This document shows positions 1-64,000 of a stretch of DNA of 64,000 nucleotides, one piece after another. The notes under the pieces are model-generated. The model was given only the letters and a program-made list of their open reading frames with translations, did not search any database and had not been told where the DNA came from. The DNA is taken from the NCBI RefSeq assembly GCF_012910805.1, contig NZ_WTVK01000024.1:1-64000 (forward strand), read 5' to 3'. This DNA comes from Aromatoleum evansii (GTDB lineage Bacteria > Pseudomonadota > Gammaproteobacteria > Burkholderiales > Rhodocyclaceae). How positions within the stretch are numbered: position 1 is the stretch's first letter; each line of letters begins with the position of its first letter. The position numbers and the translations under genes were made by a program.

Positions 1-65
1 CAGGGAATCGTCGATTCTGATCGACGGCCGACCGGTCATCGCTCAGGCTCTGCAGGACCGAAGCG

Positions 66-572
66 ATGAATGACGACGTCCATCATGAAGCGTGGGGCGA
101 CCGAGTCGGGCCGGAGTTGCTCGACGCAGTTCGCCACGGCAACGTTCCGGAAGTGCTGAGGCGGCTCGAGGAAGGATTGCCGTCCGACTGGCAGGACACG
201 GAGGGATGCAGTCTGGTGTTCTTGGCCGCATTCCACCGTCGGTGGGACATCGTTGACGCCTTGTTGGCGCACGGCGCGTCGATCGATCTGCCCGATCGTC
301 GTGGCTGGACGCCGCTCTTCTGGGCCGCCTTCAACGGACATGCGGACATCGTCTCATTCCTGATCGGCCGCGGCGCCGATCCCGACCTGCGCACGGAAGA
401 CGGGGAGTGGCCCTTGTTTTGGGCGGTATACAAGGGCCACACGGCGGTTGTTCGAAACCTGCTGATCGGCGGAGCAAGGAGGGACCTGCTCGATGAGGAG
501 GGCCATGACATGCTGTGGCTCGCGCGGACTTTGAAGCGACGGGACATCATAGCGATGCTGGAAAGACGGTAA
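66..572 (+). CDS. ankyrin-repeat protein (copy 1)
   Basis: 168-residue protein built almost entirely of ankyrin repeats, with about four units from residue 15 to the end; the central ones read GWTPLFWAAFNGHADIVSFL and GEWPLFWAVYKGHT. There is no signal peptide or membrane segment, so a cytoplasmic protein-binding role is the family expectation. The start is supported by the paralogue at 15653-16165, which also begins MND and shares the C-terminal GARRDLLD and LWLARTLKR stretches almost unchanged. The partner is unknown. The repeats are unusually rich in Trp at the third to fourth helix positions. Confidence 0.85.
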   Translation: MNDDVHHEAWGDRVGPELLDAVRHGNVPEVLRRLEEGLPSDWQDTEGCSLVFLAAFHRRWDIVDALLAHGASIDLPDRRGWTPLFWAAFNGHADIVSFLIGRGADPDLRTEDGEWPLFWAVYKGHTAVVRNLLIGGARRDLLDEEGHDMLWLARTLKRRDIIAMLERR

Positions 573-742
573 GTGACTTGCTTCGGCAATGGGAGCACGC
601 CGGGGCGCATGTGCGCATCGCCGCTCAATGGGCCGCCGGGGATCACTTAATACGCAGCGCTCCTTACGAGCAGGCACGAGTTGCCCTGCAGATCGGGGAT
701 CGGCATCGGTGACGTGATGCCGATCCCGCGGAGCGTTGAGGC

Positions 743-1245
743 TTAGAATGCGAATTCTACCGGCATGCGCAGGGTGTGCTCAGGTGTTGCGTTCGTCATG
801 CCGACGAGGTGGGCGGCGTTGTACTTGATCGACTAGTGGTTACCCACCGGCAGCTTGCCGAAGATCGCTGGGCCGGCCTTGTGCTGCTGGTCGCTCGACG
901 ATTCCCAGTCGTCCCACTTGCCGACTTCGCCGAAACCCTGCAGACCGTACTCGAAGGTCGGCATCAGACATACTTGAGCTGCCATTGGTACCCCAACACA
1001 GTCTCGCTCTTTTTTTAGCGTCGAAATGACGCTCGGCGAGCAGGTTCAAGTTGAGCTGGACCTTGCCGAGATCCTTCTGCGCCAGACCACTGAGTTTCAC
1101 TTCCCAGCCTTCGTCGTGGTTGCGGGGGCGCTCAACTTCGACCGGCAGGCCGAGGTCGATCGGGTACTTACCCGTTTCGGTGAGCTGAAACATATTTTTC
1201 CACTCGACATCGCATGGATCCGAATTGGTTTCGCGAATTAAATTT
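743..1245 (-). pseudogene. relic of a Rhodocyclales-type outer-membrane protein
   Basis: Reading the minus strand gives a continuous family signature spread over three frames: first EWKNMFQLTETGKYPIDLGL and AERHFDAK, then LGYQWQLKY in a second frame after an A7 run near 1013-1019, then PTFEYGLQGFGEVGKWDDWE and GPAIFGKLPVG in a third. An in-frame TAG follows GNH, and the remainder YNAAHLVGMTNATPEHTLRM ends at a TAA. I recall a family of roughly 300-residue hypothetical outer-membrane proteins with this C-terminal pattern. The N-terminal half, including any signal peptide, is missing. Two frameshifts plus a stop make it non-functional. Confidence 0.7.
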
Positions 1246-1594
1246 GCTTGATGTGCGCCTGTCATCTGGCCCAAACGCGAGGCCGCGCAGAACGGGATGC
1301 TCGCCGAGTCAGTCGTGACCGGTGACAAGCCAGCCCCAGTCGGGCGGCGCGCGCACCGGATAAAAGTCGGGAACCTTCTGCTGTGGAAGACGACGCGAAG
1401 GTCACGTATTCTGCAGCGACGCCGCGTAGTGCTGCCCACCGCAGCGTGCGGATGGACGTCGATGCGCGATGTATCCGGCAGGACTTGGCATTGACGGACG
1501 AATGGAAAGGAAACGAGACATCGCCAAGTATCCGGCGCACCGAATGCCACCCGAACAATCATCCGACCGATGCGATTACACTGTGAGGAGCATC
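1246..1594. other. gap without a supported gene
   Basis: No gene with recognisable features is seen here. The stretch separates the decayed outer-membrane gene from the TonB receptor. The only element noted is the GAGGAG ribosome-binding site just before 1595. Confidence 0.5.
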
Positions 1595-3889
1595 ATGCAG
1601 CACGATAACCGGGCACCGATCCGCAAAGCATTGGCCCTCGCCATCGCCTCATTCGGACCCGTGACGATGGCGCTCGCCGCCGAGCCCGTCGAGCTCGCGC
1701 CGGTGGAGGTCGTCGGCACCACGCCGCTGCCCGGTATTGGCCTCCCGAAGGACCAGGTCCCCGCCAACGTCCAGACCCTCAGCGGCCAACGCCTGCGCGA
1801 GGCGGGTGGCCAATCCCTGGCCGAAGACCTGCAGCGCAGCCTGCCTAGCGTCAATGTCAATGAGATGCAGGGCAACCCCTACCAGGCCGACGTGAATTAC
1901 CGCGGCTTCTCCGCCTCGCCGCTGCTCGGCACGCCGCAGGGCCTGTCCGTGTTCCTCGACGGCGTGCGCGTGAATGAGCCCTTCGGCGACGTAGTGAACT
2001 GGGACCTGATCCCCCAGGCGGCGATCGCCACCACGGTGCTGGTGCCCGGCTCCAACCCCCTCTATGGTCTCAACACTCTGGGCGGCGCGCTGGCGATCGA
2101 GACCAAGCGCGGCGACACCCACCCCGGAGGGGAGATCGAGCTGTATGGCGGATCCTTCGGCCGCCGTGGCGGGTCCGTCGAACATGGCGGTAAGCGCGAC
2201 GAACTCTCCTGGTTTGTCGCTGCGGAGGGGATGAAGGAGGACGGGTGGCGTGACCGTTCTCCGTCCGAGGTCGGCCAGCTGTTCGGCAAGCTCGCGTGGG
2301 CCACGGGGAAGACGGATCTCGCCCTCACGCTGGCCCACGCCAACACCGATCTCATCGGCAACGGCCTGGTGCCGAAGAGCATGGAACGTCAGCGGCATGA
2401 AGCCATTTTCACCCATCCCGACCAGACGAAGAACCGCAGCACCCTGCTGGCGCTGTCCGGTGGCCATTGGCTGAGCGACGACGACCAGATCTCCGGCACC
2501 GTCTACGTCCGGCGTACCCGCACGCGCACGCTGAACGGCGACGGCAACGACGAGTACGAGGACGAGTTCGAGGAATGGGCCGATGCCGGCTTTCCCGCCG
2601 GGGAGGAACCCGAAAGCGGTGTGCTCAACCGCACCCGTACCGACCAGAATGCCGCGGGACTGGCCTTGCAGTGGAGCCGCATCGCCGGTGCCCACCAGTT
2701 CGCCGTCGGGGTGTCGCACGACCGCAGCCGTGCCAGCTTCCGTCAGAGTGAGCAGGGCGGCGCGCTCACCGGCAATCGCGGCATCGCGGCCGAGGAAGAC
2801 GAGGAGCAGGTGAACAGCCTGCTCGGCCGCACCCGAACCACCAGCGTCTACGCGACCGACACCGTCACGCTTCCCCCCTCCGTGCATCTGACCGGCTCGC
2901 TACGCTTCAATCGCACCCGGGTAATCAACCGCGACCACATGGGCGACGCCCTCAACGGCGACTTCACCTACCGCAAGCTCAACCCCGCGCTGGGGCTCAC
3001 CTGGCAAGCCGCACCGACCCTCACCGTGTACGGCGGCTTCTCCCAGGGCAGCCGCGCGCCGACGCCGATCGAGCTGGGGTGCGCCGATCCCGAGAATGCC
3101 TGCAGCCTGCCCAATGCGATGGCCGCCGACCCCTTCCTCGACCAGGTCGTCACCCGGACCCTTGAGCTGGGTGTGCGCGGCAGACTCGCCGGCAACACGC
3201 AGTGGAATGCCACGGTCTTCCGCAGCACCAACCGCGACGACATCCTCTTCGTCGGCACCGGCGGCAGCCTCGGCTACTTCACCAACTTCGGCCGTACGCG
3301 CCGCGAAGGCGTCGAACTGGGCCTTTCCGGGGAGACCGGCGCCCTCGATTGGCGCGTAAACTACAGCTACCTCGAGGCCACCTTCCAGTCCTCCGCCTGC
3401 ATGCTTGCCGAGAACAACAGCACCGAGGGCGAGGGGGGCTGCCCCGACGACGAGATCCGCGTTTCGCGCGGCGACCGCCTCCCCGGCCTGCCCGAGCATA
3501 GCCTCAAGCTCGGTCTGGGCTGGCGCGCCAGCGACACGCTGCGCCTGGGTGCCGACCTCCTCGCCTACTCCGGCCAATACGTGCGCGGCAATGAGAACAA
3601 TCGCCACAAACCGAACGACGAGTTCGGAGGCCGCGGCAAGCTTCCCGGTTACGTCGTGGTGCACCTGAACGCCGACTACAAGCTCGCTCGCGGGTGGACG
3701 GTGTTCGGCCGCATCGACAATGTCTTCGACCAGCACTACGCCACCGCGGGTGCGCTGGCCGAGAACCCGTTCGTCGGTCCCGGCAACGCCTTTGAAGCAG
3801 ATCCGGACGGATGGCGCCACGAACGGTTTGTCGCCCCGGGCGCGCCGCGTAGTGCGTGGGTAGGCGTGCGCTACGCCTGGAAGAACTGA
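1595..3889 (+). CDS. TonB-dependent outer-membrane receptor
   Basis: 764 residues from the ATG at 1595, chosen because GTGAGGAG lies at 1583-1590 and the N-terminus is then a good signal peptide (KALALAIASFGPVTMALAAE). An upstream in-frame ATG at 1469 has no such support. The plug domain occupies about residues 40-160 (VPANVQTLSG, RGFSASPLLGTPQGLSVFLD, LYGLNTLGGALAI) and the rest is a 22-strand barrel; acidic DEYEDEFEEW loops sit near residue 320. It should import a siderophore or metal chelate using TonB energy. The substrate cannot be assigned, and no TonB/ExbBD genes are nearby. The C-terminal residue is Asn rather than the usual aromatic. Confidence 0.88.
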   Translation: MQHDNRAPIRKALALAIASFGPVTMALAAEPVELAPVEVVGTTPLPGIGLPKDQVPANVQTLSGQRLREAGGQSLAEDLQRSLPSVNVNEMQGNPYQADVNYRGFSASPLLGTPQGLSVFLDGVRVNEPFGDVVNWDLIPQAAIATTVLVPGSNPLYGLNTLGGALAIETKRGDTHPGGEIELYGGSFGRRGGSVEHGGKRDELSWFVAAEGMKEDGWRDRSPSEVGQLFGKLAWATGKTDLALTLAHANTDLIGNGLVPKSMERQRHEAIFTHPDQTKNRSTLLALSGGHWLSDDDQISGTVYVRRTRTRTLNGDGNDEYEDEFEEWADAGFPAGEEPESGVLNRTRTDQNAAGLALQWSRIAGAHQFAVGVSHDRSRASFRQSEQGGALTGNRGIAAEEDEEQVNSLLGRTRTTSVYATDTVTLPPSVHLTGSLRFNRTRVINRDHMGDALNGDFTYRKLNPALGLTWQAAPTLTVYGGFSQGSRAPTPIELGCADPENACSLPNAMAADPFLDQVVTRTLELGVRGRLAGNTQWNATVFRSTNRDDILFVGTGGSLGYFTNFGRTRREGVELGLSGETGALDWRVNYSYLEATFQSSACMLAENNSTEGEGGCPDDEIRVSRGDRLPGLPEHSLKLGLGWRASDTLRLGADLLAYSGQYVRGNENNRHKPNDEFGGRGKLPGYVVVHLNADYKLARGWTVFGRIDNVFDQHYATAGALAENPFVGPGNAFEADPDGWRHERFVAPGAPRSAWVGVRYAWKN

Positions 3890-3929
3890 TGATCCGTTGC
3901 GGGCAGAGTCCGTCCCCGCATAAAGAGGC

Positions 3930-4208
3930 ATGTGTGGAGGTCACCCATGCTCAAACCCTTAACCAGCGCAGCCCGCGCACTCTAGACCAGTCCGAGCGAC
4001 AGCACGACCAACGACTGCCCTTAATTGGCCGCGTTCCCCGCAAAATCGACAGCATCGGTCAACGGCGACACCGATCCCGAGGCAATCCCGTCGACGATCT
4101 CGATGCCGAACATCAGCGCGTTGACCTACAGCGCAATCCATGGCATCCGGCGGTAACGCGGACTCACCGGTTGGTCGGGGGTGCAAACGGTGTCGCAGCA
4201 ATCTGACA
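3930..4208 (-). pseudogene. relic of a CDF-family metal transporter
   Basis: The minus strand from the ATG at 4208 reads MSDCCDTVCTPDQPVSPRYR, RMPWIAL-stop-VNALMFGIEIVDGIASGSVS, PLTDAVDFAGNAAN-stop-GQSLVVLSLGLV-stop-SARAALVKGLSMG in one unbroken frame. This matches the N-terminus and first two transmembrane helices of cation diffusion facilitators, including the DAVDF..(D/N)AAN metal-site region. Three in-frame stops (TAG, TAA, TAG) each look like a single substitution, the last two at positions usually Tyr and Trp. The C-terminal two thirds are absent. Confidence 0.75.
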
Positions 4209-4239
4209 TGTTGATCTCGTGGGGGTTGGGGCCGTGGCC

Positions 4240-5046
4240 TTACTTGAACGGGTGCTCGAGCGACAGGTAGACCAGCACCCCCTGCGTTCCCGATGACGAG
4301 CCGACCCCAATCGGCCGGGAAACCCCGGACACGACCTGAAGCCCCGAATCGAAGTTGGCGGCGTAGCGGAAGCCCGGATTGATGAACATCGTCTTCTCGC
4401 GTTGTGTGTTGCCATCCGGCTGCACCACCTGAAAATTTGCTCCGGCCGCCTCCAGCATCAAGTTGAAATTCGGGGTCATCAGATAAATGAGGCTGGCCCC
4501 ATAGTTCGAGCCCACCGTATCGGCACGGGCGCCGCCGGGTTCCTTCGATTTCGGCGTGTAGGTTCCGCCGAGATTCCAGTGGGTGACCACCGTGTCGGAC
4601 AATTCGACACTCAGCGGCAGGTTCACCTGAATCCCCGTCGCCCCGGTGCCATGCCCATTCTTGTAGTCGCCGGTCGGCGCGATGATCGACAGCCGAGGCG
4701 CGAAGGCGACGCGCTCGTTGGCGACGGCCTGATAGCGGTAGTTAAGGAGAATGTCGCCAACGCCGGTCGAGGCGCCCGGATCAGGTGTCCGGAGCACGGG
4801 AATGGTGTAGGAGAGTTGGTGTGTTTCATCGGGGACGGGCCATTCTTGCGTGAACGAATAGGCCCACTCCTTCGACTGCTTCAGGTACATGAAACTCTGG
4901 ATGTGTTGGACCACGCCAGCTTCCTGGTTGTAAGCCTCCTCGACCAGGAAGGAGTTGTCCTGGATCTTCTTGGCCCCTTCGGCCGAGGCGTGGAGGGGCA
5001 GACCCAGGGTCGCGGCCAGCGCCAGAATGAAAAGATGATTTGACAT
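4240..5046 (-). CDS. outer-membrane beta-barrel protein, MetA/transporter-like
   Basis: 268 residues starting with a signal peptide (LFILALAATLGLPLHASAEG). The remainder alternates hydrophobic and polar residues, ending in LVYLSLEHPFK with a C-terminal aromatic-type barrel strand. Segments such as GVGDILLNYRYQ, FAPRLSIIAPTGDYKNGHG and FINPGFRYAANFDSGLQ resemble the Phenol_MetA_deg / 'transporter' barrel family often found near metal-efflux genes. It probably forms a small outer-membrane channel; the substrate is unknown. It stands alone, with the CDF relic downstream and the HD-GYP fragment upstream. Confidence 0.75.
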   Translation of the reverse strand: MSNHLFILALAATLGLPLHASAEGAKKIQDNSFLVEEAYNQEAGVVQHIQSFMYLKQSKEWAYSFTQEWPVPDETHQLSYTIPVLRTPDPGASTGVGDILLNYRYQAVANERVAFAPRLSIIAPTGDYKNGHGTGATGIQVNLPLSVELSDTVVTHWNLGGTYTPKSKEPGGARADTVGSNYGASLIYLMTPNFNLMLEAAGANFQVVQPDGNTQREKTMFINPGFRYAANFDSGLQVVSGVSRPIGVGSSSGTQGVLVYLSLEHPFK

Positions 5047-5157
5047 GAACGGTTCCTTGCAATAAACGGCAGCACCAATTGCGGTCGGTTGAAAAGCGCG
5101 GAGTTCAAGCGTTCAAGCGGCTATCTGTTGTGCATGGTAGCGCTGATTGATAGCTGC

Positions 5158-5419
5158 AGGCCACAGATCGTCAATCCGAAATCGTCCTGTGTCACGAGGT
5201 GCGCTTCGACGGCACGGGCTATCCGCGCGGCCTACAGGGCGAGGCGATTCCCTTCGGCACCCGGCTGTTCGCAGTCATCGACACCCTAGATGCGATGACC
5301 TCGAACCGCCCCTGCCGCAGGGGATTGCCATTCGACACCGCGAAGACGGAAATCCTACGCATGAGCGGTCGCCAGTTCGATCCGGAAGCCGTCCTCGGTT
5401 CGCCGCGGACGAATAGGTC
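5158..5419 (+). pseudogene. C-terminal fragment of an HD-GYP domain protein
   Basis: An open but start-less frame reads IVLCHEVRFDGTGYPRGLQG, EAIPFGTRLFAVIDTLDAMT, SNRP and RGLPFDTAKTEILRMSGRQF. This is the GYP half of an HD-GYP cyclic-di-GMP phosphodiesterase (HHExxDGxGYPxGL, IPxxxRxFAVxDxxDAMTSxRP). The second His of the HHE motif is kept, but the catalytic HD portion is missing upstream, where stops close the frame near 5155. It can only be a relic of a larger gene. Confidence 0.72.
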
Positions 5420-5524
5420 CCGCGGCACATGGTCGAGAATAAGTGCGGGGACGCTCCTCTGGCCTGAGTTTCTTGGCCAGCAAGTGGGCCATGTACCCAA
5501 TGTTTGCCGCACGTTTCGCGAGGT

Positions 5525-5538
5525 TTACAAACAGATAA
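5525..5538. promoter_or_regulatory. CusR-like box, one mismatch
   Basis: TTACAAACAGATAA fits TTAC-N6-GTAA with one mismatch and lies 112 bp before the start of the small His-containing protein at 5650. A comparable site lies 116 bp from the start of its paralogue at 20278. Confidence 0.45.
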
Positions 5539-5649
5539 TCCACACGTCATCGATGGGGCAGCCACTCCGGCGCACACTGGCAATATGTGCGAAGGATTCT
5601 GGCACGACCACGCCAAGAGCGGATTCGCAAACCATCACCGGAGACCATC

Positions 5650-5922
5650 ATGAAATCCAGGACTGCAGTTGCCATCAGCGCATTCTCTGCGCTCGTCGCG
5701 CTTTCCTTCGGAGCGAATGCCGCGCCGGAATCACCAGCTGCCGGGCAGACCACCAGCACGGCGCTACCGACACAGGCAACTACCAGACCCACGACACCGC
5801 GCCACAATCACATGACCGAGAAACTCGGCGTACCTACCGCGACCCCAGACTCGGACGACAAAATTGCAGCGAAGGAAAAAACACCGCTCCAGCGACACGA
5901 TCACCAGCGCGATATGAAGTGA
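5650..5922 (+). CDS. small secreted His-containing protein (family A, copy 1)
   Basis: 90 residues: a signal peptide (VAISAFSALVALSFGANAAP), a Thr/Pro-rich linker, a central RHNHMTEKLG motif and a C-terminal RHDHQRDMK. The same layout recurs in 20030-20278 and 36978-37259: HxH followed by E(K/R)L in the middle and an (R/L)HDH-x-(R/K) C-terminus. The His clusters suggest periplasmic metal binding, but this is inference; I do not recognise a named family. The gene is 21 bp upstream of the small Cys protein at 5944, probably one transcript, with a CusR-like box 112 bp ahead. Confidence 0.75.
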   Translation: MKSRTAVAISAFSALVALSFGANAAPESPAAGQTTSTALPTQATTRPTTPRHNHMTEKLGVPTATPDSDDKIAAKEKTPLQRHDHQRDMK

Positions 5923-5943
5923 CGAGGTGACGTCGCGTCTTTC

Positions 5944-6180
5944 ATGCGTCATGAAATGCCGTGCACACACGGTGTGCGGTGTGCCTGCCGCCTTCTTGCC
6001 GCTGCAACGGGTTGTCCCGAGGATGCGGTGAATTACCGCTGTTGCGCCATCGTCCTGCGCAAGCGCTGGATCGTCGAGTGCGATCATGGTTGCATCAGAA
6101 TAAGTAGAAACAGTACTGATAAGGGGCGTGACCTCGGGCCGATCGATCCCGTCAAACGGATCCTGCTTGGCAACGAGTAG
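5944..6180 (+). CDS. small Cys-rich orphan protein (family B, copy 1)
   Basis: 78 residues, with no signal peptide or membrane segment. It is paralogous to 21357-21602: both carry C-x-CRLLAAA-x-G near residue 14, then V-(N/D)-Y-x-x-C and VL-x-KRWIVECDHG, and both end with a D-x-G-x-I-x-P-x-(K/I)R-x-(I/V)L motif. Conservation of these blocks between two copies is the main evidence that it is a gene. Cys and His placement (CxC, C, ECDHG) could form a metal site. The function is unknown. It may be co-transcribed with the secreted protein at 5650. Confidence 0.65.
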   Translation: MRHEMPCTHGVRCACRLLAAATGCPEDAVNYRCCAIVLRKRWIVECDHGCIRISRNSTDKGRDLGPIDPVKRILLGNE

Positions 6181-6200
6181 GGGCACGGATAAAGAGAACA

Positions 6201-6227
6201 GCCCGCCATGCCTGTCGGTATGCGGGC
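6201..6227 (-). terminator. terminator after copK copy 1
   Basis: GCCCGC/GCGGGC inverted repeat. On the minus strand it is followed by a T-rich run (TGTTCTCTTTATC), downstream of the copK stop at 6261. Confidence 0.65.
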
Positions 6228-6260
6228 CGTTCGACTGCAGCCGCTTCGCGGCCGGGCAGC

Positions 6261-6542
6261 TTACCTCCCTCGATGGTCGCGATGCAGCAGGCTGTCAAGA
6301 CGCCAGACCTCATTGCCCTTCATCATGATTTTGTTGCCGTCCTTCGTTTCCATTTCATGACCTTCCTTCATTGAGGTAGCCCGGCCGAATTTGTCTTCCA
6401 TGGCCATCTTGCCGTCCTTGAAGATGTACACCGTCGAGCCGTCCTTCAATTCGTAGGACTTCTCGACATTACCCTGATCCACGGCGAAAGCCGAGGTGGC
6501 GATCAGGATAGATGCGGCAGCGGTAGCGAGTTTCGTGAACAT
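6261..6542 (-). CDS. copK: CopK-family periplasmic copper-binding protein (copy 1)
   Basis: 93 residues. A signal peptide ends at SAFAVDQ, and the mature domain reads ELKDGSTVYIFKDGKMAMED, with METKDGNKIMMKGNEVWRLD behind it. CopK of Cupriavidus metallidurans has the same mature start, DGKM, MET-x-DG and MKGNE motifs. Its Met residues bind Cu(I) and a C-terminal His helps bind Cu(II); here the equivalent Met positions and a C-terminal HRDH are present. Start 6542 is preceded by GAGGAAG. It lies 108 bp downstream of the czcE-like gene, presumably one transcript. Confidence 0.9.
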   Translation of the reverse strand: MFTKLATAAASILIATSAFAVDQGNVEKSYELKDGSTVYIFKDGKMAMEDKFGRATSMKEGHEMETKDGNKIMMKGNEVWRLDSLLHRDHRGR

Positions 6543-6650
6543 GATGGCTTCCTCGTGATGTGTTGCAGCAGATGAAGTCGAGCAGGCCCGTGCGGTGAAT
6601 TTCCTCATCCGGTCCCCGCTCGTGCGGCACGCCGATACCCGTCCCAGAAA

Positions 6651-7043
6651 TCAGCGTCCCCGGTAAAGCGGGCTTTCGGCGACGTACACCGTCACGCCTT
6701 CGGCGCCAGGAATGATTTTCGACAGCGGGAAACTGCGCATCGGGAACGCGTCGAAGGTCCAGTTGACCGTCTTGTCGCCGACACGAATGGCGACGGTCTC
6801 CAGTTGCACGACGTTGAGATAACGCGTGTCCTTGTCGACGACGATGAGGCGACCGGCCGCGCCGCCGGGTGCGGCATAACCGTAGGGGGCCAGTTGCCGC
6901 TCGGAGGGCTGGCTGGAAGACGCCTGGACTTGTTCCAGCCAGTGCGCGGTACCGCTTTCGGAATAGTCCGTGTGGGCGGATGCGCCGGATGCCGCAGCAA
7001 TCAGCGCCGTTGCAACGACCATGCGGTTCAATGTGCTGTTCAT
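6651..7043 (-). CDS. CzcE-family periplasmic metal-binding protein (copy 1)
   Basis: 130 residues. A signal peptide (ALIAAASGASAHTDYSE) precedes a His/Glu-containing N-terminus, then the CzcE-like core: KDTRYLNVVQLETVAIRVGD, KTVNWTFDAFPMRSFPLSKI and VTVYVAESPLYRG. CzcE of C. metallidurans is a small secreted protein that binds copper and other divalent ions; sequestration in the periplasm is the expected role. It is the first gene of a czcE-like/copK pair seen three times in this window, with a degenerate CusR-like dyad 98 bp upstream of the start codon. Confidence 0.85.
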   Translation of the reverse strand: MNSTLNRMVVATALIAAASGASAHTDYSESGTAHWLEQVQASSSQPSERQLAPYGYAAPGGAAGRLIVVDKDTRYLNVVQLETVAIRVGDKTVNWTFDAFPMRSFPLSKIIPGAEGVTVYVAESPLYRGR

Positions 7044-7140
7044 GGTGATTCCCCTTGCAGTGTCTGAGTCGGCCGTTCACATGCGAGCGACCATGAGCAC
7101 ATGCTAGGAGGGATCCCCCGACAGCAAGATGACCCCGAAA

Positions 7141-7154
7141 TTACTTCTACTTTA
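7141..7154. promoter_or_regulatory. degenerate CusR-like box
   Basis: TTACTTCTACTTTA keeps the TTAC half and has two mismatches in the second half. It starts exactly 98 bp from the czcE-like start, the same distance as the better sites at 18022 and 19052. Confidence 0.5.
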
Positions 7155-7275
7155 GCTTTATGTCATGTACAGGACAGGAACGACGGAGCGTCGTGACCAT
7201 CTTGCTGATGGCTTCCGTGACGATGCCCTCATGCCCACTGGCCGATCGTCGCCCCTTCTCCCGCGGACTGCGAAG

Positions 7276-7303
7276 AGCCCTGGGGGCAATCCCCCCAAGG
7301 CTT
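7276..7303 (-). terminator. hairpin after cusF
   Basis: AGCC-C-TGGGGG, loop CAAT, CCCCCCA-A-GGCT forms a strong hairpin just beyond the cusF stop at 7315. There is no clear T tract on the minus strand, so it may stabilise the transcript end rather than act as a classic terminator. Confidence 0.55.
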
Positions 7304-7314
7304 TGTAGCAGCGC

Positions 7315-7671
7315 TTACTTGACCTTGGTCACGACATAGTCCTTGCCTTCCTTCACAAACTCGAATTCCACCTTCTTGCCGTCGGCGAGCTTGTCCAACA
7401 GCATCTTGTCCTTGATGCCGAAGGTCATGGTCATCGCCGGCCAGTTCATGCTCTTGACCGCTTCGTGGGCGAAAGTCACCGTGCCGGCGGTGGCGTCCAG
7501 CGCCTTGACGACGCCGACGGCCTGATGGGCCTTCACGCTCGGGGCGGACGGCTTGCCCATGTCCATGCCTTTCATGTCCGTGCCTTTCATGCCATCCATC
7601 TGCTGCTGTGCAAAGGCGCTGCCCGCCAGCATCAGGGTGGCCAACGCGGGGACGAGAATCGTTTTCTTCAT
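7315..7671 (-). CDS. cusF: CusF-like periplasmic copper chaperone
   Basis: 118 residues with a signal peptide (LVPALATLMLAGSAFAQQ), then a Met-rich linker (MDGMKGTDMKGMDMG) and a CusF OB-fold: VVKALDATAGTVTFAHEAVK, then NWPAMTMTF. CusF binds Cu(I)/Ag(I) through a His, a Trp and two Met; here FAHEAVKSMNWPAMTM supplies all of these. It would hand metal to the CusBA pump encoded just upstream. The start at 7671 is chosen for the signal peptide and a GGAAG site. It is the last gene of the minus-strand cus cluster. Confidence 0.9.
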   Translation of the reverse strand: MKKTILVPALATLMLAGSAFAQQQMDGMKGTDMKGMDMGKPSAPSVKAHQAVGVVKALDATAGTVTFAHEAVKSMNWPAMTMTFGIKDKMLLDKLADGKKVEFEFVKEGKDYVVTKVK

Positions 7672-7709
7672 GAGTCGCTTCCTTTCATTCGGGGATTGGA
7701 GGAGATGCC

Positions 7710-7730
7710 GGGGCTGATCGAACCAGCCCC
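7710..7730 (-). terminator. intergenic hairpin between copK-like gene and cusF
   Basis: GGGGCTG, 7-nt loop, CAGCCCC. It sits between the stop of the copK-like gene and the ribosome-binding site of cusF. Without a T tract it could be an attenuator or processing/stability element that raises cusF relative to the upstream genes. Confidence 0.4.
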
Positions 7731-7736
7731 GTCCTG

Positions 7737-8012
7737 CTAGAACTTCGGGTTCAGGGTGCCTTTCTCGGTGATCGTCTTCCACAAGGCATCGTTCTTCATC
7801 ACGTACTGGGTTCCGTCCTTGCCTTCCATCTTCACGCCGTTCTTCATCTTGACGCGATTGCCGGCGGCGTCGATATGAACCATCGTGCCGTCTTTCTGCA
7901 GGGTGACCTTGCCGCCATCCTTGAGCTCGATGACCTGTGCTTGGACCCGTTCTTCAGCGGCGAAGACGGACAGCGAGAGAGACAGCAGCATCGGGATCAG
8001 CAACTTGCGCAT
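7737..8012 (-). CDS. divergent CopK-like periplasmic protein
   Basis: 91 residues with a signal peptide (LLIPMLLSLSLSVFAAEE) and a CopK-like core: VIELKDGGKVTLQKDGTMVH and KMEGKDGTQYVMKNDALWK. The DG-x-M, KME-x-(K/R)DG and MK-(G/N)-(N/D) positions of CopK are kept, but overall it is clearly divergent from the four close copies in this window and lacks their C-terminal His. The start at 8012 is preferred over 8018 because AGAAGGAG then has normal spacing. It lies between cusA and cusF. Confidence 0.75.
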   Translation of the reverse strand: MRKLLIPMLLSLSLSVFAAEERVQAQVIELKDGGKVTLQKDGTMVHIDAAGNRVKMKNGVKMEGKDGTQYVMKNDALWKTITEKGTLNPKF

Positions 8013-8069
8013 GATCATTCTCCTTCTGGTTAATCAAGTGGATTGCATGGGCTTGCCTGAGTCGATCGA

Positions 8070-11000
8070 TCACATTTGGACCACCTCCTTTCCCGGTTCG
8101 GGGGCGCGACGGCGTCGGCGCAACAGCAGGTAGACGGCCGGGATCACGAACATCGACAGCAGCGGCGCGGTGATCATGCCGCCCACCATGGGTGCGGCGA
8201 TGCGCTGCATGACTTCGGACCCCGTGCCACCCCCCCACATGATCGGGAGCAGCCCGGCGAGAATGACGGCGACGGTCATCGCCTTGGGGCGCACGCGCAG
8301 CACCGCGCCTTCGCGGATGGCCTCGAGCAGGTCGGCGGTGCCGGTCTTGCCCTGATCGATGCGATCGTCCCAGGCGCTTTTCAGGTAGAGCAGCATGATC
8401 ACGCCGAACTCGGCCGAGACGCCGGCGAGCGCTATGAAGCCGACGGCGCCGGCCACCGACAGGTTGTAGCCGAGCAGGTAGAGCAGCCAGATGCCGCCGA
8501 CCAGGGCGAAGGGCAGCGTTGCCATGATCAGCAGCGCCTCGTCGAAGCGCTTGAAGGTCAGGTACAGCAGCACAAAGATGATGAGCAGCGTGAACGGCAC
8601 CACCACCTGGAGTTTGGCCGTCGCCCGCTCCAGAAACTCGAACTGGCCCGACCACGAAATCGAATAGCCGGGCGGCGTCTTCACGTGTTCGGCCACCGCC
8701 CGCTGCATGTCGTGCACGGCCGAACGCAGGTCGCGCCCGCGGATATCCACATACACCCAGCCGGACAGACGCGCGTTCTCGCTCTTGAGCATCGGCGGGC
8801 CGTCCACCACCGCGACCTGCGCCACATCCGAGAGCAGGATGCGCGCGCCGCGCTCGGTGACGATCGGCAACGCCCGGATGCGTTCCACCGAGTCGCGGAT
8901 CTCGCGCGGGTAGCGCACGTTGATCGGGAAACGCGACAGGCCCTCGACCGTCTCGCCGATGTTCTCGCCGCCGATGGCCGACGCGACCACCGACTGCACG
9001 TCGGCGATGTTCATGCCGAAGCGCGCGGCGGCATCGCGGTCGATCTTGACGTCGATGTAGCGGCCGCCGGTGAGCCGCTCGGCGAGCGCCGACGAGACGC
9101 CGGGCACGTCCTTCAGCACGCGCTCAATGTCGGCGGTAATGCGGTCGATCTCGGCCAGGCTCGTGCCGGCCACTTTCACGCCGACCGGGCTCTTGATGCC
9201 GGTGGCCAGCATGTCGATGCGGTTGCGGATCGGTGGTACCCAGATGTTGGCCAGGCCCGGCACCTTCACGATGCGGTCGAGCTCGTCCACCAGCTTGTCC
9301 TGGGTCATGCCGGGTCGCCACTGCTCGCGGGGTTTGAACTGGATCGTCGTCTCGAACATTTCCAGCGGCGCCGGGTCGGTCGCCGTCTCGGCGCGTCCGG
9401 CCTTGCCGAACACGCTCGCCACCTCGGGCACGGTCTTGATCAGGCGGTCGGTCTGCTGCAGGAGCTCCGACGCCTTGCCGGCCGACAGCCCCGGCAGCGC
9501 CGAGGGCATGTAGAGCAGATCCCCTTCATCGAGCGGCGGCATGAACTCGCCGCCGATGTGCTGCAGCGGCCAGACGCTTCCGACCAGGATCAGGGCGGCG
9601 ACCGCCAGGGTCGTCTTGGGGACGCGCAGCACCGCATTCAGCAAGGGCTGATAGGCCGCGATCAGCAAGCGGTTGAGCGGGTTGCTCTGTTCGTCCGGAA
9701 TGCGTCCCCGGATCAGGTAGCCCATCAGCACCGGGATCAGCGTCACCGCCAGGCCGGCGGCCGCCGCCATGGCGTAGGTCTTGGTGAAGGCCAGCGGCGA
9801 GAACAGCCGCCCTTCCTGCGCTTCCAGCGTAAACACCGGGATGAAGGACAGGGTGATGATGAGCAGTGAGAAGAACAGCGCCGGGCCGACTTCGGCGGCC
9901 GAGTCGCCGATGACCCGCCAGTGCGCATCACCCGTCAGCGCGTGGTCTGGATGCTCGTGCTTCCACTGCTCGAGATGCTTGTGGGCGTTCTCGATCATCA
10001 CCACCGCCGCATCGACCATGGCGCCGATGGCGATGGCGATGCCGCCCAGCGACATGATGTTGGCGTTGACGCCTTGGTAGCGCATGACGATGAAGGCGGC
10101 AAGGATGCCGAGCGGCAGCGACACGATCGCGACGAAGGCCGAGCGCAGGTGGAACAGGAAGAGGAAGCAGACCACCGCGACGACGATGAACTCCTCGACC
10201 AGCTTGTGGGTGAGGTTATCCACCGCGCGCTCGATCAGGCCGGAACGGTCATAGACCGGCACGATCTCGACGCCCGCGGGCAGGCTCGATTGCAGCGTCT
10301 CAAGCTTAGCTTTGACCGCGGCGATCGTCTCCAAGGCGTTCTTGCCGGTGCGCATGACGATGACGCCGCCGGCGACTTCGCCTTCGCCGTCGAGCTCGCT
10401 GATGCCGCGCCGCATCTCCGGCCCGACCTGCATTCGCGCGACGTTGCCCAGGCGTACCGACACGCCGGCGTCGGTCGTCATCAGCGGGATCTTGCGGAAG
10501 TCGTCCAGCGATTGCAGGTATCCCGAGGCGCGCACCATGTATTCGGCCTCGCCAAGCTCCAGCACCGAACCGCCGTTCTCCTGGTTGGCCTTCTGGATCG
10601 CGTCCACGACGGTGCCGTGCGGCAGGTTGTAGGCACGCAGCTTGTCGGGGTCGAGCACGACCTGGTATTGCTTGACCATGCCGCCGATCGAAGCCACTTC
10701 GGCGACGTTGGGCACGGCCTTCAGCTCGTATTTCAGGAACCAGTCCTGCAGCGCACGCAACTGGGCCAGATCATGCTGGCCCGTGCGATCGACCAGCGCG
10801 TATTCATAGACCCAGCCTACGCCGGTGGCGTCCGGCCCGAGCGAGGCCTTTGCGCTCGTCGGCAGGCGCGACTGCACCTGGTTCAGGTATTCGAGGACGC
10901 GCGAGCGCGCCCAGTAGAGGTCGGTGCCATCGTCGAACAGCACATAGACGAAGGAGTCGCCGAAGAACGAGAAGCCGCGCACCGCCTTGGCGCCCGGCAC

Positions 11001-11225
11001 CGACAGCATGGTCGTGGTGAGCGGGTAGGTGACCTGGTTCTCGACGATCTGCGGCGCCTGGCCCGGGTAGGTCGTGCGGATGATGACCTGCACGTCGGAG
11101 AGATCGGGCAGCGCATCGAGCGGGGTCTTGCCCACCGACCAGACGCCCCAGGCTGCCACCATCGCGGTGGCCAGCAGCACCAGGAAGCGGTTTTCGATCG
11201 ACCAGCGAATGAGCCGGGCGATCAT
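8070..11225 (-). CDS. cusA: Cus-type RND copper/silver efflux pump
   Basis: 1051 residues, the normal length for heavy-metal RND pumps. The N-terminus ([20 protein letters not shown]) is transmembrane helix 1, TM4 carries [19 protein letters not shown] with the proton-relay Asp, and 12 helices in two halves are expected. The three Met residues that bind Cu(I) in E. coli CusA are matched by [20 protein letters not shown] and [12 protein letters not shown]. It exports Cu(I)/Ag(I) from the periplasm with CusB and CusC. The ATG at 11225 overlaps the cusB stop (ATGA), indicating translational coupling; the longer upstream frame is rejected. Confidence 0.93.
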
Positions 11226-12793
11226 GGCCTCTGCTCCATCGCGCCCTTCGGCTCGATGCGGGTCAGCACCGGCAGGCCATCCTTGGTCATCATGAACGCG
11301 AAGGCCACCGACTGGCCGAGCTTCAACCCTGGCGGCAAACCGGTCGCCGGCACGCCGAACTCCATCGTCATCGCGCCCCACTGCAACGACGGAATGGGGC
11401 CGTGGGACAGCGTGACGGCATCCTTGCCGATGGCTTCGATCCTGGCTTCGCCGCGGTGCTCGACCGGCGCGGCGAGCTGCGCCGGGGGGCTGCCCTCCAT
11501 GCGAGTGGTCGTCGCCTTGAGGCTGGCCTCGGAATCCACCAGGAACTGGCCCGATACCACCACCTTCTGGCCGGCCTCCAGGCCATGCTTGATCTCGGTC
11601 TGGCCGTCCGCCTCGATGCCGATGTCGACATCCACCGGACGGAACTTGCCGTCGACTTCAGCCAGCATCACCACCGTGCGCTTGCCGGTCTGGATGATCG
11701 CTTCGGTCGGCACCATCAGCCCCTCCTCGGTCCGGGCGCCCAGGAGCACGCTGACGAACATCCCCGGCGCCAGTTGCGCGCCGGGGTTGGCCACGAGGTT
11801 GACGAGCTCCACCCGCGCCTTGAGGGTGCGCGTGGCCGGGTTAACGTCGGGCAGGATCGCCTGCACCTTGCCCTTGAACACGGTGCCGGGCAGCGCCGGG
11901 GAGCGCGCTTCCACGCCAGCCCCCGGGCGCAGCAGTCCGGCCTGGCTCTCGGGGATTTCGGAGTTGGCCCAGACGGTGGACAGCCCGTTGATGCGGAACA
12001 GGGTCGCGCCCGGCATCACCGTCATGCCCTCGCGCGCCATCAACTCGGTGACGACTCCGCCGATGGGCGCCGTGAGGGTGATGCGCGGCTGCACGCGGCC
12101 GGCGACCTCGACCCGGCGGATCTGCTCGTCGCTCATGCCGACCTGACGCATGCGTTGACGGGCGCCATCGATCAGCCCGGCCAGATCGCTGCCCTGCAGG
12201 CGACGCACCGACAGGAACTCCTCCTGGGCGGCGACCCAGTCCGGCACGTAGAGGTCGGCCAGCGGCTGGCCCTTGGCGACCTGGTCGAGCGTGGCGCGCA
12301 CATAGAGGCGCTCGACGTAGCCAGTGGCCCGCGCCTGCACGAGTGCCTGGTCGCGCTCGTTGAAGGCGATGCTGCCGGCGGCCTCGACCTGCGGCGAAAG
12401 CGTGCCCCGCCTCACCTCGGCGGTGCGCACCCCCAGGTTCTGCTGCACCCGGGCACTCACCGTCACCTGGCTTTGGTCACCGTCGCCGTCGGCATGGACC
12501 GGCACCAGTTGCATGTCCATGAAGGGCGACTTGCCCGGCTTGTCGAACTTCTGCCCCGGTACCATCGGGTCGTGCCAGTACAGCACCTTCTTGCCGGTGG
12601 ACGGATCGATGTCACCGGCCTGCGTCGGGGCGGCCGCGCCTGCCGAACCGGACCCGGCGCCTGCGGCGCTGCTCGCGTGGTCCATGCCACGTTGCATGCC
12701 GAGGGCGTACAGGCCATAGCCGCCGGCAGCGAGTACGCCGGCGAGGAGGAGGCCGATCACGAAGGGTTTGAGTTTCATAGGGTGGTTTTCCAT
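11222..12793 (-). CDS. cusB: CusB-like periplasmic adaptor with C-terminal CusF domain
   Basis: 523 residues. One N-terminal membrane anchor ([20 protein letters not shown]) leads to a heavy-metal-binding segment, YWHDPMVPG...[11 protein letters not shown], followed by HlyD-type lipoyl/hairpin/beta-barrel domains. The last 75 residues are a second module, [20 protein letters not shown] and WGAMTMEF, which is a CusF domain fused to the adaptor. The adaptor links CusA to CusC and passes metal to the pump. An alternative start is the Met at 12778. The gene lies 7 bp after cusC and overlaps cusA by 4 bp. Confidence 0.9.
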
Positions 12794-12800
12794 GGCAGGC

Positions 12801-14096
12801 TCAAGGACGGGGCGTTGCGACGTCGCGGTCGGCCGGGAGCAGGTAGTTGAGTTGCGCCCACAGGCGCGCGGTGTCCAGTTCGAGGCGCAGGCGCTTCAGA
12901 CGCGTGTCGATTTCGTTGCGACGGGCGTCGAGCACCGCGGAGAGGTTCACCGTGCCGCCGCGGTAGCCGGCCATCGCCGCACGAGTGCGCTCCGCGGCCA
13001 GCGGGATCAGCGAGTCGTCGTAGCGTGTCAGGCGCGCCCGGTTGCTCTGCCATTCCTGCAGCATCGCGCGGGCCTCGGCGACGTGTTCGCGCGACGCTTC
13101 TTCGCGCTGGGCGCGCATCTGCTCGCCGACGGCGAGCTTCGCGGCGAGTTCACGGTCCTGGCGATTCTTCTGATCCCATTGCAGCGGAATCGAGACGTTG
13201 ATCGAGACCATGTTCGAGAATGCGGGACCGCGTTGGCTGAACATCAGCTCCGCGCTCCAGTCCGCCTGCTTGTTGGCGCGCGCAAGTTGCACCTCGGCGT
13301 CGGCGATTTCTTCCTGCTTGCTCATCACCCGGATCTGCGGATGGTGGGCAAGGCGCGCATCGAGATCCACCGCGCTCAGGCGGACGGCGTCGGTCGGCGG
13401 GAGCCCGCCCAAGGGCAGGTTGGCGTCGTCGCCGATCCAGCGCGCCAACCGCATCCGGACCGTTGCGACCTGTGTTTCTGCCTCGGCGATACGGTCTTCG
13501 ATCTGCGCCACGGAAGCGCGTGCCGCGAAGACGTCGGCCTGGGATCCCTTCGCGCCGCGGTACGCGGCATCGGCTGCCGCGATCTGCAAACTAGCCTCGT
13601 CGCGCTGGCTAACCAGGATCTCGCGCGTGCGCTCGAGGTAGTGGCGGTCCAGCCAGGCCAGCGCCGTGTCGCGCTGCAGGTTGGACAAGGCCAGTACTCC
13701 AGCGGCCTGCGCCGCCTCGGCTTCGCGCTCGAAGCGCGCCGCGCGCGCCTTGCGCTTGTCTTCGCGCGTGAATTCCTGTGCCACCCCGATCGAGCGCATG
13801 GTCATGAAATCGCGTGTGAGGCTGAACCGGTCAGGGCCGCCGACCGGCAGATTGTTGATCCCGGCCTTGAGCATCGGATCAGGCAACTGGGCGGCCGCTA
13901 TCGCCATTTCGCGGGCGGCGGTGGCGGAGGCGCCCTGGGCGGCGAGTTGGCGCGAACGGTCCTGCGCCAGGCGCAGCGCCTGGTCGAAATCCAGCACGTT
14001 GTCGGCATGAGCGCCCAGGGCGGTGATGCCGAGGGCCAAGGCGATGGCGTGCGCGACGACACGCCTCCGCGAGAAGCGGAATGAGTCAGAAAACAT
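12801..14096 (-). CDS. cusC: CusC-like TolC-family outer-membrane channel
   Basis: 431 residues with a signal peptide (VVAHAIALALGITALGAHAD) and two TolC-type OEP repeats of long amphipathic helices: ALRLAQDRSRQLAAQGASAT, LPDPMLKAGINNLPVGGPD and VSINVSIPLQW followed by RQDRELAAKL. It forms the outer-membrane duct of the CusABC pump. No lipobox Cys is apparent at the cleavage site. It is the first structural gene of the minus-strand cus operon and is followed 7 bp later by cusB. Confidence 0.88.
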   Translation of the reverse strand: MFSDSFRFSRRRVVAHAIALALGITALGAHADNVLDFDQALRLAQDRSRQLAAQGASATAAREMAIAAAQLPDPMLKAGINNLPVGGPDRFSLTRDFMTMRSIGVAQEFTREDKRKARAARFEREAEAAQAAGVLALSNLQRDTALAWLDRHYLERTREILVSQRDEASLQIAAADAAYRGAKGSQADVFAARASVAQIEDRIAEAETQVATVRMRLARWIGDDANLPLGGLPPTDAVRLSAVDLDARLAHHPQIRVMSKQEEIADAEVQLARANKQADWSAELMFSQRGPAFSNMVSINVSIPLQWDQKNRQDRELAAKLAVGEQMRAQREEASREHVAEARAMLQEWQSNRARLTRYDDSLIPLAAERTRAAMAGYRGGTVNLSAVLDARRNEIDTRLKRLRLELDTARLWAQLNYLLPADRDVATPRP

Positions 14097-14231
14097 CAGA
14101 GCTCCAGACAGGGGAACGAGTCAGCTCGGGATAAATCCCGCCGCCGGCGAGTCGAAACTCGCAAGCACGGACGAGCGGAACCGATGCGCCGGACGACCGC
14201 TCAGGTCGTCAGCGCAGCGTCGTCTGGAGGA

Positions 14232-14702
14232 TCAATGTCGGAAGCAGCAGTGCAGGATGGCGTGCGGCGGGGAGGTGGCAGCGAGTAGGCTGGCCGCCGC
14301 TGCGGCGGGCCGGGTCGGCCCGGTCGGCTCCGGCAAGAGGGGGAGGGTATAAAGGTTGGAAAGCACTACCGCAGGCACCGTCGGTGTCTGCGTCTGATCG
14401 CTCTGCTGGCCGAAATGAACCTGTTCGACGCAGAGGTTGGGATTATCGGGGTCCGCCTGACCCATCTCGGGACATCCGGGCGCCATGTCCACGACCGGCG
14501 TTGTCGTCTCGGATCCTGCCATGGCCGTGTCCGCGCCGGCCGGACTACCCTTCGAACCCATGGTCGGCATCGCCGACCGCTCGCTGAACTCGGCCGACGA
14601 CAGTTGCGGGCACGCGTAAGCCGCGAGCGCCATTTGCGAAAACAGCAGAATGCCAATCAACAGCTGGCAAACCGATCGTTTGACGCGCCGGATCATGGTC
14701 AA
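14232..14702 (-). CDS. secreted Cys-containing protein of the cus cluster
   Basis: 156 residues. A signal peptide (LLIGILLFSQMALAAYACPQ) is followed by a low-complexity Pro/Thr/Ser region with PGCPEMG and LCVEQVHF, and a C-terminal HAILHCCFRH. The ATG overlaps the stop of the MerR-type regulator by 4 bp (ATGA), so the two are translationally coupled. I do not recognise a named family. Location and Cys/His content suggest periplasmic copper contact, but that is inference. Confidence 0.7.
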   Translation of the reverse strand: MTMIRRVKRSVCQLLIGILLFSQMALAAYACPQLSSAEFSERSAMPTMGSKGSPAGADTAMAGSETTTPVVDMAPGCPEMGQADPDNPNLCVEQVHFGQQSDQTQTPTVPAVVLSNLYTLPLLPEPTGPTRPAAAAASLLAATSPPHAILHCCFRH

Positions 14703-15205
14703 TGCTCCACCGCGTCGGCGTGGGCAGGTCGCTCGGCACCGGACGCCGTCCGAAGGCGCACCTGCGGTCCACCCGCCGGGGCTTCCGCAACGGGGTCCGT
14801 CGTCAACGCCGCGATGATCGGACAGGCCTGCGACTGCGGCGCCCGGGCACAGCAGGAAACCAGTCCCTCCAGCGCGGAAGCCATCGCTTCCAGCCGGCCG
14901 ATGCGCTCCCGAATCTCGGCGGCGCGCCGCCTGGTCACTTCGCGCACGTGTACCTGGTCGCGTTCGGCACTCAATGACACCAGTTCGGCGACATCATCGA
15001 GCGAAAACCCCAGTTCCTGCGCCCGCTTGATGAAGCGCAGGCGTTGCACGTCGTCCGCCGAATATTCCCGGAATCCGCCCGCCACGCGCTGCGGCTCGTG
15101 CAGCAAGCCGCGCCTTTGGTAATAACGCACGGCCTCCACCCCGACACCGGCGGCGTCGGCGATTTTGCGGATGGTGAAGGCACGGGTAGGCACGGGCGGA
15201 ATCAA
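14699..15205 (-). CDS. MerR-family metal-responsive regulator
   Basis: 168 residues. The N-terminal winged helix (FTIRKIADAAGVGVEAVRYY, QRRGLLHEPQR, GGFREYSADDVQRLRFIKRA) is typical MerR, followed by a dimerisation helix. The metal-binding loop reads CCARAPQSQACP, giving the 9-residue Cys spacing of MerR rather than CueR. The MerR Cys near position 79 is not seen. The inducer is therefore uncertain (copper, or a thiophilic metal). The start is a TTG at 15205 or a GTG at 15193. A dyad at 15210-15233 immediately upstream is a likely operator. Confidence 0.88.
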   Translation of the reverse strand: MIPPVPTRAFTIRKIADAAGVGVEAVRYYQRRGLLHEPQRVAGGFREYSADDVQRLRFIKRAQELGFSLDDVAELVSLSAERDQVHVREVTRRRAAEIRERIGRLEAMASALEGLVSCCARAPQSQACPIIAALTTDPVAEAPAGGPQVRLRTASGAERPAHADAVEH

Positions 15206-15209
15206 CCAA

Positions 15210-15233
15210 AACTCAGTTTGATGCTACGGAGTT
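15210..15233. promoter_or_regulatory. putative MerR-type operator
   Basis: The minus strand reads AACTCCGTAG-CATC-AAACTGAGTT, an imperfect dyad with AACTC/GAGTT ends like known MerR-family operators. It abuts the regulator start codon, suggesting autoregulation and control of the downstream secreted protein and cusCBA. Confidence 0.5.
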
Positions 15234-15652
15234 TAGTGCCGGTGAATGTCCATGTCCACAAGGGAATCGGTGCAGCTCAAGTTGGCCCCCGGCACCGTGG
15301 CCAACCCCGCGCCAATGCCAGATTCATCGACAGCATGTTCGCCACTGCCATTGCGCTTTCCTTCAGCGTGAGGCCGCACCGGATGCCACACCATCTGGGG
15401 TGCTGCTGCCGCATCCCGAGATCCATCATCTGGCTGCATCGGCCCGTAATGATCCAGCATGGACTGGCGCTGCTTGAGTCGCTCTCGGGTGAACTGCCCG
15501 CTTCCCGGCGCAATCGTACCCTCGAACCTCGATTTCGCCTCCGGCCCCTACATCGAGCGTGATTTCGCGATTACCGAGTTGGGATTATTGGATTACCGCT
15601 GACACATAGGCGAAGTGGCAGTGACGCTCGCGGTGGGCGTCCAAGCGGTGGT
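15234..15652. other. gap without a supported gene
   Basis: Minus-strand frames near 15277-15513 contain Met/His/Gln-rich fragments (QRQSMLDHYGPMQPDDG) but are broken and have no recognisable start. They may be the remains of a small metal-responsive gene; no gene is called. Confidence 0.4.
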
Positions 15653-16165
15653 CTACTGACGCTGCCCCTCCAGTAGCGCGACCACATCCCACCGCTTCAG
15701 TGTTCGCGCCAGCCAGAGGACATCGTGGCCGTCCGTATCGAGCAAGTCTCGTCTCGCTCCGCCGATTAGTAGGTACCGAACGACCGAGGTGTGGCCCTTA
15801 TAAACGGCCCAAAACAGCGGCCACTCCCCCTCCACCGTGCGACTGTCAGGGTTGGCGCCGCGGCCGATCAGGAACGAGACGATATCCGCGTGTCCATTGA
15901 AGGCTGCCCAAAAAATCGGCGTCCAACCCCGATAGTCGGCCAGGTCGATGGAAGCCCCCCGCGCCAGCAAGCTGTCGACGACTCCCCATTGACGACCATG
16001 CACCGCGTGAAACAACGCACTGCAACCTTCGACATCCCGACACTCGCAGGACAATCCGTCGTCAAGTAAACGACAAACGTCCTGCACATTGCCTGCACGG
16101 ATTGCGTCGAGGAGGGCAGTTGTCATACGAGCGGTACTCGATGCGCTGTGAGTCGAGTCATTCAT
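15653..16165 (-). CDS. ankyrin-repeat protein (copy 2)
   Basis: 170 residues, a clear paralogue of the protein at 66-572: same length and start (MND), with the same GWTP(L/I)FWAAFNGHADIVSFL and GEWPLFWAVYKGHT repeats and LWLARTLKRWD C-terminus. Divergence is concentrated in the first two repeats (CSALFHAVHGRQWGVVDSLL). It is cytoplasmic, with a predicted protein-interaction role and unknown partner. The two copies are in opposite orientation and bound the 15-kb segment that holds the first cus operon. Confidence 0.85.
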   Translation of the reverse strand: MNDSTHSASSTARMTTALLDAIRAGNVQDVCRLLDDGLSCECRDVEGCSALFHAVHGRQWGVVDSLLARGASIDLADYRGWTPIFWAAFNGHADIVSFLIGRGANPDSRTVEGEWPLFWAVYKGHTSVVRYLLIGGARRDLLDTDGHDVLWLARTLKRWDVVALLEGQRQ

Positions 16166-16465
16166 CGGTGCGATACCCGCGCCCGTTCCTTTCGGGGGCG
16201 ATTGTCCGACAGGCCGTGATGTGTTTCGCCTCCCGCAACTTGATGCACATCAGCAGCCTGTCGGGCAGGCGGGATGGCACGCACGCTTAAGGCGAGATTC
16301 GTCAGGGTCTCGCCGAAAGGCGAGCTGGGAGCCCTGGAACGGCTTCGACATGAAAAGCCGGTCCGATTTGACGCTCGCAAGCGAGAAAGTGGCCACGGCA
16401 CACCAACCGGAGAAAGGTGCTCGGCGCGCCACTTACGTCTATCAACTGCCGGTTAATGAAGAAAC
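16166..16465. other. gap without a supported gene
   Basis: Short overlapping frames on both strands here show no recognisable protein features. The stretch ends at the terminator hairpin of the solitary copK. Confidence 0.4.
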
Positions 16466-16493
16466 GGCCTGCGGTGCCGGGGGCGCCCAGGCC
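16466..16493 (-). terminator. terminator after solitary copK
   Basis: GGCCTG/CAGGCC hairpin. On the minus strand it is followed by a T-rich stretch (GTTTCTTCATT), just beyond the copK stop at 16525. Confidence 0.6.
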
Positions 16494-16524
16494 ATTGGAC
16501 TTGCACTGCGATTGAATTGCAGTG

Positions 16525-16806
16525 TCAGCGACCGCCGCGATTCGGATGTAGCGCCCTTTCAAGTCGCCAGATCTCATCGCCCTTCATCATAATCTTCTGG
16601 CCATCTTTCGTTTCCATCACGTGACCTTCCTCCATTCTTGCGACCCGGCCGAATTTGTTTTCCATGGCCATTTTGCCGTCCTTGAACACGTACACGGTTG
16701 ATCCATCTTTGAGTTGATATGACTTCTCGACCGTGCTTTGGTCCACAGCAAAGACCGATGCTGCCAACAGCGCGGACACTGCCGCGACCGCGATTTTCAT
16801 ACGCAT
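16525..16806 (-). CDS. copK: CopK-family protein (copy 2, solitary)
   Basis: 93 residues. A signal peptide (VAAVSALLAASVFAVDQ) is followed by QLKDGSTVYVFKDGKMAMEN, the MEEGHVMETKDGQKIMMKGD segment and a C-terminal LHPNRGGR. The Met ligand positions of CopK are retained. Unlike the other three close copies it has no czcE-like gene directly upstream and no CusR-like box within the preceding 300 bp, so it may be expressed differently. GAGGAG precedes the start. Confidence 0.88.
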   Translation of the reverse strand: MRMKIAVAAVSALLAASVFAVDQSTVEKSYQLKDGSTVYVFKDGKMAMENKFGRVARMEEGHVMETKDGQKIMMKGDEIWRLERALHPNRGGR

Positions 16807-17114
16807 GATAGGCTCCTCTCGTTAATGTCGCCTCAGCGGGCGAAGCGGTTAGAATGGTGATGCAAAGGTTATTTTGATATCGCCGAACCCGAGTGGGCCT
16901 CGCAAAACCGACTACAAGCAGCCTTATTGACCGTGGGGGGATGGTTGACTGCCCCTGAAAACCGAAATTCTCGGGCGCTTCAAGCGTCCGGATCAAGCCT
17001 GTTAGATCGTCGTAAAATCATGAACAGGCGGCTGATTCTTACTACAGTATGCATCCGCATGAACCTGCCGTAGGCTCTACGATTGCTAACAACCAGTTAT
17101 CCCGGAGGCGGGAT
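16807..17114. other. gap without a supported gene
   Basis: No gene is supported. The position where a czcE-like partner would be expected upstream of the solitary copK holds only non-coding-looking sequence with frequent stops. Confidence 0.4.
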
Positions 17115-17135
17115 GCGTGGTTCAGTAACCCACGC
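17115..17135 (-). terminator. hairpin after copK copy 3
   Basis: GCGTGGTT-CAGT-AACCCACGC folds into a hairpin with a one-base bulge, 16 bp beyond the copK stop at 17151. It has no T tract. Confidence 0.4.
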
Positions 17136-17150
17136 TCGTGACAATGAGAC

Positions 17151-17432
17151 CTAGCTGCCGCCACGTTCGCGATGCAACTCCCTCTCAAGCCGCCAGATTT
17201 CGTTACCCTTCATCATGATCTTCTTACCATCCTTCGTTTCCATGGCATGGTCTTCCTTCATTGTGACAAACTGCCCGAATTTGTCTTCCATAGCCATCTT
17301 GCCATCCTTAAATACGTACACCGTTGATCCGTCCTTTAGTGAGTAGGACTTCTCAATATTTCCCTCGTCAACGGCGAATGCGGATGCTGCGATCAGGGTC
17401 GAAGCAAGTGCGATAGCAGTCTTCGTGAGCAT
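17151..17432 (-). CDS. copK: CopK-family protein (copy 3)
   Basis: 93 residues. A signal peptide (IALASTLIAASAFAVDEG) precedes SLKDGSTVYVFKDGKMAMED and the METKDGKKIMMKGNEIWRLE core, ending LHRERGGS. All Met positions of the copper site are kept, but the C-terminal His is reduced to LHRE. The start is preceded by TAGGAGGAG. It is the second gene of a czcE-like/copK pair, 102 bp after its partner. Confidence 0.9.
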   Translation of the reverse strand: MLTKTAIALASTLIAASAFAVDEGNIEKSYSLKDGSTVYVFKDGKMAMEDKFGQFVTMKEDHAMETKDGKKIMMKGNEIWRLERELHRERGGS

Positions 17433-17534
17433 GATTGGCTCCTCCTAGGTGTGGGGCGGTTCAAACGCGAGCCCAGTGCCGGTGCGCGTACGTTTCTCGG
17501 TCGCGTACCGAATTTTTGACCGTCTGCTTGAACC

Positions 17535-17924
17535 CTAGCGACCTCCCTGATACATCGGATTTTCATCCACGTAGACAGTAACCCCCTCTGTGCCAGGAAT
17601 GGCCTTTGCAAGCGAAAAGCTGGCTGTCCCGAACGTGTCGAAGGTCCAGTTAGCGGTCTTTTCTGCCATGCGAATCGCGACGGTTTCAAGCCGTACCACA
17701 TTGATATGGCGTTTGACCTTATCGATTATGACTTCCCGAGTTGGCATGGCAGACGATGCATAACCGTAGCGGGCGAGTTGCTGTTCGGTCGGTTGGCTGG
17801 AAAATGCTGCAACATGTCCGCACCAGTGAGTGGCGCTTTTTTCCGAACAGTCTTCATGTGCGAATGCGCCAGAGGCCGCAGTGAGTAGACCTGAAGCGAG
17901 GACAAGCCGCGTCAACGTTTTCAT
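17535..17924 (-). CDS. CzcE-family periplasmic metal-binding protein (copy 2)
   Basis: 129 residues from the ATG at 17924 (ACGAGGA upstream); a longer in-frame ATG at 18008 would bury the signal peptide and is rejected. The signal peptide (LVLASGLLTAASGAFAHEDC) is followed by a core with INVVRLETVAIRMAEKTANW and VTVYVDENPMYQGG. This copy has two Cys (EDCSEK and HWCGHV) absent from the other two copies, a possible difference in metal ligands or a disulfide. A dyad box starts 98 bp upstream. Confidence 0.85.
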   Translation of the reverse strand: MKTLTRLVLASGLLTAASGAFAHEDCSEKSATHWCGHVAAFSSQPTEQQLARYGYASSAMPTREVIIDKVKRHINVVRLETVAIRMAEKTANWTFDTFGTASFSLAKAIPGTEGVTVYVDENPMYQGGR

Positions 17925-18021
17925 AGTGCATCCTCGTGCCTGACGACGTTCAATTGCTCGCGCGCAAGCAATCATGAACCAATGATAGACGGCAGTCTCT
18001 GACGGCAAAGTGACGTGGTGA

Positions 18022-18035
18022 TTACGTCTACGTCA
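18022..18035. promoter_or_regulatory. CusR-like box
   Basis: TTACGTCTACGTCA: TTAC-N6-GTCA, one mismatch from the TTAC-N6-GTAA dyad, exactly 98 bp from the czcE-like start at 17924. Confidence 0.6.
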
Positions 18036-18105
18036 CTTCCGATTATTGCGAAAACTGGGGTGAGATCCGAGGGGCGCGAATCATCACCCATTTGCTTGAA
18101 AACGA

Positions 18106-18139
18106 ATTGGCCCGCTCTGCAATCTGGGCGCGGGCCAAT
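18106..18139 (-). terminator. rho-independent terminator after copK copy 4
   Basis: A perfect 10-bp stem, ATTGGCCCGC / GCGGGCCAAT, with a 14-nt loop, followed on the minus strand by TCGTTTTC. It separates the two neighbouring czcE-like/copK pairs. Confidence 0.75.
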
Positions 18140-18169
18140 CGAACGCGGTCGTTCCTAGACCGCATGGAC

Positions 18170-18451
18170 TCAATTTGTCTGGTGCTCGCGATGTAGCGCG
18201 CTATCGAGACGCCAGATTTCGTTACCTTTCATCATGATCTTCTTGCCGTCCTTCGTCTCCATCGTATGTCCCTCCTTCATGGAAACAGCCTGGCCGACTT
18301 TATTCTCCATAGCCATCTTTCCGTCCTTGAAGATGTAGACGGTTGAGCCATCCTTCAGTTCGTAAGACTTTTCCACATTTCCTTGGTCCACTGCGAATGC
18401 GGACGTCGCAATCAAAACGGATGCTGCTGAGGCAATAAGTTTCATAAGCAT
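18170..18451 (-). CDS. copK: CopK-family protein (copy 4)
   Basis: 93 residues. A signal peptide (IASAASVLIATSAFAVDQ) precedes the CopK core ELKDGSTVYIFKDGKMAMEN and METKDGKKIMMKGNEIWRLD, with a C-terminal LHREHQTN that keeps one His. It is very close to copy 1 at 6261, including the VDQGNVEKSYELKDGST start of the mature domain. It follows the czcE-like gene by 110 bp and is closed by the strong terminator at 18106-18139. Confidence 0.9.
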   Translation of the reverse strand: MLMKLIASAASVLIATSAFAVDQGNVEKSYELKDGSTVYIFKDGKMAMENKVGQAVSMKEGHTMETKDGKKIMMKGNEIWRLDSALHREHQTN

Positions 18452-18561
18452 GACTGGCTCCTGGTTGGTGAACGGTGAAGATTATGTTCCACGGTGTGAC
18501 ACTGCCGGCATTGACGGTGTGTGAAATGACGCCTCCGACCGCACGTCATCATTGGTAGCGC

Positions 18562-18954
18562 TTAACGTCCGCCGCGATACATAGGGTTTTCCTCGACGTA
18601 AACCGTAACACCCTTGGCTTCCGGAATGATCTCGGTGAGCGGAAACGGCCGTGGGTAAGCATCAAATGTCCAATTGATCGTCTTGTCGCCAATGCGAATG
18701 GCGACGGTCTCCATCTGCACGACGTTGAGAGAGCGGGTGTTTCGGTCGATAATTGCGGTACGTTCCGCAGGGGCTGACGATAAATATCCATAAGGCGCCA
18801 GTTGTCGCTTAGTTGGCTGACCGGAAGCCGCTTGTGCGTGTTCTAGCCAGTGCGAGGCGCCGGCTTCGGAGTAGTCGGTATGTGCTAGAGCATTTGCGGT
18901 GCCCGCGCCAACTAGTATTGTTAGTGCTATGACTCGTGGGAAACTCACGTTCAT
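18562..18954 (-). CDS. CzcE-family periplasmic metal-binding protein (copy 3)
   Basis: 130 residues. After a signal peptide ending near ANALAHTDYSE, the protein shares HWLEHAQAASGQPTKRQLAP, YGYLS and VVQMETVAIRIGDKTINW with copy 1. The C-terminus is VTVYVEENPMYRGG. The HTDYSE...HW segment at the mature N-terminus is conserved in copies 1 and 3 and is the likely metal-binding region. It is first in a pair with copK and has the best CusR-like dyad of the three, 98 bp upstream. Confidence 0.87.
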   Translation of the reverse strand: MNVSFPRVIALTILVGAGTANALAHTDYSEAGASHWLEHAQAASGQPTKRQLAPYGYLSSAPAERTAIIDRNTRSLNVVQMETVAIRIGDKTINWTFDAYPRPFPLTEIIPEAKGVTVYVEENPMYRGGR

Positions 18955-19051
18955 GGTACTTACCCCTGCAGGTTCATGATCGGACGGCCTTAATCGAACC
19001 CTCGTGAGACTATGTTAGTCGTGGGTGCCTAACATAGGAATGACCGCTGCA

Positions 19052-19065
19052 TTACATATGCGTAA
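19052..19065. promoter_or_regulatory. CusR-like box, full match
   Basis: CATTACATATGCGTAATTG contains TTAC-N6-GTAA and resembles the E. coli CusR/HprR consensus CATTACAAnnTTGTAATG. It starts 98 bp from the start codon at 18954. Confidence 0.7.
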
Positions 19066-19522
19066 TTGAAAAGTAATGTATGCCAGCGGGACGTTAGTCG
19101 AGTAGCGGCGACTCCGAAGCACAAATGCTTGGGTCTCCGAAAATAGAATGCTGGGCGCAACTAATAATTGGCGTTAGGAATTTCGGATGACCGGTGGATG
19201 ACCGTTTCATCCAGGAAGCGTAGATGGTGTCAACGACGCCTGTTTCAGACCGCGAAGCAGATCGGTCCGTATGCCAAATGCTGCTCCTGACGTGGTCTGA
19301 CTTGCTAAATCGAATGGCACGCATTACATTCAGTCCATGGCCACTCGAGAATGGTTGCCCGATGCATGCTGGGTCGCTTGCGGAGCGTCAACTTTAATTT
19401 GGAAGGCGTTGGCGAGGACGCAGTGGTGCGGAGTGAGGGTCAAGTAGATCGCCGCAGCTGAAACGGGGTATGCACGTTTTCGGCAAACCGGAAGGTCTGC
19501 GGTCGGCAAGGAGGCGGAAGGA
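19066..19522. other. gap without a supported gene
   Basis: No recognisable coding sequence is seen. Overlapping short frames on the minus strand appear to be chance. Confidence 0.4.
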
Positions 19523-19864
19523 ATGGAGACATCTGGACGGACTGCAACGTGGCTAGAATTAGCCGTTGCACCGGAGTGGATGCGGAATTCATGGATTATC
19601 AAGATTCACGAAGTCGGGGGCAGGGATGATCGCTGCTTCGCGATTTCGTTGAACGGCCGATGGTTGTGCGCTGCCAGTGGCAGCCTGACGATTTTCAATG
19701 GCCTCGGCTCAGCATTGCATTTTATTAAATTATGGCATATCGATGTTTTCGAGCCAGGTGTGTCGCCGAAGGGGCGCGTCAAGTGCGATGGCTCCCTTCA
19801 GTGTTGGCGTTTGGAGATGAACGGAGGATTGAGGCGATGTTTCGCGCATCGACGATGCGGGTAA
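19523..19864 (+). CDS. hypothetical protein
   Basis: 113 residues after GGAGGCGGAAGGA. The first ~22 residues look spurious, so the real start may be further in. The core, SWIIKIHEVGGRDDRCFAIS, LNGRWLCAASGSLTIFNGLG and the following hydrophobic stretch, has the composition of a folded alpha/beta protein. The C-terminus holds several Cys and His residues (VKCDGSLQCW, GLRRCFAHRRCG). No family is recognised. It is isolated between the czcE-like/copK pairs and a small secreted protein. Confidence 0.45.
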   Translation: METSGRTATWLELAVAPEWMRNSWIIKIHEVGGRDDRCFAISLNGRWLCAASGSLTIFNGLGSALHFIKLWHIDVFEPGVSPKGRVKCDGSLQCWRLEMNGGLRRCFAHRRCG

Positions 19865-20029
19865 ACAAGACGCCTAACGATAGTGAGTGAGCAATACATG
19901 TCACTGAGGGTTTCCGCGCATCACATACGTCCACGTGAGGCCCTTGGATTACTTCATCGTCGCTATAGTGGTCGGCCCGCCGCGGCCGTCTTGCTTGAGA
20001 TCGAGTCGATGCCGGGCCGACGGGTCGTG

Positions 20030-20278
20030 TCATTGATTCTTGTGAAATTTGTTATGATCGTGAAGTGGTTTTTTTGCGTGCTGCAACTTGCTGTCCGCTG
20101 CTTTCGGCGTTGAAACTGCAAGTTTTTCCTGCACGTGGCTATGCGGGCTGACCTGAGACTCGGGTTTTTGCGTCTCGGCCCTCGGAACATCCGTAGTTGG
20201 CGAGGCTGCATTAACCACCGGGGTGACGAATGCAGAGACAGACAGCACGCTGGCGATAAGGATCCGTTTCGGTGTCAT
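20030..20278 (-). CDS. small secreted His-containing protein (family A, copy 2)
   Basis: 82 residues from the ATG at 20278 (GGAG upstream). A signal peptide (ILIASVLSVSAFVTPVVNAA) is followed by a Thr/Pro/Gln linker, SPHSHVQEKLAV in the middle and KKPLHDHNKFHKNQ at the C-terminus. The arrangement matches 5650-5922 and 36978-37259 although overall identity is low. The His clusters suggest metal binding in the periplasm. It has a full-match CusR-like box 116 bp upstream. No named family is recognised. Confidence 0.72.
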   Translation of the reverse strand: MTPKRILIASVLSVSAFVTPVVNAASPTTDVPRAETQKPESQVSPHSHVQEKLAVSTPKAADSKLQHAKKPLHDHNKFHKNQ

Positions 20279-20393
20279 GGAGGTTCTCCGTCTAAAGAGT
20301 ACTTTCGAGGTCGGGCGGTAGTGAGAAGGGCACCTTGCCCGACTCATAAGGTTAGTATTACCCGCCTTGCCTTGAGTAGGCATGACGTGAAAA

Positions 20394-20407
20394 TTACTTC
20401 TTTGTAA
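20394..20407. promoter_or_regulatory. CusR-like box, full match
   Basis: TTACTTCTTTGTAA, a TTAC-N6-GTAA dyad, 116 bp from the start codon of the small secreted protein at 20278. Confidence 0.65.
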
Positions 20408-21356
20408 GAATTGACTGGACTGTACCGCGCGGTAGGGGGTGATCGACGCGCTGCGGGGCCGAAGGCGGCACATTCAGGCGAGGTCCGCGTTGGATAATGA
20501 TGGCGTTGCTGTTCGCCGCCAACCTGGTCACGACCGAGGTCTGCGGTCGCGCCTACCCCTGTCGAAAGTTGGACGCTATCGAGACGATGGTGCCGCCCAA
20601 CCTGCGACCGGACGGCACCAGATGACCCATCCGCCCTCTGTCGATTCACGCACTCCGCGATGTTCTTGACGGCGTGCTGAGGCTGCTCATGCACAACCGT
20701 GCACGGCACCAGAGAGCCGCCGCCAAGACGCTAGACTGTGCAGATCGGAACACGTATCCGATCCAGATCGCCACCCCGGTGCGACGTCTTGGGTTCCGCC
20801 CATTCAATTCCCATAGTGCCCCACCGCCCGTGAGGCAGTTCAGTCCAACGGGATCTTTTGCCTACCGGCCGGAGGATGAGCGCATGGCATCGGTTGACCG
20901 CAGCGCGCCGCATCCGCCAGGCAAGAGTCTGTCTCCAGTTGCATTGCGATGTAATTTGTACGTCATCATGATGTCAGCGATGTGCGCATAGACTGAAGTT
21001 GTCGCCGCTCAAGATTGGGGGAGTGCTTTCGGTAGACGATTGTGATCGCAGCCGGGATGCACAATGCGTCACGGTAGGATCCTCACGAAGCCGCCGTCGA
21101 CTCATCACCGATCGAATTGGCAGCTTCAAGAACCAATCCGTGTGCGGTCGTATTTCCGATAGCATGAGCAGCCATCAATTCCGAAGCCGGCGTGCCATGA
21201 AAGAAGTTCACGAACATGGTCGCCGACGTCCATTGCCTCACTTGCCGACGAGTTTCTTCTGACACCAATGACGATCCGGCATCGGGCAGCGAAGGTTTCG
21301 CAAATTGGCGACTTGCCGTCGCGCATGTGTTCAAACGTTATGATCGGAGGTGTTCC
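20408..21356. other. gene-poor stretch
   Basis: About 950 bp in which every frame is short or lacks protein-like features. No gene, RNA or repeat could be supported, except the GGAGG site at 21346-21350 that serves the next gene. Confidence 0.4.
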
Positions 21357-21602
21357 ATGGAATCAACTTCTTTGAACGCTCACGGCCACCTTTGCGTCTG
21401 CCGCCTACTCGCGGCTGCCGTTGGTTTGGCGCCCAGCGTGGTGGATTATCATTTTTGTTCCCGCGTACTTCAAAAGCGGTGGATCGTCGAGTGCGACCAC
21501 GGTATGTGCAACCAGCCCATAACGAGGGACACCAGTGGGAAATGGCATGATATGGGATCTATCACCCCCGCAATAAGGGCAGTCCTCATCCATGAGGAGT
21601 AA
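21357..21602 (+). CDS. small Cys-rich orphan protein (family B, copy 2)
   Basis: 81 residues, start fixed by GGAGG at 21346-21350. It is paralogous to 5944-6180: HGHLCVCRLLAAAVG, then VVDYHFCSRVLQKRWIVECD, a DTSGKWHDMGSITPAIRAVL block and a C-terminal HEE. There is no signal peptide. Cys residues occur as CVC, FC and ECDHGMC. The conserved blocks between copies show selection on the protein. The function is unknown; proximity to copper genes suggests, but does not show, a metal role. Confidence 0.68.
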   Translation: MESTSLNAHGHLCVCRLLAAAVGLAPSVVDYHFCSRVLQKRWIVECDHGMCNQPITRDTSGKWHDMGSITPAIRAVLIHEE

Positions 21603-21637
21603 CGAGAGGCGAGCGCGGTTACGGATTACGCAATGGT

Positions 21638-21651
21638 TACGAATATGTAAT
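21638..21651. promoter_or_regulatory. CusR-like box, full match, no obvious target
   Basis: TTACGAATATGTAA in the context GG-box-TCC. It lies 36 bp after the small Cys protein and more than 700 bp before the next supported gene on the plus strand. Confidence 0.55.
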
Positions 21652-22388
21652 CCGGAAGTCATGTCTACGTCAAAAAAGGGCGCTCATAATTTCCGCATAT
21701 ATAAGAGTGGCCTAGTCTGAGCTACTCGTTATTGCCCCCAATGTCGTGACTACGGCAGCCGATACGTAATAGGGACTGCGGTCTTACGATAACAGCTATC
21801 CGGCACGACGACGTAAAGGGGGCCTGCGTGTCCAAACGCTCAAATCCCATTCCGGCGCACCCTGTGGTAGGGCAATCGACGCCACACCAACGGGGTAGCT
21901 ATCAGCAGTGGTCGGGCAGGCACGATTCTTGTGTCCGTGACAAGGGGCCCCCGCTTATCAGTTCCACGCGCACACCGCGTTCTGCATTGGGCCGGACGGC
22001 AAATGGGTATCGCGCTCGGATTTTCTTGTCTCGCGCGACCGCAGGATACTCGTCGTGGCCATCGATTTACATTGTGTATTGAAAGTTCAGATGCCGCGGG
22101 ACATTGCCACCATCCGCGCGCTGCGCCCGGCTAAGTCTTTGTACGAAAACAGGCTATCCCCGGAATACGGTGCAGGCGATGCGTTTGTTAGAGATCAGCT
22201 TTGTATTACGGGGATTGCTCCTCTGGTGGGGACTGGTGCGCATCCGCCTGATCCGCTCGGGGGGTACTCCCGCGGAGCGCTTCGCCGCCGGCCGCGCGCC
22301 CGGCGGGCGTGCAACGGATCCCCGCTTCTTGCGCAAGGCAGACCGCCTGCCTGTGTGACCCCAGTAATCTTCATCCACGGAGGCTATC
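21652..22388. other. gene-poor stretch before the envelope cassette
   Basis: Frames are fragmentary. The plus strand holds protein-like pieces (FCIGPDGKWVSRSDFLVSRD, VAIDLHCVLKVQMPRDIATI, and from 22163 MRLLEISFVLRGLLLWWGLV) without a continuous reading frame. They could be remnants of a lost gene; none is called. Confidence 0.4.
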
Positions 22389-22652
22389 TTGGACTCACCA
22401 GTACAGCACAAAGAGCACGGGGCTCATGGTCATCAGGGTCACGCCCAGGTCGATGCGAGCCGCAGGCGCGGGAAATGGGTCTTCATCGCCTTCGCCCTGA
22501 TCGCAGCCTTCTTCCTCGTTACTGAGCACCGTGCCCATCTGCTTGGCGTTCTGCCTTTCCTGCTGCTGCTGGCCTGCCCGTTGTTGCACCTGTTTCATCA
22601 TGGCGGTCACGGCGGACATGACAGCGAAAGCAAAGAAGGAGACGGGAAATGA
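22389..22652 (+). CDS. DUF2933-type small membrane protein
   Basis: 87 residues from a TTG start with GGAGG at 22379-22383. A His-rich N-terminal segment (HKEHGAHGHQGH) is followed by two hydrophobic helices (WVFIAFALIAAFFLVTEH and LGVLPFLLLLACPLLHLFHH) and a His/Gly tail (HHGGHGGHDSES). This is the layout of DUF2933 proteins, often found beside metal-resistance and envelope genes. His on both sides of the membrane may bind metal. The stop overlaps the ATG of the methyltransferase-like gene at 22649 (4 bp). First gene of the 22.4-32.6 kb cassette. Confidence 0.8.
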   Translation: MDSPVQHKEHGAHGHQGHAQVDASRRRGKWVFIAFALIAAFFLVTEHRAHLLGVLPFLLLLACPLLHLFHHGGHGGHDSESKEGDGK

Positions 22653-23308
22653 GCGATTCCCCCGCCTACGGCCTGTGGTCCCTGGTGGTACTCAATTCGG
22701 CGATCTTCATCATCTTCGCCTTCAGCTTCGCCAAGCCCCAGAGCAAGCGCGACTGGCGCTCGTTCGGCGCCTTCTCGGCCTTCATCGTGGCGCTGTTCAC
22801 GGAGATGTACGGCTTTCCCCTCACCATCTACCTGTTGTCGGGTTGGCTCACCAGCAAGTTTCCCGAGGTCAATTGGCTGGCACACGATTCGGGGCACCTG
22901 CTGGAGGTGATGTTCGGCTGGAAGTCAAATCCTCACTTCGGACCCTTCCACCTGCTCAGCGGACTGTTCATCGGCGGCGGCTTCTTGGTGCTGTCCGCCG
23001 CCTGGCGTGTGCTCTACGCTGCCCAGCGCGCGGGCAGGCTGGCGGTGGAAGGCCCCTACGCCCGTGTGCGCCACCCGCAATACGGGGGCTTCGTGCTGAT
23101 CATGGTCGGCTTCCTGCTGCAGTGGCCCACCCTGGTGACCCTGGTGATGTTCCCCATCCTGGTGTTCATGTACGTGCGCCTTGCCCGCAAGGAAGAGCGG
23201 GAGGTGGCCGCGAGGTTCGGCGCCGAATATGAACGCTACGCGGCGTGCACGCCGGCCTTCATTCCGCATCTGGGCGCTCGGGCGGGCGCACAACGCATAC
23301 GTGAGTGA
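22649..23308 (+). CDS. isoprenylcysteine carboxyl methyltransferase-like membrane protein
   Basis: 219 residues with about five transmembrane helices: LVVLNSAIFIIFAFSFAKP, SFGAFSAFIVALFTEMYGFP, LLSGLFIGGGFLVLSAAW and the pair around FVLIMVGFLLQW. The ICMT/PEMT signature is present near residue 135 (VEGPYARVRHPQYGGFVLI) with the cofactor-binding RHPxY and the C-terminal (E/R)xEYERY. The family methylates lipid-like or prenylated substrates using S-adenosylmethionine; the bacterial substrate is unknown. It overlaps the preceding gene by 4 bp and directly abuts the protease gene. Confidence 0.85.
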   Translation: MSDSPAYGLWSLVVLNSAIFIIFAFSFAKPQSKRDWRSFGAFSAFIVALFTEMYGFPLTIYLLSGWLTSKFPEVNWLAHDSGHLLEVMFGWKSNPHFGPFHLLSGLFIGGGFLVLSAAWRVLYAAQRAGRLAVEGPYARVRHPQYGGFVLIMVGFLLQWPTLVTLVMFPILVFMYVRLARKEEREVAARFGAEYERYAACTPAFIPHLGARAGAQRIRE

Positions 23309-23313
23309 ATGCC

Positions 23314-24429
23314 ATGAAAAAAGGTGCGTGGCTGACGTTTGTCAAGATAGTCGTCGGGACACTCGCGATCTGGCTCCTGTATGTCTGGTTCATCGACGAG
23401 GGCGCGCCGCCGGTGGCACGCGAGGTCGTGACGGTACGCGAGCAGGTGCCTGCCACGGCGAACGCAGCACCCGGCGGCGGAGGATTTCGCGCGGCGGCCC
23501 GCAGGGCGATGCCTTCGGTCGTGAACGTATACACGCTGAAGCAGGTGCCGCGCGGCCTGCCCTGGGGCGATCCGGGCTGGCGCCTGTTCGGTGGCGCGGA
23601 ACCGGCGCCGCGGCCCGCCACCAGCCTGGGCTCGGGTGTCGTGGTCAGCGACGATGGCTATCTGCTCACCAACAACCATGTGGTTGAGGGGGCTGACGAG
23701 ATCGCGGTGGTGTTCAGCTCCGGCGAGGCGACCGAGGCGCGCGTGGTCGGAACCGACCCGGAAACGGACCTGGCCGTGCTCAAGGTGGAGGCGCAGGGGC
23801 TCGCGCCGATCGTCTTCGCCGACGCGGGCAGCGTCGATGTCGGCGACGCCGTGCTGGCGATCGGCAACCCCTTTGGCGTCGGACAGACGGTTACGCAAGG
23901 CATCATCAGCGCAACCGGACGCAATCGGCTGGGCATCAACATCTTCGAGAACTTCATCCAGACCGATGCCGCCATCAACCCAGGCAACTCGGGCGGCGCC
24001 CTCGTCGATGCGACGGGCGCCCTCGTGGGCATCAACACCGCGATCTATTCCGAAAGCGGCGGTTCGCAGGGCATCGGCTTCGCCATTCCCGTGACGCTCG
24101 CACGCCAGGTACTGGAGCAGATCGTCACCACGGGGCAGGTGCAGCGCGGCTGGCTCGGTGTCGAGGCGCGCGACCTGCCACCGGAGCTGGGCAAGGGCGT
24201 AGGCATCGCCAGCGTGATGCGCGGCGGCCCTGCGGAGGCAGGCGGTGTCAGGCCCGGCGACATCGTGCTCGCGATCGCTGGCAGGGCAGTGACCGACAGC
24301 GTATCGCTCATGACCACTGTCGCTTCGACCGCGCCCGGCAGCACGGTGGAGATCCGACTGCGCCGCGGCGAGCGCGAGCTGGCGCTGCAGGTGCAGGTGG
24401 GCAAGCGGCCGCCGCTGCGGCGGCAATGA
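23314..24429 (+). CDS. membrane-anchored DegS/DegQ-type serine protease
   Basis: 371 residues. One N-terminal anchor (FVKIVVGTLAIWLLYVWFI) places the protease in the periplasm. The trypsin-like domain contains His122 (LTNNHVV), Asp152 (ETDLAV) and Ser226 (INPGNSGGAL), followed by one PDZ domain from about residue 260 (RGWLGVEARDLPPELGKGVG, GGVRPGDIVLAI). A single PDZ and an anchor resemble DegS/AlgW rather than DegP. It may cleave misfolded or signalling envelope proteins. A GTG at 23305 overlapping the previous stop is an alternative start. Confidence 0.9.
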   Translation: MKKGAWLTFVKIVVGTLAIWLLYVWFIDEGAPPVAREVVTVREQVPATANAAPGGGGFRAAARRAMPSVVNVYTLKQVPRGLPWGDPGWRLFGGAEPAPRPATSLGSGVVVSDDGYLLTNNHVVEGADEIAVVFSSGEATEARVVGTDPETDLAVLKVEAQGLAPIVFADAGSVDVGDAVLAIGNPFGVGQTVTQGIISATGRNRLGINIFENFIQTDAAINPGNSGGALVDATGALVGINTAIYSESGGSQGIGFAIPVTLARQVLEQIVTTGQVQRGWLGVEARDLPPELGKGVGIASVMRGGPAEAGGVRPGDIVLAIAGRAVTDSVSLMTTVASTAPGSTVEIRLRRGERELALQVQVGKRPPLRRQ

Positions 24430-24453
24430 AGCGGCCGAGAGGGGGAACAGGCC

Positions 24454-25767
24454 ATGGTTGCCGATACACGAGACATCGGTATCGAAAACGCGGAGCGCGT
24501 CGATACGGCGCGAGCGCGACGCATCCTCGAGCCATTGCTGCACGATGCCAATGCCGCGCTGGCGGTCAGGCTGTGGAACGGCACCACGCTCGAATTCGGG
24601 GGCGAGCGGCCGCGCTTCACCTTGGCCCTGCACGATGCGCACGTGCTGCGCGAACTGATCCTGACACGCGATCCGCTGTGCCTGGCCGATGCCTATGTGC
24701 GTGGCGCCCTGGACGTCGGAGGCAACCTGGAAGCTGCGTTGGCATTGAAGGACCATTTCGCTACGCTGCGCCTGCCGGCGTTCAAGAAGTTCGTGCTGCT
24801 CGTCAATGCCCTAGCGCTGCGACGGCGCGGGGCCGTGCCCCAGTCAGGCAGGCGCTGGTCGGCGGGCAGCCTCCTGCTCAGGCACTCCCACGATCGCGAC
24901 CGCAAGGCCATCGCCTTTCATTACGACGTCTCGAACGACTTCTACCCGCTGTGGCTCGATGAGCAAATGGTGTATTCCTGCGCCTATTTCGAAAACACGG
25001 GCGACAGCCTCGAGCAGGCCCAACGCAACAAACTCGATCATCTGTGCCGCAAGTTGCGCCTGGCCCCGGGCGAGCGGCTGCTTGATATCGGCTGCGGCTG
25101 GGGCGCGCTGTTATGTTGGGCCGCCAGACACTATGGCGTCGACGCGCACGGCGTGACCCTGAGCCGCAACCAGTACGACTACACCCGACGACGCGTCGCC
25201 GAAGACGGGCTCGCGGGGCGCGTCACCGTGGAGTTGGGGGATTACCGTGACATTGCGGGAGCGGGGCGCTTCGACAAGATCGCCAGCGTCGGCATGTTCG
25301 AGCACGTCGGGCTGAAGAATCTGCCCATCTATTTCGCGACTGCCCATCGCCTGTTGCGCGACGGCGGCCTGTTCCTCAACCACGGCATCACCCACGACCG
25401 CGAAGGTTGGCCGGATTCCGCGGGCACGCGCTTCATCAACCGCTACGTATTTCCCGACGGGGAGCTCGATACGGTGGGCAATGTGCAGCGCGCGATGGAG
25501 CGGGCCGGCTTCGAGATCTGGGACGTGGAAGGCCTGCGCCCCCATTACGCGCTGACGCTGCGCCACTGGGGCGAGCGGCTGGAACGCCGCCGGCTCGAAG
25601 CGCTGGAGCACGTCACGCCGGAGGTCTTTCGCACCTGGCGGCTCTACATGGCGGCGTGCTCGCACGAATTCGAGCAGGGCGGAGTGGGCGTCTACCAGAT
25701 CCTGGTGTCCAAGCGGGCGAAGGCGCCGCCCCCTGTGCCGCTCACCAGGCGCGATCTCTACAGCTAG
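24454..25767 (+). CDS. cfa: cyclopropane-fatty-acyl-phospholipid synthase
   Basis: 437 residues. The N-terminal domain (residues 1-140) is followed by the methyltransferase domain: HYDVSNDFYPLWLD at 156-169, YSCAYF at 174-179, and the S-adenosylmethionine motif LLDIGCGWGALL at 209-220. Later GMFEHVG and FLNHGIT match active-site regions of CFA synthases. The enzyme adds a methylene group across unsaturated acyl chains in membrane phospholipids, lowering permeability under acid or metal stress. It is in the same plus-strand cassette, 24 bp after the protease. Confidence 0.92.
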   Translation: MVADTRDIGIENAERVDTARARRILEPLLHDANAALAVRLWNGTTLEFGGERPRFTLALHDAHVLRELILTRDPLCLADAYVRGALDVGGNLEAALALKDHFATLRLPAFKKFVLLVNALALRRRGAVPQSGRRWSAGSLLLRHSHDRDRKAIAFHYDVSNDFYPLWLDEQMVYSCAYFENTGDSLEQAQRNKLDHLCRKLRLAPGERLLDIGCGWGALLCWAARHYGVDAHGVTLSRNQYDYTRRRVAEDGLAGRVTVELGDYRDIAGAGRFDKIASVGMFEHVGLKNLPIYFATAHRLLRDGGLFLNHGITHDREGWPDSAGTRFINRYVFPDGELDTVGNVQRAMERAGFEIWDVEGLRPHYALTLRHWGERLERRRLEALEHVTPEVFRTWRLYMAACSHEFEQGGVGVYQILVSKRAKAPPPVPLTRRDLYS

Positions 25768-25795
25768 CCGGCGCGGGCGACGACTTGGAGGAGCC

Positions 25796-26308
25796 ATGCA
25801 GAAACCCCTACTAATCAGCCTGCCGTCGGGGCTCGCCCGCACGGATGGATACGCTGGTGGAGCCCATGATCGACGCCCTCAGCGACCACCGCAGTTGACG
25901 CGCCCGCTATGCGCGGTCCTCGTGGCAACCTGCTTTGCCCCCGTTTCGGCCGAGGAGATTTTCCAGCGCGAGACCGTGGATGGCATTGTCGCGTGGCTGC
26001 AGGTCACGCCCTCGCAGCCCCATTCGTCGACGATGACGGAGGAGAGCGACCACCGCGTCGTCGCCTTGCTGAAGGAGCAGGCGACCGGACGTCCCATCGA
26101 GGACGCTTCCGTCGCGGTGGAAGTCGCAAGAAAGGGACGGGTTGCCACGCACTGGCCACTTGCGCCGAGCATCCATGGCGCTGACCCGGCCTATGTAGGA
26201 CAGGTGCCGATGGCGGGACGCGGCACGGCGTATCGGATCAGGCTCCAGTTCCGGCGGTCGGGCGATGCGCAGACGCTCGAGGCGGAGTTTCGCTATGCCC
26301 ACCACTGA
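25796..26308 (+). CDS. periplasmic protein of unknown function (family C, copy 1)
   Basis: 170 residues; GGAGG precedes the ATG at 25796. A hydrophobic segment (LCAVLVATCFAPVSAEE) near residue 40 is a probable signal peptide with a long leader, so the real start may be internal. The mature part is an all-beta-looking domain: VDGIVAWLQVTPSQ, HRVVALLKEQATGRPIEDAS and GRGTAYRIRLQFRRSGDA, ending EAEFRYAHH. The same arrangement occurs at 61532-61999, so the two appear to be distant paralogues. I infer an Ig-like periplasmic accessory protein; the function is unknown. Confidence 0.7.
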   Translation: MQKPLLISLPSGLARTDGYAGGAHDRRPQRPPQLTRPLCAVLVATCFAPVSAEEIFQRETVDGIVAWLQVTPSQPHSSTMTEESDHRVVALLKEQATGRPIEDASVAVEVARKGRVATHWPLAPSIHGADPAYVGQVPMAGRGTAYRIRLQFRRSGDAQTLEAEFRYAHH

Positions 26309-26353
26309 ACGGCCGCGCCTGTGCGCCGATCAGTCCTTTTGAGGAGATCGTTC

Positions 26354-26749
26354 ATGAACTGGAACTGGATATCGGAGAATGGGATTTGGATCCTGTTGGC
26401 GATCGGACCACTCTTCCTGCTTCGCCGGGCACACGGCCACGGTGGTTTGGGCGGTCTGTTGGGTGGCCACGGCCACCATGGCGGCCACCGCGACCACGGC
26501 GAGCGGGAAGCCAGCCGCGCTGACCAGCCTCAGGCCGAGACCGCTATCGATCCAGTGAGCGGCAACACGGTGCGCATTGAGGGCGCGTTGACCTCCGTGT
26601 TGTGGGGACGCATCTATTATTTCAAGTCCCGGGAGAACCGTGCGCTGTTCGAGTCCTCTCCCGATCGGTATGTTGGCACGGTCAGCGGGGAGGCCTTGGG
26701 CAGTGAGCATGCCGCTGGACACAGGCCGCACCGGCGTCACGGCTGCTAA
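26354..26749 (+). CDS. YHS-like membrane-anchored protein (copy 1)
   Basis: 131 residues from the ATG at 26354 (TTGAGGAGA upstream). One N-terminal helix (GIWILLAIGPLFLLRRAHG) precedes a His/Gly-rich stretch (HGHHGGHRDHGE) and a YHS-like domain, AIDPVSGNTVRIEG and YYFKSRENRALFESSPDRY. The Cys normally found after DPV and after the YYF motif are replaced by Ser and Arg/Asn, so metal binding would have to rely on His. It ends RPHRRHGC. The paralogue at 55479-55847 has the same architecture and Cys losses. Confidence 0.82.
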   Translation: MNWNWISENGIWILLAIGPLFLLRRAHGHGGLGGLLGGHGHHGGHRDHGEREASRADQPQAETAIDPVSGNTVRIEGALTSVLWGRIYYFKSRENRALFESSPDRYVGTVSGEALGSEHAAGHRPHRRHGC

Positions 26750-26766
26750 GGCGCGTGCCATCAGCG

Positions 26767-27993
26767 ATGAAGCGGCTTTCGCCCCACGCGGATACGGACA
26801 TCCACCTGCTGCTGATGGCTGCGGTGTTCGCGGTGTTCATGGGCTACGGCGCCCTGCTGCCGGTGCTCGCGCCTTTCATCGAGCATCTCGCGGACAAAGG
26901 TGGCCGTTACGACGTGTCGTGGCATGCGGGCATGCTGACGGGCGTGTACACGCTGGCGCTGTTCGCGTTCGCTCCCGTCTGCGGACGACTGTCCGACCGC
27001 GCCGGCCAGCGGCCGGTTCTGCTGACGGGGCTGGCGGGCTACGTGGTGACACTGCTCCTGTTCGGGCTGTCTCTGAGCCTGGGGCAGGCCTATGCCATGC
27101 GTATCGCCAGCGGCGTCTTCGCCGCGGCCGTATTACCGGTGGCCATGGCTTTCGCAGGGGCCAGCCACCCCACTGAGCGGCGCGCACGCCGCTTCGCCTG
27201 GTTGAGCGCGGCCTCAGGCCTGGGACTGCTGGCGGGGCCGGCCTTGAGCGGCATCACGACTCGGGAGGGGGCGGGATCGGGCGACGCCGACCTATGGCAC
27301 GTGGCGCTAGCCTCGCCCTTCGGCGTTGCCGCGATTTTGGGCGCGGTCGTTTGGCTCACGCTGTTCTTTCGCCTGCCGCGCGGGGCGAGGGGCGAAGTAC
27401 CGGCCGCGCCGGACGCTGCGCGCGGGCGGCCGACATTGTTTCTCATGGTGCTGCTGCTCATGTTCGGGCTCGGCGCTTTCGAGGTCGCCATCGTGCTGCG
27501 CGCCCAGCGCCTGCTCGGGCTGACGCCCGCCGCCATCAGCGTCATGTTCATGGAATGCAGCGTGGTGATGATCGCGGCCCAGATTGCCGTCTTCTGGTCT
27601 TCGCCCTCACGGCTTTACGGCCCACTCCTGACGGTATCGGGCTTCGTGGCAATGGCGGGCGGCATGGCCTTGCTGCCATACAGCGACAGCTATCTGGCTC
27701 AGGTGGGCCTGGTCGGGATGATCGCCGCCGCCTCAGGCATTCTCATTCCTCTCCTGAGTTATCGCGTTTCCCAAGACGCCGGCGACAACCAGGGTGCGGC
27801 CTTGGGCAAAAGCGTGGCGGCGGGAAATCTGGGACAGGCGGCGGGCTCGTTTGCCGCCGGCGTGCTGTTCGACGTGCGTCCCGAGGCGCCGTTCTGGCTG
27901 GGTGCGGGGCTGCTGCTTGCGGCCGCGCTTGCCGCCGCACGGTTGGCTGCGAGCGGTGTGCCTCTGCAACCGAACGAGGAGGGGAGGGGGTGA
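26767..27993 (+). CDS. major facilitator superfamily transporter
   Basis: About 408 residues with twelve hydrophobic helices. The loop 2-3 signature is GRLSDRAGQRPVLLTG, and YGALLPVLAPFIEHLADKGG follows helix 1. Later helices include LFLMVLLLMFGLGAFEVAIV and FVAMAGGMALLPYSDSYLAQ. MFS members move small solutes using the proton gradient; the substrate cannot be inferred. A GTG at 26755 is an alternative start. It sits between the YHS-like and DUF5676-like genes in the same orientation. Confidence 0.85.
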   Translation: MKRLSPHADTDIHLLLMAAVFAVFMGYGALLPVLAPFIEHLADKGGRYDVSWHAGMLTGVYTLALFAFAPVCGRLSDRAGQRPVLLTGLAGYVVTLLLFGLSLSLGQAYAMRIASGVFAAAVLPVAMAFAGASHPTERRARRFAWLSAASGLGLLAGPALSGITTREGAGSGDADLWHVALASPFGVAAILGAVVWLTLFFRLPRGARGEVPAAPDAARGRPTLFLMVLLLMFGLGAFEVAIVLRAQRLLGLTPAAISVMFMECSVVMIAAQIAVFWSSPSRLYGPLLTVSGFVAMAGGMALLPYSDSYLAQVGLVGMIAAASGILIPLLSYRVSQDAGDNQGAALGKSVAAGNLGQAAGSFAAGVLFDVRPEAPFWLGAGLLLAAALAAARLAASGVPLQPNEEGRG

Positions 27994-28068
27994 AGGAGCA
28001 CAGTGCAGTGCGCTATGGATCCCCTGCCCGCGGCGGCAGGGAGTCCGGCAACCGTTAGAGGTGGCGTT

Positions 28069-28326
28069 ATGCTGAGCCTGAAAGTCGTTGCTGTCGCCTT
28101 GGGTATTTGGACCGCGTTCACTTTCGTTCTGTGCGTGGCGTACGGGCTGGCGATGCCCGTGAGCATTCACATGCGTGCGTTCTTGGAGCAGATGCTGCCC
28201 GGCTTAAAATGGCTGAGCTGGCCGGCGTTCGTACTGGGACTCGGAGAGAGTTTCGCGTACGGCGTCTATGCCGGCCTCGCCTATGTGCCGATCCACAACT
28301 TCCTGCAGCAGCGGTGGGGCGCATGA
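28069..28326 (+). CDS. DUF5676-like small inner-membrane protein
   Basis: 85 residues with two hydrophobic helices (VVAVALGIWTAFTFVLCVAY and FVLGLGESFAYGVYAGLAYV) joined by a loop with HMRAFLEQMLPGLKWL. The arrangement resembles DUF5676 proteins. Its TGA overlaps the ATG of the FtsH-like gene (ATGA), so the two are translationally coupled and may act together in the membrane. Confidence 0.75.
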   Translation: MLSLKVVAVALGIWTAFTFVLCVAYGLAMPVSIHMRAFLEQMLPGLKWLSWPAFVLGLGESFAYGVYAGLAYVPIHNFLQQRWGA

Positions 28327-30254
28327 TGGAAAAGCGCCAGGTCTTTTCCCTGTGGTACTTCCTGGGTGCCTTCGCCGTGCTGTTGTTGATCCAGAGTGTG
28401 CTGTTCCCCACGCATACGGAGACGCTGGCCTACAGCGACTTCAAGATGCTGCTCAAGGCGGGGAAGGTCGCCGATCTCGCAGTGGCTGCGGACAAGATCA
28501 CCGGCACGCTCAAGACGGAAGGGCTCGAAGACACGCTGCCGCCGGAAAAGATCGGCGAACGCCAGCGCCTTGGCGGCGGACAGCACCGTTTCGTCACGCT
28601 GCGGGTAGACGATCCCAGCCTGGTGAAGGACCTAGAGTCGGCGGGTGTGCGCTTTGCGGGCTACGTCGAGAGCAAGCTGCTGGCCACCGTCCTGTCGTGG
28701 GTCGTGCCGGTGCTGATCTTCGTCGGCCTGTGGGGCTTCCTGATGAAGCGCATGGGGCCGGGCGGAGGGCTGATGGAGATCGGCAAGAGCAAGGCCAAGG
28801 TCTACATGGAAAAGGAGACCGGAGTCACGTTCGACGATGTGGCGGGCATCGACGAGGCGAAGGAAGAGCTGCGCGAGATTGTCGAATTTCTGCGCACGCC
28901 GCAGCGTTACCGCCGCCTGGGCGGGAAGATCCCCAAGGGCGTGCTGATCGTAGGGGCGCCCGGCACCGGCAAGACGTTGCTGGCCAAGGCGGTGGCCGGC
29001 GAGGCAGGGGTGCCTTTCTTCTCGATGAGCGGCTCGGATTTCGTCGAGATGTTCGTCGGCGTGGGGGCGGCGCGGGTGCGCGATCTATTCAAGCAGGCGG
29101 AGGAAAGGGCACCTTGCATCATCTTCATCGACGAGTTGGACGCCCTGGGCAAGGCGCGTGGCATCGGCATCATGGGTGGCCACGACGAGCGCGAGCAGAC
29201 GCTGAACCAGCTCCTGGTGGAGATGGACGGTTTCGACACCAACAAGGGCGTGATTATCATGGCCGCCACCAACCGCCCCGAGATCCTCGACCCGGCGTTG
29301 CTGCGCCCGGGCCGTTTCGATCGTCACGTCGCCCTGGACCGCCCCGACCTGCGCGGCCGCGAGAAGATCCTGCGGGTGCACGCCAAGCATGTCACCTTGG
29401 CTGGCGACATCGATCTCGCCGTGGTGGCCGCGAAGACGCCGGGGTTCGCAGGCGCCGACTTGGCCAATCTCGTGAACGAGGCGGCGCTGCTTGCCGCCCG
29501 CAAGGGCAAGGATGCGGTCGAGATGGTCGATTTCGATGAGGCCCTGGACCGCATTGTGGCGGGTATCGAGAAGAAGAACCGGCTGATCAATCCCAAGGAG
29601 AAGGAAACGGTGGCCTATCACGAGGCGGGTCACGCGTTGGTGGCCGAGGACCGGCCCCGCACGGATCGGGTGACCAAGATATCCATCATCCCCCGCGGCG
29701 TGGCCGCCCTGGGCTACACGCAACAGACGCCGGGTGAGGACCGCTATCTGGCGACGAGAGCTGAACTGCTCGAGCGCATCGACGTGTTGCTGGGCGGCCG
29801 GGTGGCGGAGGAAATCGTCTTTGGCGATGTATCCACCGGCGCGCGAAATGACCTGCAGCGGGCGACCGATCTTGCGCGCCAGATGGTCACCCAGTATGGC
29901 ATGAGCGACCGACTGGGGCTGGCGACGCTGGACGAGGCGCGCGCCGCTCTGTTCCTCGACGGACCGGTGATGCCAGGGCGCAAGGAGTACAGCGAACACA
30001 CGGCCGAAGCCATCGACCAGGAGGTGAGACAGCTCCTCGCCGATGCCCATGCCCGGGTGAGCGATACGTTGAGTGGGCGGCGCGCGCAGTTGGACGCCTT
30101 GGCGCACCTGCTTCTGGAAAACGAAATCGTGGACCGGGCGGAGCTGGACCAGCTGCTGGCCGCAGGCGACGACGGACCGCGATCGGCGCGACAGGAGCCC
30201 GCCGAAGCAGCGGTGCTAAACCCGATATCGAACCGATCGGAGAATCCAGAATGA
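28323..30254 (+). CDS. ftsH: FtsH-family ATP-dependent membrane zinc protease
   Basis: 643 residues, normal for FtsH. Two helices near residues 8-28 and 121-140 flank a periplasmic segment ([18 protein letters not shown]). The AAA domain has Walker A GAPGTGKT at 211-218, Walker B IIFIDE at 266-271, and the second region of homology [19 protein letters not shown] near 315-333. The zinc motif HEAGH is at 433-437. FtsH degrades misfolded membrane proteins. The sequence differs from typical housekeeping FtsH (for example a shortened [16 protein letters not shown] loop), so it is probably an accessory copy. The stop overlaps the DUF3141 start (ATGA). Confidence 0.93.
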
Positions 30255-32014
30255 ATAAGGCATCGACTAAGACCCCTAAGGCACCGGAGATATGGCCGGA
30301 TACCTCGACTGCCGGCACGTTGCCGGTTCCGCCATCGTCCGTGCCTGGACAGGCGACCGCCCTTGCCGAGGCCGCGTCCCTATGGATGGCGCCGTGGCGA
30401 TATCAGATCGACTGCTGGCAGCGCACGGTGCTGTTTCTCGACGCCCTGCGGCAACGCGCCGACAACATGCTGCAGCACGAGCAGGCGGGCCTGCCGCCAC
30501 TCCTCGACTTCGACTACGAAACCCTCCTCGACGCACGCCGCTTCGAACGCCCGTCGAACTACGCCCTGCTGCGGATCACCGACACGGGGGGCGATCGCCA
30601 CGAACACTGCTTGGACGACACCAAGCGCCCGTTGATCGTTGTCGATCCGCGCGCCGGCCACGGTCCGGGTATCGGCGGCTTCAAACGCGACTCCGAGGTG
30701 GGGATGGCCTTGCACGAGGGGCACGCGGTCTATTTCGTGATGTTCTATCCTGAGCCGTGTCCGGGGCAGACCCTGGCTGACGTGCTGCATGCCCTGCGCC
30801 GCTTCGTGGAGGAGGTGAGCCGACGCCACGGTGGCCGCGCGCCGGTGCTGTACGGCAACTGCCAGGCTGGTTGGGCCGTCACCCTGCTGTCGGCGGGATG
30901 CGTCGGGCTCGCCGGGCCGGCGGTGCTCAACGGCTCGCCCCTGTCCTACTGGGCCGGTGCCGCCGACGTGAACCCGATGCGCCTGGCCGGCGGCTTCGTC
31001 GGCGGCGTGTGGCCCGTGCACTTCCTCGCCGATCTGGGCAACGGCAGCTTCGACGGTGCCTGGCTGGTGCAGAATTTCGAAGCCCTCAATCCCGCCCACT
31101 CGCTGTGGGACAAACTCAACCATGTCTTCGCCAACATCGATGACGAACGGGAGCGGTTTCTCGATTTCGAGCGCTGGTGGTCGGGCTTCTACTTCCTGGG
31201 CCGCGAGGAAATCGTCGCCATCGTCGAGAACCTGTTCGTCGGCAACAAGCTCGAGCGTGGCGAGATGCGGATCTGCCATGGCTGCGTTATCGACCTCAGG
31301 CACATTCGCAATCCGCTGCTGATCTTCGCCTCCAGCGCCGACAACATCACCCCACCACATCAGGCGCTGAACTGGATTCCGACGATCTATCCGACGACCG
31401 CAGACCTCAAAGGCGCAGGCCAGCGGATCGTCTATCTGCTCAATCCCCATGTCGGCCACCTCGGCATCTTCGTTTCGGCGAGCGTCGCCCGCCTGGAACA
31501 TAGGGCGATCCTGGAATCGGTGAACGAGTTGGAGGGACTGGCGCCGGGCCTCTACGAGATGCGGATCGTCAACCCGACCGGCGATCCGGACTGCCGCAAG
31601 CCGCAGTACGCGGTCGTGTTCGCGGAGCGCCGCGTGGAAGACATCCGCTTCGATTATCCGCGCAAGGCGTTCGAGACCGTGCGGCTGATTTCCGAGCTCA
31701 ATGAGTCGCACTACCGCGGCTTCGTCAGTCCGTGGGTACAGGCGGTCGCCACGCCGTGGACGGCGACGGCGCTGAAGTGGCTGCATCCGATGCGCACGAG
31801 CCGCTACCTGTTCTCGGAGAAGTTCTGCCCTTGGATGAAGGCGATGGAAACGCTGGCTCCCTGGGTGCGCGAGCACCGCTGGCCGGTGGACGCCGACAAT
31901 CCGTGGCTGGTGGGCGAGCAGGCGGCGAGCCGAATGATCTCCAATGGGTTGGACGCGTATCGCAGGTGGCGGGATGAGACGCAGGAGGCGATGTTCGCAG
32001 CGCTGTTCGGCTGA
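30251..32014 (+). CDS. DUF3141 alpha/beta-hydrolase-like protein
   Basis: 587 residues, overlapping ftsH by 4 bp. The N-terminal region (MAPWRYQIDCWQRTVLFLDA, LRQRADNMLQHE) resembles PHA-synthase-associated helices. The hydrolase part has VDPRAGHGPGIGGFKRDSEV and YGNCQAGWAVTLLSAGCVG, where GNCQAG occupies the nucleophile-elbow position with Cys as the candidate nucleophile as in PhaC. Late FASSADNITPPHQALNW and NPHVGHLG supply the expected Asp and His. DUF3141 proteins have no settled function; a role in polyester or acyl metabolism is plausible. Confidence 0.88.
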   Translation: MNKASTKTPKAPEIWPDTSTAGTLPVPPSSVPGQATALAEAASLWMAPWRYQIDCWQRTVLFLDALRQRADNMLQHEQAGLPPLLDFDYETLLDARRFERPSNYALLRITDTGGDRHEHCLDDTKRPLIVVDPRAGHGPGIGGFKRDSEVGMALHEGHAVYFVMFYPEPCPGQTLADVLHALRRFVEEVSRRHGGRAPVLYGNCQAGWAVTLLSAGCVGLAGPAVLNGSPLSYWAGAADVNPMRLAGGFVGGVWPVHFLADLGNGSFDGAWLVQNFEALNPAHSLWDKLNHVFANIDDERERFLDFERWWSGFYFLGREEIVAIVENLFVGNKLERGEMRICHGCVIDLRHIRNPLLIFASSADNITPPHQALNWIPTIYPTTADLKGAGQRIVYLLNPHVGHLGIFVSASVARLEHRAILESVNELEGLAPGLYEMRIVNPTGDPDCRKPQYAVVFAERRVEDIRFDYPRKAFETVRLISELNESHYRGFVSPWVQAVATPWTATALKWLHPMRTSRYLFSEKFCPWMKAMETLAPWVREHRWPVDADNPWLVGEQAASRMISNGLDAYRRWRDETQEAMFAALFG

Positions 32015-32100
32015 AAATCACACGACCGCAGCACCGCGGTTCGGCACCGCGGCGCGGCCATTGCCGGCAGCGCCGACAACGGTTTGTTTGGGAGAGTACC

Positions 32101-32589
32101 GTGAAAGATAAGGAACCGGTCAAGGATGTGGTGTGTGGCATGTTGGTGGATTCCGCCGGCTTCGCCACCGAGTATCAGGGCAGCCATTTCGCATTCTGCT
32201 CGCCGCAATGCCGCGAGCGTTTTCTCGCCAACCCCCATCTGTATGTCGGCTTGCCCGGCCGTCCGGCACCGAAACAACGCGGAGAAACGGTGCTCAAGCG
32301 TCGGCGCTTCGCGCTCGACGCGGCCCTTGACGCGGACCAGGCCGACACCGTGAGCGCGCAAGTGGGCGCGCTGATGGGAATCAAGACAGTGGAGGTGTGC
32401 GGTGACGAGGTGGTCGTGACCTATGATCTGTTGCAGACGACCGCTGTGCAGGTCGAGGCGGCCTTCGAGGAGGCCGGCGCACGGCTGGGCGGAGGGTGGG
32501 CCGAGCGATTGCGTCGCGGCTTTGTGCACTACACGGAAGAGTGCGAGATTGGGCACCTGCAGGTCGACCGCCCGTCCGGCTGTCATTGA
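32101..32589 (+). CDS. YHS-domain protein with C-terminal metal-associated-like domain
   Basis: 162 residues from a GTG at 32101 (GGGAGAG upstream). The N-terminus has a classic YHS motif, KDVVCGMLVDSAGFATEYQG and FAFCSPQCRERFLANPHLYV, retaining all three Cys expected to bind metal. The second half (ALDADQADTVSAQVGALMGI, KTVEVCGDEVVVTYDLLQTT) resembles the fold of HMA-type domains without the usual CxxC. It is probably a cytoplasmic metal-binding protein. It closes the cassette that begins at 22389. Confidence 0.8.
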   Translation: MKDKEPVKDVVCGMLVDSAGFATEYQGSHFAFCSPQCRERFLANPHLYVGLPGRPAPKQRGETVLKRRRFALDAALDADQADTVSAQVGALMGIKTVEVCGDEVVVTYDLLQTTAVQVEAAFEEAGARLGGGWAERLRRGFVHYTEECEIGHLQVDRPSGCH

Positions 32590-32789
32590 CTGGGAGGCGG
32601 CCATGCATCCCGCGTCATCTGCAAGTCATGTTTTGTCATCCATGCACAAGCATGGTCGAGCGTGGATGGGGATAGTAGCGAGCACGTCGTCGGAACTGCT
32701 TTGACGCCTGTACGCGATGCACTGGCGGTCCCTTCAGGGAGCTTTCCGCCCAAGCGAAAGGTTTGTCACAAGCGAGCGAATCAGGAAGC

Positions 32790-33452
32790 GTGCTCGACGG
32801 CGACAAGAGCGCGCCCTCGCGCGAGCTGGCGAGCCGGTTCGCAGCGCCCTTTTACCTTATGCACGGCACGGTCGAAAAACCGGGAACGGGCATCCGGATG
32901 CTCGACCGTGGCGAGGTGATAGTCACGATGGACATTCCGCCCGGCTTCGAGAAGTCGCTGCTGCGCGGTGAGCCGGCCGCCGTGCGTCAGCAGGTCGATA
33001 CCACCAATTCGTCGCTCAGCCTGCTCGCCGCGGCCTACGCGGAACAAATCACGAGCCGGTTTGGAACCGATCTGGCGCTCGCCCGCCTGGGCCCGGGCCC
33101 CGGCAGCCTCGACGCACAGCCGGTCATCCGAGACGAGCAGCGCGCGTGGTTCAACCCCAATCAGGACAACGCCTGGTTCTTCTCGATCTCCGAACTGCTG
33201 ATGATGACCGCGCTGCTGACGATCATGCTGCCAAGCGGGCTTCATGTGATCGTGCTGTTCGATCCGCTCGCCCACTACATCGACGCGACCTACAGCATCC
33301 CGCTGCGCGGCGCCGGGCTCGATCTGGTGTGGGATTCCGTGCTGGCGTTGGCCCTGCTGGGTGGAACCGAATTCGGCGTCGGCGTCTGGCGCTTTCGGCG
33401 GCAATTCGAGTGGGCAAGCGCATCGGCGGGGTGCGGAAACGAACCGGGATGA
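32790..33452 (+). pseudogene. internally deleted ABC-2 type permease
   Basis: The frame reads VLDGDKSAPSRELASRFAAP, IRMLDRGEVIVTMDIPPGFE and FNPNQDNAWFFSISELLMMT, the periplasmic part and third helix of YhhJ/YbhR-type permeases, then jumps after LTIMLP straight to the C-terminal VIVLFDPLAHYIDATYSIPL and WRFRRQFEW. Roughly the region encoding the cytoplasmic loop and three middle helices is missing in frame. The first helix and start are also absent. It cannot be a working exporter subunit. Intact relatives lie at 56507-58776. Confidence 0.75.
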
Positions 33453-33489
33453 CCGACGCAGCGAAAAATTTTGATGTTATAAGCTGCGC

Positions 33490-34095
33490 TCAGACGTCTG
33501 AATCGTCTTTGCCGATCAGCAACTGCGTATCGGACAGGTACTTGTGTTTCGGGATGACCAAGTTCGATGGAGCCGGCACGTGCTTGTAGACGCGGCCCGC
33601 CAGATCGAACTTGGAGCCGTGGCAGGGGCAATAGTACCCGCCGGACCAGGTCTTGCCCAAGTCTCGTGGCGCCACTTCCGGACGGAAGGTTGGGACGCAG
33701 CCCAGATGGGTGCAAAGGCCGACGGCGACGAAAATTTCCGGCTTGATGGAACGCGCCGCATTCTGACAATAGGGCGGCTGCTGCTGTTTCACCGAGGCGG
33801 GGTCGAGCAGCTGATCGTCGATGTCGTCGAGCCGTTCGATCATTTCCGGCGTGCGCCGCAGAATCCACACCGGCTGGCCGCGCCATTCGACGGTGGTCAT
33901 CTCGCCGTCGCGCAGCTTGGCAATGTCCGCTTCCACGGGAGCGCCGAGTGCCCTGGCCCGCTCGCTCGGAGTCAGGCTGGCAATGAATGGGAGTGCAGTC
34001 GCTGCCACTGCGGCACCTCCCGCTACTGAGGTCGCGACAAGCAAACGGCGGCGCAGGGGATCGGGGTGGCCGTCGGCGTCGTGCTCTGATCCCAT
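33490..34095 (-). CDS. petA: Rieske iron-sulfur subunit of cytochrome bc1 (orphan)
   Basis: 201 residues from the ATG at 34095 (GGGAG upstream). A twin-arginine-type anchor (PLRRRLLVATSVAGGAAVAA) is followed by the Rieske fold with cluster ligands CTHLGC at 128-133 and CPCHGS at 156-161. These bind the 2Fe-2S cluster that takes electrons from quinol. Cytochrome b and c1 genes normally follow petA, but here the downstream region is a decayed permease, so this is a lone copy. It is divergent from the Cyc2-like gene, with two CusR-like boxes between. Confidence 0.9.
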   Translation of the reverse strand: MGSEHDADGHPDPLRRRLLVATSVAGGAAVAATALPFIASLTPSERARALGAPVEADIAKLRDGEMTTVEWRGQPVWILRRTPEMIERLDDIDDQLLDPASVKQQQPPYCQNAARSIKPEIFVAVGLCTHLGCVPTFRPEVAPRDLGKTWSGGYYCPCHGSKFDLAGRVYKHVPAPSNLVIPKHKYLSDTQLLIGKDDSDV

Positions 34096-34272
34096 CGTCA
34101 CATCTCCCATCCGCCACGCGCCCGACCAGACCACGATCGGTCGGATCGCGAAATACCTAAGTCCTGCACCGAGCCATCGTTCTCTCTCGTATGGGAAGGC
34201 TCGCCGTGAGCGGACCTCTTCAATGTCTTCAAATGATGAAAGCGGCTGGCTGACTGCGCCGTGACCACACTA

Positions 34273-34286
34273 TTACATTTTCGTTA
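34273..34286. promoter_or_regulatory. CusR-like box, one mismatch
   Basis: TTACATTTTCGTTA, one mismatch from TTAC-N6-GTAA, 178 bp upstream of petA in the divergent petA/cyc2-like intergenic region. Confidence 0.45.
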
Positions 34287-34434
34287 GCGTCCAGTTATCA
34301 ATGATTGCGTGCTGGGGGATCGGATCGCCACGGCGCGCCAATGACTCATGATCACCCACGCCGATTCGTGCCCCGAATGATGCCGCTGATGAGGCCAACT
34401 GGGTGACTGGGCCTCGCCGCGCCACTGTTTGAAA

Positions 34435-34448
34435 TTACGCCGATGTAA
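34435..34448. promoter_or_regulatory. CusR-like box, full match
   Basis: AATTACGCCGATGTAATGG contains TTAC-N6-GTAA. It lies 234 bp before the Cyc2-like start. Confidence 0.55.
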
Positions 34449-34681
34449 TGGATGCGTCATCGTATTGATGGGATCAGGCGAGCATACTCAGCGCGGGAGG
34501 CAAGGCACACCGACGATGAGAGTTCGTGACGCGGCGGCACCGGTGCGGAAGTCAAGCGCGTCGGCGCGGACCTGACTCGAGGCTCGGCTACACAAGTGCC
34601 AGCGCGATACCGAGGCGGTGATCGAATCGGCCGAAGGACGGAGTAATACCACTCACTACGAACAATAGAATAGGGGGGATC

Positions 34682-36049
34682 ATGATGAGCAAGCGAAAAA
34701 CCACGAGCCTCATCGACACAGTCATACAGACCATCACGACGGGGTTGCTGTTCCTGCTGTTGAGCGCCCCGGCGCAGGCGGTGCCAAGCTTCGGGCGCCA
34801 GACCGGACAGCCATGCGCCGCCTGCCACACCGTTTTCCCTGAGCTTACGTCATTCGGCCGACAGTTCAAGCTACGCGGCTACAGCCTGGGAAATCAGCTC
34901 GACGACAAGAAGTTTCCATTCAACCTGCCGCTGTCGGCTTCGCTGATTGGCTCCCACAGCTCGATTCGCGACACCCGCGCATCCAATCCATCGGAGGACT
35001 TTCCACGTGCTGACGAGACGATTCTGCAGACAGCCGCCGTCTATTATGCCGGCAAGATCACCGACTCCTCCGGCGCCTTTGTCCAGTACGGATACGATGG
35101 CATCGAGCGGCGCTGGGCGATCGAGATGGCCGACATCCGCTATGCGAATGACACGATGCTGGGGGGCAAGGAACTGCTCCTTGGCGTAACGCTCAATAAC
35201 TCCCCTGGAGTGCAGGACATCTGGAACAGCGCCCCGATGTGGTCGTTCCCCCATCTCGAGGACGCAGGCATCATGCCGGAGGTCGCCCCCGTGCTCGACA
35301 TGGCGCTCGCCAGTCAAGTGGCCGGGCTGGGTTTGTACGGTTTTTGGGACAACACGCTGTATGCCGAGGTCGGTGTCTACCGCACTGCCAGGAACGGGTT
35401 GCTACGGCCGTTCAGCGCCGGCGTGCCGACAGAAACCGAGGTCGACCGCAATGCGCCGTACTGGCACCTGATGATCAACCGTGAAATGGGCAATCAGAGC
35501 TTTGCCGCGGGGATCAAGGGGATCATGGTGAATATCTTCCCTGACGCGGATGCGCCGAGCGGTCCGACGGATCGCTTTCGCGACGTGGCTCTGGAAGCCC
35601 AGTACCAGTATGTGGGTGCGGCTCACATCTTCACCGCCGACGCCACCTGGATGCGCGAAACGCGCGATTGGGACGCAAGCTTTCCGATGGGGATGGCCTC
35701 CAACCCATCCGACAAGTTGCGGACATTCAAGGCCAACGTCCATTACTACTGGCAGCGCCGTGTCGGCCTCGGCGTCGGTTACTTCGACACACAGGGTGAT
35801 CGCGATATGCTGAAGTACGGCATGGCCGACGAACCGAGCGCTATGGGCAACGCCAGCGGCAGCCCGCACAACCGTGGCTGGACCGCGGAATTCAACTACC
35901 TGCCGCTCAAGGATATGCAGAACCTGAAGCTCGGACTTCGCTACACTGCGTACACGCGGTTCAACGGTGCACGCAGCGACTACAACGGCTTCGGCCGCGA
36001 CGCGTCAGACAACAACCTGCTCTTCGGCTACGTCTGGCTCATCTTCTGA
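34682..36049 (+). CDS. Cyc2-like outer-membrane monohaem cytochrome-porin fusion
   Basis: 455 residues. After the signal peptide (GLLFLLLSAPAQA) the mature protein starts VPSFGRQTGQPCAACHTVFP, with one haem-binding CxxCH at residues 45-49, then ELTSFGRQFKLRGYSLG. The rest is a predicted porin barrel ending in LLFGYVWLIF with a terminal Phe. This is the layout of Cyc2, the iron-oxidising fused cytochrome-porin, whose haem region has the same FxRQTG-xx-C-xx-CH pattern. Whether this member oxidises iron or another metal cannot be told. A strong AGGGGGG site precedes the ATG at 34682. Confidence 0.8.
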   Translation: MMSKRKTTSLIDTVIQTITTGLLFLLLSAPAQAVPSFGRQTGQPCAACHTVFPELTSFGRQFKLRGYSLGNQLDDKKFPFNLPLSASLIGSHSSIRDTRASNPSEDFPRADETILQTAAVYYAGKITDSSGAFVQYGYDGIERRWAIEMADIRYANDTMLGGKELLLGVTLNNSPGVQDIWNSAPMWSFPHLEDAGIMPEVAPVLDMALASQVAGLGLYGFWDNTLYAEVGVYRTARNGLLRPFSAGVPTETEVDRNAPYWHLMINREMGNQSFAAGIKGIMVNIFPDADAPSGPTDRFRDVALEAQYQYVGAAHIFTADATWMRETRDWDASFPMGMASNPSDKLRTFKANVHYYWQRRVGLGVGYFDTQGDRDMLKYGMADEPSAMGNASGSPHNRGWTAEFNYLPLKDMQNLKLGLRYTAYTRFNGARSDYNGFGRDASDNNLLFGYVWLIF

Positions 36050-36467
36050 ATGAAACTCGAGGGGAGGGCCAGGAGGCAGGAAAAATCTGGCCCAACACTT
36101 CGCACCGGACGATAGCTGCGTTCGGATCTTCAACGGGCCGATCAATACATGAAATTCCCTCGATGCACTCACGCAGATCGTCTCAGGCGGCGTAGGGATG
36201 CTCGACGGTGTCGCTCTGCAACGGACTCCTCGCCTGGGTACGATCGCCTGAGCAGGTACAACTGCGGAGCGCAGGCACTCCGGGATTCATCGAACGCCTA
36301 GTTGGCTCACACACGACGTTTCTCGCCCGGGCTCGGTCGAACTGTGGACCGAGCTGCGTCAAATTACGGTTTCGTTACTCCCTACAGGCCCTGTCCGCTT
36401 GACGGTAGTTGATAGGGAGTAGCCCTGGCGGACCTTCTTTGAGCGGAACGGTCCGTCAGGCGGCTAC
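36050..36467. other. gap without a supported gene
   Basis: No coding sequence is seen. It contains a hairpin at 36066-36093, a one-mismatch CusR-like dyad (TTACGGTTTCGTTA, 36364-36377) and a TACTCCCTA/TAGGGAGTA inverted repeat at 36376-36421. Confidence 0.45.
36066..36093 (+). terminator. hairpin after the Cyc2-like gene
   Basis: GGGCCAG, 14-nt loop, CTGGCCC, 17 bp after the stop. No T tract follows, so terminator function is only suggested. Confidence 0.35.
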
Positions 36468-36773
36468 CTAGCGCTTCGAGAGGCTGCCAATCATGCCTCT
36501 CTGAAATTCGACTCCCGCTGACCACCAAGCGCTCCAAAGGGCGATGCCGACATCGGTACTTTCGGCCACGAATTTCGGAAAGCCGTTTTCCAAGAATAAT
36601 TGACGACCGGCTTCCGCAATGGTGATCGTCCTCTGCGTCACTTCAGCGTTCAGGTCAGCCAGTCCCTTACAGCACTTCAGGCCGAGATCACAACATGAGC
36701 GCGTTAATTCAAGCTGCGCCTGGAAGGTCTCTGGTATTTGCTGAGTGTGCGAATTCCCTTTCTTGTCATCCAT
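36468..36773 (-). CDS. phasin-like small helical protein
   Basis: 101 residues, soluble, predicted all-helical with no signal peptide. The segments FQAQLELTRSCCDLGLKCCK, LADLNAEVTQRTITIAEAGR and the Trp-rich ALWSAWWSAGVEFQRGM resemble phasins, which coat polyhydroxyalkanoate granules. Four Cys in a CCDLGLKCC cluster are unusual for phasins and could bind metal. Start supported by GGAGAACGAT upstream. It stands alone on the minus strand; similarity is judged by eye only. Confidence 0.65.
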   Translation of the reverse strand: MDDKKGNSHTQQIPETFQAQLELTRSCCDLGLKCCKGLADLNAEVTQRTITIAEAGRQLFLENGFPKFVAESTDVGIALWSAWWSAGVEFQRGMIGSLSKR

Positions 36774-36977
36774 ATCGTTCTCCTGGTGTTAATCGGCACC
36801 GAGAATCCGCCACACGATGGCGGATCGCCATTGGACATCATTCTCAGACGCGACGTAAACTGTTATGACAACAGGTCGATTGTTCACCCTTCATCCTCAT
36901 GCGGGATCAATCTCAGCATTGTCTACGCATTCGGATAGGCGGACTTCCCGGGGCAATGTTCCGCCTGTCCGAGCCAG

Positions 36978-37259
36978 CTACTTCATGTCGCGCATGTGAT
37001 CGTGCCGGGCCTTTTTCTCTTCTTCGGGTTTCATGGAGTCTTCGGCTGCGGGGGGCGCTGATGGATTCGTGCCACCCCCAAGCCGCTCTGCTGCATGATC
37101 GTGCCGCGATACGGGTTTCGTTGCCGGTTTCTTGGCCCCCTCACTCTTGTTCGTCTCAGCGGTGGGGTTGGTGTGGGAATCTCCTGACGACTCGGCAGCA
37201 ATGGCGGTCGTTGTAGTGACAGCGAGAAGACTGGAAATCAGCAAAATCCTGAAGGTCAT
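36978..37259 (-). CDS. small secreted His-containing protein (family A, copy 3)
   Basis: 93 residues. A signal peptide (ILLISSLLAVTTTTAIAAES) precedes a charged, low-complexity chain with VSRHDHAAERLGGG in the middle and ARHDHMRDMK at the end. The C-terminus matches copy 1 (RHDHQRDMK) closely, and the middle motif corresponds to RHNHMTEKLG there. The Lys/Glu-rich linker differs from the Thr/Pro-rich linkers of the other copies, so only the two His motifs are conserved. Located 164 bp beyond the end of the long RND operon. Confidence 0.75.
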   Translation of the reverse strand: MTFRILLISSLLAVTTTTAIAAESSGDSHTNPTAETNKSEGAKKPATKPVSRHDHAAERLGGGTNPSAPPAAEDSMKPEEEKKARHDHMRDMK

Positions 37260-37422
37260 GGCAAGGTCCTACGAGAGTGAATAAATCGGTATTGCGGCAG
37301 GCGGTGAATCGAATTACGACTGCCGTCCGTATCCGCGATCAGCTGCACTCCATTACCTCTCAAATACATGGCGATGGAATTAGAGGTACATCAATTCAGT
37401 CCTGTCTCTGACACTCGGCCGG

Positions 37423-37803
37423 TTACTTGATCGCAAACCGCGCAGTCGCAGGCGCCTTGCCGGCCAGTGTGACGACCGCGACAGCCTTAGTGCCGGAGGT
37501 GAGTTTGTAAGTGCCTTTTGCCTCCAATTTGTTGTCACCAGCGGGGGTGAGAATTGCCTCCGTCTTCTCGGCTCCCGCGAGGAGGGTGATCTTCGCAGTC
37601 GCGCCGTCAGTGTTGATCCTTTGCCCATGGTCGTCGAGGTGCAGGGTCAGCGCGGCGGGCGTTGCAACGAGTTCGTACACGACACCACTCGCTTCGGCGG
37701 CGACACCGCCGTGCTTCGGCGTCAGATCATGACCGGCGCCGGCGAAGGCAGCGGGGGTGGACAGCATGGCAAGCACAGCGGCGAGTGTTCGCAGGGTTTT
37801 CAT
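37423..37803 (-). CDS. small periplasmic protein of the RND operon (family D)
   Basis: 126 residues. After the signal peptide (ALAAVLAMLSTPAAFAGAG is approximate) the mature N-terminus HDLTPKHGGV is followed by a small beta domain: YELVATPAALTLHLDDHGQR, AKITLLAGAEKTEAILTPAG and LEAKGTYKLTSGTKAVAVVT. A truncated relative lies at 55148-55450. This protein type commonly accompanies HME-type RND pumps and its HxxxxxHGG start suggests metal binding; the function is unproven. It is the last gene of the nine-gene run, 43 bp after the RND gene. Confidence 0.8.
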   Translation of the reverse strand: MKTLRTLAAVLAMLSTPAAFAGAGHDLTPKHGGVAAEASGVVYELVATPAALTLHLDDHGQRINTDGATAKITLLAGAEKTEAILTPAGDNKLEAKGTYKLTSGTKAVAVVTLAGKAPATARFAIK

Positions 37804-37846
37804 GTGTATCTCCTGGGGGCGTGGGCGAGCCCACGTAAGATGAGGG

Positions 37847-40800
37847 TTAGTAAGCGTCCTTGCCCGAGTCTTCGACGAGCCGTTCGATGGGCTTGCGGCC
37901 GAAGAGCCACACGATGGCGGGTGTCAGGAAGGTATCGAGCAGTGTCGAACTGATCAGTCCGGAGAAGATCACGACCGCGACCGGATGCAGGATTTCGGTA
38001 CCGGGCTGTTCAGCCTCGAAGAGCAGCGGGGCGAGCGCAAAGGCGGCGACGAGCGCAGTCATTAACACCGGCGTGAGGCGTTCCAGTGAGCCGCGAATGA
38101 GCATCTTCTGATCGAATTTCTCCTCCTCGAACGCGCACAGGTTGATGTAGTGGCTGACCTTGAGGATGCCGTTGCGCGTCGAGATGCCCGCGAGCGTAAT
38201 GAAGCCGATCAGCGCGGCGACCGATAGCGGCTGTCCGGAGAGCCACAGTCCAATCACCGAGCCGACCAGGGCGAGCGGGATGTTGGCCATGATCATCAGT
38301 GCAAGCGCAGTGCTCTTGTAGCGACTGAAGAGCACGAGGAAGACCATCGCGGCGGAAACCAGCGAGAGCAGACCGATCAGACGGCTGGACTCCTCTTGCG
38401 CTTCGAATTGTCCGCCGAGGTCGATGAAGTAACCTTCGGGCAGAGGGGTGTCGGCGATGACGCGGCGAATGTCGGCGATCACGTCCGACAGCGGGCGCTG
38501 CGAGGCGTTGGCGGAAAGCACTATGCGACGTTTGCTGTCGTCGCGGCTGATCTGGTTCGGGCCGTCGGATTCGTCGATACGCGCGAGCTTGGACAGGGGC
38601 ACGCGCCCGGACGGCGTATCGATGAGAACGTTCGCCAGGCCATCGACCGAGCGGGCGGAGTCCGGCAAGCGCAGCACGAGGTTGAAGCGGCGGTTGCCCT
38701 CGATGACCTGCGTGACGCGCTCGCCATCGACGAGCATGTTGAGTTCTTCAACAAGCTTCGACGGCGGCAGTCCGTAGGCTTCAGCGGCGTCGTAGTCGAC
38801 CCGCACCTTGATCTGCGGCGTGAGCACCTGCTTCTCGATCTCGAGGTCGGCCAGCCCTTCGATGCCGGCAAGGCGTCCGCGCAGCGCATCGGCCTGGGCG
38901 CGCAGCGTGTCGAGGTCATCGCCGAAGATCTTGATCGCGATCTGCGCGCGCACGCCGGAGAGCAGGTGGTCGATGCGGTGACTGATCGGCTGGCCGATGC
39001 CGATGTTCGCCGGCAGGCTCGCGAGGCGTTCGCGCATGTCGGCGTAGATCGCACCGAGCGGGCGTTCGCTTGGGCGCAACTGGATGTCCAGTTCCGACGA
39101 ATGCACGCCTTCGGCATGTTCGTCCATCTCTGCGCGACCGGAGCGGCGCCCGACATGTACGACTTCGGGTACCTGCCGGATCAATTCCTCGGCCTGGGTC
39201 GCGATGCGGACCGATTCGGTGAGCGTGGTGCCGGGGTTGAGGCGCAGGCCCACGAGCACCGTACCTTCGTTGAAGGGCGGCAGGAAGGTCGTCGGAAAGA
39301 AGGGCACGAGGGTCAGCGCGGCAGCGACGGCGATGCCCGCCGCAGCGAGCAGCACGCGGGCGTGGTTGAAGCACCACGCGAGCGCGCGGGCGTAGCGCGC
39401 CTTGAGCCATTGCACCAGCTTCGGTTCGCCGTGGCCGAGGCTCTTCATGCGCGGCAGAAGGTAGTAGGCCATCACCGGCGTCAGCGTCACCGACACCAGC
39501 ATCGACGCTAGGATCGACGTGATGTAAGCGACACCCAGCGGCAGGAAGAGACGCCCTTCGATGCCCGGCAGTGCAAACAGCGGCACGAAGACCAGCACGA
39601 TGATGAAGGTCGCGTAGACAATGGCCGAACGCACCTCGAGCGTTGCCTTGCCGATGAGTTCCAACGGACTCAGACGGGGATGCCCCTCGGCGCCACGCTG
39701 ACGTTCCTGCTTGAGGCGGCGCAGCACGTTCTCGACGCCGACAACAGCATCGTCCACCAGTTCGCCGATCGCGATCGCGAGGCCGCCCAGCGTCATGGTG
39801 TTGATCGACATGCCGAAGTAGCGAAATACGAGCACGGTGGTGAGGATCGAGGCGGGGATCGCGACGAGCGAGATCAGCGTCGTGCGCAGGTTGGCGAGAA
39901 AGAGGTAAAGCACCACCGCGACGATCGCCGAGGCCGCAAGCAGCTTGCCTTTCAGGTTGCCGATCGACGACTCGATGAAGTTGGCCTGGCGGAAGGTGAC
40001 GCGCGGCTCGTCCATGCCCGCGGGCAGCGATTTCTTGAGGTCGCCGAGCGCCGATTCGATCTCGCGCGTGAGCTTCACGGTGTCGGCGTCGGGCTGCTTC
40101 TGCACCGACAGGATCACCGCCGGTTGACCATTGAAACCGGCGTCGCCGCGCTTGATTGCGGGCGCAAAGGTGACCGCGGCGACCTGCTTGAGCAGGATGC
40201 TGCGACCGTCGCGCGATGCGACCGGCAGGCGTTCGAGGTCGGCGAGCCGGGTCGTGTGGCCGATGTGGCGGATGAGGTATTCGCGCGCGTTGAGTTCGAG
40301 GAAGCCCCCGCTGGTGTTCGCCGAGAAGCCTTTCAGCGCACCCGCGATGTCGTCAACGGTGACGCCCAGCGCCGCCATGCGCGCGGTGTCGGGCTGCACC
40401 TGGTACTGGCGCACCTCGCCGCCGATCGGGATCACCTGGGCGACGCCGGGCACGGACAGCAGGCGCGGGCGCAGCACGAAGTCGGCGTACTCGCGCGTCG
40501 CCATCGGGTCGATCTTTGACGGATCGATCGGGATGGCGATCAGCAAGATCTCGCCCATGATCGAGCTGATCGGCCCCATCGCGGCATGTTCGATGCCGGC
40601 GGGCAGCTGGTCGCGCACGGTGGTGAAGCGCTCATTGACGATTTGGCGCGCGCGGTAGATGTCGACGCCCCAGTCGAAACTCACATACACGAAGGCAAGA
40701 CCGACCGAGGACACCGAGCGCACCGCGCTGACGCCCGGCAGGCCGCTCATCGACACCTCGAGCGGGAGCGTGATGAGCTGCTCGACCTCCTCGGGAGCCA

Positions 40801-40966
40801 TGCCGCCGGCTTCGATCTGCAAGGTGACCTGAGGGCGGTTGAGGTCGGGGAAGACGTCGACCGGCGTGCGGGTCAGCGTCAGGCCGCCGTAGAGCATCAT
40901 CACCACCGCGAGCGCAAGCACCAGCAGGCGATTGTGCAGGGATTGATGGACGAGCCAGTCGAACAT
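37847..40966 (-). CDS. heavy-metal RND efflux pump, non-Cus type
   Basis: 1039 residues with the RND layout. TM4 reads [19 protein letters not shown], with the Asp pair where Cus pumps have GAMVDAA. The three Cu(I)-binding Met of CusA are not present: the equivalent stretches are [25 protein letters not shown] and [12 protein letters not shown]. This argues against Cu(I)/Ag(I) as substrate; another divalent metal or a copper form handled differently is possible. It follows its adaptor gene by 10 bp in the long operon. Confidence 0.88.
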
Positions 40967-40976
40967 GCCGGCTCCT

Positions 40977-42128
40977 TCAGCGGACCTGGTTCACGAGGGG
41001 GGCGCCCTGCACGACGACGCGGTCGCCGGCCGCGAGGCCATCGGTCACGGTCACCGTGGCGCCGTCGAGCGGGCGGTAACGCACGGTACGCGGCACGAAG
41101 CGCTCGGCCGAGGTGTGCACCCAGACGATTTCCTGGTTTGCCGGGTTCTTCACCAGTGCGGCGCCCGGCACCGGGATACCCATGACCTGTTCGCGCGTCT
41201 GCACGATGACCTGCAGTGGCTGGCCGACCGACAGTGGCGGCGTCTTGCCCGCGACCGTGCGGAACAGCACCGGCAGGCTTTGTTCGCGCAGCGCACGGCC
41301 GGCGCCGACCCAGGCGAGAGGAAAGGAGTTGCGACCGCCGTCGACCGAGGCGGCGGCCTGGGCCACGTCGTTCGCTTGGGCGGCGTCGTGGGCGACGGCC
41401 TCGACCTGCAGGCGCGAGGGATCGACGATCTCAAACAGGACTTCACGCGCCTCAACGACTTGCCCGACGACGATGTTGCTGGTCGCGACGACGCCAGAGA
41501 CCGGGGCGACCAGCGCTTCGAGGGTGCTCAGGCTGCCGCCGATCGCGGCGAGGCGTTCGCCGAGGCTCTTCACTTCGGCCTGCGCCGCCTCGATTTCCTT
41601 GCGCGGCACGCTGCCTTCCAGTTCCTGCAGGCGGGTGAGCTGCTTCTTCGCAATCTCGAGATCCGCACGCAGCTCCGCCGCCTGGGCGTTCTGTTCCGCG
41701 CGCTCGACGGGACTTGCCGACGGGCGCACGAGCGCGAGTACCTCACCTTTCCGAACTGGCTGGCCCAACACCGGCAGGCCGCGCGGGCCGGCTTCGATAC
41801 GGCCGTCGATGGTCGGCTGCACCTTGCCGCCGGCATTGGGGTCCATGACGACGCGGCCGACCCACTGCCAGGTCTGCGGCAGGGACTGCTGTTCGGCGAG
41901 CACCGTGCGTACCCCGAGCTGGCGCTGAGACAGCTTGGGGAGAAAAACCGAGCCGTCAGGTAGGCGCTTCGGGGTGTTCGGGTTGGCGACGATAGGCGGC
42001 TCGTTGCCGTGGTCATGCCCGGCGTCGGCGAGCACCGTGCCTGAGGTGCCCGTCGCGAGCGCAAGGATGAACAGGGCGATGGGCGCTGATATCGGACGAC
42101 CGGGCACCAGTCGAGGGGATTTCTTCAT
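40977..42128 (-). CDS. periplasmic adaptor (HlyD/CzcB-like) of the second RND pump
   Basis: 383 residues. A signal peptide/anchor ([20 protein letters not shown]) is followed by a His-containing HDHGNEPP and the adaptor domains: lipoyl halves around [20 protein letters not shown] and [20 protein letters not shown], a coiled-coil hairpin ([20 protein letters not shown]), and a membrane-proximal domain ending [13 protein letters not shown]. It bridges the RND pump at 37847 and the TolC-type channel at 42723. No fused CusF domain, unlike the two CusB proteins here. Confidence 0.87.
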
Positions 42129-42153
42129 GGATCGATATTTCCGTGAGTGTTTC

Positions 42154-42726
42154 TCAGGCAGCCCTGCGGCGACTGCGCAAACCGAAGGCGAGTGCGAGAA
42201 CTGCGGCCAAGCCGCCGATACCCCACCACACGCGCCTGTCCGGGCCGGACGTCCTCGGTGTGCCGGTTGCGACGGATGTCCCTAGCGCCTGCGGCACGAC
42301 GAGACTGGCCGCGAGCAGGTCGACGTCATTGCCAGTGGAAATCGTCAGCGTGATCGGATAGCTGCCTGTCTCACCGAACGGGGCCGACTTGAAGCGGTAA
42401 CTGCCGTCGTCGCGCTGGAACTCTCCGTTCGCCTTGTAGGAACCCGATTCAAGTTCAATCTGTGCTCCCGCCACCGGTTCGTTGGTCGCCCAGGTATCCA
42501 GGGTCACCGAAATCTCACCGCGGTTCACGGTGCCGACGACTTCAAATAGGTCGGAATGGGCCTCGAATCGCGGTAGCGCCGGGTCCGTGGCCATAGTCTG
42601 CGTTTCGTCACCCTCGTGACCGCCGTCGTGGCCGGGGCCGGCGAAGGCCGGAGCAGCAAGACTGAACACGAGCGGCAGCATGAGTCGGCGAAGGCGGAGC
42701 AGGATGGGAGGGAGATTCGGAATCAT
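42154..42726 (-). CDS. membrane-anchored periplasmic Ig-like protein
   Basis: 190 residues. A signal peptide (LMLPLVFSLAAPAFAGPG) is followed by a His/Asp stretch (HDGGHEGDET) and a carboxypeptidase-regulatory/Ig-like beta domain (ISVTLDTWATNEPVAGAQIE, YKANGEFQRDDGSYRFKSAP), then one C-terminal helix (WWGIGGLAAVLALAFGL) and RSRRRAA. It overlaps the TolC-type gene by 4 bp (ATGA). It may hold metal near the pump; the function is unknown. The gene order tolC-Ig-adaptor-pump recurs with this pump type in other proteobacteria, as I recall. Confidence 0.8.
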   Translation of the reverse strand: MIPNLPPILLRLRRLMLPLVFSLAAPAFAGPGHDGGHEGDETQTMATDPALPRFEAHSDLFEVVGTVNRGEISVTLDTWATNEPVAGAQIELESGSYKANGEFQRDDGSYRFKSAPFGETGSYPITLTISTGNDVDLLAASLVVPQALGTSVATGTPRTSGPDRRVWWGIGGLAAVLALAFGLRSRRRAA

Positions 42727-44066
42727 GGCAGCAGTCCGTAAGCTTGTTTGAGCCGCGAGGCGGCGCGGCCGGTTTCGAGACGGGCGCGGCCGAGCGCGAG
42801 TTCGGCGTCGAAGTGCTCGTTTTCCGCACGCAGGCGGGTCGGCAGATCGACTTGGCCGAGTTCGAAGGCCTTCACCAACAGTTGTCGGGAATCGGCGGCG
42901 AGGCGAGCTCGTTCGATGGCGAAGGACTCGGTGCGACGGGCCTGCTCGAGTTCGTGGCGCGCGACATCGAGTTCGGCGCGCAGGCGTTCGCGTTCGAGCG
43001 TGACCGTCGTTTCGGCATCGATGAGATCGGCATTCGCTGCGGTGATTTGCGGGCGATTGCGCGCGTCGGTGCCGAACGGCACACGGATCCCGACTGTCGT
43101 CGTATTCGAGTAGCGTTCGCCGAACTCCCCGCGTTCGCTCGTCACCCCAAGGATCAGTTCGGGGGCGTCGCGGGTCGCAGTACTTGCCTGATGGAGGCGG
43201 CTCCGCGCAATGTCGGCAGCGCCGCGTTTCGCCATCAGGGCCGGATGACTCTCAAGCTCGGTGGACGGAGCGTCCCCCTCCCGGTCGACGGGCGTCTGGG
43301 GAAGACCGGTCAAGGCGGAATAGAGTTTCTGTTCGCGCAGCAGGCGGGTCTGCACCTCGGCGAGCGTCGCGCGCGCCTGTTGCACGGCGCCCAGTGCGCT
43401 GTTCGCGTCGACGCGTGCCAGATCGCCTGCCTTGACGCGGCGCTCCACGTCCGCTGCGAGCGCTTCGGCTTCAGCGACCCGGCGCAAATTCGCGTCCAGT
43501 TCGTTCTGCGCAAGCCTTAACGACCACACGGCTTCACGAACCTCTCCGGCGAGCTTGAGTCGGGCCAGTGCCAGACTTGCTTCCAGCGCCCCGCCTTGCA
43601 CGTCTGCGAGCGCCGAGGCGGCTGCGCGGGTTCCAGGCATCCACAACGGCACTTCCAGCTCTATCTCGACCTCGTGAAAGCCGTCGTTGCGATGAAGGCG
43701 ATCACTGCGCTGCGACAAGGTGACGCTGGGCGGTTCCGGCGTCCAGCTCGCGGCGGCATCGCGCCGTGCGGCCGCTTCGTCCCGCCGGGCAGCCGCCGCA
43801 CGGCCCTCGGCACTGCGCTGCCACGCAGCATCGACCGCGTGCCGGATGCTCGTCACGCCGACCTCCAAGGAGCCGGCGGGCGAAGACGACTGCGCCAATA
43901 CGGGCCAAGATGTCGCGAGCCCGAGCATCAAAACCCAATGTATCGGGAGTCGCCAGCAAGAGGTCGGCGACAAGATCTTGATTGCCGCGCGGGCGTCGCT
44001 ACGAAAGGACATCGATGCGCAGTGTGGCTTTTTCCCGCGGGTAACCCACATCCTTATGCCACTCAT
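42723..44066 (-). CDS. TolC-family outer-membrane channel of the second RND pump
   Basis: About 447 residues from the ATG at 44066, whose ATGA overlaps the stop of the preceding cusA-like gene; the Met at 44012 is an alternative giving a shorter leader. The signal segment (WVLMLGLATSWPVLAQSS) is followed by OEP repeats: AAASWTPEPPSVTLSQRSDR, EVEIELEVPLWMPGTRAAAS and LGQVDLPTRLRAENEHFDAE. It should form the outer-membrane exit for the pump at 37847. The overlap couples the second pump's genes to the first. Confidence 0.85.
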   Translation of the reverse strand: MSGIRMWVTRGKKPHCASMSFRSDARAAIKILSPTSCWRLPIHWVLMLGLATSWPVLAQSSSPAGSLEVGVTSIRHAVDAAWQRSAEGRAAAARRDEAAARRDAAASWTPEPPSVTLSQRSDRLHRNDGFHEVEIELEVPLWMPGTRAAASALADVQGGALEASLALARLKLAGEVREAVWSLRLAQNELDANLRRVAEAEALAADVERRVKAGDLARVDANSALGAVQQARATLAEVQTRLLREQKLYSALTGLPQTPVDREGDAPSTELESHPALMAKRGAADIARSRLHQASTATRDAPELILGVTSERGEFGERYSNTTTVGIRVPFGTDARNRPQITAANADLIDAETTVTLERERLRAELDVARHELEQARRTESFAIERARLAADSRQLLVKAFELGQVDLPTRLRAENEHFDAELALGRARLETGRAASRLKQAYGLLP

Positions 44067-47000
44067 GTGTTCGCTGCGACCGTGGAGAGGGGGTCGGATG
44101 CGGGCTGCAATTTCCGGCCACGCCTCAGCTGCCACTGTTTGACCAAGGCATAGAGCGCCGGGATCACCCCAAGCGTGAGGACGGTCGACGAGATCATTCC
44201 GCCGACCATCGGCGCTGCGATGCGGCTCATCACTTCGGAACCAGTGCCGCTGCTCCACATGATCGGCAGAAGGCCGGCCATGATGGCTACCACGGTCATC
44301 ATCTTCGGTCGCACGCGCTCAACCGCGCCTTCCATGATCGCCTCGTAGAGGTCATCGACCGTCGGCTCGCGGCCTTCCCCGAGACGTTTGGCTTTAATGG
44401 CTTCCCATGCGTGGTCGAGATAGATCAGCATGATCACCCCGGTCTCCGCAGCGACGCCCGCGAGCGCGATGAAGCCGACCGCGACCGCGACGCTGAGTTG
44501 GTAGTTGAGCCACCACATCAGCCACACGCCTCCGATGAGTGCGAAGGGCACCGACAGCATGACGATCAAAGTTTCGGTGAGTCGCCGGAAGTTGAGGTAC
44601 AGAAGTACGAAAATCAGGCCGAGCGTCAGCGGCAGTACGATCTTCATTTTCTCCTTGGCGCGCTCCATGTACTCAAACTGGCCGCTCCAGGTTGCGTAGT
44701 AGCCCGGCGGGAAGGTGACCTGTTCGGCGACCGCCTGCTGTGCGCGTTTGACGAACGCGCCCAAGTCCGCGTCACGGGTGTCGACATAGACATAGGCAGC
44801 GAGCAGCGCATTCTCGGTGCGAATCCCTGGTGAACCGCGCGTGAGGCGGACCTCGGCGAGTTGGCCGAGCGGAATTGGTCCGCTCATCGTCGGCACGTAC
44901 ACTTCGGCGGCAATCCGCTGTGGGTCATCGCGCAAATCGCGCGGATAGCGGACGCTGACGTTGTAGCGCTCGAGGCCCTCGACAGCGGTCGTTACCATGT
45001 CCCCCCCCAGCGCGGTCGCGACGACTTCCTGCACCGCCCCGACCGACAGGCCATAGCGCGCGAGCTGCTCACGTCGCGGCACGATATCGACGTAATAGCC
45101 GCCGGTAACGCGTTCGGCGTACGCGCTGCTTGCACCCGGGACATTCCTTACCGCGGCTTCAACTGCTTTCGCAACCTTCTCGATGGTATCGAGATCCTTG
45201 CCGAATACCTTGACGCCGATTGGAGTACGAATTCCGGTTGACAGCATATCGAGGCGCGCCTTGATCGGCATCGTCCAAGAGTTCGCGACGCCGGGGAACT
45301 TGAGTGCTGTGTTCATCTCGGCGATCAACTTGTCGGTTGTCATGCCGGGGCGCCATTCGCTTTGAGGCTTGAGATTGACGACCGTCTCGAACATCTCAAG
45401 GGGAGCGGGATCGGTCGCCGACAGCGCGCGTCCGGCCTTGCCGTACACCGACTCGACTTCGGGGAAGGTCTTGATGATGCGGTTCGTTGTCGCAAGCAGG
45501 CGCCCGGCTTCGGTCACCGACATCCCGGGCAGGGCCGCGGGCATGTAAAACAATGTGCCTTCGTTGAGGGTCGGCATGAACTCCGAACCCAGTTGTCGCG
45601 CGGGAAAAATGGTGGCAGCCATTGTCACGAGCGCTGCCACTAGCGTGAGGATCTTGTGGCGCATGACCCACGCGATGATCGGTCGGTAACTCCATATCAG
45701 GAAGCGGTTCAATGGGTTTTTCGCCTCGGGCAGGATACGGCCGCGCACGAAGAACAGCATCAACACTGGTACAAGCGTCACCGACAGCAGTGCGGCACCT
45801 GCCATTGCGAACGTCTTCGTGAAGGCGAGCGGAGAGAACATCCGGCCTTCCTGCCCTTCGAGCGTGAACACCGGCAGGAAGGACACCGTGATAATCAGGA
45901 GTGAGAAGAACAGCGCTGGGCCGACTTCCTTGCAGGCGCGAATAATCGCCTCACCGCGCTGCGCTTGTGTCGCATTCTCGGGCAGATGCTCTATGCGCTT
46001 GTGCGCATTCTCGATCATGACGATCGCGGCATCGACCATCGCCCCGATGGCGATCGCAATGCCTCCGAGGCTCATGATGTTCGAGCCCAGACCAAGCGAA
46101 CGCATGGCGATGAACGCGATGAGGATTCCGAGGGGTAGCGTGATGATCGCGACGAGTGCACTGCGCACGTGCATCAGGAACACCACACACACTGCGGCGA
46201 CGATCAGGCTTTCCTCAAGCAGTGTCCATTTCAGGTTGGCGATCGCTCGCTCGATCAGCGTAGAGCGGTCATAAACCGGTACAATTTCGGTGCCTTTGGG
46301 CAGCCCCGGTGTGATCTCGGCAATCTTCGCCTTGACGTTCGCAATCACATCGAGCGCATTCTGGCCGAATCGCGCCATGACGATGCCCGATGCGACTTCG
46401 CCTTCGCCGTTGAGTTCGGCAATACCTCGCCGCTCGGCTGGAACGAGTTCGACGCGCGCGACGTCGGCAATGCGTACCGGGGTGCCGCCTACGCTCTTCA
46501 GAACGAGGGCCTCGATATCCTGCACGCCCCGCAGGTAACCGCGACCGCGGATCATGAATTCCTTTTCGGCCATCTCAATGACTCGCCCGCCGACGTCGCG
46601 GTTCGAATCCCGGATCACCTTGCCTACCTCGTCGAGCGCGAGCCCGTAGGTCGCAAGCCGGTGAGGATCGACAGTAACCTGATACTCGCGCACGAAACCG
46701 CCAATGCTTGCGACTTCGGACACGCCGCCGGCCTTCGTCAGTTGGTAGCGGACGTACCAGTCCTGCAGGCTGCGCGTCTCTGCAAGTGAGATGTTCTTGC
46801 CGGTCAGAGCGTACTGGTACACCCACCCGACCCCCGTCGCGTCCGGGCCGATCTGCGGTGCCACGCCGGCGGGTAGCCGACCCGCGACGGTACTCAGATA
46901 TTCGAGGACGCGCGAGCGGGCCCAGTAAATGTCGGTGCCGTCCTCGAAGATCACGTAGACGTACGACGCACCGAACATCGAGAAGCCACGCACTACCTTC

Positions 47001-47236
47001 GCGCGCGGCACCGCGAGCATCGACGTCGTAAGCGGGTAAGTCACCTGATCCTCGACCACTTGCGGCGCCTGGCCCGGGAAGTCGGTGAAGACGATGACTT
47101 GAACATCCGACAAATCCGGCAATGCGTCGAGCGGCGTGTTCTTGACCGCATAAATGCCGCCACCGATCAGGAACAGCGTCCCGAGCAGAATCAGGAAAAT
47201 ATTGCGGGAAGACCAGTCGATCAGCCGGTCGAGCAT
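44063..47236 (-). CDS. cusA: Cus-type RND copper/silver efflux pump (second copy)
   Basis: 1057 residues from the ATG at 47236. TM4 contains [19 protein letters not shown]. The Cu(I) Met triad of CusA is matched by LFYMPAALPGMS, PLEMFETVVNL and RLDMLSTGIRTP. It is clearly related to the pump at 8070-11225 but diverged in both protein and neighbouring genes, so it is an older paralogue rather than a recent copy. It lies 1 bp after the cusB-like gene. The C-terminus is a charged tail (WQLRRGRKLQPASDPLSTVA). Confidence 0.92.
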   Translation of the reverse strand: MLDRLIDWSSRNIFLILLGTLFLIGGGIYAVKNTPLDALPDLSDVQVIVFTDFPGQAPQVVEDQVTYPLTTSMLAVPRAKVVRGFSMFGASYVYVIFEDGTDIYWARSRVLEYLSTVAGRLPAGVAPQIGPDATGVGWVYQYALTGKNISLAETRSLQDWYVRYQLTKAGGVSEVASIGGFVREYQVTVDPHRLATYGLALDEVGKVIRDSNRDVGGRVIEMAEKEFMIRGRGYLRGVQDIEALVLKSVGGTPVRIADVARVELVPAERRGIAELNGEGEVASGIVMARFGQNALDVIANVKAKIAEITPGLPKGTEIVPVYDRSTLIERAIANLKWTLLEESLIVAAVCVVFLMHVRSALVAIITLPLGILIAFIAMRSLGLGSNIMSLGGIAIAIGAMVDAAIVMIENAHKRIEHLPENATQAQRGEAIIRACKEVGPALFFSLLIITVSFLPVFTLEGQEGRMFSPLAFTKTFAMAGAALLSVTLVPVLMLFFVRGRILPEAKNPLNRFLIWSYRPIIAWVMRHKILTLVAALVTMAATIFPARQLGSEFMPTLNEGTLFYMPAALPGMSVTEAGRLLATTNRIIKTFPEVESVYGKAGRALSATDPAPLEMFETVVNLKPQSEWRPGMTTDKLIAEMNTALKFPGVANSWTMPIKARLDMLSTGIRTPIGVKVFGKDLDTIEKVAKAVEAAVRNVPGASSAYAERVTGGYYVDIVPRREQLARYGLSVGAVQEVVATALGGDMVTTAVEGLERYNVSVRYPRDLRDDPQRIAAEVYVPTMSGPIPLGQLAEVRLTRGSPGIRTENALLAAYVYVDTRDADLGAFVKRAQQAVAEQVTFPPGYYATWSGQFEYMERAKEKMKIVLPLTLGLIFVLLYLNFRRLTETLIVMLSVPFALIGGVWLMWWLNYQLSVAVAVGFIALAGVAAETGVIMLIYLDHAWEAIKAKRLGEGREPTVDDLYEAIMEGAVERVRPKMMTVVAIMAGLLPIMWSSGTGSEVMSRIAAPMVGGMISSTVLTLGVIPALYALVKQWQLRRGRKLQPASDPLSTVAANT

Positions 47237-47237
47237 C

Positions 47238-48812
47238 TTAGTGCCCTCCGTGGGCAGCGGCAGCAGCCGTGGATTTTTCGATGCGTGTGACGACGAACTC
47301 GCCAGGCGCCCGCTGTACGAACTCGAAACGCACCTTCGTGCCCGGTGCGACCCCGGCGACGAGATCCTTCGATGCGACTCCAAAGTCCATTGTCATCGCC
47401 GGCCACTGCAGCGCAGGTATGTCGCCGTGCGTCAAGGATACGGTGCCGGCCGTTGCGTCGAACGCATCAAAGGTGCCTTCGCCACGGAAGATCTGCGCGG
47501 CAGCCGACGGTCCTCCGCTCCCTGGTGCAGTGGAATCGGTGAAATTCGACAATGCGGCCTTGAGCTGGCTCTCCGAGTCGATCAGGAAGTTCGCGGACAC
47601 GACAACACGGTCGCCAGCCTTGACGCCATCCGTCACTTCGACGAACTCCTTGCCACGCTGGCCAATGCGTACCGGTTGCGGCCTGAACCGACCTTCGTCG
47701 AGTGCGATCAACACCACCTGGCGCGTGCCGTCGTCGATGACTGCGGACGTGGGCACGGTGACAAGCGGGGTCGTCGAGCCGGCTGCAAGTTCGACGTGGG
47801 CGAACATACCGGGACGCAGCAGACCGTCCCGATTGTCGAGTTCGAACCGAACCTGCGTGCTGCGTGTCTCCGTATTCAGAGTCGGGTAGAGATAACTGAC
47901 CTTCGCCTCGAAACGGCGGTCGGGCATGGCGTCGAACGCGACTGAAGCCGATTGACCGGTCTTCACGCGAGCGAGGTCGCGTTCGTAGACGTCGGCGATG
48001 ACCCAGACCTTCGACAGGTCGGCGATGCGATACACCGCCTCTCCGGGCATGAAGCGAGCCCCTTGTACGGCCTTCTTTTCGAGCACGATCCCGTTCGTCG
48101 GCGAGTGCAAAGTCTGGCGCTGCGGCACCTCGCCACTCGCGGGCGCGGCGACTTCCCAATTGCGAAGCCGCGCCCGGGTGGCGTCGGCGAGTCGGCGCGC
48201 GGCGTCGGCAGCGACGGAGTCGGTAGCTGAGCTGTCGCGCTGCAGCCGCTCGGCGATGCGCAGTTCGTCGCCAGCAGATTGCAGTTCCGGGCTGTAGATC
48301 GTGAAGAGCGCCTGGCCGCGCCGCACCGGATCGCCGACCGCATTGACATGAAGGCGCTCAATCCAGCCTTCGAAGCGTGGTGCGACATCGACGATCGCGC
48401 GCTCGTTCAGCTCGACACGTCCGGCCGCACGCACTGCCGTATCGACGATGCGCATCTCGGCGACCGCCGTCTTGACGCCAAGAGTCTGCACTCGGGCGGC
48501 GCTCACGACGACCACGCCGCTGTCGTCCGGCTCGTCATCGGCATAGACGGGGATGTAATCCATACCCATGGAATCCTTCTTGGGCACCGGCGAGGTGTCA
48601 GGGAGACCCATCGGGTTTCGGTAGTACAGAACCTTGCGCTCATCGTTCGCGCTCGACGACGTGCCATTGATGGAAGCGACCTCGTGGGAAGCAGCTGCGT
48701 GGCTCCGACCGGCTGCCACCTGTCCGTCTGCGCGGTTACCCGCCCAGTAACCGGCGCCCAACGCGAGCGCGACCGCGACCGCGGTCAATGAAAATTGAAT
48801 GCCGGGCTTCAC
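47238..48812 (-). CDS. cusB: CusB-like adaptor with C-terminal CusF domain (second copy)
   Basis: 524 residues from a GTG at 48812 that overlaps the cusC-like stop (GTGA). N-terminal anchor (SLTAVAVALALGAGYWAG), then the heavy-metal-binding segment YYRNPMGLPDTSPVPKKDSM, adaptor domains (VAPRFEGWIERLHVNAVGDP, TLHSPTNGIVLEKKAVQGAR), and a C-terminal CusF module with GTVSLTHGDIPALQWPAMTM, ending AAAHGGH. It links the CusA- and CusC-like proteins and may load Cu(I) through the fused chaperone domain. A separate cusF-like gene is also present at 50191. Confidence 0.9.
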   Translation of the reverse strand: MKPGIQFSLTAVAVALALGAGYWAGNRADGQVAAGRSHAAASHEVASINGTSSSANDERKVLYYRNPMGLPDTSPVPKKDSMGMDYIPVYADDEPDDSGVVVVSAARVQTLGVKTAVAEMRIVDTAVRAAGRVELNERAIVDVAPRFEGWIERLHVNAVGDPVRRGQALFTIYSPELQSAGDELRIAERLQRDSSATDSVAADAARRLADATRARLRNWEVAAPASGEVPQRQTLHSPTNGIVLEKKAVQGARFMPGEAVYRIADLSKVWVIADVYERDLARVKTGQSASVAFDAMPDRRFEAKVSYLYPTLNTETRSTQVRFELDNRDGLLRPGMFAHVELAAGSTTPLVTVPTSAVIDDGTRQVVLIALDEGRFRPQPVRIGQRGKEFVEVTDGVKAGDRVVVSANFLIDSESQLKAALSNFTDSTAPGSGGPSAAAQIFRGEGTFDAFDATAGTVSLTHGDIPALQWPAMTMDFGVASKDLVAGVAPGTKVRFEFVQRAPGEFVVTRIEKSTAAAAAHGGH

Positions 48813-50098
48813 GGCAGTTCTCCTGCAAATTTTTCAATCTCGGCGAGTGCCATCCGAGTGTCAATGTCGGCCTGCAGCATTGCCATCCGCGTATCGACGA
48901 GTTGGCGTTCTGCTTCAAGTACGGTGTCAAAGTCGACGCGGCCCGTTGCGAAGGCAGTGCGCGTTGCATCGCGTGTCGCCTCCGCTTGCGGCATCAGTGT
49001 CCCGCGCAACAGTTGCAGGGTTTCGTGGCCGCTCGAGTACGCGGCATACGCGGTGGCGAGCTCGCCAAGCAGCTTCGATTCGGCTGCGGCGCGCTTTGCA
49101 TCGGCGGCCGTAACCATCAGCGCCGCCTCGCGTTCGCGTGCCCGGCGGGCGGATTGCTGCAGCGGGATCATCACCTCGAACATGACGTCCCAGGATTGCT
49201 CACCGCCGCGTGGCCGATTGTTCGTCAGGCCGACGCTGAAATCAGGGTAACGGTCAAGCCAGGTACGGTCGCGTTCGATCCGGGCGGCCTCGATGCCACG
49301 CTCTTCGGCGGCAATCATCGGGTTCGTCGCACGCGCACGCTCCACCAACTCCGCGAGTGCAAGTGCCTGAGGCAGCGGTGCCGGATCCTGAGGAGGTGCA
49401 AGTTCGCTGCCTGGGGCACGCCCGAGCAGTGCGTTCAGCGCGGAAGCCATGCTGCGACGCCGCTGCTCGATGCCAACCAGCGCAAGCCGCTGCGAAGTGA
49501 TCTCGCGTTGCGCCCGCAGGACCGCCTGTTGCGGCAATAGGCCGAGGCGGTAGCGTGACAGGGTGATCTCCTCGAGGCTCTGGAGCAGCGCAAGTCCGTC
49601 GCGATTGAGCACCGCCTCACGGTCGGCCGCGTAATAGCGGAGCCAGGCGGCCTTGATCTCTGCCGTCAGATTCAGCCATGCCGCATCGCGATTCGCGCCC
49701 GCCTGATCGGCACGAGCGCCTGCCGCCTGCGCTGCCAGATCGCGCTTACCCCAGCCCGGCAGCGGCTGGATGATGCGGTAGCGCGTTTCGCCGACTTCGC
49801 CCGGAACGAGCGTGGTCGATCCGCCGCGCATCGTGTTGGTGAAATCCATCAGCTCGATCTGGAAGTTCGGATCGGGCAGTGCGCCGGCCGGGCCAACCCG
49901 CTCGCGCGCGGCTGCAGCTTCGGCACGGTCCACGGCAAACGCCGGATTGTTGAGGCGGGCCTGTTCTATCAGACCGGCAGCGTCGGTCCCGAGCGCGGCG
50001 CTCTGCCCATATGCGAGACCAGTGCCGAGACTTGCTGCAAACACGAAAATGCCCGCGGCCCTGTGCAAGGAACGCAGGCCTACATTAGGCGATTTCAT
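48809..50098 (-). CDS. cusC: CusC-like TolC-family outer-membrane channel (second copy)
   Basis: 429 residues from the ATG at 50098, which directly precedes a good signal peptide (HRAAGIFVFAASLGTGLAYG). OEP repeats include AGLIEQARLNNPAFAVDRAE, GALPDPNFQIELMDFTNTMR and WDVMFEVMIPLQQSARRARE. It is the outer-membrane channel for the CusA-like pump at 44063. A longer frame up to 50191 lacks support. It follows the CusF-like gene by 92 bp. Confidence 0.87.
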   Translation of the reverse strand: MKSPNVGLRSLHRAAGIFVFAASLGTGLAYGQSAALGTDAAGLIEQARLNNPAFAVDRAEAAAARERVGPAGALPDPNFQIELMDFTNTMRGGSTTLVPGEVGETRYRIIQPLPGWGKRDLAAQAAGARADQAGANRDAAWLNLTAEIKAAWLRYYAADREAVLNRDGLALLQSLEEITLSRYRLGLLPQQAVLRAQREITSQRLALVGIEQRRRSMASALNALLGRAPGSELAPPQDPAPLPQALALAELVERARATNPMIAAEERGIEAARIERDRTWLDRYPDFSVGLTNNRPRGGEQSWDVMFEVMIPLQQSARRAREREAALMVTAADAKRAAAESKLLGELATAYAAYSSGHETLQLLRGTLMPQAEATRDATRTAFATGRVDFDTVLEAERQLVDTRMAMLQADIDTRMALAEIEKFAGELP

Positions 50099-50190
50099 CG
50101 GAAAAGGGCTGAGAGTGGCGGCCAGAGTCGATCGATGGTACGACAGTTGAAACGGGAGTCGGCACGGCATCCAACTCCCGCTGAGCAGCA

Positions 50191-50544
50191 TCAGTTCGCC
50201 GCTTCGAGTTTCATCACGGTAAACACGCCATCGACGCGTTCGGCGCGAAAGCGGACCCTGTCACCTGCCTTGACCTGCTCCAGCATTGCGGCATCATGCG
50301 CGATAAACGCCATTGTCATTGCAGGCATCCCAAGATTCTCGAGCGGACCGTGATTGATCGTGATCTTGCCGGCGGCCTTGTCAACCTTCTTGATCGTGCC
50401 GTCCGACAGCGCAGATGCGACCTCGCTGCTCGCGACGGCGGTGCTGTTGTGGTGGGAGCCGTGCTCGCTCGCAGCATAGACTGGAGCCGCACTCATGAGT
50501 GCGGCAACGAGCGCAAGGGCGGAAAGGGGCCGAAGAGCAAGCAT
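50191..50544 (-). CDS. cusF: CusF-like periplasmic copper-binding protein (second copy)
   Basis: 117 residues from the ATG at 50544 (CAGGA upstream). The signal peptide (LSALALVAALMSAAPVYAAS) is followed by a His-rich EHGSHHNST and a CusF domain: DGTIKKVDKAAGKITINHGP, LENLGMPAMTMAF. The usual metal-site Trp of CusF (NWPAMTM in the copy at 7315) is replaced by Leu-Gly (NLGMPAMTM), while His and both Met remain. It is the first gene of the nine-gene run and has a CusR-like box 72 bp upstream. Confidence 0.88.
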   Translation of the reverse strand: MLALRPLSALALVAALMSAAPVYAASEHGSHHNSTAVASSEVASALSDGTIKKVDKAAGKITINHGPLENLGMPAMTMAFIAHDAAMLEQVKAGDRVRFRAERVDGVFTVMKLEAAN

Positions 50545-50615
50545 GGAAAATCCTGTTTTCTGACGAATCACAGCTAGTATGGATAGGCAATTTGAACTGG
50601 AAGGTGACTGGAAAA

Positions 50616-50629
50616 TTACTTTTCTGTCA
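50616..50629. promoter_or_regulatory. CusR-like box of the long RND operon
   Basis: AATTACTTTTCTGTCAG: TTAC-N6-GTCA, 72 bp from the CusF-like start at 50544. Confidence 0.6.
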
Positions 50630-50649
50630 GATTTGTGTGGTTGATCCGT

Positions 50650-51159
50650 TCAGCCGTGGGAGACGATAATTGTGCCGACCATGCCAGCTTGGTAATGACC
50701 GGGGATAAGGCACGCGAAATCGAAGGTTCCTGCGCGGTTGAAGGTCCAAACGATCTCGCTGCTACCACCTGGGGCGACGTGGGTCATCCATGGCGCATCG
50801 TGCTCCATGCCAGGGAATCTCATCATCAAGTCGGCATGCTTGTCGAGTACCGGTTTCGTGCCGATGACCATTTCGTGCAGAACCCTGTCGACGTTGTGAT
50901 GAACGAAACGGATGGTCTCGCCAAGGCGGACTTCGACGCGGTCTGGCACGAAGCGCATTCCATCAGTCATGATTACCGGGATCGTGCGGCTGATCTGGTT
51001 GAAATCGCCTGCGATACCCCAGTCCTGCTGTTCAATGTTGATCGCCGTTCGCTGTGTATCGGCGTGCTTCGCGTCTCCGTGCGCAAATGAGGCCCGGCCG
51101 GCAATGAGCGAACCGGTAGCAAGCAGGGTCGTGGCAATAAACTGACGCCGGAAATTCAT
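50650..51159 (-). CDS. secreted plastocyanin/azurin-like cupredoxin
   Basis: 169 residues from the ATG at 51159. The N-terminus NFRRQFIATTLLATGSLIAG has a twin-arginine-like signal. The cupredoxin domain provides a type-1 copper site: His in RVLHEMVIG, Cys in FACLIPGHYQAGM, the following His, and the Met. Family members carry electrons or bind copper in the periplasm. It is divergent from cusRS, downstream on the minus strand of a decayed small gene, and may have shared its promoter. Confidence 0.88.
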   Translation of the reverse strand: MNFRRQFIATTLLATGSLIAGRASFAHGDAKHADTQRTAINIEQQDWGIAGDFNQISRTIPVIMTDGMRFVPDRVEVRLGETIRFVHHNVDRVLHEMVIGTKPVLDKHADLMMRFPGMEHDAPWMTHVAPGGSSEIVWTFNRAGTFDFACLIPGHYQAGMVGTIIVSHG

Positions 51160-51461
51160 TGTGACTCCATTTTCGGGGTTGGACACTACGTGCAAAACTG
51201 AGGGGGAATCCGATCGAGATCGGGATTCAATCGGTATCCCGTGTGGCCGCCGGGCTTGCGGACATCGAACCTCATCGGAGGATCGGACGCAACGGTCGCC
51301 ATGGACTGACCGCCCGCGTCGTTGGCGCGTTTCGGCTCAATCGAGACTTGCTCCGGGACGATTTTCTGGACGTTCTCGACGAGACGGCGGTGATCGACAG
51401 CAATCATAGCTGGACCCGCACCCGCCATCGCTTCAGCGGCCGTGGAGTAGCCATCTGGCAT
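51160..51461. other. gap upstream of the cupredoxin
   Basis: A 91-codon minus-strand frame (MPDGYSTAAEAMAGAGPAMI at its start) continues the decayed gene's frame after its stop, but it has no recognisable features. No gene is called. Confidence 0.4.
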
Positions 51462-51727
51462 TTAGCGCATCTGTGATTCCATTGCGTGCAGCTGCACTTC
51501 CATCAGCGCCATGCGTCGCGCTGGCTTCGGCTCCGTGCGGATCGACCTCGTGCGCTGCAATGCGCAGGCATGCCGGTTGTCGGTGTGACCTAAGCGGGTG
51601 CCGCTTGGGTAGTGTAGGAATGATGACTGTCGGGTTCCTCGGCGTATGACTTAGCCGCCAAAGCGGCAGGCATCGTGGAAGACGCCACAAGTGGAATTAC
51701 GAGGCGCATCGACATCATCGGTTTCAC
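51462..51727 (-). pseudogene. decayed small secreted protein divergent from cusR
   Basis: From a GTG at 51727 with GAGGAGG upstream, the minus strand reads [20 protein letters not shown] and [20 protein letters not shown], a good signal peptide and mature start, then hits TAG after QAAPA. After a frame change the sequence continues ALMEVQLHAMESQMR before a TAA. A stop and a frameshift indicate inactivation. The Met/Glu/Gln-rich end resembles small copper-island proteins. The CusR-like box at 51828 lies 101 bp from its start, close to the 98 bp of the czcE-like genes. Confidence 0.55.
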
Positions 51728-51827
51728 GGGATTGCCTCCTCAGGAAGGAACGGAACGGACGTCCTCGGTACGGGCCGATACATCGCAATATTGCGACCTG
51801 AAAGGTGTCAGGAGTCTGTCTCGCGAA

Positions 51828-51841
51828 TTACATCTTGGTAA
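51828..51841. promoter_or_regulatory. CusR-like box upstream of cusR
   Basis: AATTACATCTTGGTAATC contains TTAC-N6-GTAA. It lies 65 bp before the response-regulator start and faces the decayed minus-strand gene, consistent with autoregulation and divergent control. Confidence 0.65.
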
Positions 51842-51905
51842 TCTCGGTTCTATGACCGATGCGGGAAGGCAAAATGTCCTCGCATGCTTAAAGAAGAGGG
51901 CAATC

Positions 51906-52586
51906 ATGAAAATCCTGATCGTCGAGGATGAGCCGAAAACAGGCGATTACCTGCAGCAGGGGCTGGTCGAAGCCGGATTCGTCGTTGACCTGGCGCGTGA
52001 TGGGCTAGACGGTCTGCATTTGGCGCTCAACAGTGACTACGACTTGATCGTACTTGACGTGATGCTTCCGTCCCTCGATGGGTGGGGCGTACTTCGAACG
52101 GTCAGACGTAGCGGCCGTGAAATGCCAGTGCTGTTCTTGACCGCGCGTGATCAAGTGGAAGACCGGGTTCGCGGACTCGAACTCGGCGCCGACGACTATC
52201 TGGTCAAGCCCTTCGCCTTTTCCGAGTTGCTCGCACGAGTGCGCACTTTACTGCGCCGCGGAAAGGCAAAGGAGCCGGAGGTGTTCCGCGTCGGCGATCT
52301 GGAACTTGACCTCCTGCGGCGGCGCGTGACGCGTGCAGGTGTAAAGATCGACCTCACGGCGAAGGAGTTCTCCTTGCTCGAGTTGCTGCTGCGTAGGCAG
52401 GGCGAGGTATTGCCGCGATCGCTGATCGCTTCCCAAGTGTGGGACATGAATTTTGATAGCGACACGAATGTGATCGAAGTCGCGGTGCGGAGACTGAGGG
52501 CGAAGGTCGATGAACCATTCGAACCTAAACTCATCCGCACCGTTCGTGGCATGGGCTACGTCCTGGAAGCGCCGGAGGCACGGTGA
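51906..52586 (+). CDS. cusR: CusR/CopR-type response regulator
   Basis: 226 residues, OmpR family. The receiver domain ([20 protein letters not shown]) has acidic pocket residues near 7-8, the phospho-acceptor Asp51 ([14 protein letters not shown]) and the conserved Lys near 101 (DYLVKPFAF). The C-terminal winged helix runs from about residue 125 ([47 protein letters not shown]). Overall it fits the copper/silver regulators CusR/CopR. It should bind the TTAC-N6-GTAA dyads in this window. It overlaps cusS (GTGA). Confidence 0.92.
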
Positions 52587-53998
52587 AATTCAGAATGCCG
52601 CTGTCGCTTACGGCCCGGCTCGCTCTGCTTTTCGCGCTGGTGGCGGCAAGCCTGCTGATTCTAATTGGTGTACTGCTTGGGCAAGCTGTCGAAGGACATT
52701 TTGGCGAGATTGATGATCATGAACTGCGCGGAAAACTCGTTCTGATCGAGAACTTGTTGCAGCGGGCGAATACGCCGCTGGCCCGGGAACAACTGCCTCA
52801 ACGCCTCGACGAGGCTTTTGTCGGGCACGACGGAATTGCAGTGTTGTTGCGTAACGGCGCCGGCGTGGTGAGCTATGCACTTCATCCGACATCCTTCGAA
52901 GATGAGCTGCTAGCACGGGGGCAGCCTGGATCAGGTGTTAGCCGTTGGAAAAAGAACGGAAGCTATTACGTGGGCCGCGCGAAAACAGTGCGCCTCCAGG
53001 GCCCTGAAGGGATGATGGAGGAGGCCAGCGTGGCGGTCGCGCTGGATGTTACCCATCACACGAAATTCCTGGAAGCAACGAGCATTCGGCTTTGGCTTGG
53101 GATTGCGCTCGCAGCAATCATCGCCGCATTGTTGGGCTGGTGGGTCGCACATGGAGGACTCGCACCATTGCGCAGAGTGACGGCCATCGCAAGTGGTTTA
53201 TCGGCAGAGCGTCTTGGAGAACGCCTCAAGGAAGGTGACGCGCCAGTCGAAGTGCGCGAACTTGTGGATGCCTTCAACGGCATGCTCGGCCGCTTGGAGT
53301 CCGCATTTCAGCGCCTGTCCGACTTCTCGGCCGATATCGCCCATGAACTTCGTACGCCAATCTCAAATTTGATGACACAGACGGCTGTATCGTTATCCCG
53401 TACGCGTAGCGAAGACGAGTATCGTGAGGTGCTGACTTCCAATCTCGAGGAGTATCAACGGATCGCTCGAATGGTCACTGACATGCTATTCCTTGCAAAA
53501 GCAGATAACGGACGCCTGCCAAATCCAAACGAACGGGTGGCTCTTGCCAACGAGGCGCGTGCATTGGCCGAATTTTATGAGGCTCTCGCGGAGGAGCGTG
53601 ATGTAAGCGTGGTAGTGCGCGGAGAGGCGACGATCAGTGGCGACCGACTCATGCTGCGGCGAGCAATTTCGAATCTGCTTTCGAATGCTCTTCGGCATTC
53701 CCGTCCTGGAAGCACAATCGAGATCGATGTCGCCGATCAAGGCTCGCACGTAACGCTCGGCGTGCGAAATCGCGGCGACACTATTCCAGTTGATCAACAA
53801 CCACGAATCTTCGAGCGCTTTCATCGGGCAAGTGCTGAACGGCAGCATCACGGCGAGGGTGCGGGGCTAGGGCTTGCCATTACACGCAGCATCGTTCAGG
53901 CCCATGGGGGGGAGGTGGACGTCGAGTCTGCCAACGGTATCACCGAGTTCCAAATCCTGCTTCCCCACACAGTAGCCAACAGACCTGTCACAGACTAG
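52583..53998 (+). CDS. cusS: CusS/CopS-type sensor histidine kinase
   Basis: 471 residues from a GTG overlapping the cusR stop. TM1 ([20 protein letters not shown]), a periplasmic sensor region of about 130 residues, TM2 ([20 protein letters not shown]) and a HAMP linker precede the kinase core. The H-box [16 protein letters not shown] places His254; the N-box is [14 protein letters not shown] and the G-box [14 protein letters not shown]. It would sense periplasmic Cu(I)/Ag(I) and phosphorylate the partner at 51906. Confidence 0.92.
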
Positions 53999-54031
53999 TC
54001 CGTCCACAACCTCATTGAGAGGAAATTACCT

Positions 54032-54499
54032 ATGGTCGTCAAACTTTCACTCTCGGGCCGCGAGCGCACGTTGTTCGCCGTCGTTGCGTTGTCCGTCATG
54101 TCCGGTTTTTCGTCGGCGTTTGCCGCGCCTGAAGAAGTTACCGTATATAAGGATCCGAATTGTGGCTGTTGCGGAAAGTGGGCAGACCACATGCGGTCCC
54201 ACGGTTTTAAAGTGAAGGAAATCGCCACGCCTAGGATGGGAGAGATTAAACGTGAGGCCGGACTACCCGTGGCGCTGACCTCATGCCACACGGCAACGGT
54301 GGGCGGTTATTTCATCGAGGGTCATGTGCCCGCTGCAGATGTAAAACGCCTGCTTGCCACCAAACCACAGGTCACAGGGGTCGCCGCCCCCGGTATGCCT
54401 CAAGGGTCTCCGGGGATGGAAGGGCCGTTCCCAGCGGACCGCTACGAGGTCGTAAGCTTCGACCGAAAGGGTGTGACGACAACATTCTCCAGACACTGA
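54032..54499 (+). CDS. DUF411 metal-binding protein
   Basis: 155 residues. A signal peptide (LFAVVALSVMSGFSSAFAAP) is followed by the DUF411 domain: VTVYKDPNCGCCGKWADHMR with the CxCC motif, LTSCHTATVGGYFIEGHVPA and a Met/Pro-rich APGMPQGSPGMEG. DUF411 proteins are periplasmic and often accompany copper or silver systems; a copper-binding role is the usual suggestion. It lies 33 bp after cusS in the same direction, so it is probably co-transcribed. Confidence 0.9.
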   Translation: MVVKLSLSGRERTLFAVVALSVMSGFSSAFAAPEEVTVYKDPNCGCCGKWADHMRSHGFKVKEIATPRMGEIKREAGLPVALTSCHTATVGGYFIEGHVPAADVKRLLATKPQVTGVAAPGMPQGSPGMEGPFPADRYEVVSFDRKGVTTTFSRH

Positions 54500-54701
54500 G
54501 CGACTTTCTTCACCCCGCGCCATCAGGGAGGGCGCCGAGTAAGGCGTGGCGCGGCCGCGTCGAGCAGTTCCAGGGTAACTCGATCGCGCCAGGCCTCGTG
54601 ATCGAGTCGTCATGTATCGTATTGGTCCTGACGAGGCAAACCCGCACGCTTCGGGCGTTGATGCGTCGCAATACCCTGCGGCGTCCTGCGCGACAAGCGC
54701 A

Positions 54702-55082
54702 TCAATTGAATTCCTCGTCATCAGGCGTTGATGGGCTGCGTTTCGGGATGGGCGCGTTACAGTCCTTGAAATTCACGTAGACCTTGTCGCCGACCTGCAA
54801 TTTCGAGTCAGCAGGCAACTTCGCGGCGCGCGCATAGGGATGTCCATTGCGCAAGAGCGCGACCATCACATACCGATCGTTGCCGTCAGTGTCCGACGCC
54901 TCGGTCCTGCAGTCGTAGTACGACGGCCGCTTCAGACTTTTCGCCGGGCCGATCTCGACGACGGTTCCTTTGCGCCACCCGTCACCCTGCGAGTATTTCC
55001 CTTCAAACACCGTGGGGCTGGTCGCACATCCGGCCAGTCCACCGAGGGCTACAACAACCATTCCTGCCGCAAGTACTTTCAT
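54702..55082 (-). CDS. small outer-membrane-type lipoprotein
   Basis: 126 residues from the ATG at 55082 (GGAGGTGACCC upstream). A lipoprotein signal (AAGMVVVALGGLAGCATSPT) gives Cys at about residue 18 after cleavage. The mature chain includes WRKGTVVEIGPAKSLKRPSY, RYVMVALLRNGHPYARAAKL and KLQVGDKVYVNFKDCNAPIP, suggesting a small beta-barrel (SH3- or OB-like). Two Cys in the chain could form a disulfide. No named family recognised. Confidence 0.75.
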   Translation of the reverse strand: MKVLAAGMVVVALGGLAGCATSPTVFEGKYSQGDGWRKGTVVEIGPAKSLKRPSYYDCRTEASDTDGNDRYVMVALLRNGHPYARAAKLPADSKLQVGDKVYVNFKDCNAPIPKRSPSTPDDEEFN

Positions 55083-55147
55083 TGGGTCACCTCCATAGCA
55101 CAAGGAATGGCTGCCCGCGGCGACGTGCTGCGGGCAGCCGGACAAAG

Positions 55148-55450
55148 TCACTTCAGCGTGAAACGCGCGGTGGTGGTCGGCTTGCCCGGCAGGGTGACGA
55201 CCGCCACCAGCTTGGTGCCGGCGCCCACCTTGAAGTTGCCCTTGGCCTCCAGCCGGTCGCCGGCGGGTTTGAGTTCGACTTCCTGCTTGTCGGCGCCCGC
55301 GAGCAACGTGAGCTTCGCGCCGCCGTTGGTTACATCGGCCGGCTTGCCGTGATCGCGCAGGTGCAGCTGAATGAGGTCGTGCTTGGCGACGAGTTCGAGA
55401 TCCAAGTCCTTCCGGTCGCCTGTTGCAACTGCTACCGGCGGCGATGGCAA
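55148..55450 (-). pseudogene. truncated copy of the small RND-operon periplasmic protein (family D)
   Basis: The frame DLDLELVAKHDLIQLHLRDH, GKP, KLTLLAGADKQEVELKPAGD, LEAKGNFKVGAGTKLVAVVT and LPGKPTTTARFTLK follows 37423-37803 closely to its last residues, including the ending ARF-x-(I/L)K. The signal peptide and mature N-terminus are missing: upstream only a weak TTG (55450) and unrelated sequence are found. It is probably a 5'-truncated duplicate, unlikely to be exported. Confidence 0.75.
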
Positions 55451-55478
55451 AAGGAATAACTCATTTTGCTAGCGTTTC

Positions 55479-55847
55479 TTAACAGCCTCGTCTGTGGTGC
55501 CGATGTTCCGGGGATGTATCTCCAGAGGGGGCGGTAACCGCAAATCGCTCTGGTGAGGCCTCAAAGCTCTCGCGATTCTCACGCGTCGCGAAGTAATACG
55601 TTCGGCCCTTATAGACACAGGTGACCGCATGGAGCACCTGAACCGGTCGACCGCTCACGGGGTCGATTGCCGACTCCGCGCGCGGCCCCTGATCGCCCGC
55701 AGTCGGGCTGTGCGCCCCGTGCTCTTCAGAACGTCCGTGGCCATATGACCTGCGACCGCCACCACAGCCCATACCTCCGCGGCTCATCATGGCGAACACC
55801 CCCACCAGCAGAAGTACCCAGATCCAGTTTTGAGATAGCCACTCCAT
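55479..55847 (-). CDS. YHS-like membrane-anchored protein (copy 2)
   Basis: 122 residues from the ATG at 55847 (TGAGCATT upstream; the longer frame is rejected because the helix should be N-terminal). Anchor (QNWIWVLLLVGVFAMMSRGG), a His/Gly stretch (YGHGRSEEHGAHS), then AIDPVSGRPVQVLHAVTCVY, TYYFATRENRESFEASPERF and RHHRRGC. It is a paralogue of 26354-26749 with the same Ser-for-Cys replacement in DPVSG and the same C-terminal HRRxGC. A TGAC-N6-GTCA dyad lies 179 bp upstream. Confidence 0.82.
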   Translation of the reverse strand: MEWLSQNWIWVLLLVGVFAMMSRGGMGCGGGRRSYGHGRSEEHGAHSPTAGDQGPRAESAIDPVSGRPVQVLHAVTCVYKGRTYYFATRENRESFEASPERFAVTAPSGDTSPEHRHHRRGC

Positions 55848-56506
55848 AATGCTCACCTCAAGTGTGGTCGATCCCGGTTCCGCGGTCTTAATGGCCGCCT
55901 CGTGTGTCGAACGGTGCCCGCAGCGCTCGACCTTACGCGCGGAACTGCTGTAACACCATTCTGCTGCTGATCGGATCCTAGGCCCACTATGCACTTGGAC
56001 GGTTGACGAGAACGTGACTGGCAAATGACATTGCAGTCATTGGAGTTGAGCACCGCTTGGTACCTCCCAAGTCGCGTGGTTTCTGTGGTTGGTCAGAATG
56101 GCCGATCGATCGGCACCCGAAACAAAGTGAAGGGCTCGGCTTTGATCCGGATAAAGTGATCGGGCAGTTTTGGCGCGCTCTCGCCAGTTGGGTAGCGCAC
56201 ACCAGGCCCTGCTGTCGATGACCGCCAACCACGTTCGTTTTCTAGGGCGCTCGGATGGGAAGAAGCTGGAGAACTTCGAGTGGGAGCCGATCCATGACCG
56301 CAACGTGATCTCGGTACTCGAGAATCCCTTCTTCGTCAGAGTCTACGGTTGCGGAAAGGCGTGAAGCGCACTGCGCTGGTCGATGGCCGCGTTCGTAGGA
56401 GGTGATCAGACGCCCCGGTTGCCCTGAGTTTGTCGACGTACGCGAGCACAGCCGGGCCTCGACGGCTGCGAGCATCAGGCGTTCGTCGGCGGGGTGTCGG
56501 ATGCCA
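55848..56506. other. gap with one regulatory dyad
   Basis: No gene is supported. A plus-strand segment near 56220-56364 (VRFLGRSDGKKLENFEWEPI then HDRNVISVLENPFFVRVYG) looks protein-like and ends in a stop, but has no credible start; it may be the tail of a lost gene. Confidence 0.4.
56026..56039. promoter_or_regulatory. TGAC-N6-GTCA palindrome (CusR-like)
   Basis: CAAATGACATTGCAGTCATTGG is a perfect 14-bp palindrome end-match (TGAC/GTCA) with the spacing of the E. coli CusR box TGACAAnnTTGTCA. It is upstream of the YHS-like gene. Confidence 0.55.
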
Positions 56507-57643
56507 TTACGCGTAAAGGGCGCGCTTGAGCCGCACGACGCTCCAGGTGCCGAGCAGCGCCGTGGCCGCCGCAAGGGCGGCGAAATGGGGCCACAGCACG
56601 TCTAGACCGATCCCTTTCATGAGCACGCCGAGCGCGATCTCCATGTAGTGGCGCACCGGACTGAAGTAGGACATCCACTGCATGGCCTGCGGCATGCTTT
56701 CGACCGGCACCGTCGTCCCGGAAAGGAACATCAGCGGGAACAGCATGAGGAAGGCCAGCAGCAGGGCCTGCTGGAGATTCTCTGCGAGCGTGGCGATGAA
56801 GAAGCCGATCGACAGAAAGGCCGCCAGTGCGAAGGCCGACGCGGCGATGAACAGTGCCAGGTTGCCGGCCAGCGGTACCCCGAAAAGTCTGGCGATCAGC
56901 AGGCTGGGGGCCAATGTCAGCATGCCGACGGTGAACGGGGGTAGCGCCTTTGCCGCGATCAGCTCGTAGCTGCGAAGCGGCGTGACGATGAGCTGCTCGA
57001 TGGTCCCCGACTCCTTTTCGCGCACGAGCCCGGCCGCCGCCGTGATGACCCCGACGAGAAGACCGGCCACGACGATCATCGACACCGCCATGAAGTGGCG
57101 GAACTCGAGCTGCGGGTTGTACCAGATGCGGGTTTCTGCGCGTACGCCGGGCAACGCGACCGCCACCCCGTGGCGGGCGGCGTGCTCGACAAGCACGTCG
57201 CGGGCAAAGCCGCCCACGATTGCCACGGCATAACCACGCGCTGCATTCGCAGTATTGGCGTTCGTTCCACTGAGCAGCACCTGTACCGTCGCCGAGCGGC
57301 CCGCTTCGATGTCTTGCGCGAGGCCCGCAGGAATGATCAGCGCGAGGTCGGCGCGGCCCGAATCGAGGATTCCGTCGACCTCGCGCAGGCTCGTCGCCGG
57401 AACCCGTTCCCCGAAATAGTCGGTTGCGGTGAAGCGTTCCACGAGGCGGGCGCTGATCTGCGAACGGTCGCCGTCGTAGACCGCGAGCTTCAGGTTGGAC
57501 ACGTCGAAGGACAGGGCCACCGTGCACATCACCATGTCCGCCGTGTAGATGAAGACGATCAGTGCCACCAGCAGCCGGTCGCGCAGGAACTGGCGGAACT
57601 CCTTGCGGGCCGCCGCGGCCAGGCGTCGTGCCGAGGCGTTCAT
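56507..57643 (-). CDS. ABC-2 type permease, YhhJ/YbhR-like
   Basis: 378 residues from the ATG at 57643, which overlaps the previous permease stop (ATGA). First helix (RLLVALIVFIYTADMVMCTV), a long periplasmic domain (FDVSNLKLAVYDGDRSQISA, RADLALIIPAGLAQDIEAGR), then five helices with the conserved VREKESGTIEQLIVTPLRSY loop and TLAENLQQALLLAFLMLFPL. It pairs with the neighbouring permease to form the membrane part of a YbhFSR-type exporter. Substrates of such exporters include drugs and cations; here unknown. Confidence 0.88.
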   Translation of the reverse strand: MNASARRLAAAARKEFRQFLRDRLLVALIVFIYTADMVMCTVALSFDVSNLKLAVYDGDRSQISARLVERFTATDYFGERVPATSLREVDGILDSGRADLALIIPAGLAQDIEAGRSATVQVLLSGTNANTANAARGYAVAIVGGFARDVLVEHAARHGVAVALPGVRAETRIWYNPQLEFRHFMAVSMIVVAGLLVGVITAAAGLVREKESGTIEQLIVTPLRSYELIAAKALPPFTVGMLTLAPSLLIARLFGVPLAGNLALFIAASAFALAAFLSIGFFIATLAENLQQALLLAFLMLFPLMFLSGTTVPVESMPQAMQWMSYFSPVRHYMEIALGVLMKGIGLDVLWPHFAALAAATALLGTWSVVRLKRALYA

Positions 57644-58776
57644 CTCGCCACCTTCTTGCGCAGCGACAGGCTCGCGGCGCCGAACAGGACGATCGCATAG
57701 AGCCCGAGCAGCGCGAGGTTGCCCCACAAATACTCGATGCCGACGCCCTTGAGGAACAGGTCGCGGCTGATGTCGTTGAAGTAGCGGGTGGGGAACACAT
57801 ACGTGTAGAGCTGCATCATGTACGGCATCGTCGAGATCGGGAACAGGAAGCCGGAGAACAGGAAGGAAGGCATCAGCGTGCCCACCAGCGACAGGAACAC
57901 CGCGGCGACCTGTGTACGCGCAACGGTCGATACGGCAACGCCGAGCCCGACGGTCACGAAGACATAGAGCAGCGAGGCGCCGAGAAGCAATGCGAGGCTG
58001 CCGCGGAATGGAATGTCGAACCAGTAGGTACCGACGAAGAGCACGAGCAGCATCTCGGCAAACGCGATCGCTGCGTAGGGAATGATCTTGCCGAGGATGA
58101 ACGTCGCCGGACTCACCGGCGACACGTAGATCTGCTCGATCGTGCCGCGCTCGCGCTCGCGCACGATGGCAAGCGCGGTCAGCATTGGCGGGAAGGCCAT
58201 CAGGAGGACGGCGAAGAGTCCCGGGACGATGTAGTTCACGGTCTTCATCGGGGCGTTGTACCAGACGCGGGTCTCGAGCCGCAGCGGCGGCGGCGCGTCG
58301 ATACCGAGCTCGGCGAGGCGGCGTTCGGCAAGCCCGGTCGAGAAGCGGTTGACCACGGCCGCAAGGTAGTTCGACACGATCAGCGCAGTGGGGGAGAAGG
58401 AGCCGTCGATGAGCAGTTGCACGGATGCCTCACGAGCGGAGCCGAGCGTGCGCGAGAAGTCGGGCGGAATCATGATCACCACCGTCGCGTCGCCCCGATC
58501 GAGCGCCGCATCCACGTCGCGCGGCGAGTTGAGGTTGCGATGCAGACGGAAGTAGCCGCTCTGCACGAAGGTCTCGACGAAGCGCTGGCTGTCCTGGGTG
58601 CGGTCCTGGTCGTAGACGGCGATCGGTACGTCCTCGACATCCATCGAAAGGCCATAACCGAATATGAACAGCAGCAGGAGGGGAAGCAGCACGGCCACGG
58701 CGAGCGTGATCGGATCGCGCACCACTTCGATGGATTCCTTGCGAACGAGCGCCCGGAGCACAGGCCAAGTATTCAT
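57640..58776 (-). CDS. ABC-2 type permease, YbhS-like
   Basis: 378 residues. Helix 1 (ITLAVAVLLPLLLLFIFGYG) is followed by MDVEDVPIAVYDQDRTQDSQ and DATVVIMIPPDFSRT in the periplasmic domain, then the loop VRERERGTIEQIYVSPVSPA and the final FPTRYFNDISRDLFLKGVGI. This is the first of two permease genes after the ATPase gene, 70 bp downstream of it. It is the same family as the deleted pseudogene at 32790-33452. Confidence 0.88.
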   Translation of the reverse strand: MNTWPVLRALVRKESIEVVRDPITLAVAVLLPLLLLFIFGYGLSMDVEDVPIAVYDQDRTQDSQRFVETFVQSGYFRLHRNLNSPRDVDAALDRGDATVVIMIPPDFSRTLGSAREASVQLLIDGSFSPTALIVSNYLAAVVNRFSTGLAERRLAELGIDAPPPLRLETRVWYNAPMKTVNYIVPGLFAVLLMAFPPMLTALAIVRERERGTIEQIYVSPVSPATFILGKIIPYAAIAFAEMLLVLFVGTYWFDIPFRGSLALLLGASLLYVFVTVGLGVAVSTVARTQVAAVFLSLVGTLMPSFLFSGFLFPISTMPYMMQLYTYVFPTRYFNDISRDLFLKGVGIEYLWGNLALLGLYAIVLFGAASLSLRKKVAR

Positions 58777-58846
58777 TTTGCCGCCGCAATCCGAGTTCCC
58801 GCGAGGAAGAACCGCGGTGGTCTGTAGAGTCCGCAGCGGGCGCCTT

Positions 58847-60340
58847 TCATGCCGCGTCCTTCCGCGTCATCAATGCGATGAAGATGTCTTCGAGCGACGC
58901 TCCGTCGTACCGCGCACGCAGGCTCGCCGGCGAATCGACTGTGAGGAGACGGCCACGGTCGATGAAAGCCACCCGATCGCAGCGCTCGGCCTCGCGCACG
59001 TAATGGGTAGTGACGAGCACGGCTGTTCCGGCACGACCGACATCGCCGATCAGGCGCCAGAAGGCATCGCGCGATACCGGATCGACCCCGGAGGTCGGTT
59101 CGTCGAGAAACAGGACATCCGGCTGGTGCAGCGCGGCGCAGCCGAGCGCGAGGCGCTGTCGCAGCGCGCCCGACAGGTTCTTCACCAGGCTGCGTTCGTG
59201 CCCGCGCAGCCCCGCGAGCCGCAGCACCCACGCTCGCCGATCGGCCATCATCTCGTCCGCGAGGCCATAGAGCGAGCCGAAGAACTCGATGTTTTCGTCG
59301 ACGGTGAGGTCGACATAGAGGGAGAACCGTTGCGACATGTACCCGATGCGACCCTTGGCCGCCGCCGGGTGGGCGGCCACGTCGATGCCGGCAACCCTGA
59401 TGCTTCCCCCGTCGGGGGGCAGGATGCCGCACAGCATCTTGATCGTCGTGCTCTTGCCCGAGCCGTTCGGACCGAGCAGTCCGAAGATCTCCCCGCGCGA
59501 CACGGAGAAGCTCATGTCGTCAACGGCAACGAAGGCGCCGAAGCGCCGGCTCAAGCCGGCGACGCGGATGGCCTCGCCTTTCGTCTCGGGCCGCGGGCGG
59601 TCAGGTGCCGCCGGCTCGGCCCCGGCGTCCCCCGCGAGGAGCACCTTGACCCTCTCCTCGAGATCCCCCCCGAATGCTGCCGGACGATCGCAGGCGAGCA
59701 CGTGCCCCCCGGACAGAATGGCGACCCGGTCGCAGGCGACCGCTTCGTCCATGTACGAGGTGGCGACGACGATCGTTTTGCCGCGCTGGTGGAATTCGCG
59801 CAGCATGGTCCACAACTCCCGGCGCGAGATCGGATCGACACCGAGCGTCGGTTCGTCGAGCACGAGGATGTCGGGCTCGTGTATGAGGCTGCAGCAAACG
59901 GCAAGCTTCTTCTGCATGCCGCCCGACAGTGCGCGGGCCCGGCGGTCGAGGAAGGGGGCGAGGCCCGAGAACCGCAGGAGCTGTTCGCGCCGCGCGACGA
60001 ACGCGTCCGGCGGCACGGAGCGGATGGCGGCAAAGAATTCCAGGTTTTCGGCCACGGTCAAGTCGCCGTAAAGCGAATACGCCTGGGCGACATAACCCAG
60101 GGAAGCGTTGATCCGCGCGGCGTCGCGGACGCTGTCGAGCCCCGCGACCGTGACGCTGCCCGCGCTGGGGTCGAGGATCGCGCACACCGTCTGCAGAAGC
60201 GTGGTCTTGCCCGCGCCGTCGGCGCCGACGATGCCGAAGAGTTCTCCGTGCCGGACGGCCAGCGACACGCCGTCGAGGACGGTCCGCGCGCCGAAACGGC
60301 GCGACAGCGAGCGGATGGCGATCACGTCGCTACCGTTCAT
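58847..60340 (-). CDS. double-domain ABC ATPase, YbhF-like
   Basis: 497 residues from the ATG at 60340. Two nucleotide-binding domains in one chain: domain 1 with Walker A GADGAGKTT, signature LSGGMQKKL and Walker B ILVLDEPTLG; domain 2 with Walker A GPNGSGKST, Walker B VLFLDEPTSG and a divergent signature LSGALRQRL. Each has its D-loop and switch His or equivalent (VATSYMDEA in domain 1, where His is replaced by Ser; VTTHYVREA in domain 2). So the two ATP sites may be unequal. It overlaps the HlyD-like gene by 11 bp. Confidence 0.9.
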   Translation of the reverse strand: MNGSDVIAIRSLSRRFGARTVLDGVSLAVRHGELFGIVGADGAGKTTLLQTVCAILDPSAGSVTVAGLDSVRDAARINASLGYVAQAYSLYGDLTVAENLEFFAAIRSVPPDAFVARREQLLRFSGLAPFLDRRARALSGGMQKKLAVCCSLIHEPDILVLDEPTLGVDPISRRELWTMLREFHQRGKTIVVATSYMDEAVACDRVAILSGGHVLACDRPAAFGGDLEERVKVLLAGDAGAEPAAPDRPRPETKGEAIRVAGLSRRFGAFVAVDDMSFSVSRGEIFGLLGPNGSGKSTTIKMLCGILPPDGGSIRVAGIDVAAHPAAAKGRIGYMSQRFSLYVDLTVDENIEFFGSLYGLADEMMADRRAWVLRLAGLRGHERSLVKNLSGALRQRLALGCAALHQPDVLFLDEPTSGVDPVSRDAFWRLIGDVGRAGTAVLVTTHYVREAERCDRVAFIDRGRLLTVDSPASLRARYDGASLEDIFIALMTRKDAA

Positions 60341-61493
60341 CCGCCAGCCCGACCCTGATCCTGACGTCGGCAGGCATGCCCGGCTTGAGCACGCCATCGG
60401 GGTTCGCGAGGCGTACTTTCACGCCGAACACGAGCTTTTCGCGCTCGTCCTTCACGTGCACCTCCTTCGGCGTGAACTCCGCCTGCTGGGCCACTTCGCT
60501 GACTGCGCCGACGAAGGTCCGGTCGGGATAAGCATCGACGGACACGTTCGCCGCGCTGCCCAGCCGGACGCGCCCGACGTCGCGCTCCGCGACGTAGACC
60601 CGGACGTATAGATCCTCGAGATCGACCATCGTCGCGATTGGGCGGCCGGCGGCGACGAGTTCGCCGGGCTCCACGAGCTTCGCCATGACCGTGCCCCGGG
60701 ACGGCGCGACGATTCGCGTGTCGGCAAGCTGCGCCTCGATCTCGGCCACCCGGGCGCTCGCCGCATCCACCTGGCTCGCGGCGCTGGTGCGAGCGGCAAG
60801 GACGCGATCGCGTTCGGCCGCGATCCGTTTGACGTCGCGTTCGCGGATCTCGATCTCGCCCGTCGCTGCGCTCGCCTTGTCGCGCTCGGCGAGCGCCTCC
60901 TCGGCGGCCCGGCGCGCGGCGGCGAGCCGGGCTTCGGAGGCCCGTCGACGCGCGGCCACTTCATCGAAATAGTTGCGGCTCACGAACCCTTGCGCGAGCA
61001 GGTCCGCGAAGCGCTCGTAGACCTTGCCGTCCTGCGCTGCCTGGGCCTCGGCCGCCGCCACCTCGGCGGCAGCGCGCGCGAGCGCCTCGCGTGCGCGATG
61101 CACCTCGTGGGACGCCGTGCCTGCCACCACGCGGGCACCGAGCTGTGCCTGCCCGGAGGTCTCGTCGAGCACTCGCGCCTGGGCGTCGAGCTCTGCGACC
61201 AGACTCCGCGCCGCAGCCACCTGCGCACGCGCCTGTGCCGATCGCGCCTCGAGTTCGCGGGCGGCGATCTGCGCCACGAGCTGGCCGGCGGCCACCCGAT
61301 CGCCTTCGCGCACGGCCACCACCTCGGCGATGCCGGGAATGCGCGCGCTGAGCGTCACCTCCGTGCCGCGTACCTGGCCGTTCGCCTCGAGGACGTCGCT
61401 GACCGGGGCCGGACGGAGCGCGAACCAGCCGATGCCGAGCGCGAGGAATGCCGCCACGACGGCGACGACGGCATTGCGTGCATGGGTCTTCAT
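60330..61493 (-). CDS. HlyD/YbhG-like periplasmic adaptor of the ABC exporter
   Basis: 387 residues from the ATG at 61493. An anchor (AVVAVVAAFLALGIGWFALR) precedes lipoyl motif GQVRGTEVTLSARIPGIAEV, a long Ala/Glu/Arg-rich coiled-coil (about residues 80-260, for example AQARAQVAAARSLVAELDAQ), the second lipoyl half DTRIVAPSRGTVMAKLVEPG, and a C-terminal GVKVRLANPDGVLKPGMPAD. It would join the inner-membrane ABC exporter to an outer-membrane channel. No TolC gene is adjacent. Gene order HlyD-ATPase-permease-permease matches the ybhGFSR type. Confidence 0.88.
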   Translation of the reverse strand: MKTHARNAVVAVVAAFLALGIGWFALRPAPVSDVLEANGQVRGTEVTLSARIPGIAEVVAVREGDRVAAGQLVAQIAARELEARSAQARAQVAAARSLVAELDAQARVLDETSGQAQLGARVVAGTASHEVHRAREALARAAAEVAAAEAQAAQDGKVYERFADLLAQGFVSRNYFDEVAARRRASEARLAAARRAAEEALAERDKASAATGEIEIRERDVKRIAAERDRVLAARTSAASQVDAASARVAEIEAQLADTRIVAPSRGTVMAKLVEPGELVAAGRPIATMVDLEDLYVRVYVAERDVGRVRLGSAANVSVDAYPDRTFVGAVSEVAQQAEFTPKEVHVKDEREKLVFGVKVRLANPDGVLKPGMPADVRIRVGLADER

Positions 61494-61531
61494 TATCTGT
61501 GCTCTGCCAGACCCGCCCGTCCCGCTGAGTT

Positions 61532-61999
61532 TCAACGACGCCTGTATTCGAATACCGCTTCGACCGGCTTGGCAGTCCCCGGCAGCTGGGCTTCGATCGT
61601 GACGCGGTACGGCCCCTCGCCATACAGGGCGAAATAGTTGCCGAAACTCACCGTGTCCTCGATGCGCATCGGCTCGAGTTTCTTGCGTGTGCCGGCCATG
61701 CCCAGTTCCGCCACCGTCGCCTTCACTTGCGCGTCGGTGATGCGCGCCCCCTTTCTATCAAAGAGCGCGACGAGCACGTGATAGTCGTCCTTTCCCGTCG
61801 GTACGCCGCCATGCATCGTCTTCTCTTCGTGCGTGGCAGGATGCTTGCTCGCGACCTTGGCGGGCAGGATGCCGTAATAGACGTCGATGCCGTCCACGAC
61901 CTGATGGAGTCCCGTTTCGACGGCCAGCGCCGTCCCCGAGGCTGCGAGCCCAAGTGCCAACACCAGCGCGTGACGCTTCTGCAAGAGTTGTCGCAACAT
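61532..61999 (-). CDS. periplasmic protein of unknown function (family C, copy 2)
   Basis: 155 residues with a signal peptide (ALVLALGLAASGTALAVETG) and GGAGGACATC before the ATG. The mature domain reads HQVVDGIDVYYGILPAKVAS, KDDYHVLVALFDRKGARITD, FGNYFALYGEGPYRVTIEAQ and ends VEAVFEYRRR. It shares order and spacing of these elements with 25796-26308 (VDGI, VVALL..G..I.DA.V, G.AYRI.L, EAEFRY). It is probably Ig-like. It lies between the copper ATPase and the ABC exporter genes; its function is unknown. Confidence 0.75.
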   Translation of the reverse strand: MLRQLLQKRHALVLALGLAASGTALAVETGLHQVVDGIDVYYGILPAKVASKHPATHEEKTMHGGVPTGKDDYHVLVALFDRKGARITDAQVKATVAELGMAGTRKKLEPMRIEDTVSFGNYFALYGEGPYRVTIEAQLPGTAKPVEAVFEYRRR

Positions 62000-62043
62000 G
62001 ATGTCCTCCTTCTCTCCTCGTACGGTCTATCGGCCGGAATTCG

Positions 62044-62259
62044 CTACCAGTTCCCGCCCTCGCGACGCCGGCGCCGGATCACGATCGCCCCCCACACCAA
62101 CAGGACGGGGCACGCCAGCAGCAAGGCGACAACGATCGCGGTCCACCAGGATAGCCCCCATACCCTGAGGATGGCTGCCGCGGCCAGGATCATGGCCGTT
62201 GGGCAGAGCCAGCCCCATCGGTCGATCGCGCGCCGCCAGGTTTCGTTGTGCGTCTTCAC
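62044..62259 (-). CDS. small two-helix membrane protein coupled to the copper ATPase
   Basis: 71 residues from a GTG at 62259 that overlaps the ATPase stop (GTGA). Two hydrophobic helices ([18 protein letters not shown] and [20 protein letters not shown]) and a basic tail ([10 protein letters not shown]). It is too short for a transporter on its own. The overlap suggests a role in stabilising or modulating the ATPase, or as a hydrophobic accessory; this is inference. Confidence 0.7.
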
Positions 62260-64000
62260 AATGTTCCCAGCTTCCTGCGCTTGAGCAGTGCCGAATTGAC
62301 GATTACCGACAGCGAGGACAGGGCCATCGCCGCGGCGGCGATGATCGGGTTGAGGAAACCGAGCGCGGCGACCGGGATGCCGATGCTGTTGTAGATGAAG
62401 GCCCAGAAGAGGTTCTGCTTGATCTTCGTCATCGTCGCGCGCGACAGGCGGATCGAGGCGACGACGTCGCGGACGTCGTTGCGGATCAGGATGATGCCGC
62501 CGGTCTCCTTGGCGACGTCCGATCCCGAGCCGATCGCGATGCCGATGTCGGCCGTGGCGAGTGCCGGTGCGTCGTTCACGCCATCGCCGACCATCGCCAC
62601 CTGCTTGCCCTGTTTCTGCAGCGTCTGAATCACCTTCGCCTTGTCGGAGGGCAGCACGTCGGCGATCACGGCGTCGATGCCAAGCTCGCGGGCGATCGCA
62701 TCGGCCGTGCGGCGATTGTCTCCGGTCAGCATGACCACTTCGACGCCCTCGCCGCGCAAGGCGGTGACCGCTTCCCTCGCGTCCGGCTTGAGCGTGTCCG
62801 CGACGGCGATGATGCCGGAAAGCTGCCCGTCGCACGCCACCAGCATGGCGGTCTTGCCATCGTACTCGAGGCGCGTCATCGCTTCCTCGGCGGCAGCCGC
62901 GTCGATCCCGTCGGTCTCGAACAGGCGCCGATTGCCGAGCGACACGCGGTGACCCTCGATTTCGCCGCGCACGCCGTGCCCCGGCACGGCCTCGAATTTT
63001 GCGGTAGCGGGCAGCGCGAGACCGCGGTGCAGGGCGGCGCGCACGATCGCTTCGCCCAGCGGGTGTTCGGAACCCGATTCGAGCGCCGCGGCCAGGCGCA
63101 GCACCTCGTCCTCGGACCGCTCGCCCAGGACCTGGACGTCGGTGACGATGGGTTCGCCGCGCGTGAGGGTGCCGGTCTTGTCGAACACCACCGTCGTGAG
63201 CGCCTGGGCGCGCTCGAGCACCTCGCCGCCGCGGATGAGGATCCCGCCTTCGGCGCCCTTGCCGACGCCGACCATCAGGGCCGCCGGCGTGGCGATGCCC
63301 AGCGCGCAGGGGCAGGCGATGATCAGCACGGCGATGAAGGCCAGCAGGCCCTGCGGAAAGTTGCCCGTCGCCCACCAGCCGAAGAAGGCGAGAAACGCGA
63401 CGCCCACGACGGCGGGCACGAAGTAGCCGGTCACCTTGTCGGCGATGCGCTGGATCTGCGCGGTGCTCGCCTGGGCATCCTCGACCATCTTGATGATCTG
63501 CGCCAGCGCGGTTTCTGCGCCCACCTTGGTGGCCTGGAAGCGGAAGGATCCGGTGCGGTTCAGCGTGCCGCCGATGACGGCACTCCCGACCGTCTTCTCC
63601 ACCGGCATCGATTCGCCGGTCAGCATGGATTCGTCCACCGAGGAGCCGCCCTCGAGCACCATGCCGTCGGTCGGGATCTTCTCCCCCGGCCGGACCACGA
63701 CGACCTCATCGACCATGACCGATTCGGCCGGTATCTCCATCTCCGCTCCGTCGCGGATAACGTGCGCCGTGGCGGGCTTGAGGTCGAGCAGCCTGCGCAC
63801 CGCCGCGGAAGAGCGCTTCTTGATCAGCTCCTCCATGTAGCGGCCGAGCAGCACGAAAGCGATGATGACCGCCGAGACCTCGAAATAGACATCACGCTCC
63901 TCGACCTTGACCGGCAGGACGTCGGGGAAGAACAGGACCGCAACGCTGTACAGGTACGCGACCGTGGTGCCGAGCGCGATGAGGAAATCCATGTTGATCG
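62256..64000 (-). CDS. copA: CopA-type P1B copper-translocating ATPase (5' end beyond window)
   Basis: The C-terminal 580 or so residues; the N-terminal metal-binding domains lie past position 64000. Visible are the TM segment [16 protein letters not shown], the TGES-type loop [10 protein letters not shown], the CPC metal motif in TM6 ([19 protein letters not shown]), DKTGTLT with the phosphorylated Asp, the HP motif [19 protein letters not shown] and [13 protein letters not shown]7-8 carry [10 protein letters not shown] and [18 protein letters not shown], as in Cu(I)-ATPases. It exports Cu(I) from cytoplasm to periplasm, where the Cus pumps could remove it. The stop overlaps the small membrane gene. 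Confidence 0.93.

Follow-up and report, generated by a model that had tools for sequence, protein, structure and literature searches.

Within the window, by which we mean the whole 64,000-nucleotide stretch of Aromatoleum evansii DNA analysed here (contig NZ_WTVK01000024.1), a czcE-like gene is followed by copK at three places, and a TTAC-N6-GTAA dyad precedes each of these pairs at one and the same distance. This arrangement raises the question of what the shared upstream element is, which signal it would serve, and why a single island should carry the pair in several copies.

The pairs and their neighbours

All genes of the three pairs lie on the minus strand. Pair 1 consists of a czcE-like gene at 6651..7043 (PF16986, 87.6 bits against a cut-off of 30) and a copK at 6261..6542 (PF11525, 115.2 bits against a cut-off of 23.8), pair 2 of a czcE-like gene with the motif variant HEDC..HWC at 17535..17924 (71.8 bits) and a copK at 17151..17432 (105.6 bits), and pair 3 of a czcE-like gene at 18562..18954 (65.3 bits) and a copK at 18170..18451 (116.8 bits). 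The intergenic gaps are 108, 102 and 110 bp, in agreement with the preliminary description, which had reported three pairs of one order and strand with gaps of 102-110 bp. That description had passed over a lone copK downstream of pair 2 (16525..16806, minus; PF11525, 113 bits), a divergent CopK gene that the PF11525 search placed inside the cus operon (7737-8018), and a fourth czcE-copK pair elsewhere in the genome, outside the window. With NF033793 (cut-off 123), the three paired copies and the lone copK score 143.3-153.5 bits (105.6-116.8 with PF11525), while the cus-operon copy, at 41.8 bits, exceeds the PF11525 cut-off and, at 57.3 bits, falls below that of NF033793. In the alignment, the Cu(I)-ligand methionines of mature CopK, which we take to be M28, M38, M44 and M54, are all kept in the three paired CopKs, the fourth-pair copy and the lone copK; the first of them is missing from the cus-operon copy.

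The CopK of pair 3 aligns with known CopK (2k0q, 3dso) over 71 residues of the mature protein (1.9e-25 for 2k0q). In contrast to the latter, a genome here may hold several CopK paralogues, which either have czcE as partner or carry a CzcE N-terminus by fusion. The czcE-like proteins belong to the CzcE family by their PF16986 scores (65.3-87.6 bits); the modelled C-terminal domain of the pair 3 protein has 2wto and 2wtp as its top Foldseek matches (1.1e-6), with sequence relatedness at 7e-11. Unlike the CzcE of those entries, the pairs stand outside a czc operon, and the N-terminal segment, HTDYSE..HW, is unmatched in the aligned part of 2wto. CzcE proper is the distal gene of the czc operon; all three czcE-like genes precede copK instead, and the nearest efflux operon is typed as cus because of its CusB and CusF matches. 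The three genes are accordingly filed as CzcE-family and not as CzcE.

The shared promoter element

The dyads lie at 7141..7154 (TAAAGTAGAAGTAA), 18022..18035 (TGACGTAGACGTAA) and 19052..19065 (TTACGCATATGTAA), all on the minus strand, with 2, 1 and 0 mismatches to TTAC-N6-GTAA, and in each the proximal base lies 98 positions away from the first base of the czcE start codon, just as the degenerate, one-mismatch and full dyads had been described. Allowing one mismatch, the window holds 17 such dyads (5 perfect) against 3.57 +/- 2.01 in shuffled sequence, a count reached by none of 100 shuffles. The upstream regions of the three pairs are indeed related: over 140 bp they align without gaps, with 70, 76 and 64 identities, as compared with 40-48 at the next-best shifts within 20 bp. 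Together with counts of the reversed pattern, the shuffles and alignment shifts rule out chance similarity.

The dyad is contained in a larger promoter, TKACA-N3-ATGTAAT-N6-GTCA-N7-GTCRG-N11-TANNAT, and would be incomplete as an operator on its own, since direct repeats and a -10 follow behind it at fixed spacing. A signature running from GTAAT to TAGCAT, the pattern of which was defined from the three window pairs themselves, matches them without mismatch at 7101..7144, 17982..18025 and 19012..19055 (minus), with the -10 at 7101-7106, 17982-17987 and 19012-19017. The distance from the end of the -10 to the ATG is 57 nt at the window pairs, the fourth pair, the kin of pairs 1 and 2 and the fusions discussed below, 52-56 nt at the same-genus counterparts of pair 3, and 52-64 nt across all czcE starts having a box. 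The exact 98 bp is thus put down to common ancestry and a fixed promoter geometry, rather than to a special device. Sigma-70 scans gave no classical promoter at the three czcE starts; what the signature has is a good TANNAT -10 and no -35. With its in-phase half-sites in addition, it is a predicted cop box of the CopR/AgrR type. The lone copK has no box of its own within 260 bp upstream, and perhaps is reached by readthrough from the pair 2 promoter.

The footprinted AgrR box of C. metallidurans NA4 is ATKACANNNNTGTMAT; in-phase direct repeats accompany it and its -35 is poor or missing, and CopR and PcoR are described as binding inverted repeats (PMC7380067). The present element resembles the AgrR box and the CopR-PcoR cop box in the 6-4-6 inverted repeat, the extra in-phase direct half-sites and the weak or absent -35; the 36-site consensus TKACA-N3-ATGTAAT conforms to the repeat, and pair 1, with 2 core mismatches, does so just weakly. 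Unlike in the AgrR box, the downstream direct repeats and -10 spacing are constant here, a constancy that is partly by construction among the matches because both are in the search pattern, and many czcE-copK pairs, including pair 1 and many of its kin, have a degenerate left dyad half. Across the whole site set this left half, which is absent from the search pattern, is yet conserved, its T, A and C being found in 35, 33 and 30 of 36 non-redundant sites (those kept of 52 distinct sites, under 85% identity).

In the host genome, the signature occurs at 16 sites with up to 2 mismatches, and its reversed pattern at none; what had been proposed as a regulatory dyad is a genuine part of a conserved operator-promoter, without being the whole operator. 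When the downstream ORFs of all 16 sites were listed, 10 sites were found to face copper-type genes, namely the four czcE-copK pairs, one copK with its own site, a czcE/copK fusion, two DUF2933-like small membrane proteins (assigned by eye, via a relative in the window that matches PF11666), plus genes judged by eye to encode a small His-rich secreted protein and a TolC-like protein. The other 6 face doubtful ORFs or genes without an established copper role, among them a Rieske subunit. Over 471,935 bases of loci, overlapping loci being counted as such, the signature was present 62 times and its reversed pattern not once. After identical last 110 bases, starts with fewer than 120 bases upstream and starts more than 25 residues off the expected position had been dropped, 24 of the 28 czcE-type starts that remained as distinct had a site with up to 3 mismatches upstream (21 of 25 when the three that defined the pattern are set aside), and 100 shuffles of each czcE upstream stretch never gave fewer than 4 mismatches. 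Of the four czcE starts lacking a site, three have no copK match at their locus and the fourth belongs to a truncated fragment. By the same threshold 6 of 29 copK starts have a site, three of them at 3 mismatches, near the shuffle level of 3-4.

A probable copper regulon and its proposed regulator

The island encodes a CopR-type response regulator (51906..52586, plus; TIGR01387, 366.7 bits, cut-off 279.2), which is 73% identical to CopR1 of CH34 and which we propose as the activator, and a CopS/CusS-type sensor kinase (52583..53998, plus; TIGR01386, 495 bits, cut-off 292.55) with the CusS sensor domain PF21085. The dyad scan found a perfect dyad at 51828..51841 (plus), ending 65 positions before the copR start, where it likely serves autoregulation. 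A cop-box-like site at 50616..50629 (minus; one dyad mismatch, direct repeats and -10 read by eye) precedes another run of cus-type genes, which starts with ORF 50191-50571 and includes a CusB-like gene with a CusF domain at 47238-48812.

The pMOL30 cop cluster of CH34, the CopR1S1 regulon, is alike in having CopK, the CzcE-family protein CopH, DUF2933, DUF411 and RND genes near CopRS. It differs in that copH and copK are about 14 kb apart, with one of each in the stretch read, where the host has a repeated two-gene unit, and in that CopH lacks the HTDYSE..HW start of the host CzcE-like proteins. PMC7563307 already describes many CH34 cop genes with separate transcription starts and a shared motif, the putative CopR1 motif, about 50 bp upstream, and so a shared motif as such is not new. 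Scanning pMOL30 with a version of the pattern extended by the left dyad half gave 6 sites in the cop cluster at up to 3 mismatches, two of which overlap; 20 shuffles averaged 0.05. Of the 6 sites, three lie 41-52 nt before copH, the following gene (presumably copQ, by gene order) and copA; the other three have no gene of our hand-made list within 400 bp, one of them standing 131 nt before a hypothetical gene off that list, and no site was seen at copK or copM. The RACE-validated copA start at 191,243 (PMC7563307) falls 9 nt after the predicted -10.

With this element, a copper regulon beyond the genus Cupriavidus gains a predicted operator that can be tested, and we regard it as quite probable that the pairs are separate copper-induced units of a CopR-type copper-buffering regulon. 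What the sequence shows are the genes and the geometry of the promoter, how well this is conserved and that it stands before copper-type genes; from there we infer that CopR binds it, that copper is what is sensed, that the signal peptides are cleaved and that the pair proteins bind copper. The CopS/CusS-type kinase would sense periplasmic copper and activate the CopR-type regulator; each pair mRNA would give two exported proteins, a CzcE-fold protein and CopK, which would jointly buffer periplasmic copper, and the Cus pumps would export it. CopK is a known Cu(I)/Cu(II) binder, and both CopK and CopH of CH34 are periplasmic copper binders according to PMC11886801, which adds that other regulators may also drive cop proteins there. 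The operator could belong instead to a related two-component system for zinc, cadmium or silver, CzcR- or AgrR-like, with copper secondary: the regulators AgrR, CzcR and CopR are closely related, AgrR is able to bind cop as well as czc promoters (PMC7380067), and the first link made for CzcE in CH34 was to zinc (PMC11886801). We consider this unlikely, given the identity of the island regulator to CopR1, the CusS sensor domain of the kinase, and the 10 of 16 sites that face CopK, CzcE-family, DUF2933-like or similar cop-type genes.

Copper sequestration, as first suggested, is the likeliest role of the pairs. A less likely possibility is that they are chaperones or signal modulators rather than sponges, passing copper to CusCBA or cuproenzymes or tuning the sensor kinase. 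CopK is presumed to hand copper over for efflux (PMC11886801), CzcE influences czc expression through the sensor kinase CzcS (PMC10127602), which it would tune, and the same island has cus-type efflux genes and a CusF-like gene, but multiple near-identical copies would fit bulk binding more easily than signalling. Buffering and chaperoning can coexist and are not mutually exclusive.

Copies and fusions

Pair 1 and the fourth pair lie in a segmental duplication, with about 95-97% identity in its main pieces, and the fourth pair is a recent segmental copy of pair 1. The upstream similarity of all pairs might then be merely inherited from recent duplication and the dyad be functionless. This we hold to be very improbable, since the CzcE proteins of pairs 2 and 3 are merely 58% and 62% identical to that of pair 1 while the box positions are kept, both pairs have syntenic counterparts in other species, and the signature also stands before unrelated genes and in other genera. 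In our comparison of paralogues (23 czcE and 30 copK rows, the number left once identical sequences and short matches had been removed), pairs 2 and 3 form an old tandem of diverged paralogues common to related species. Of the two purposes initially offered for the copies, dosage would apply to pair 1 and its recent duplicate, and partial specialisation is suggested for pair 2 by its motif changes. Having recent and diverged copies in one genome makes a direct test of dosage versus specialisation possible.

The array had at first been thought new, single copK and czcE genes being what was known. Counting adjacent genes in the family shows the pair to be a common unit: in 395 genomes, copK is just downstream at 58 of 80 CzcE places, and 43 of 59 CzcE-bearing genomes have the pair, 10 of the 43 more than once. 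Two copper proteins known separately from CH34 thus travel in this family as one cassette. In the literature searched, at the level of titles and abstract openings, we found no czcE-copK operon or fusion.

Behind the copK genes, a stem-loop after pair 3 (18103..18141, minus; fold of 18090-18168, z-score -3.47) is a possible terminator, and the 3' fold is strong at the lone copK (z -4.17), weaker at copK 1 (-1.99) and unconvincing at copK 2 (-0.78); terminator scans called nothing behind any copK gene on that strand, the 18103..18141 stem-loop included.

Of 17 genomes sampled from the host's genus, 7 have a copy of the unit that has collapsed into a single in-frame gene, in which CopK follows directly on the CzcE signal peptide and the HTDYSE..HW segment; this gene has the same promoter, again 57 nt away. 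After inferred cleavage of the signal peptide, the mature CzcE-like protein would start with the His of HTDYSE..HW, and other Cu(II) proteins with His as first mature residue exist. It is conceivable, as a speculation, that the segment is a portable copper site cooperating with CopK as a Cu(II)/Cu(I) relay, of which the fusion, with the segment, CopK and the promoter kept and the CzcE domain dropped, would be the minimal form. The N-terminal 42 residues of the pair 3 model have pLDDT below 50, so that the model lends the His motif no support as a site. Neither CH34 CopH nor the CzcE-family sequences read from Janthinobacterium contain the motif, and CopM, considered as a relative of the segment, showed no similarity by eye. 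Searched alone against 199 family genomes, the 48-residue N-terminus gave 26 places with E below 0.001, and many weaker matches that look like chance. By position, all 26 fall at CzcE places, at fusions or at the truncated fragment. Natural czcE-copK fusions of this kind indicate which portion of CzcE is important for CopK.

A shared promoter ahead of the czcE-copK pairs

The three gene pairs claimed in the preliminary description, at 7043-6261, 17924-17151 and 18954-18170 (pairs 1, 2 and 3), are real: each is a CzcE-family gene (PF16986 match) with copK (PF11525 match) downstream in the same orientation, at gaps of 108, 102 and 110 bp. The dyad TTAC-N6-GTAA, said to begin 98 bp from each czcE-like start, lies exactly 98 positions away at all three. 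The upstream regions also proved to be related, with 70, 76 and 64 identities out of 140 in ungapped alignment and 40-48 at the next-best shifts, and the alignment continues beyond the dyad into GTAAT, GTCAY and GTNRG repeats 11 bp apart and a TANCAT 11 bp further on. At up to 2 mismatches, the resulting 16-base signature occurs at 16 sites in the host genome, where the reversed pattern has 0, and at 62 sites, versus 0 for the reversed pattern, in a 471,935-base set made up of the window, the host's own contigs and relatives. The upstream half-site, which was outside the search pattern, is conserved at fixed positions when counted on 36 non-redundant sites (T 35/36, A 33/36, C 30/36), and a weaker extra repeat lies 11 bp upstream of it (T 22, A 18, C 22 of the 36). 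The full consensus agrees with the AgrR box, described as ATKACANNNNTGTMAT plus in-phase direct repeats (PMC7380067). The promoter noticed in the preliminary description is real and well conserved.

In Cupriavidus metallidurans CH34, pMOL30 has six box sites (two overlapping) versus 0.05 in shuffles; three lie 41-52 nt upstream of copH, the gene after copH, and copA, and none was found at copK of this plasmid. If the record versions agree, the published copA transcription start, 191,243 (PMC7563307), falls 9 nt past the predicted -10, a result in favour of reading the box as part of a promoter. A putative CopR1 motif shared by many cop genes is already known in CH34, and the CopR of the window is 73% identical to CopR1.

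Downstream ORFs were listed for all 16 genomic sites. Copper-type genes stand behind ten. Four of these sites precede czcE-copK pairs, one (C166:66940) precedes a copK directly, one a czcE-copK fusion on contig C44, and the remaining four, as judged by eye, genes for two small DUF2933-resembling membrane proteins, a small secreted protein rich in His and a TolC-like protein. The targets of the other six are uncertain; they include a Rieske subunit and a secreted protein rich in Met and His. In the window, a perfect dyad also lies 65 positions upstream of copR, and a near-match upstream of a second cus-type gene run. Throughout the loci read, a box at up to 3 mismatches precedes 24 of 28 distinct czcE-type starts (-10 to ATG, 52-64 nt), the exceptions being three czcE genes without a copK match in their loci and one truncated fragment. 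The same threshold gives a box before 6 of 29 copK starts, so few being expected if the second gene of the pair is read from the first. Small His-rich secreted proteins recur at 5659-5922 (+) and 20030-20278 (-), neither with a Pfam or NCBIfam match, and near 2296 of locus L056, where a cop-box-like site at 2 mismatches precedes the gene.

The likeliest mechanism is that periplasmic copper, sensed by CopS/CusS, leads CopR to bind the multi-half-site box and activate a -35-less promoter, the exported CzcE-like protein and CopK, a known copper binder (PMC7959690, PMC11886801), then buffering the metal as Cus pumps remove it. For Aromatoleum evansii we infer the regulation, the metal and its binding.

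Copies in the host and its relatives

Next after pair 2 is a lone copK (16525-16806, -), and a divergent CopK (7737-8018) is flanked by a CusF-like gene on one side and, on the other, by a CusA/CzcA-family pump together with its TolC-like partner and CusB-like adaptor. The draft genome (5.9 Mb), in which the window is the beginning of contig C166, holds nine CopK and four CzcE places. The methionines that we take to be Cu(I) ligands are present in the aligned paired CopK copies. A fourth pair, on contig C297, lies within a block matching window 1-7180 in three main pieces of 95-97% identity and a short fourth of 84%, with two gaps, which makes pair 1 and the fourth pair a recent segmental copy. 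Both contigs start at the same base of this duplication (window 1-7180, L013:1-6503; main pieces about 95-97%), which suggests that assembly halted in the repeat. Adjoining pair 1 is the gene of a small Cys-containing protein (5944-6180, +) that has CRLLAAA..KRWIVECDHG in common with another at 21216-21602 (+); neither has a Pfam match.

The array is less unusual than was first supposed. Aromatoleum, Azoarcus and Thauera are among the named relatives of the host. Among 395 genomes of the family, CzcE occurs in 59 (80 places) and CopK in 92 (147 places), with a same-strand CopK at most 500 bp downstream at 58 of the 80 CzcE places. These lie in 43 genomes having one pair (33), two (7), three (1) or four (2, the host and G322). 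The order pair 3, pair 2, lone copK is conserved in the relatives G262, G322 and G333, and in G044 with the third czcE not intact. Since trees, too, place pair 2 and the lone copK beside their syntenic counterparts with moderate support (pair 3 being less resolved), the tandem of pairs 2 and 3 is probably old rather than a recent burst. Two related ankyrin-repeat genes lie by the copper cassettes, at 66-572 (+) and 15653-16165 (-), the latter with ankyrin repeats in a Pfam scan, and DNA resembling their regions is also found near the cassettes of these four relatives.

Fusion and decay of the cassette

The in-frame fusion on C44 (L015:6521-6913, -), behind the same promoter as the pairs, consists of a CzcE signal peptide, HTDYSEAGSTHW, a linker and CopK minus its own signal; it matches PF11525 at 100.7 bits, and the CzcE domain PF16986 was not found in it. 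Like fusions in six more genomes (L059-L064) bring the total to seven of the 17 same-genus genomes sampled in the CzcE and CopK searches. Of the others, three lack a CopK match and five have a single CopK place, read as unfused; no fusion was seen in G333, read in part, and G344 was left out of this reading. In all seven fusions the box departs from the pattern at one position at most, and its distance to the gene start is exactly 57 nt, the same as for the pairs of the window. At locus L065, decayed czcE remnants lie between a cop box and an intact lone copK. In G044 (region L051:11741-12010) the box is unchanged (11967-12010, minus), 260 nt before its third copK, but of the third czcE only an inverted 5' fragment lies between them, which suggests a local inversion. 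Taken together, the fusions, L065 and G044 suggest that a single cassette, with the promoter and CopK as its constant parts, exists in several states: pair, tandem, lone copK and fusion. As far as our searches show, the spread of the cassette, the extended operator in the family and natural czcE-copK fusions are new.

A His-containing segment at the N-terminus

Of the 35 distinct czcE-type proteins read, 27 have the segment H.(D/E)YS..HW, every fusion among them; it is preceded by an AxA site in 26 and by VSA in the C44 fusion. Eight proteins lack it: that of pair 2 in the window, which has the variant HEDC..HWC; three counterparts of it from other genomes, which read GEQYS and have no HW; a second copy in each of two loci of Thauera/Azoarcus type; and two fragments from the C-terminus. 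It was not seen in CH34 CopH, nor in the aligned part of CzcE. The segment falls outside the PF16986 match, and the AlphaFold model is confident for the CzcE domain only. If the signal peptide is cleaved just before the segment, its His would be the first mature residue.
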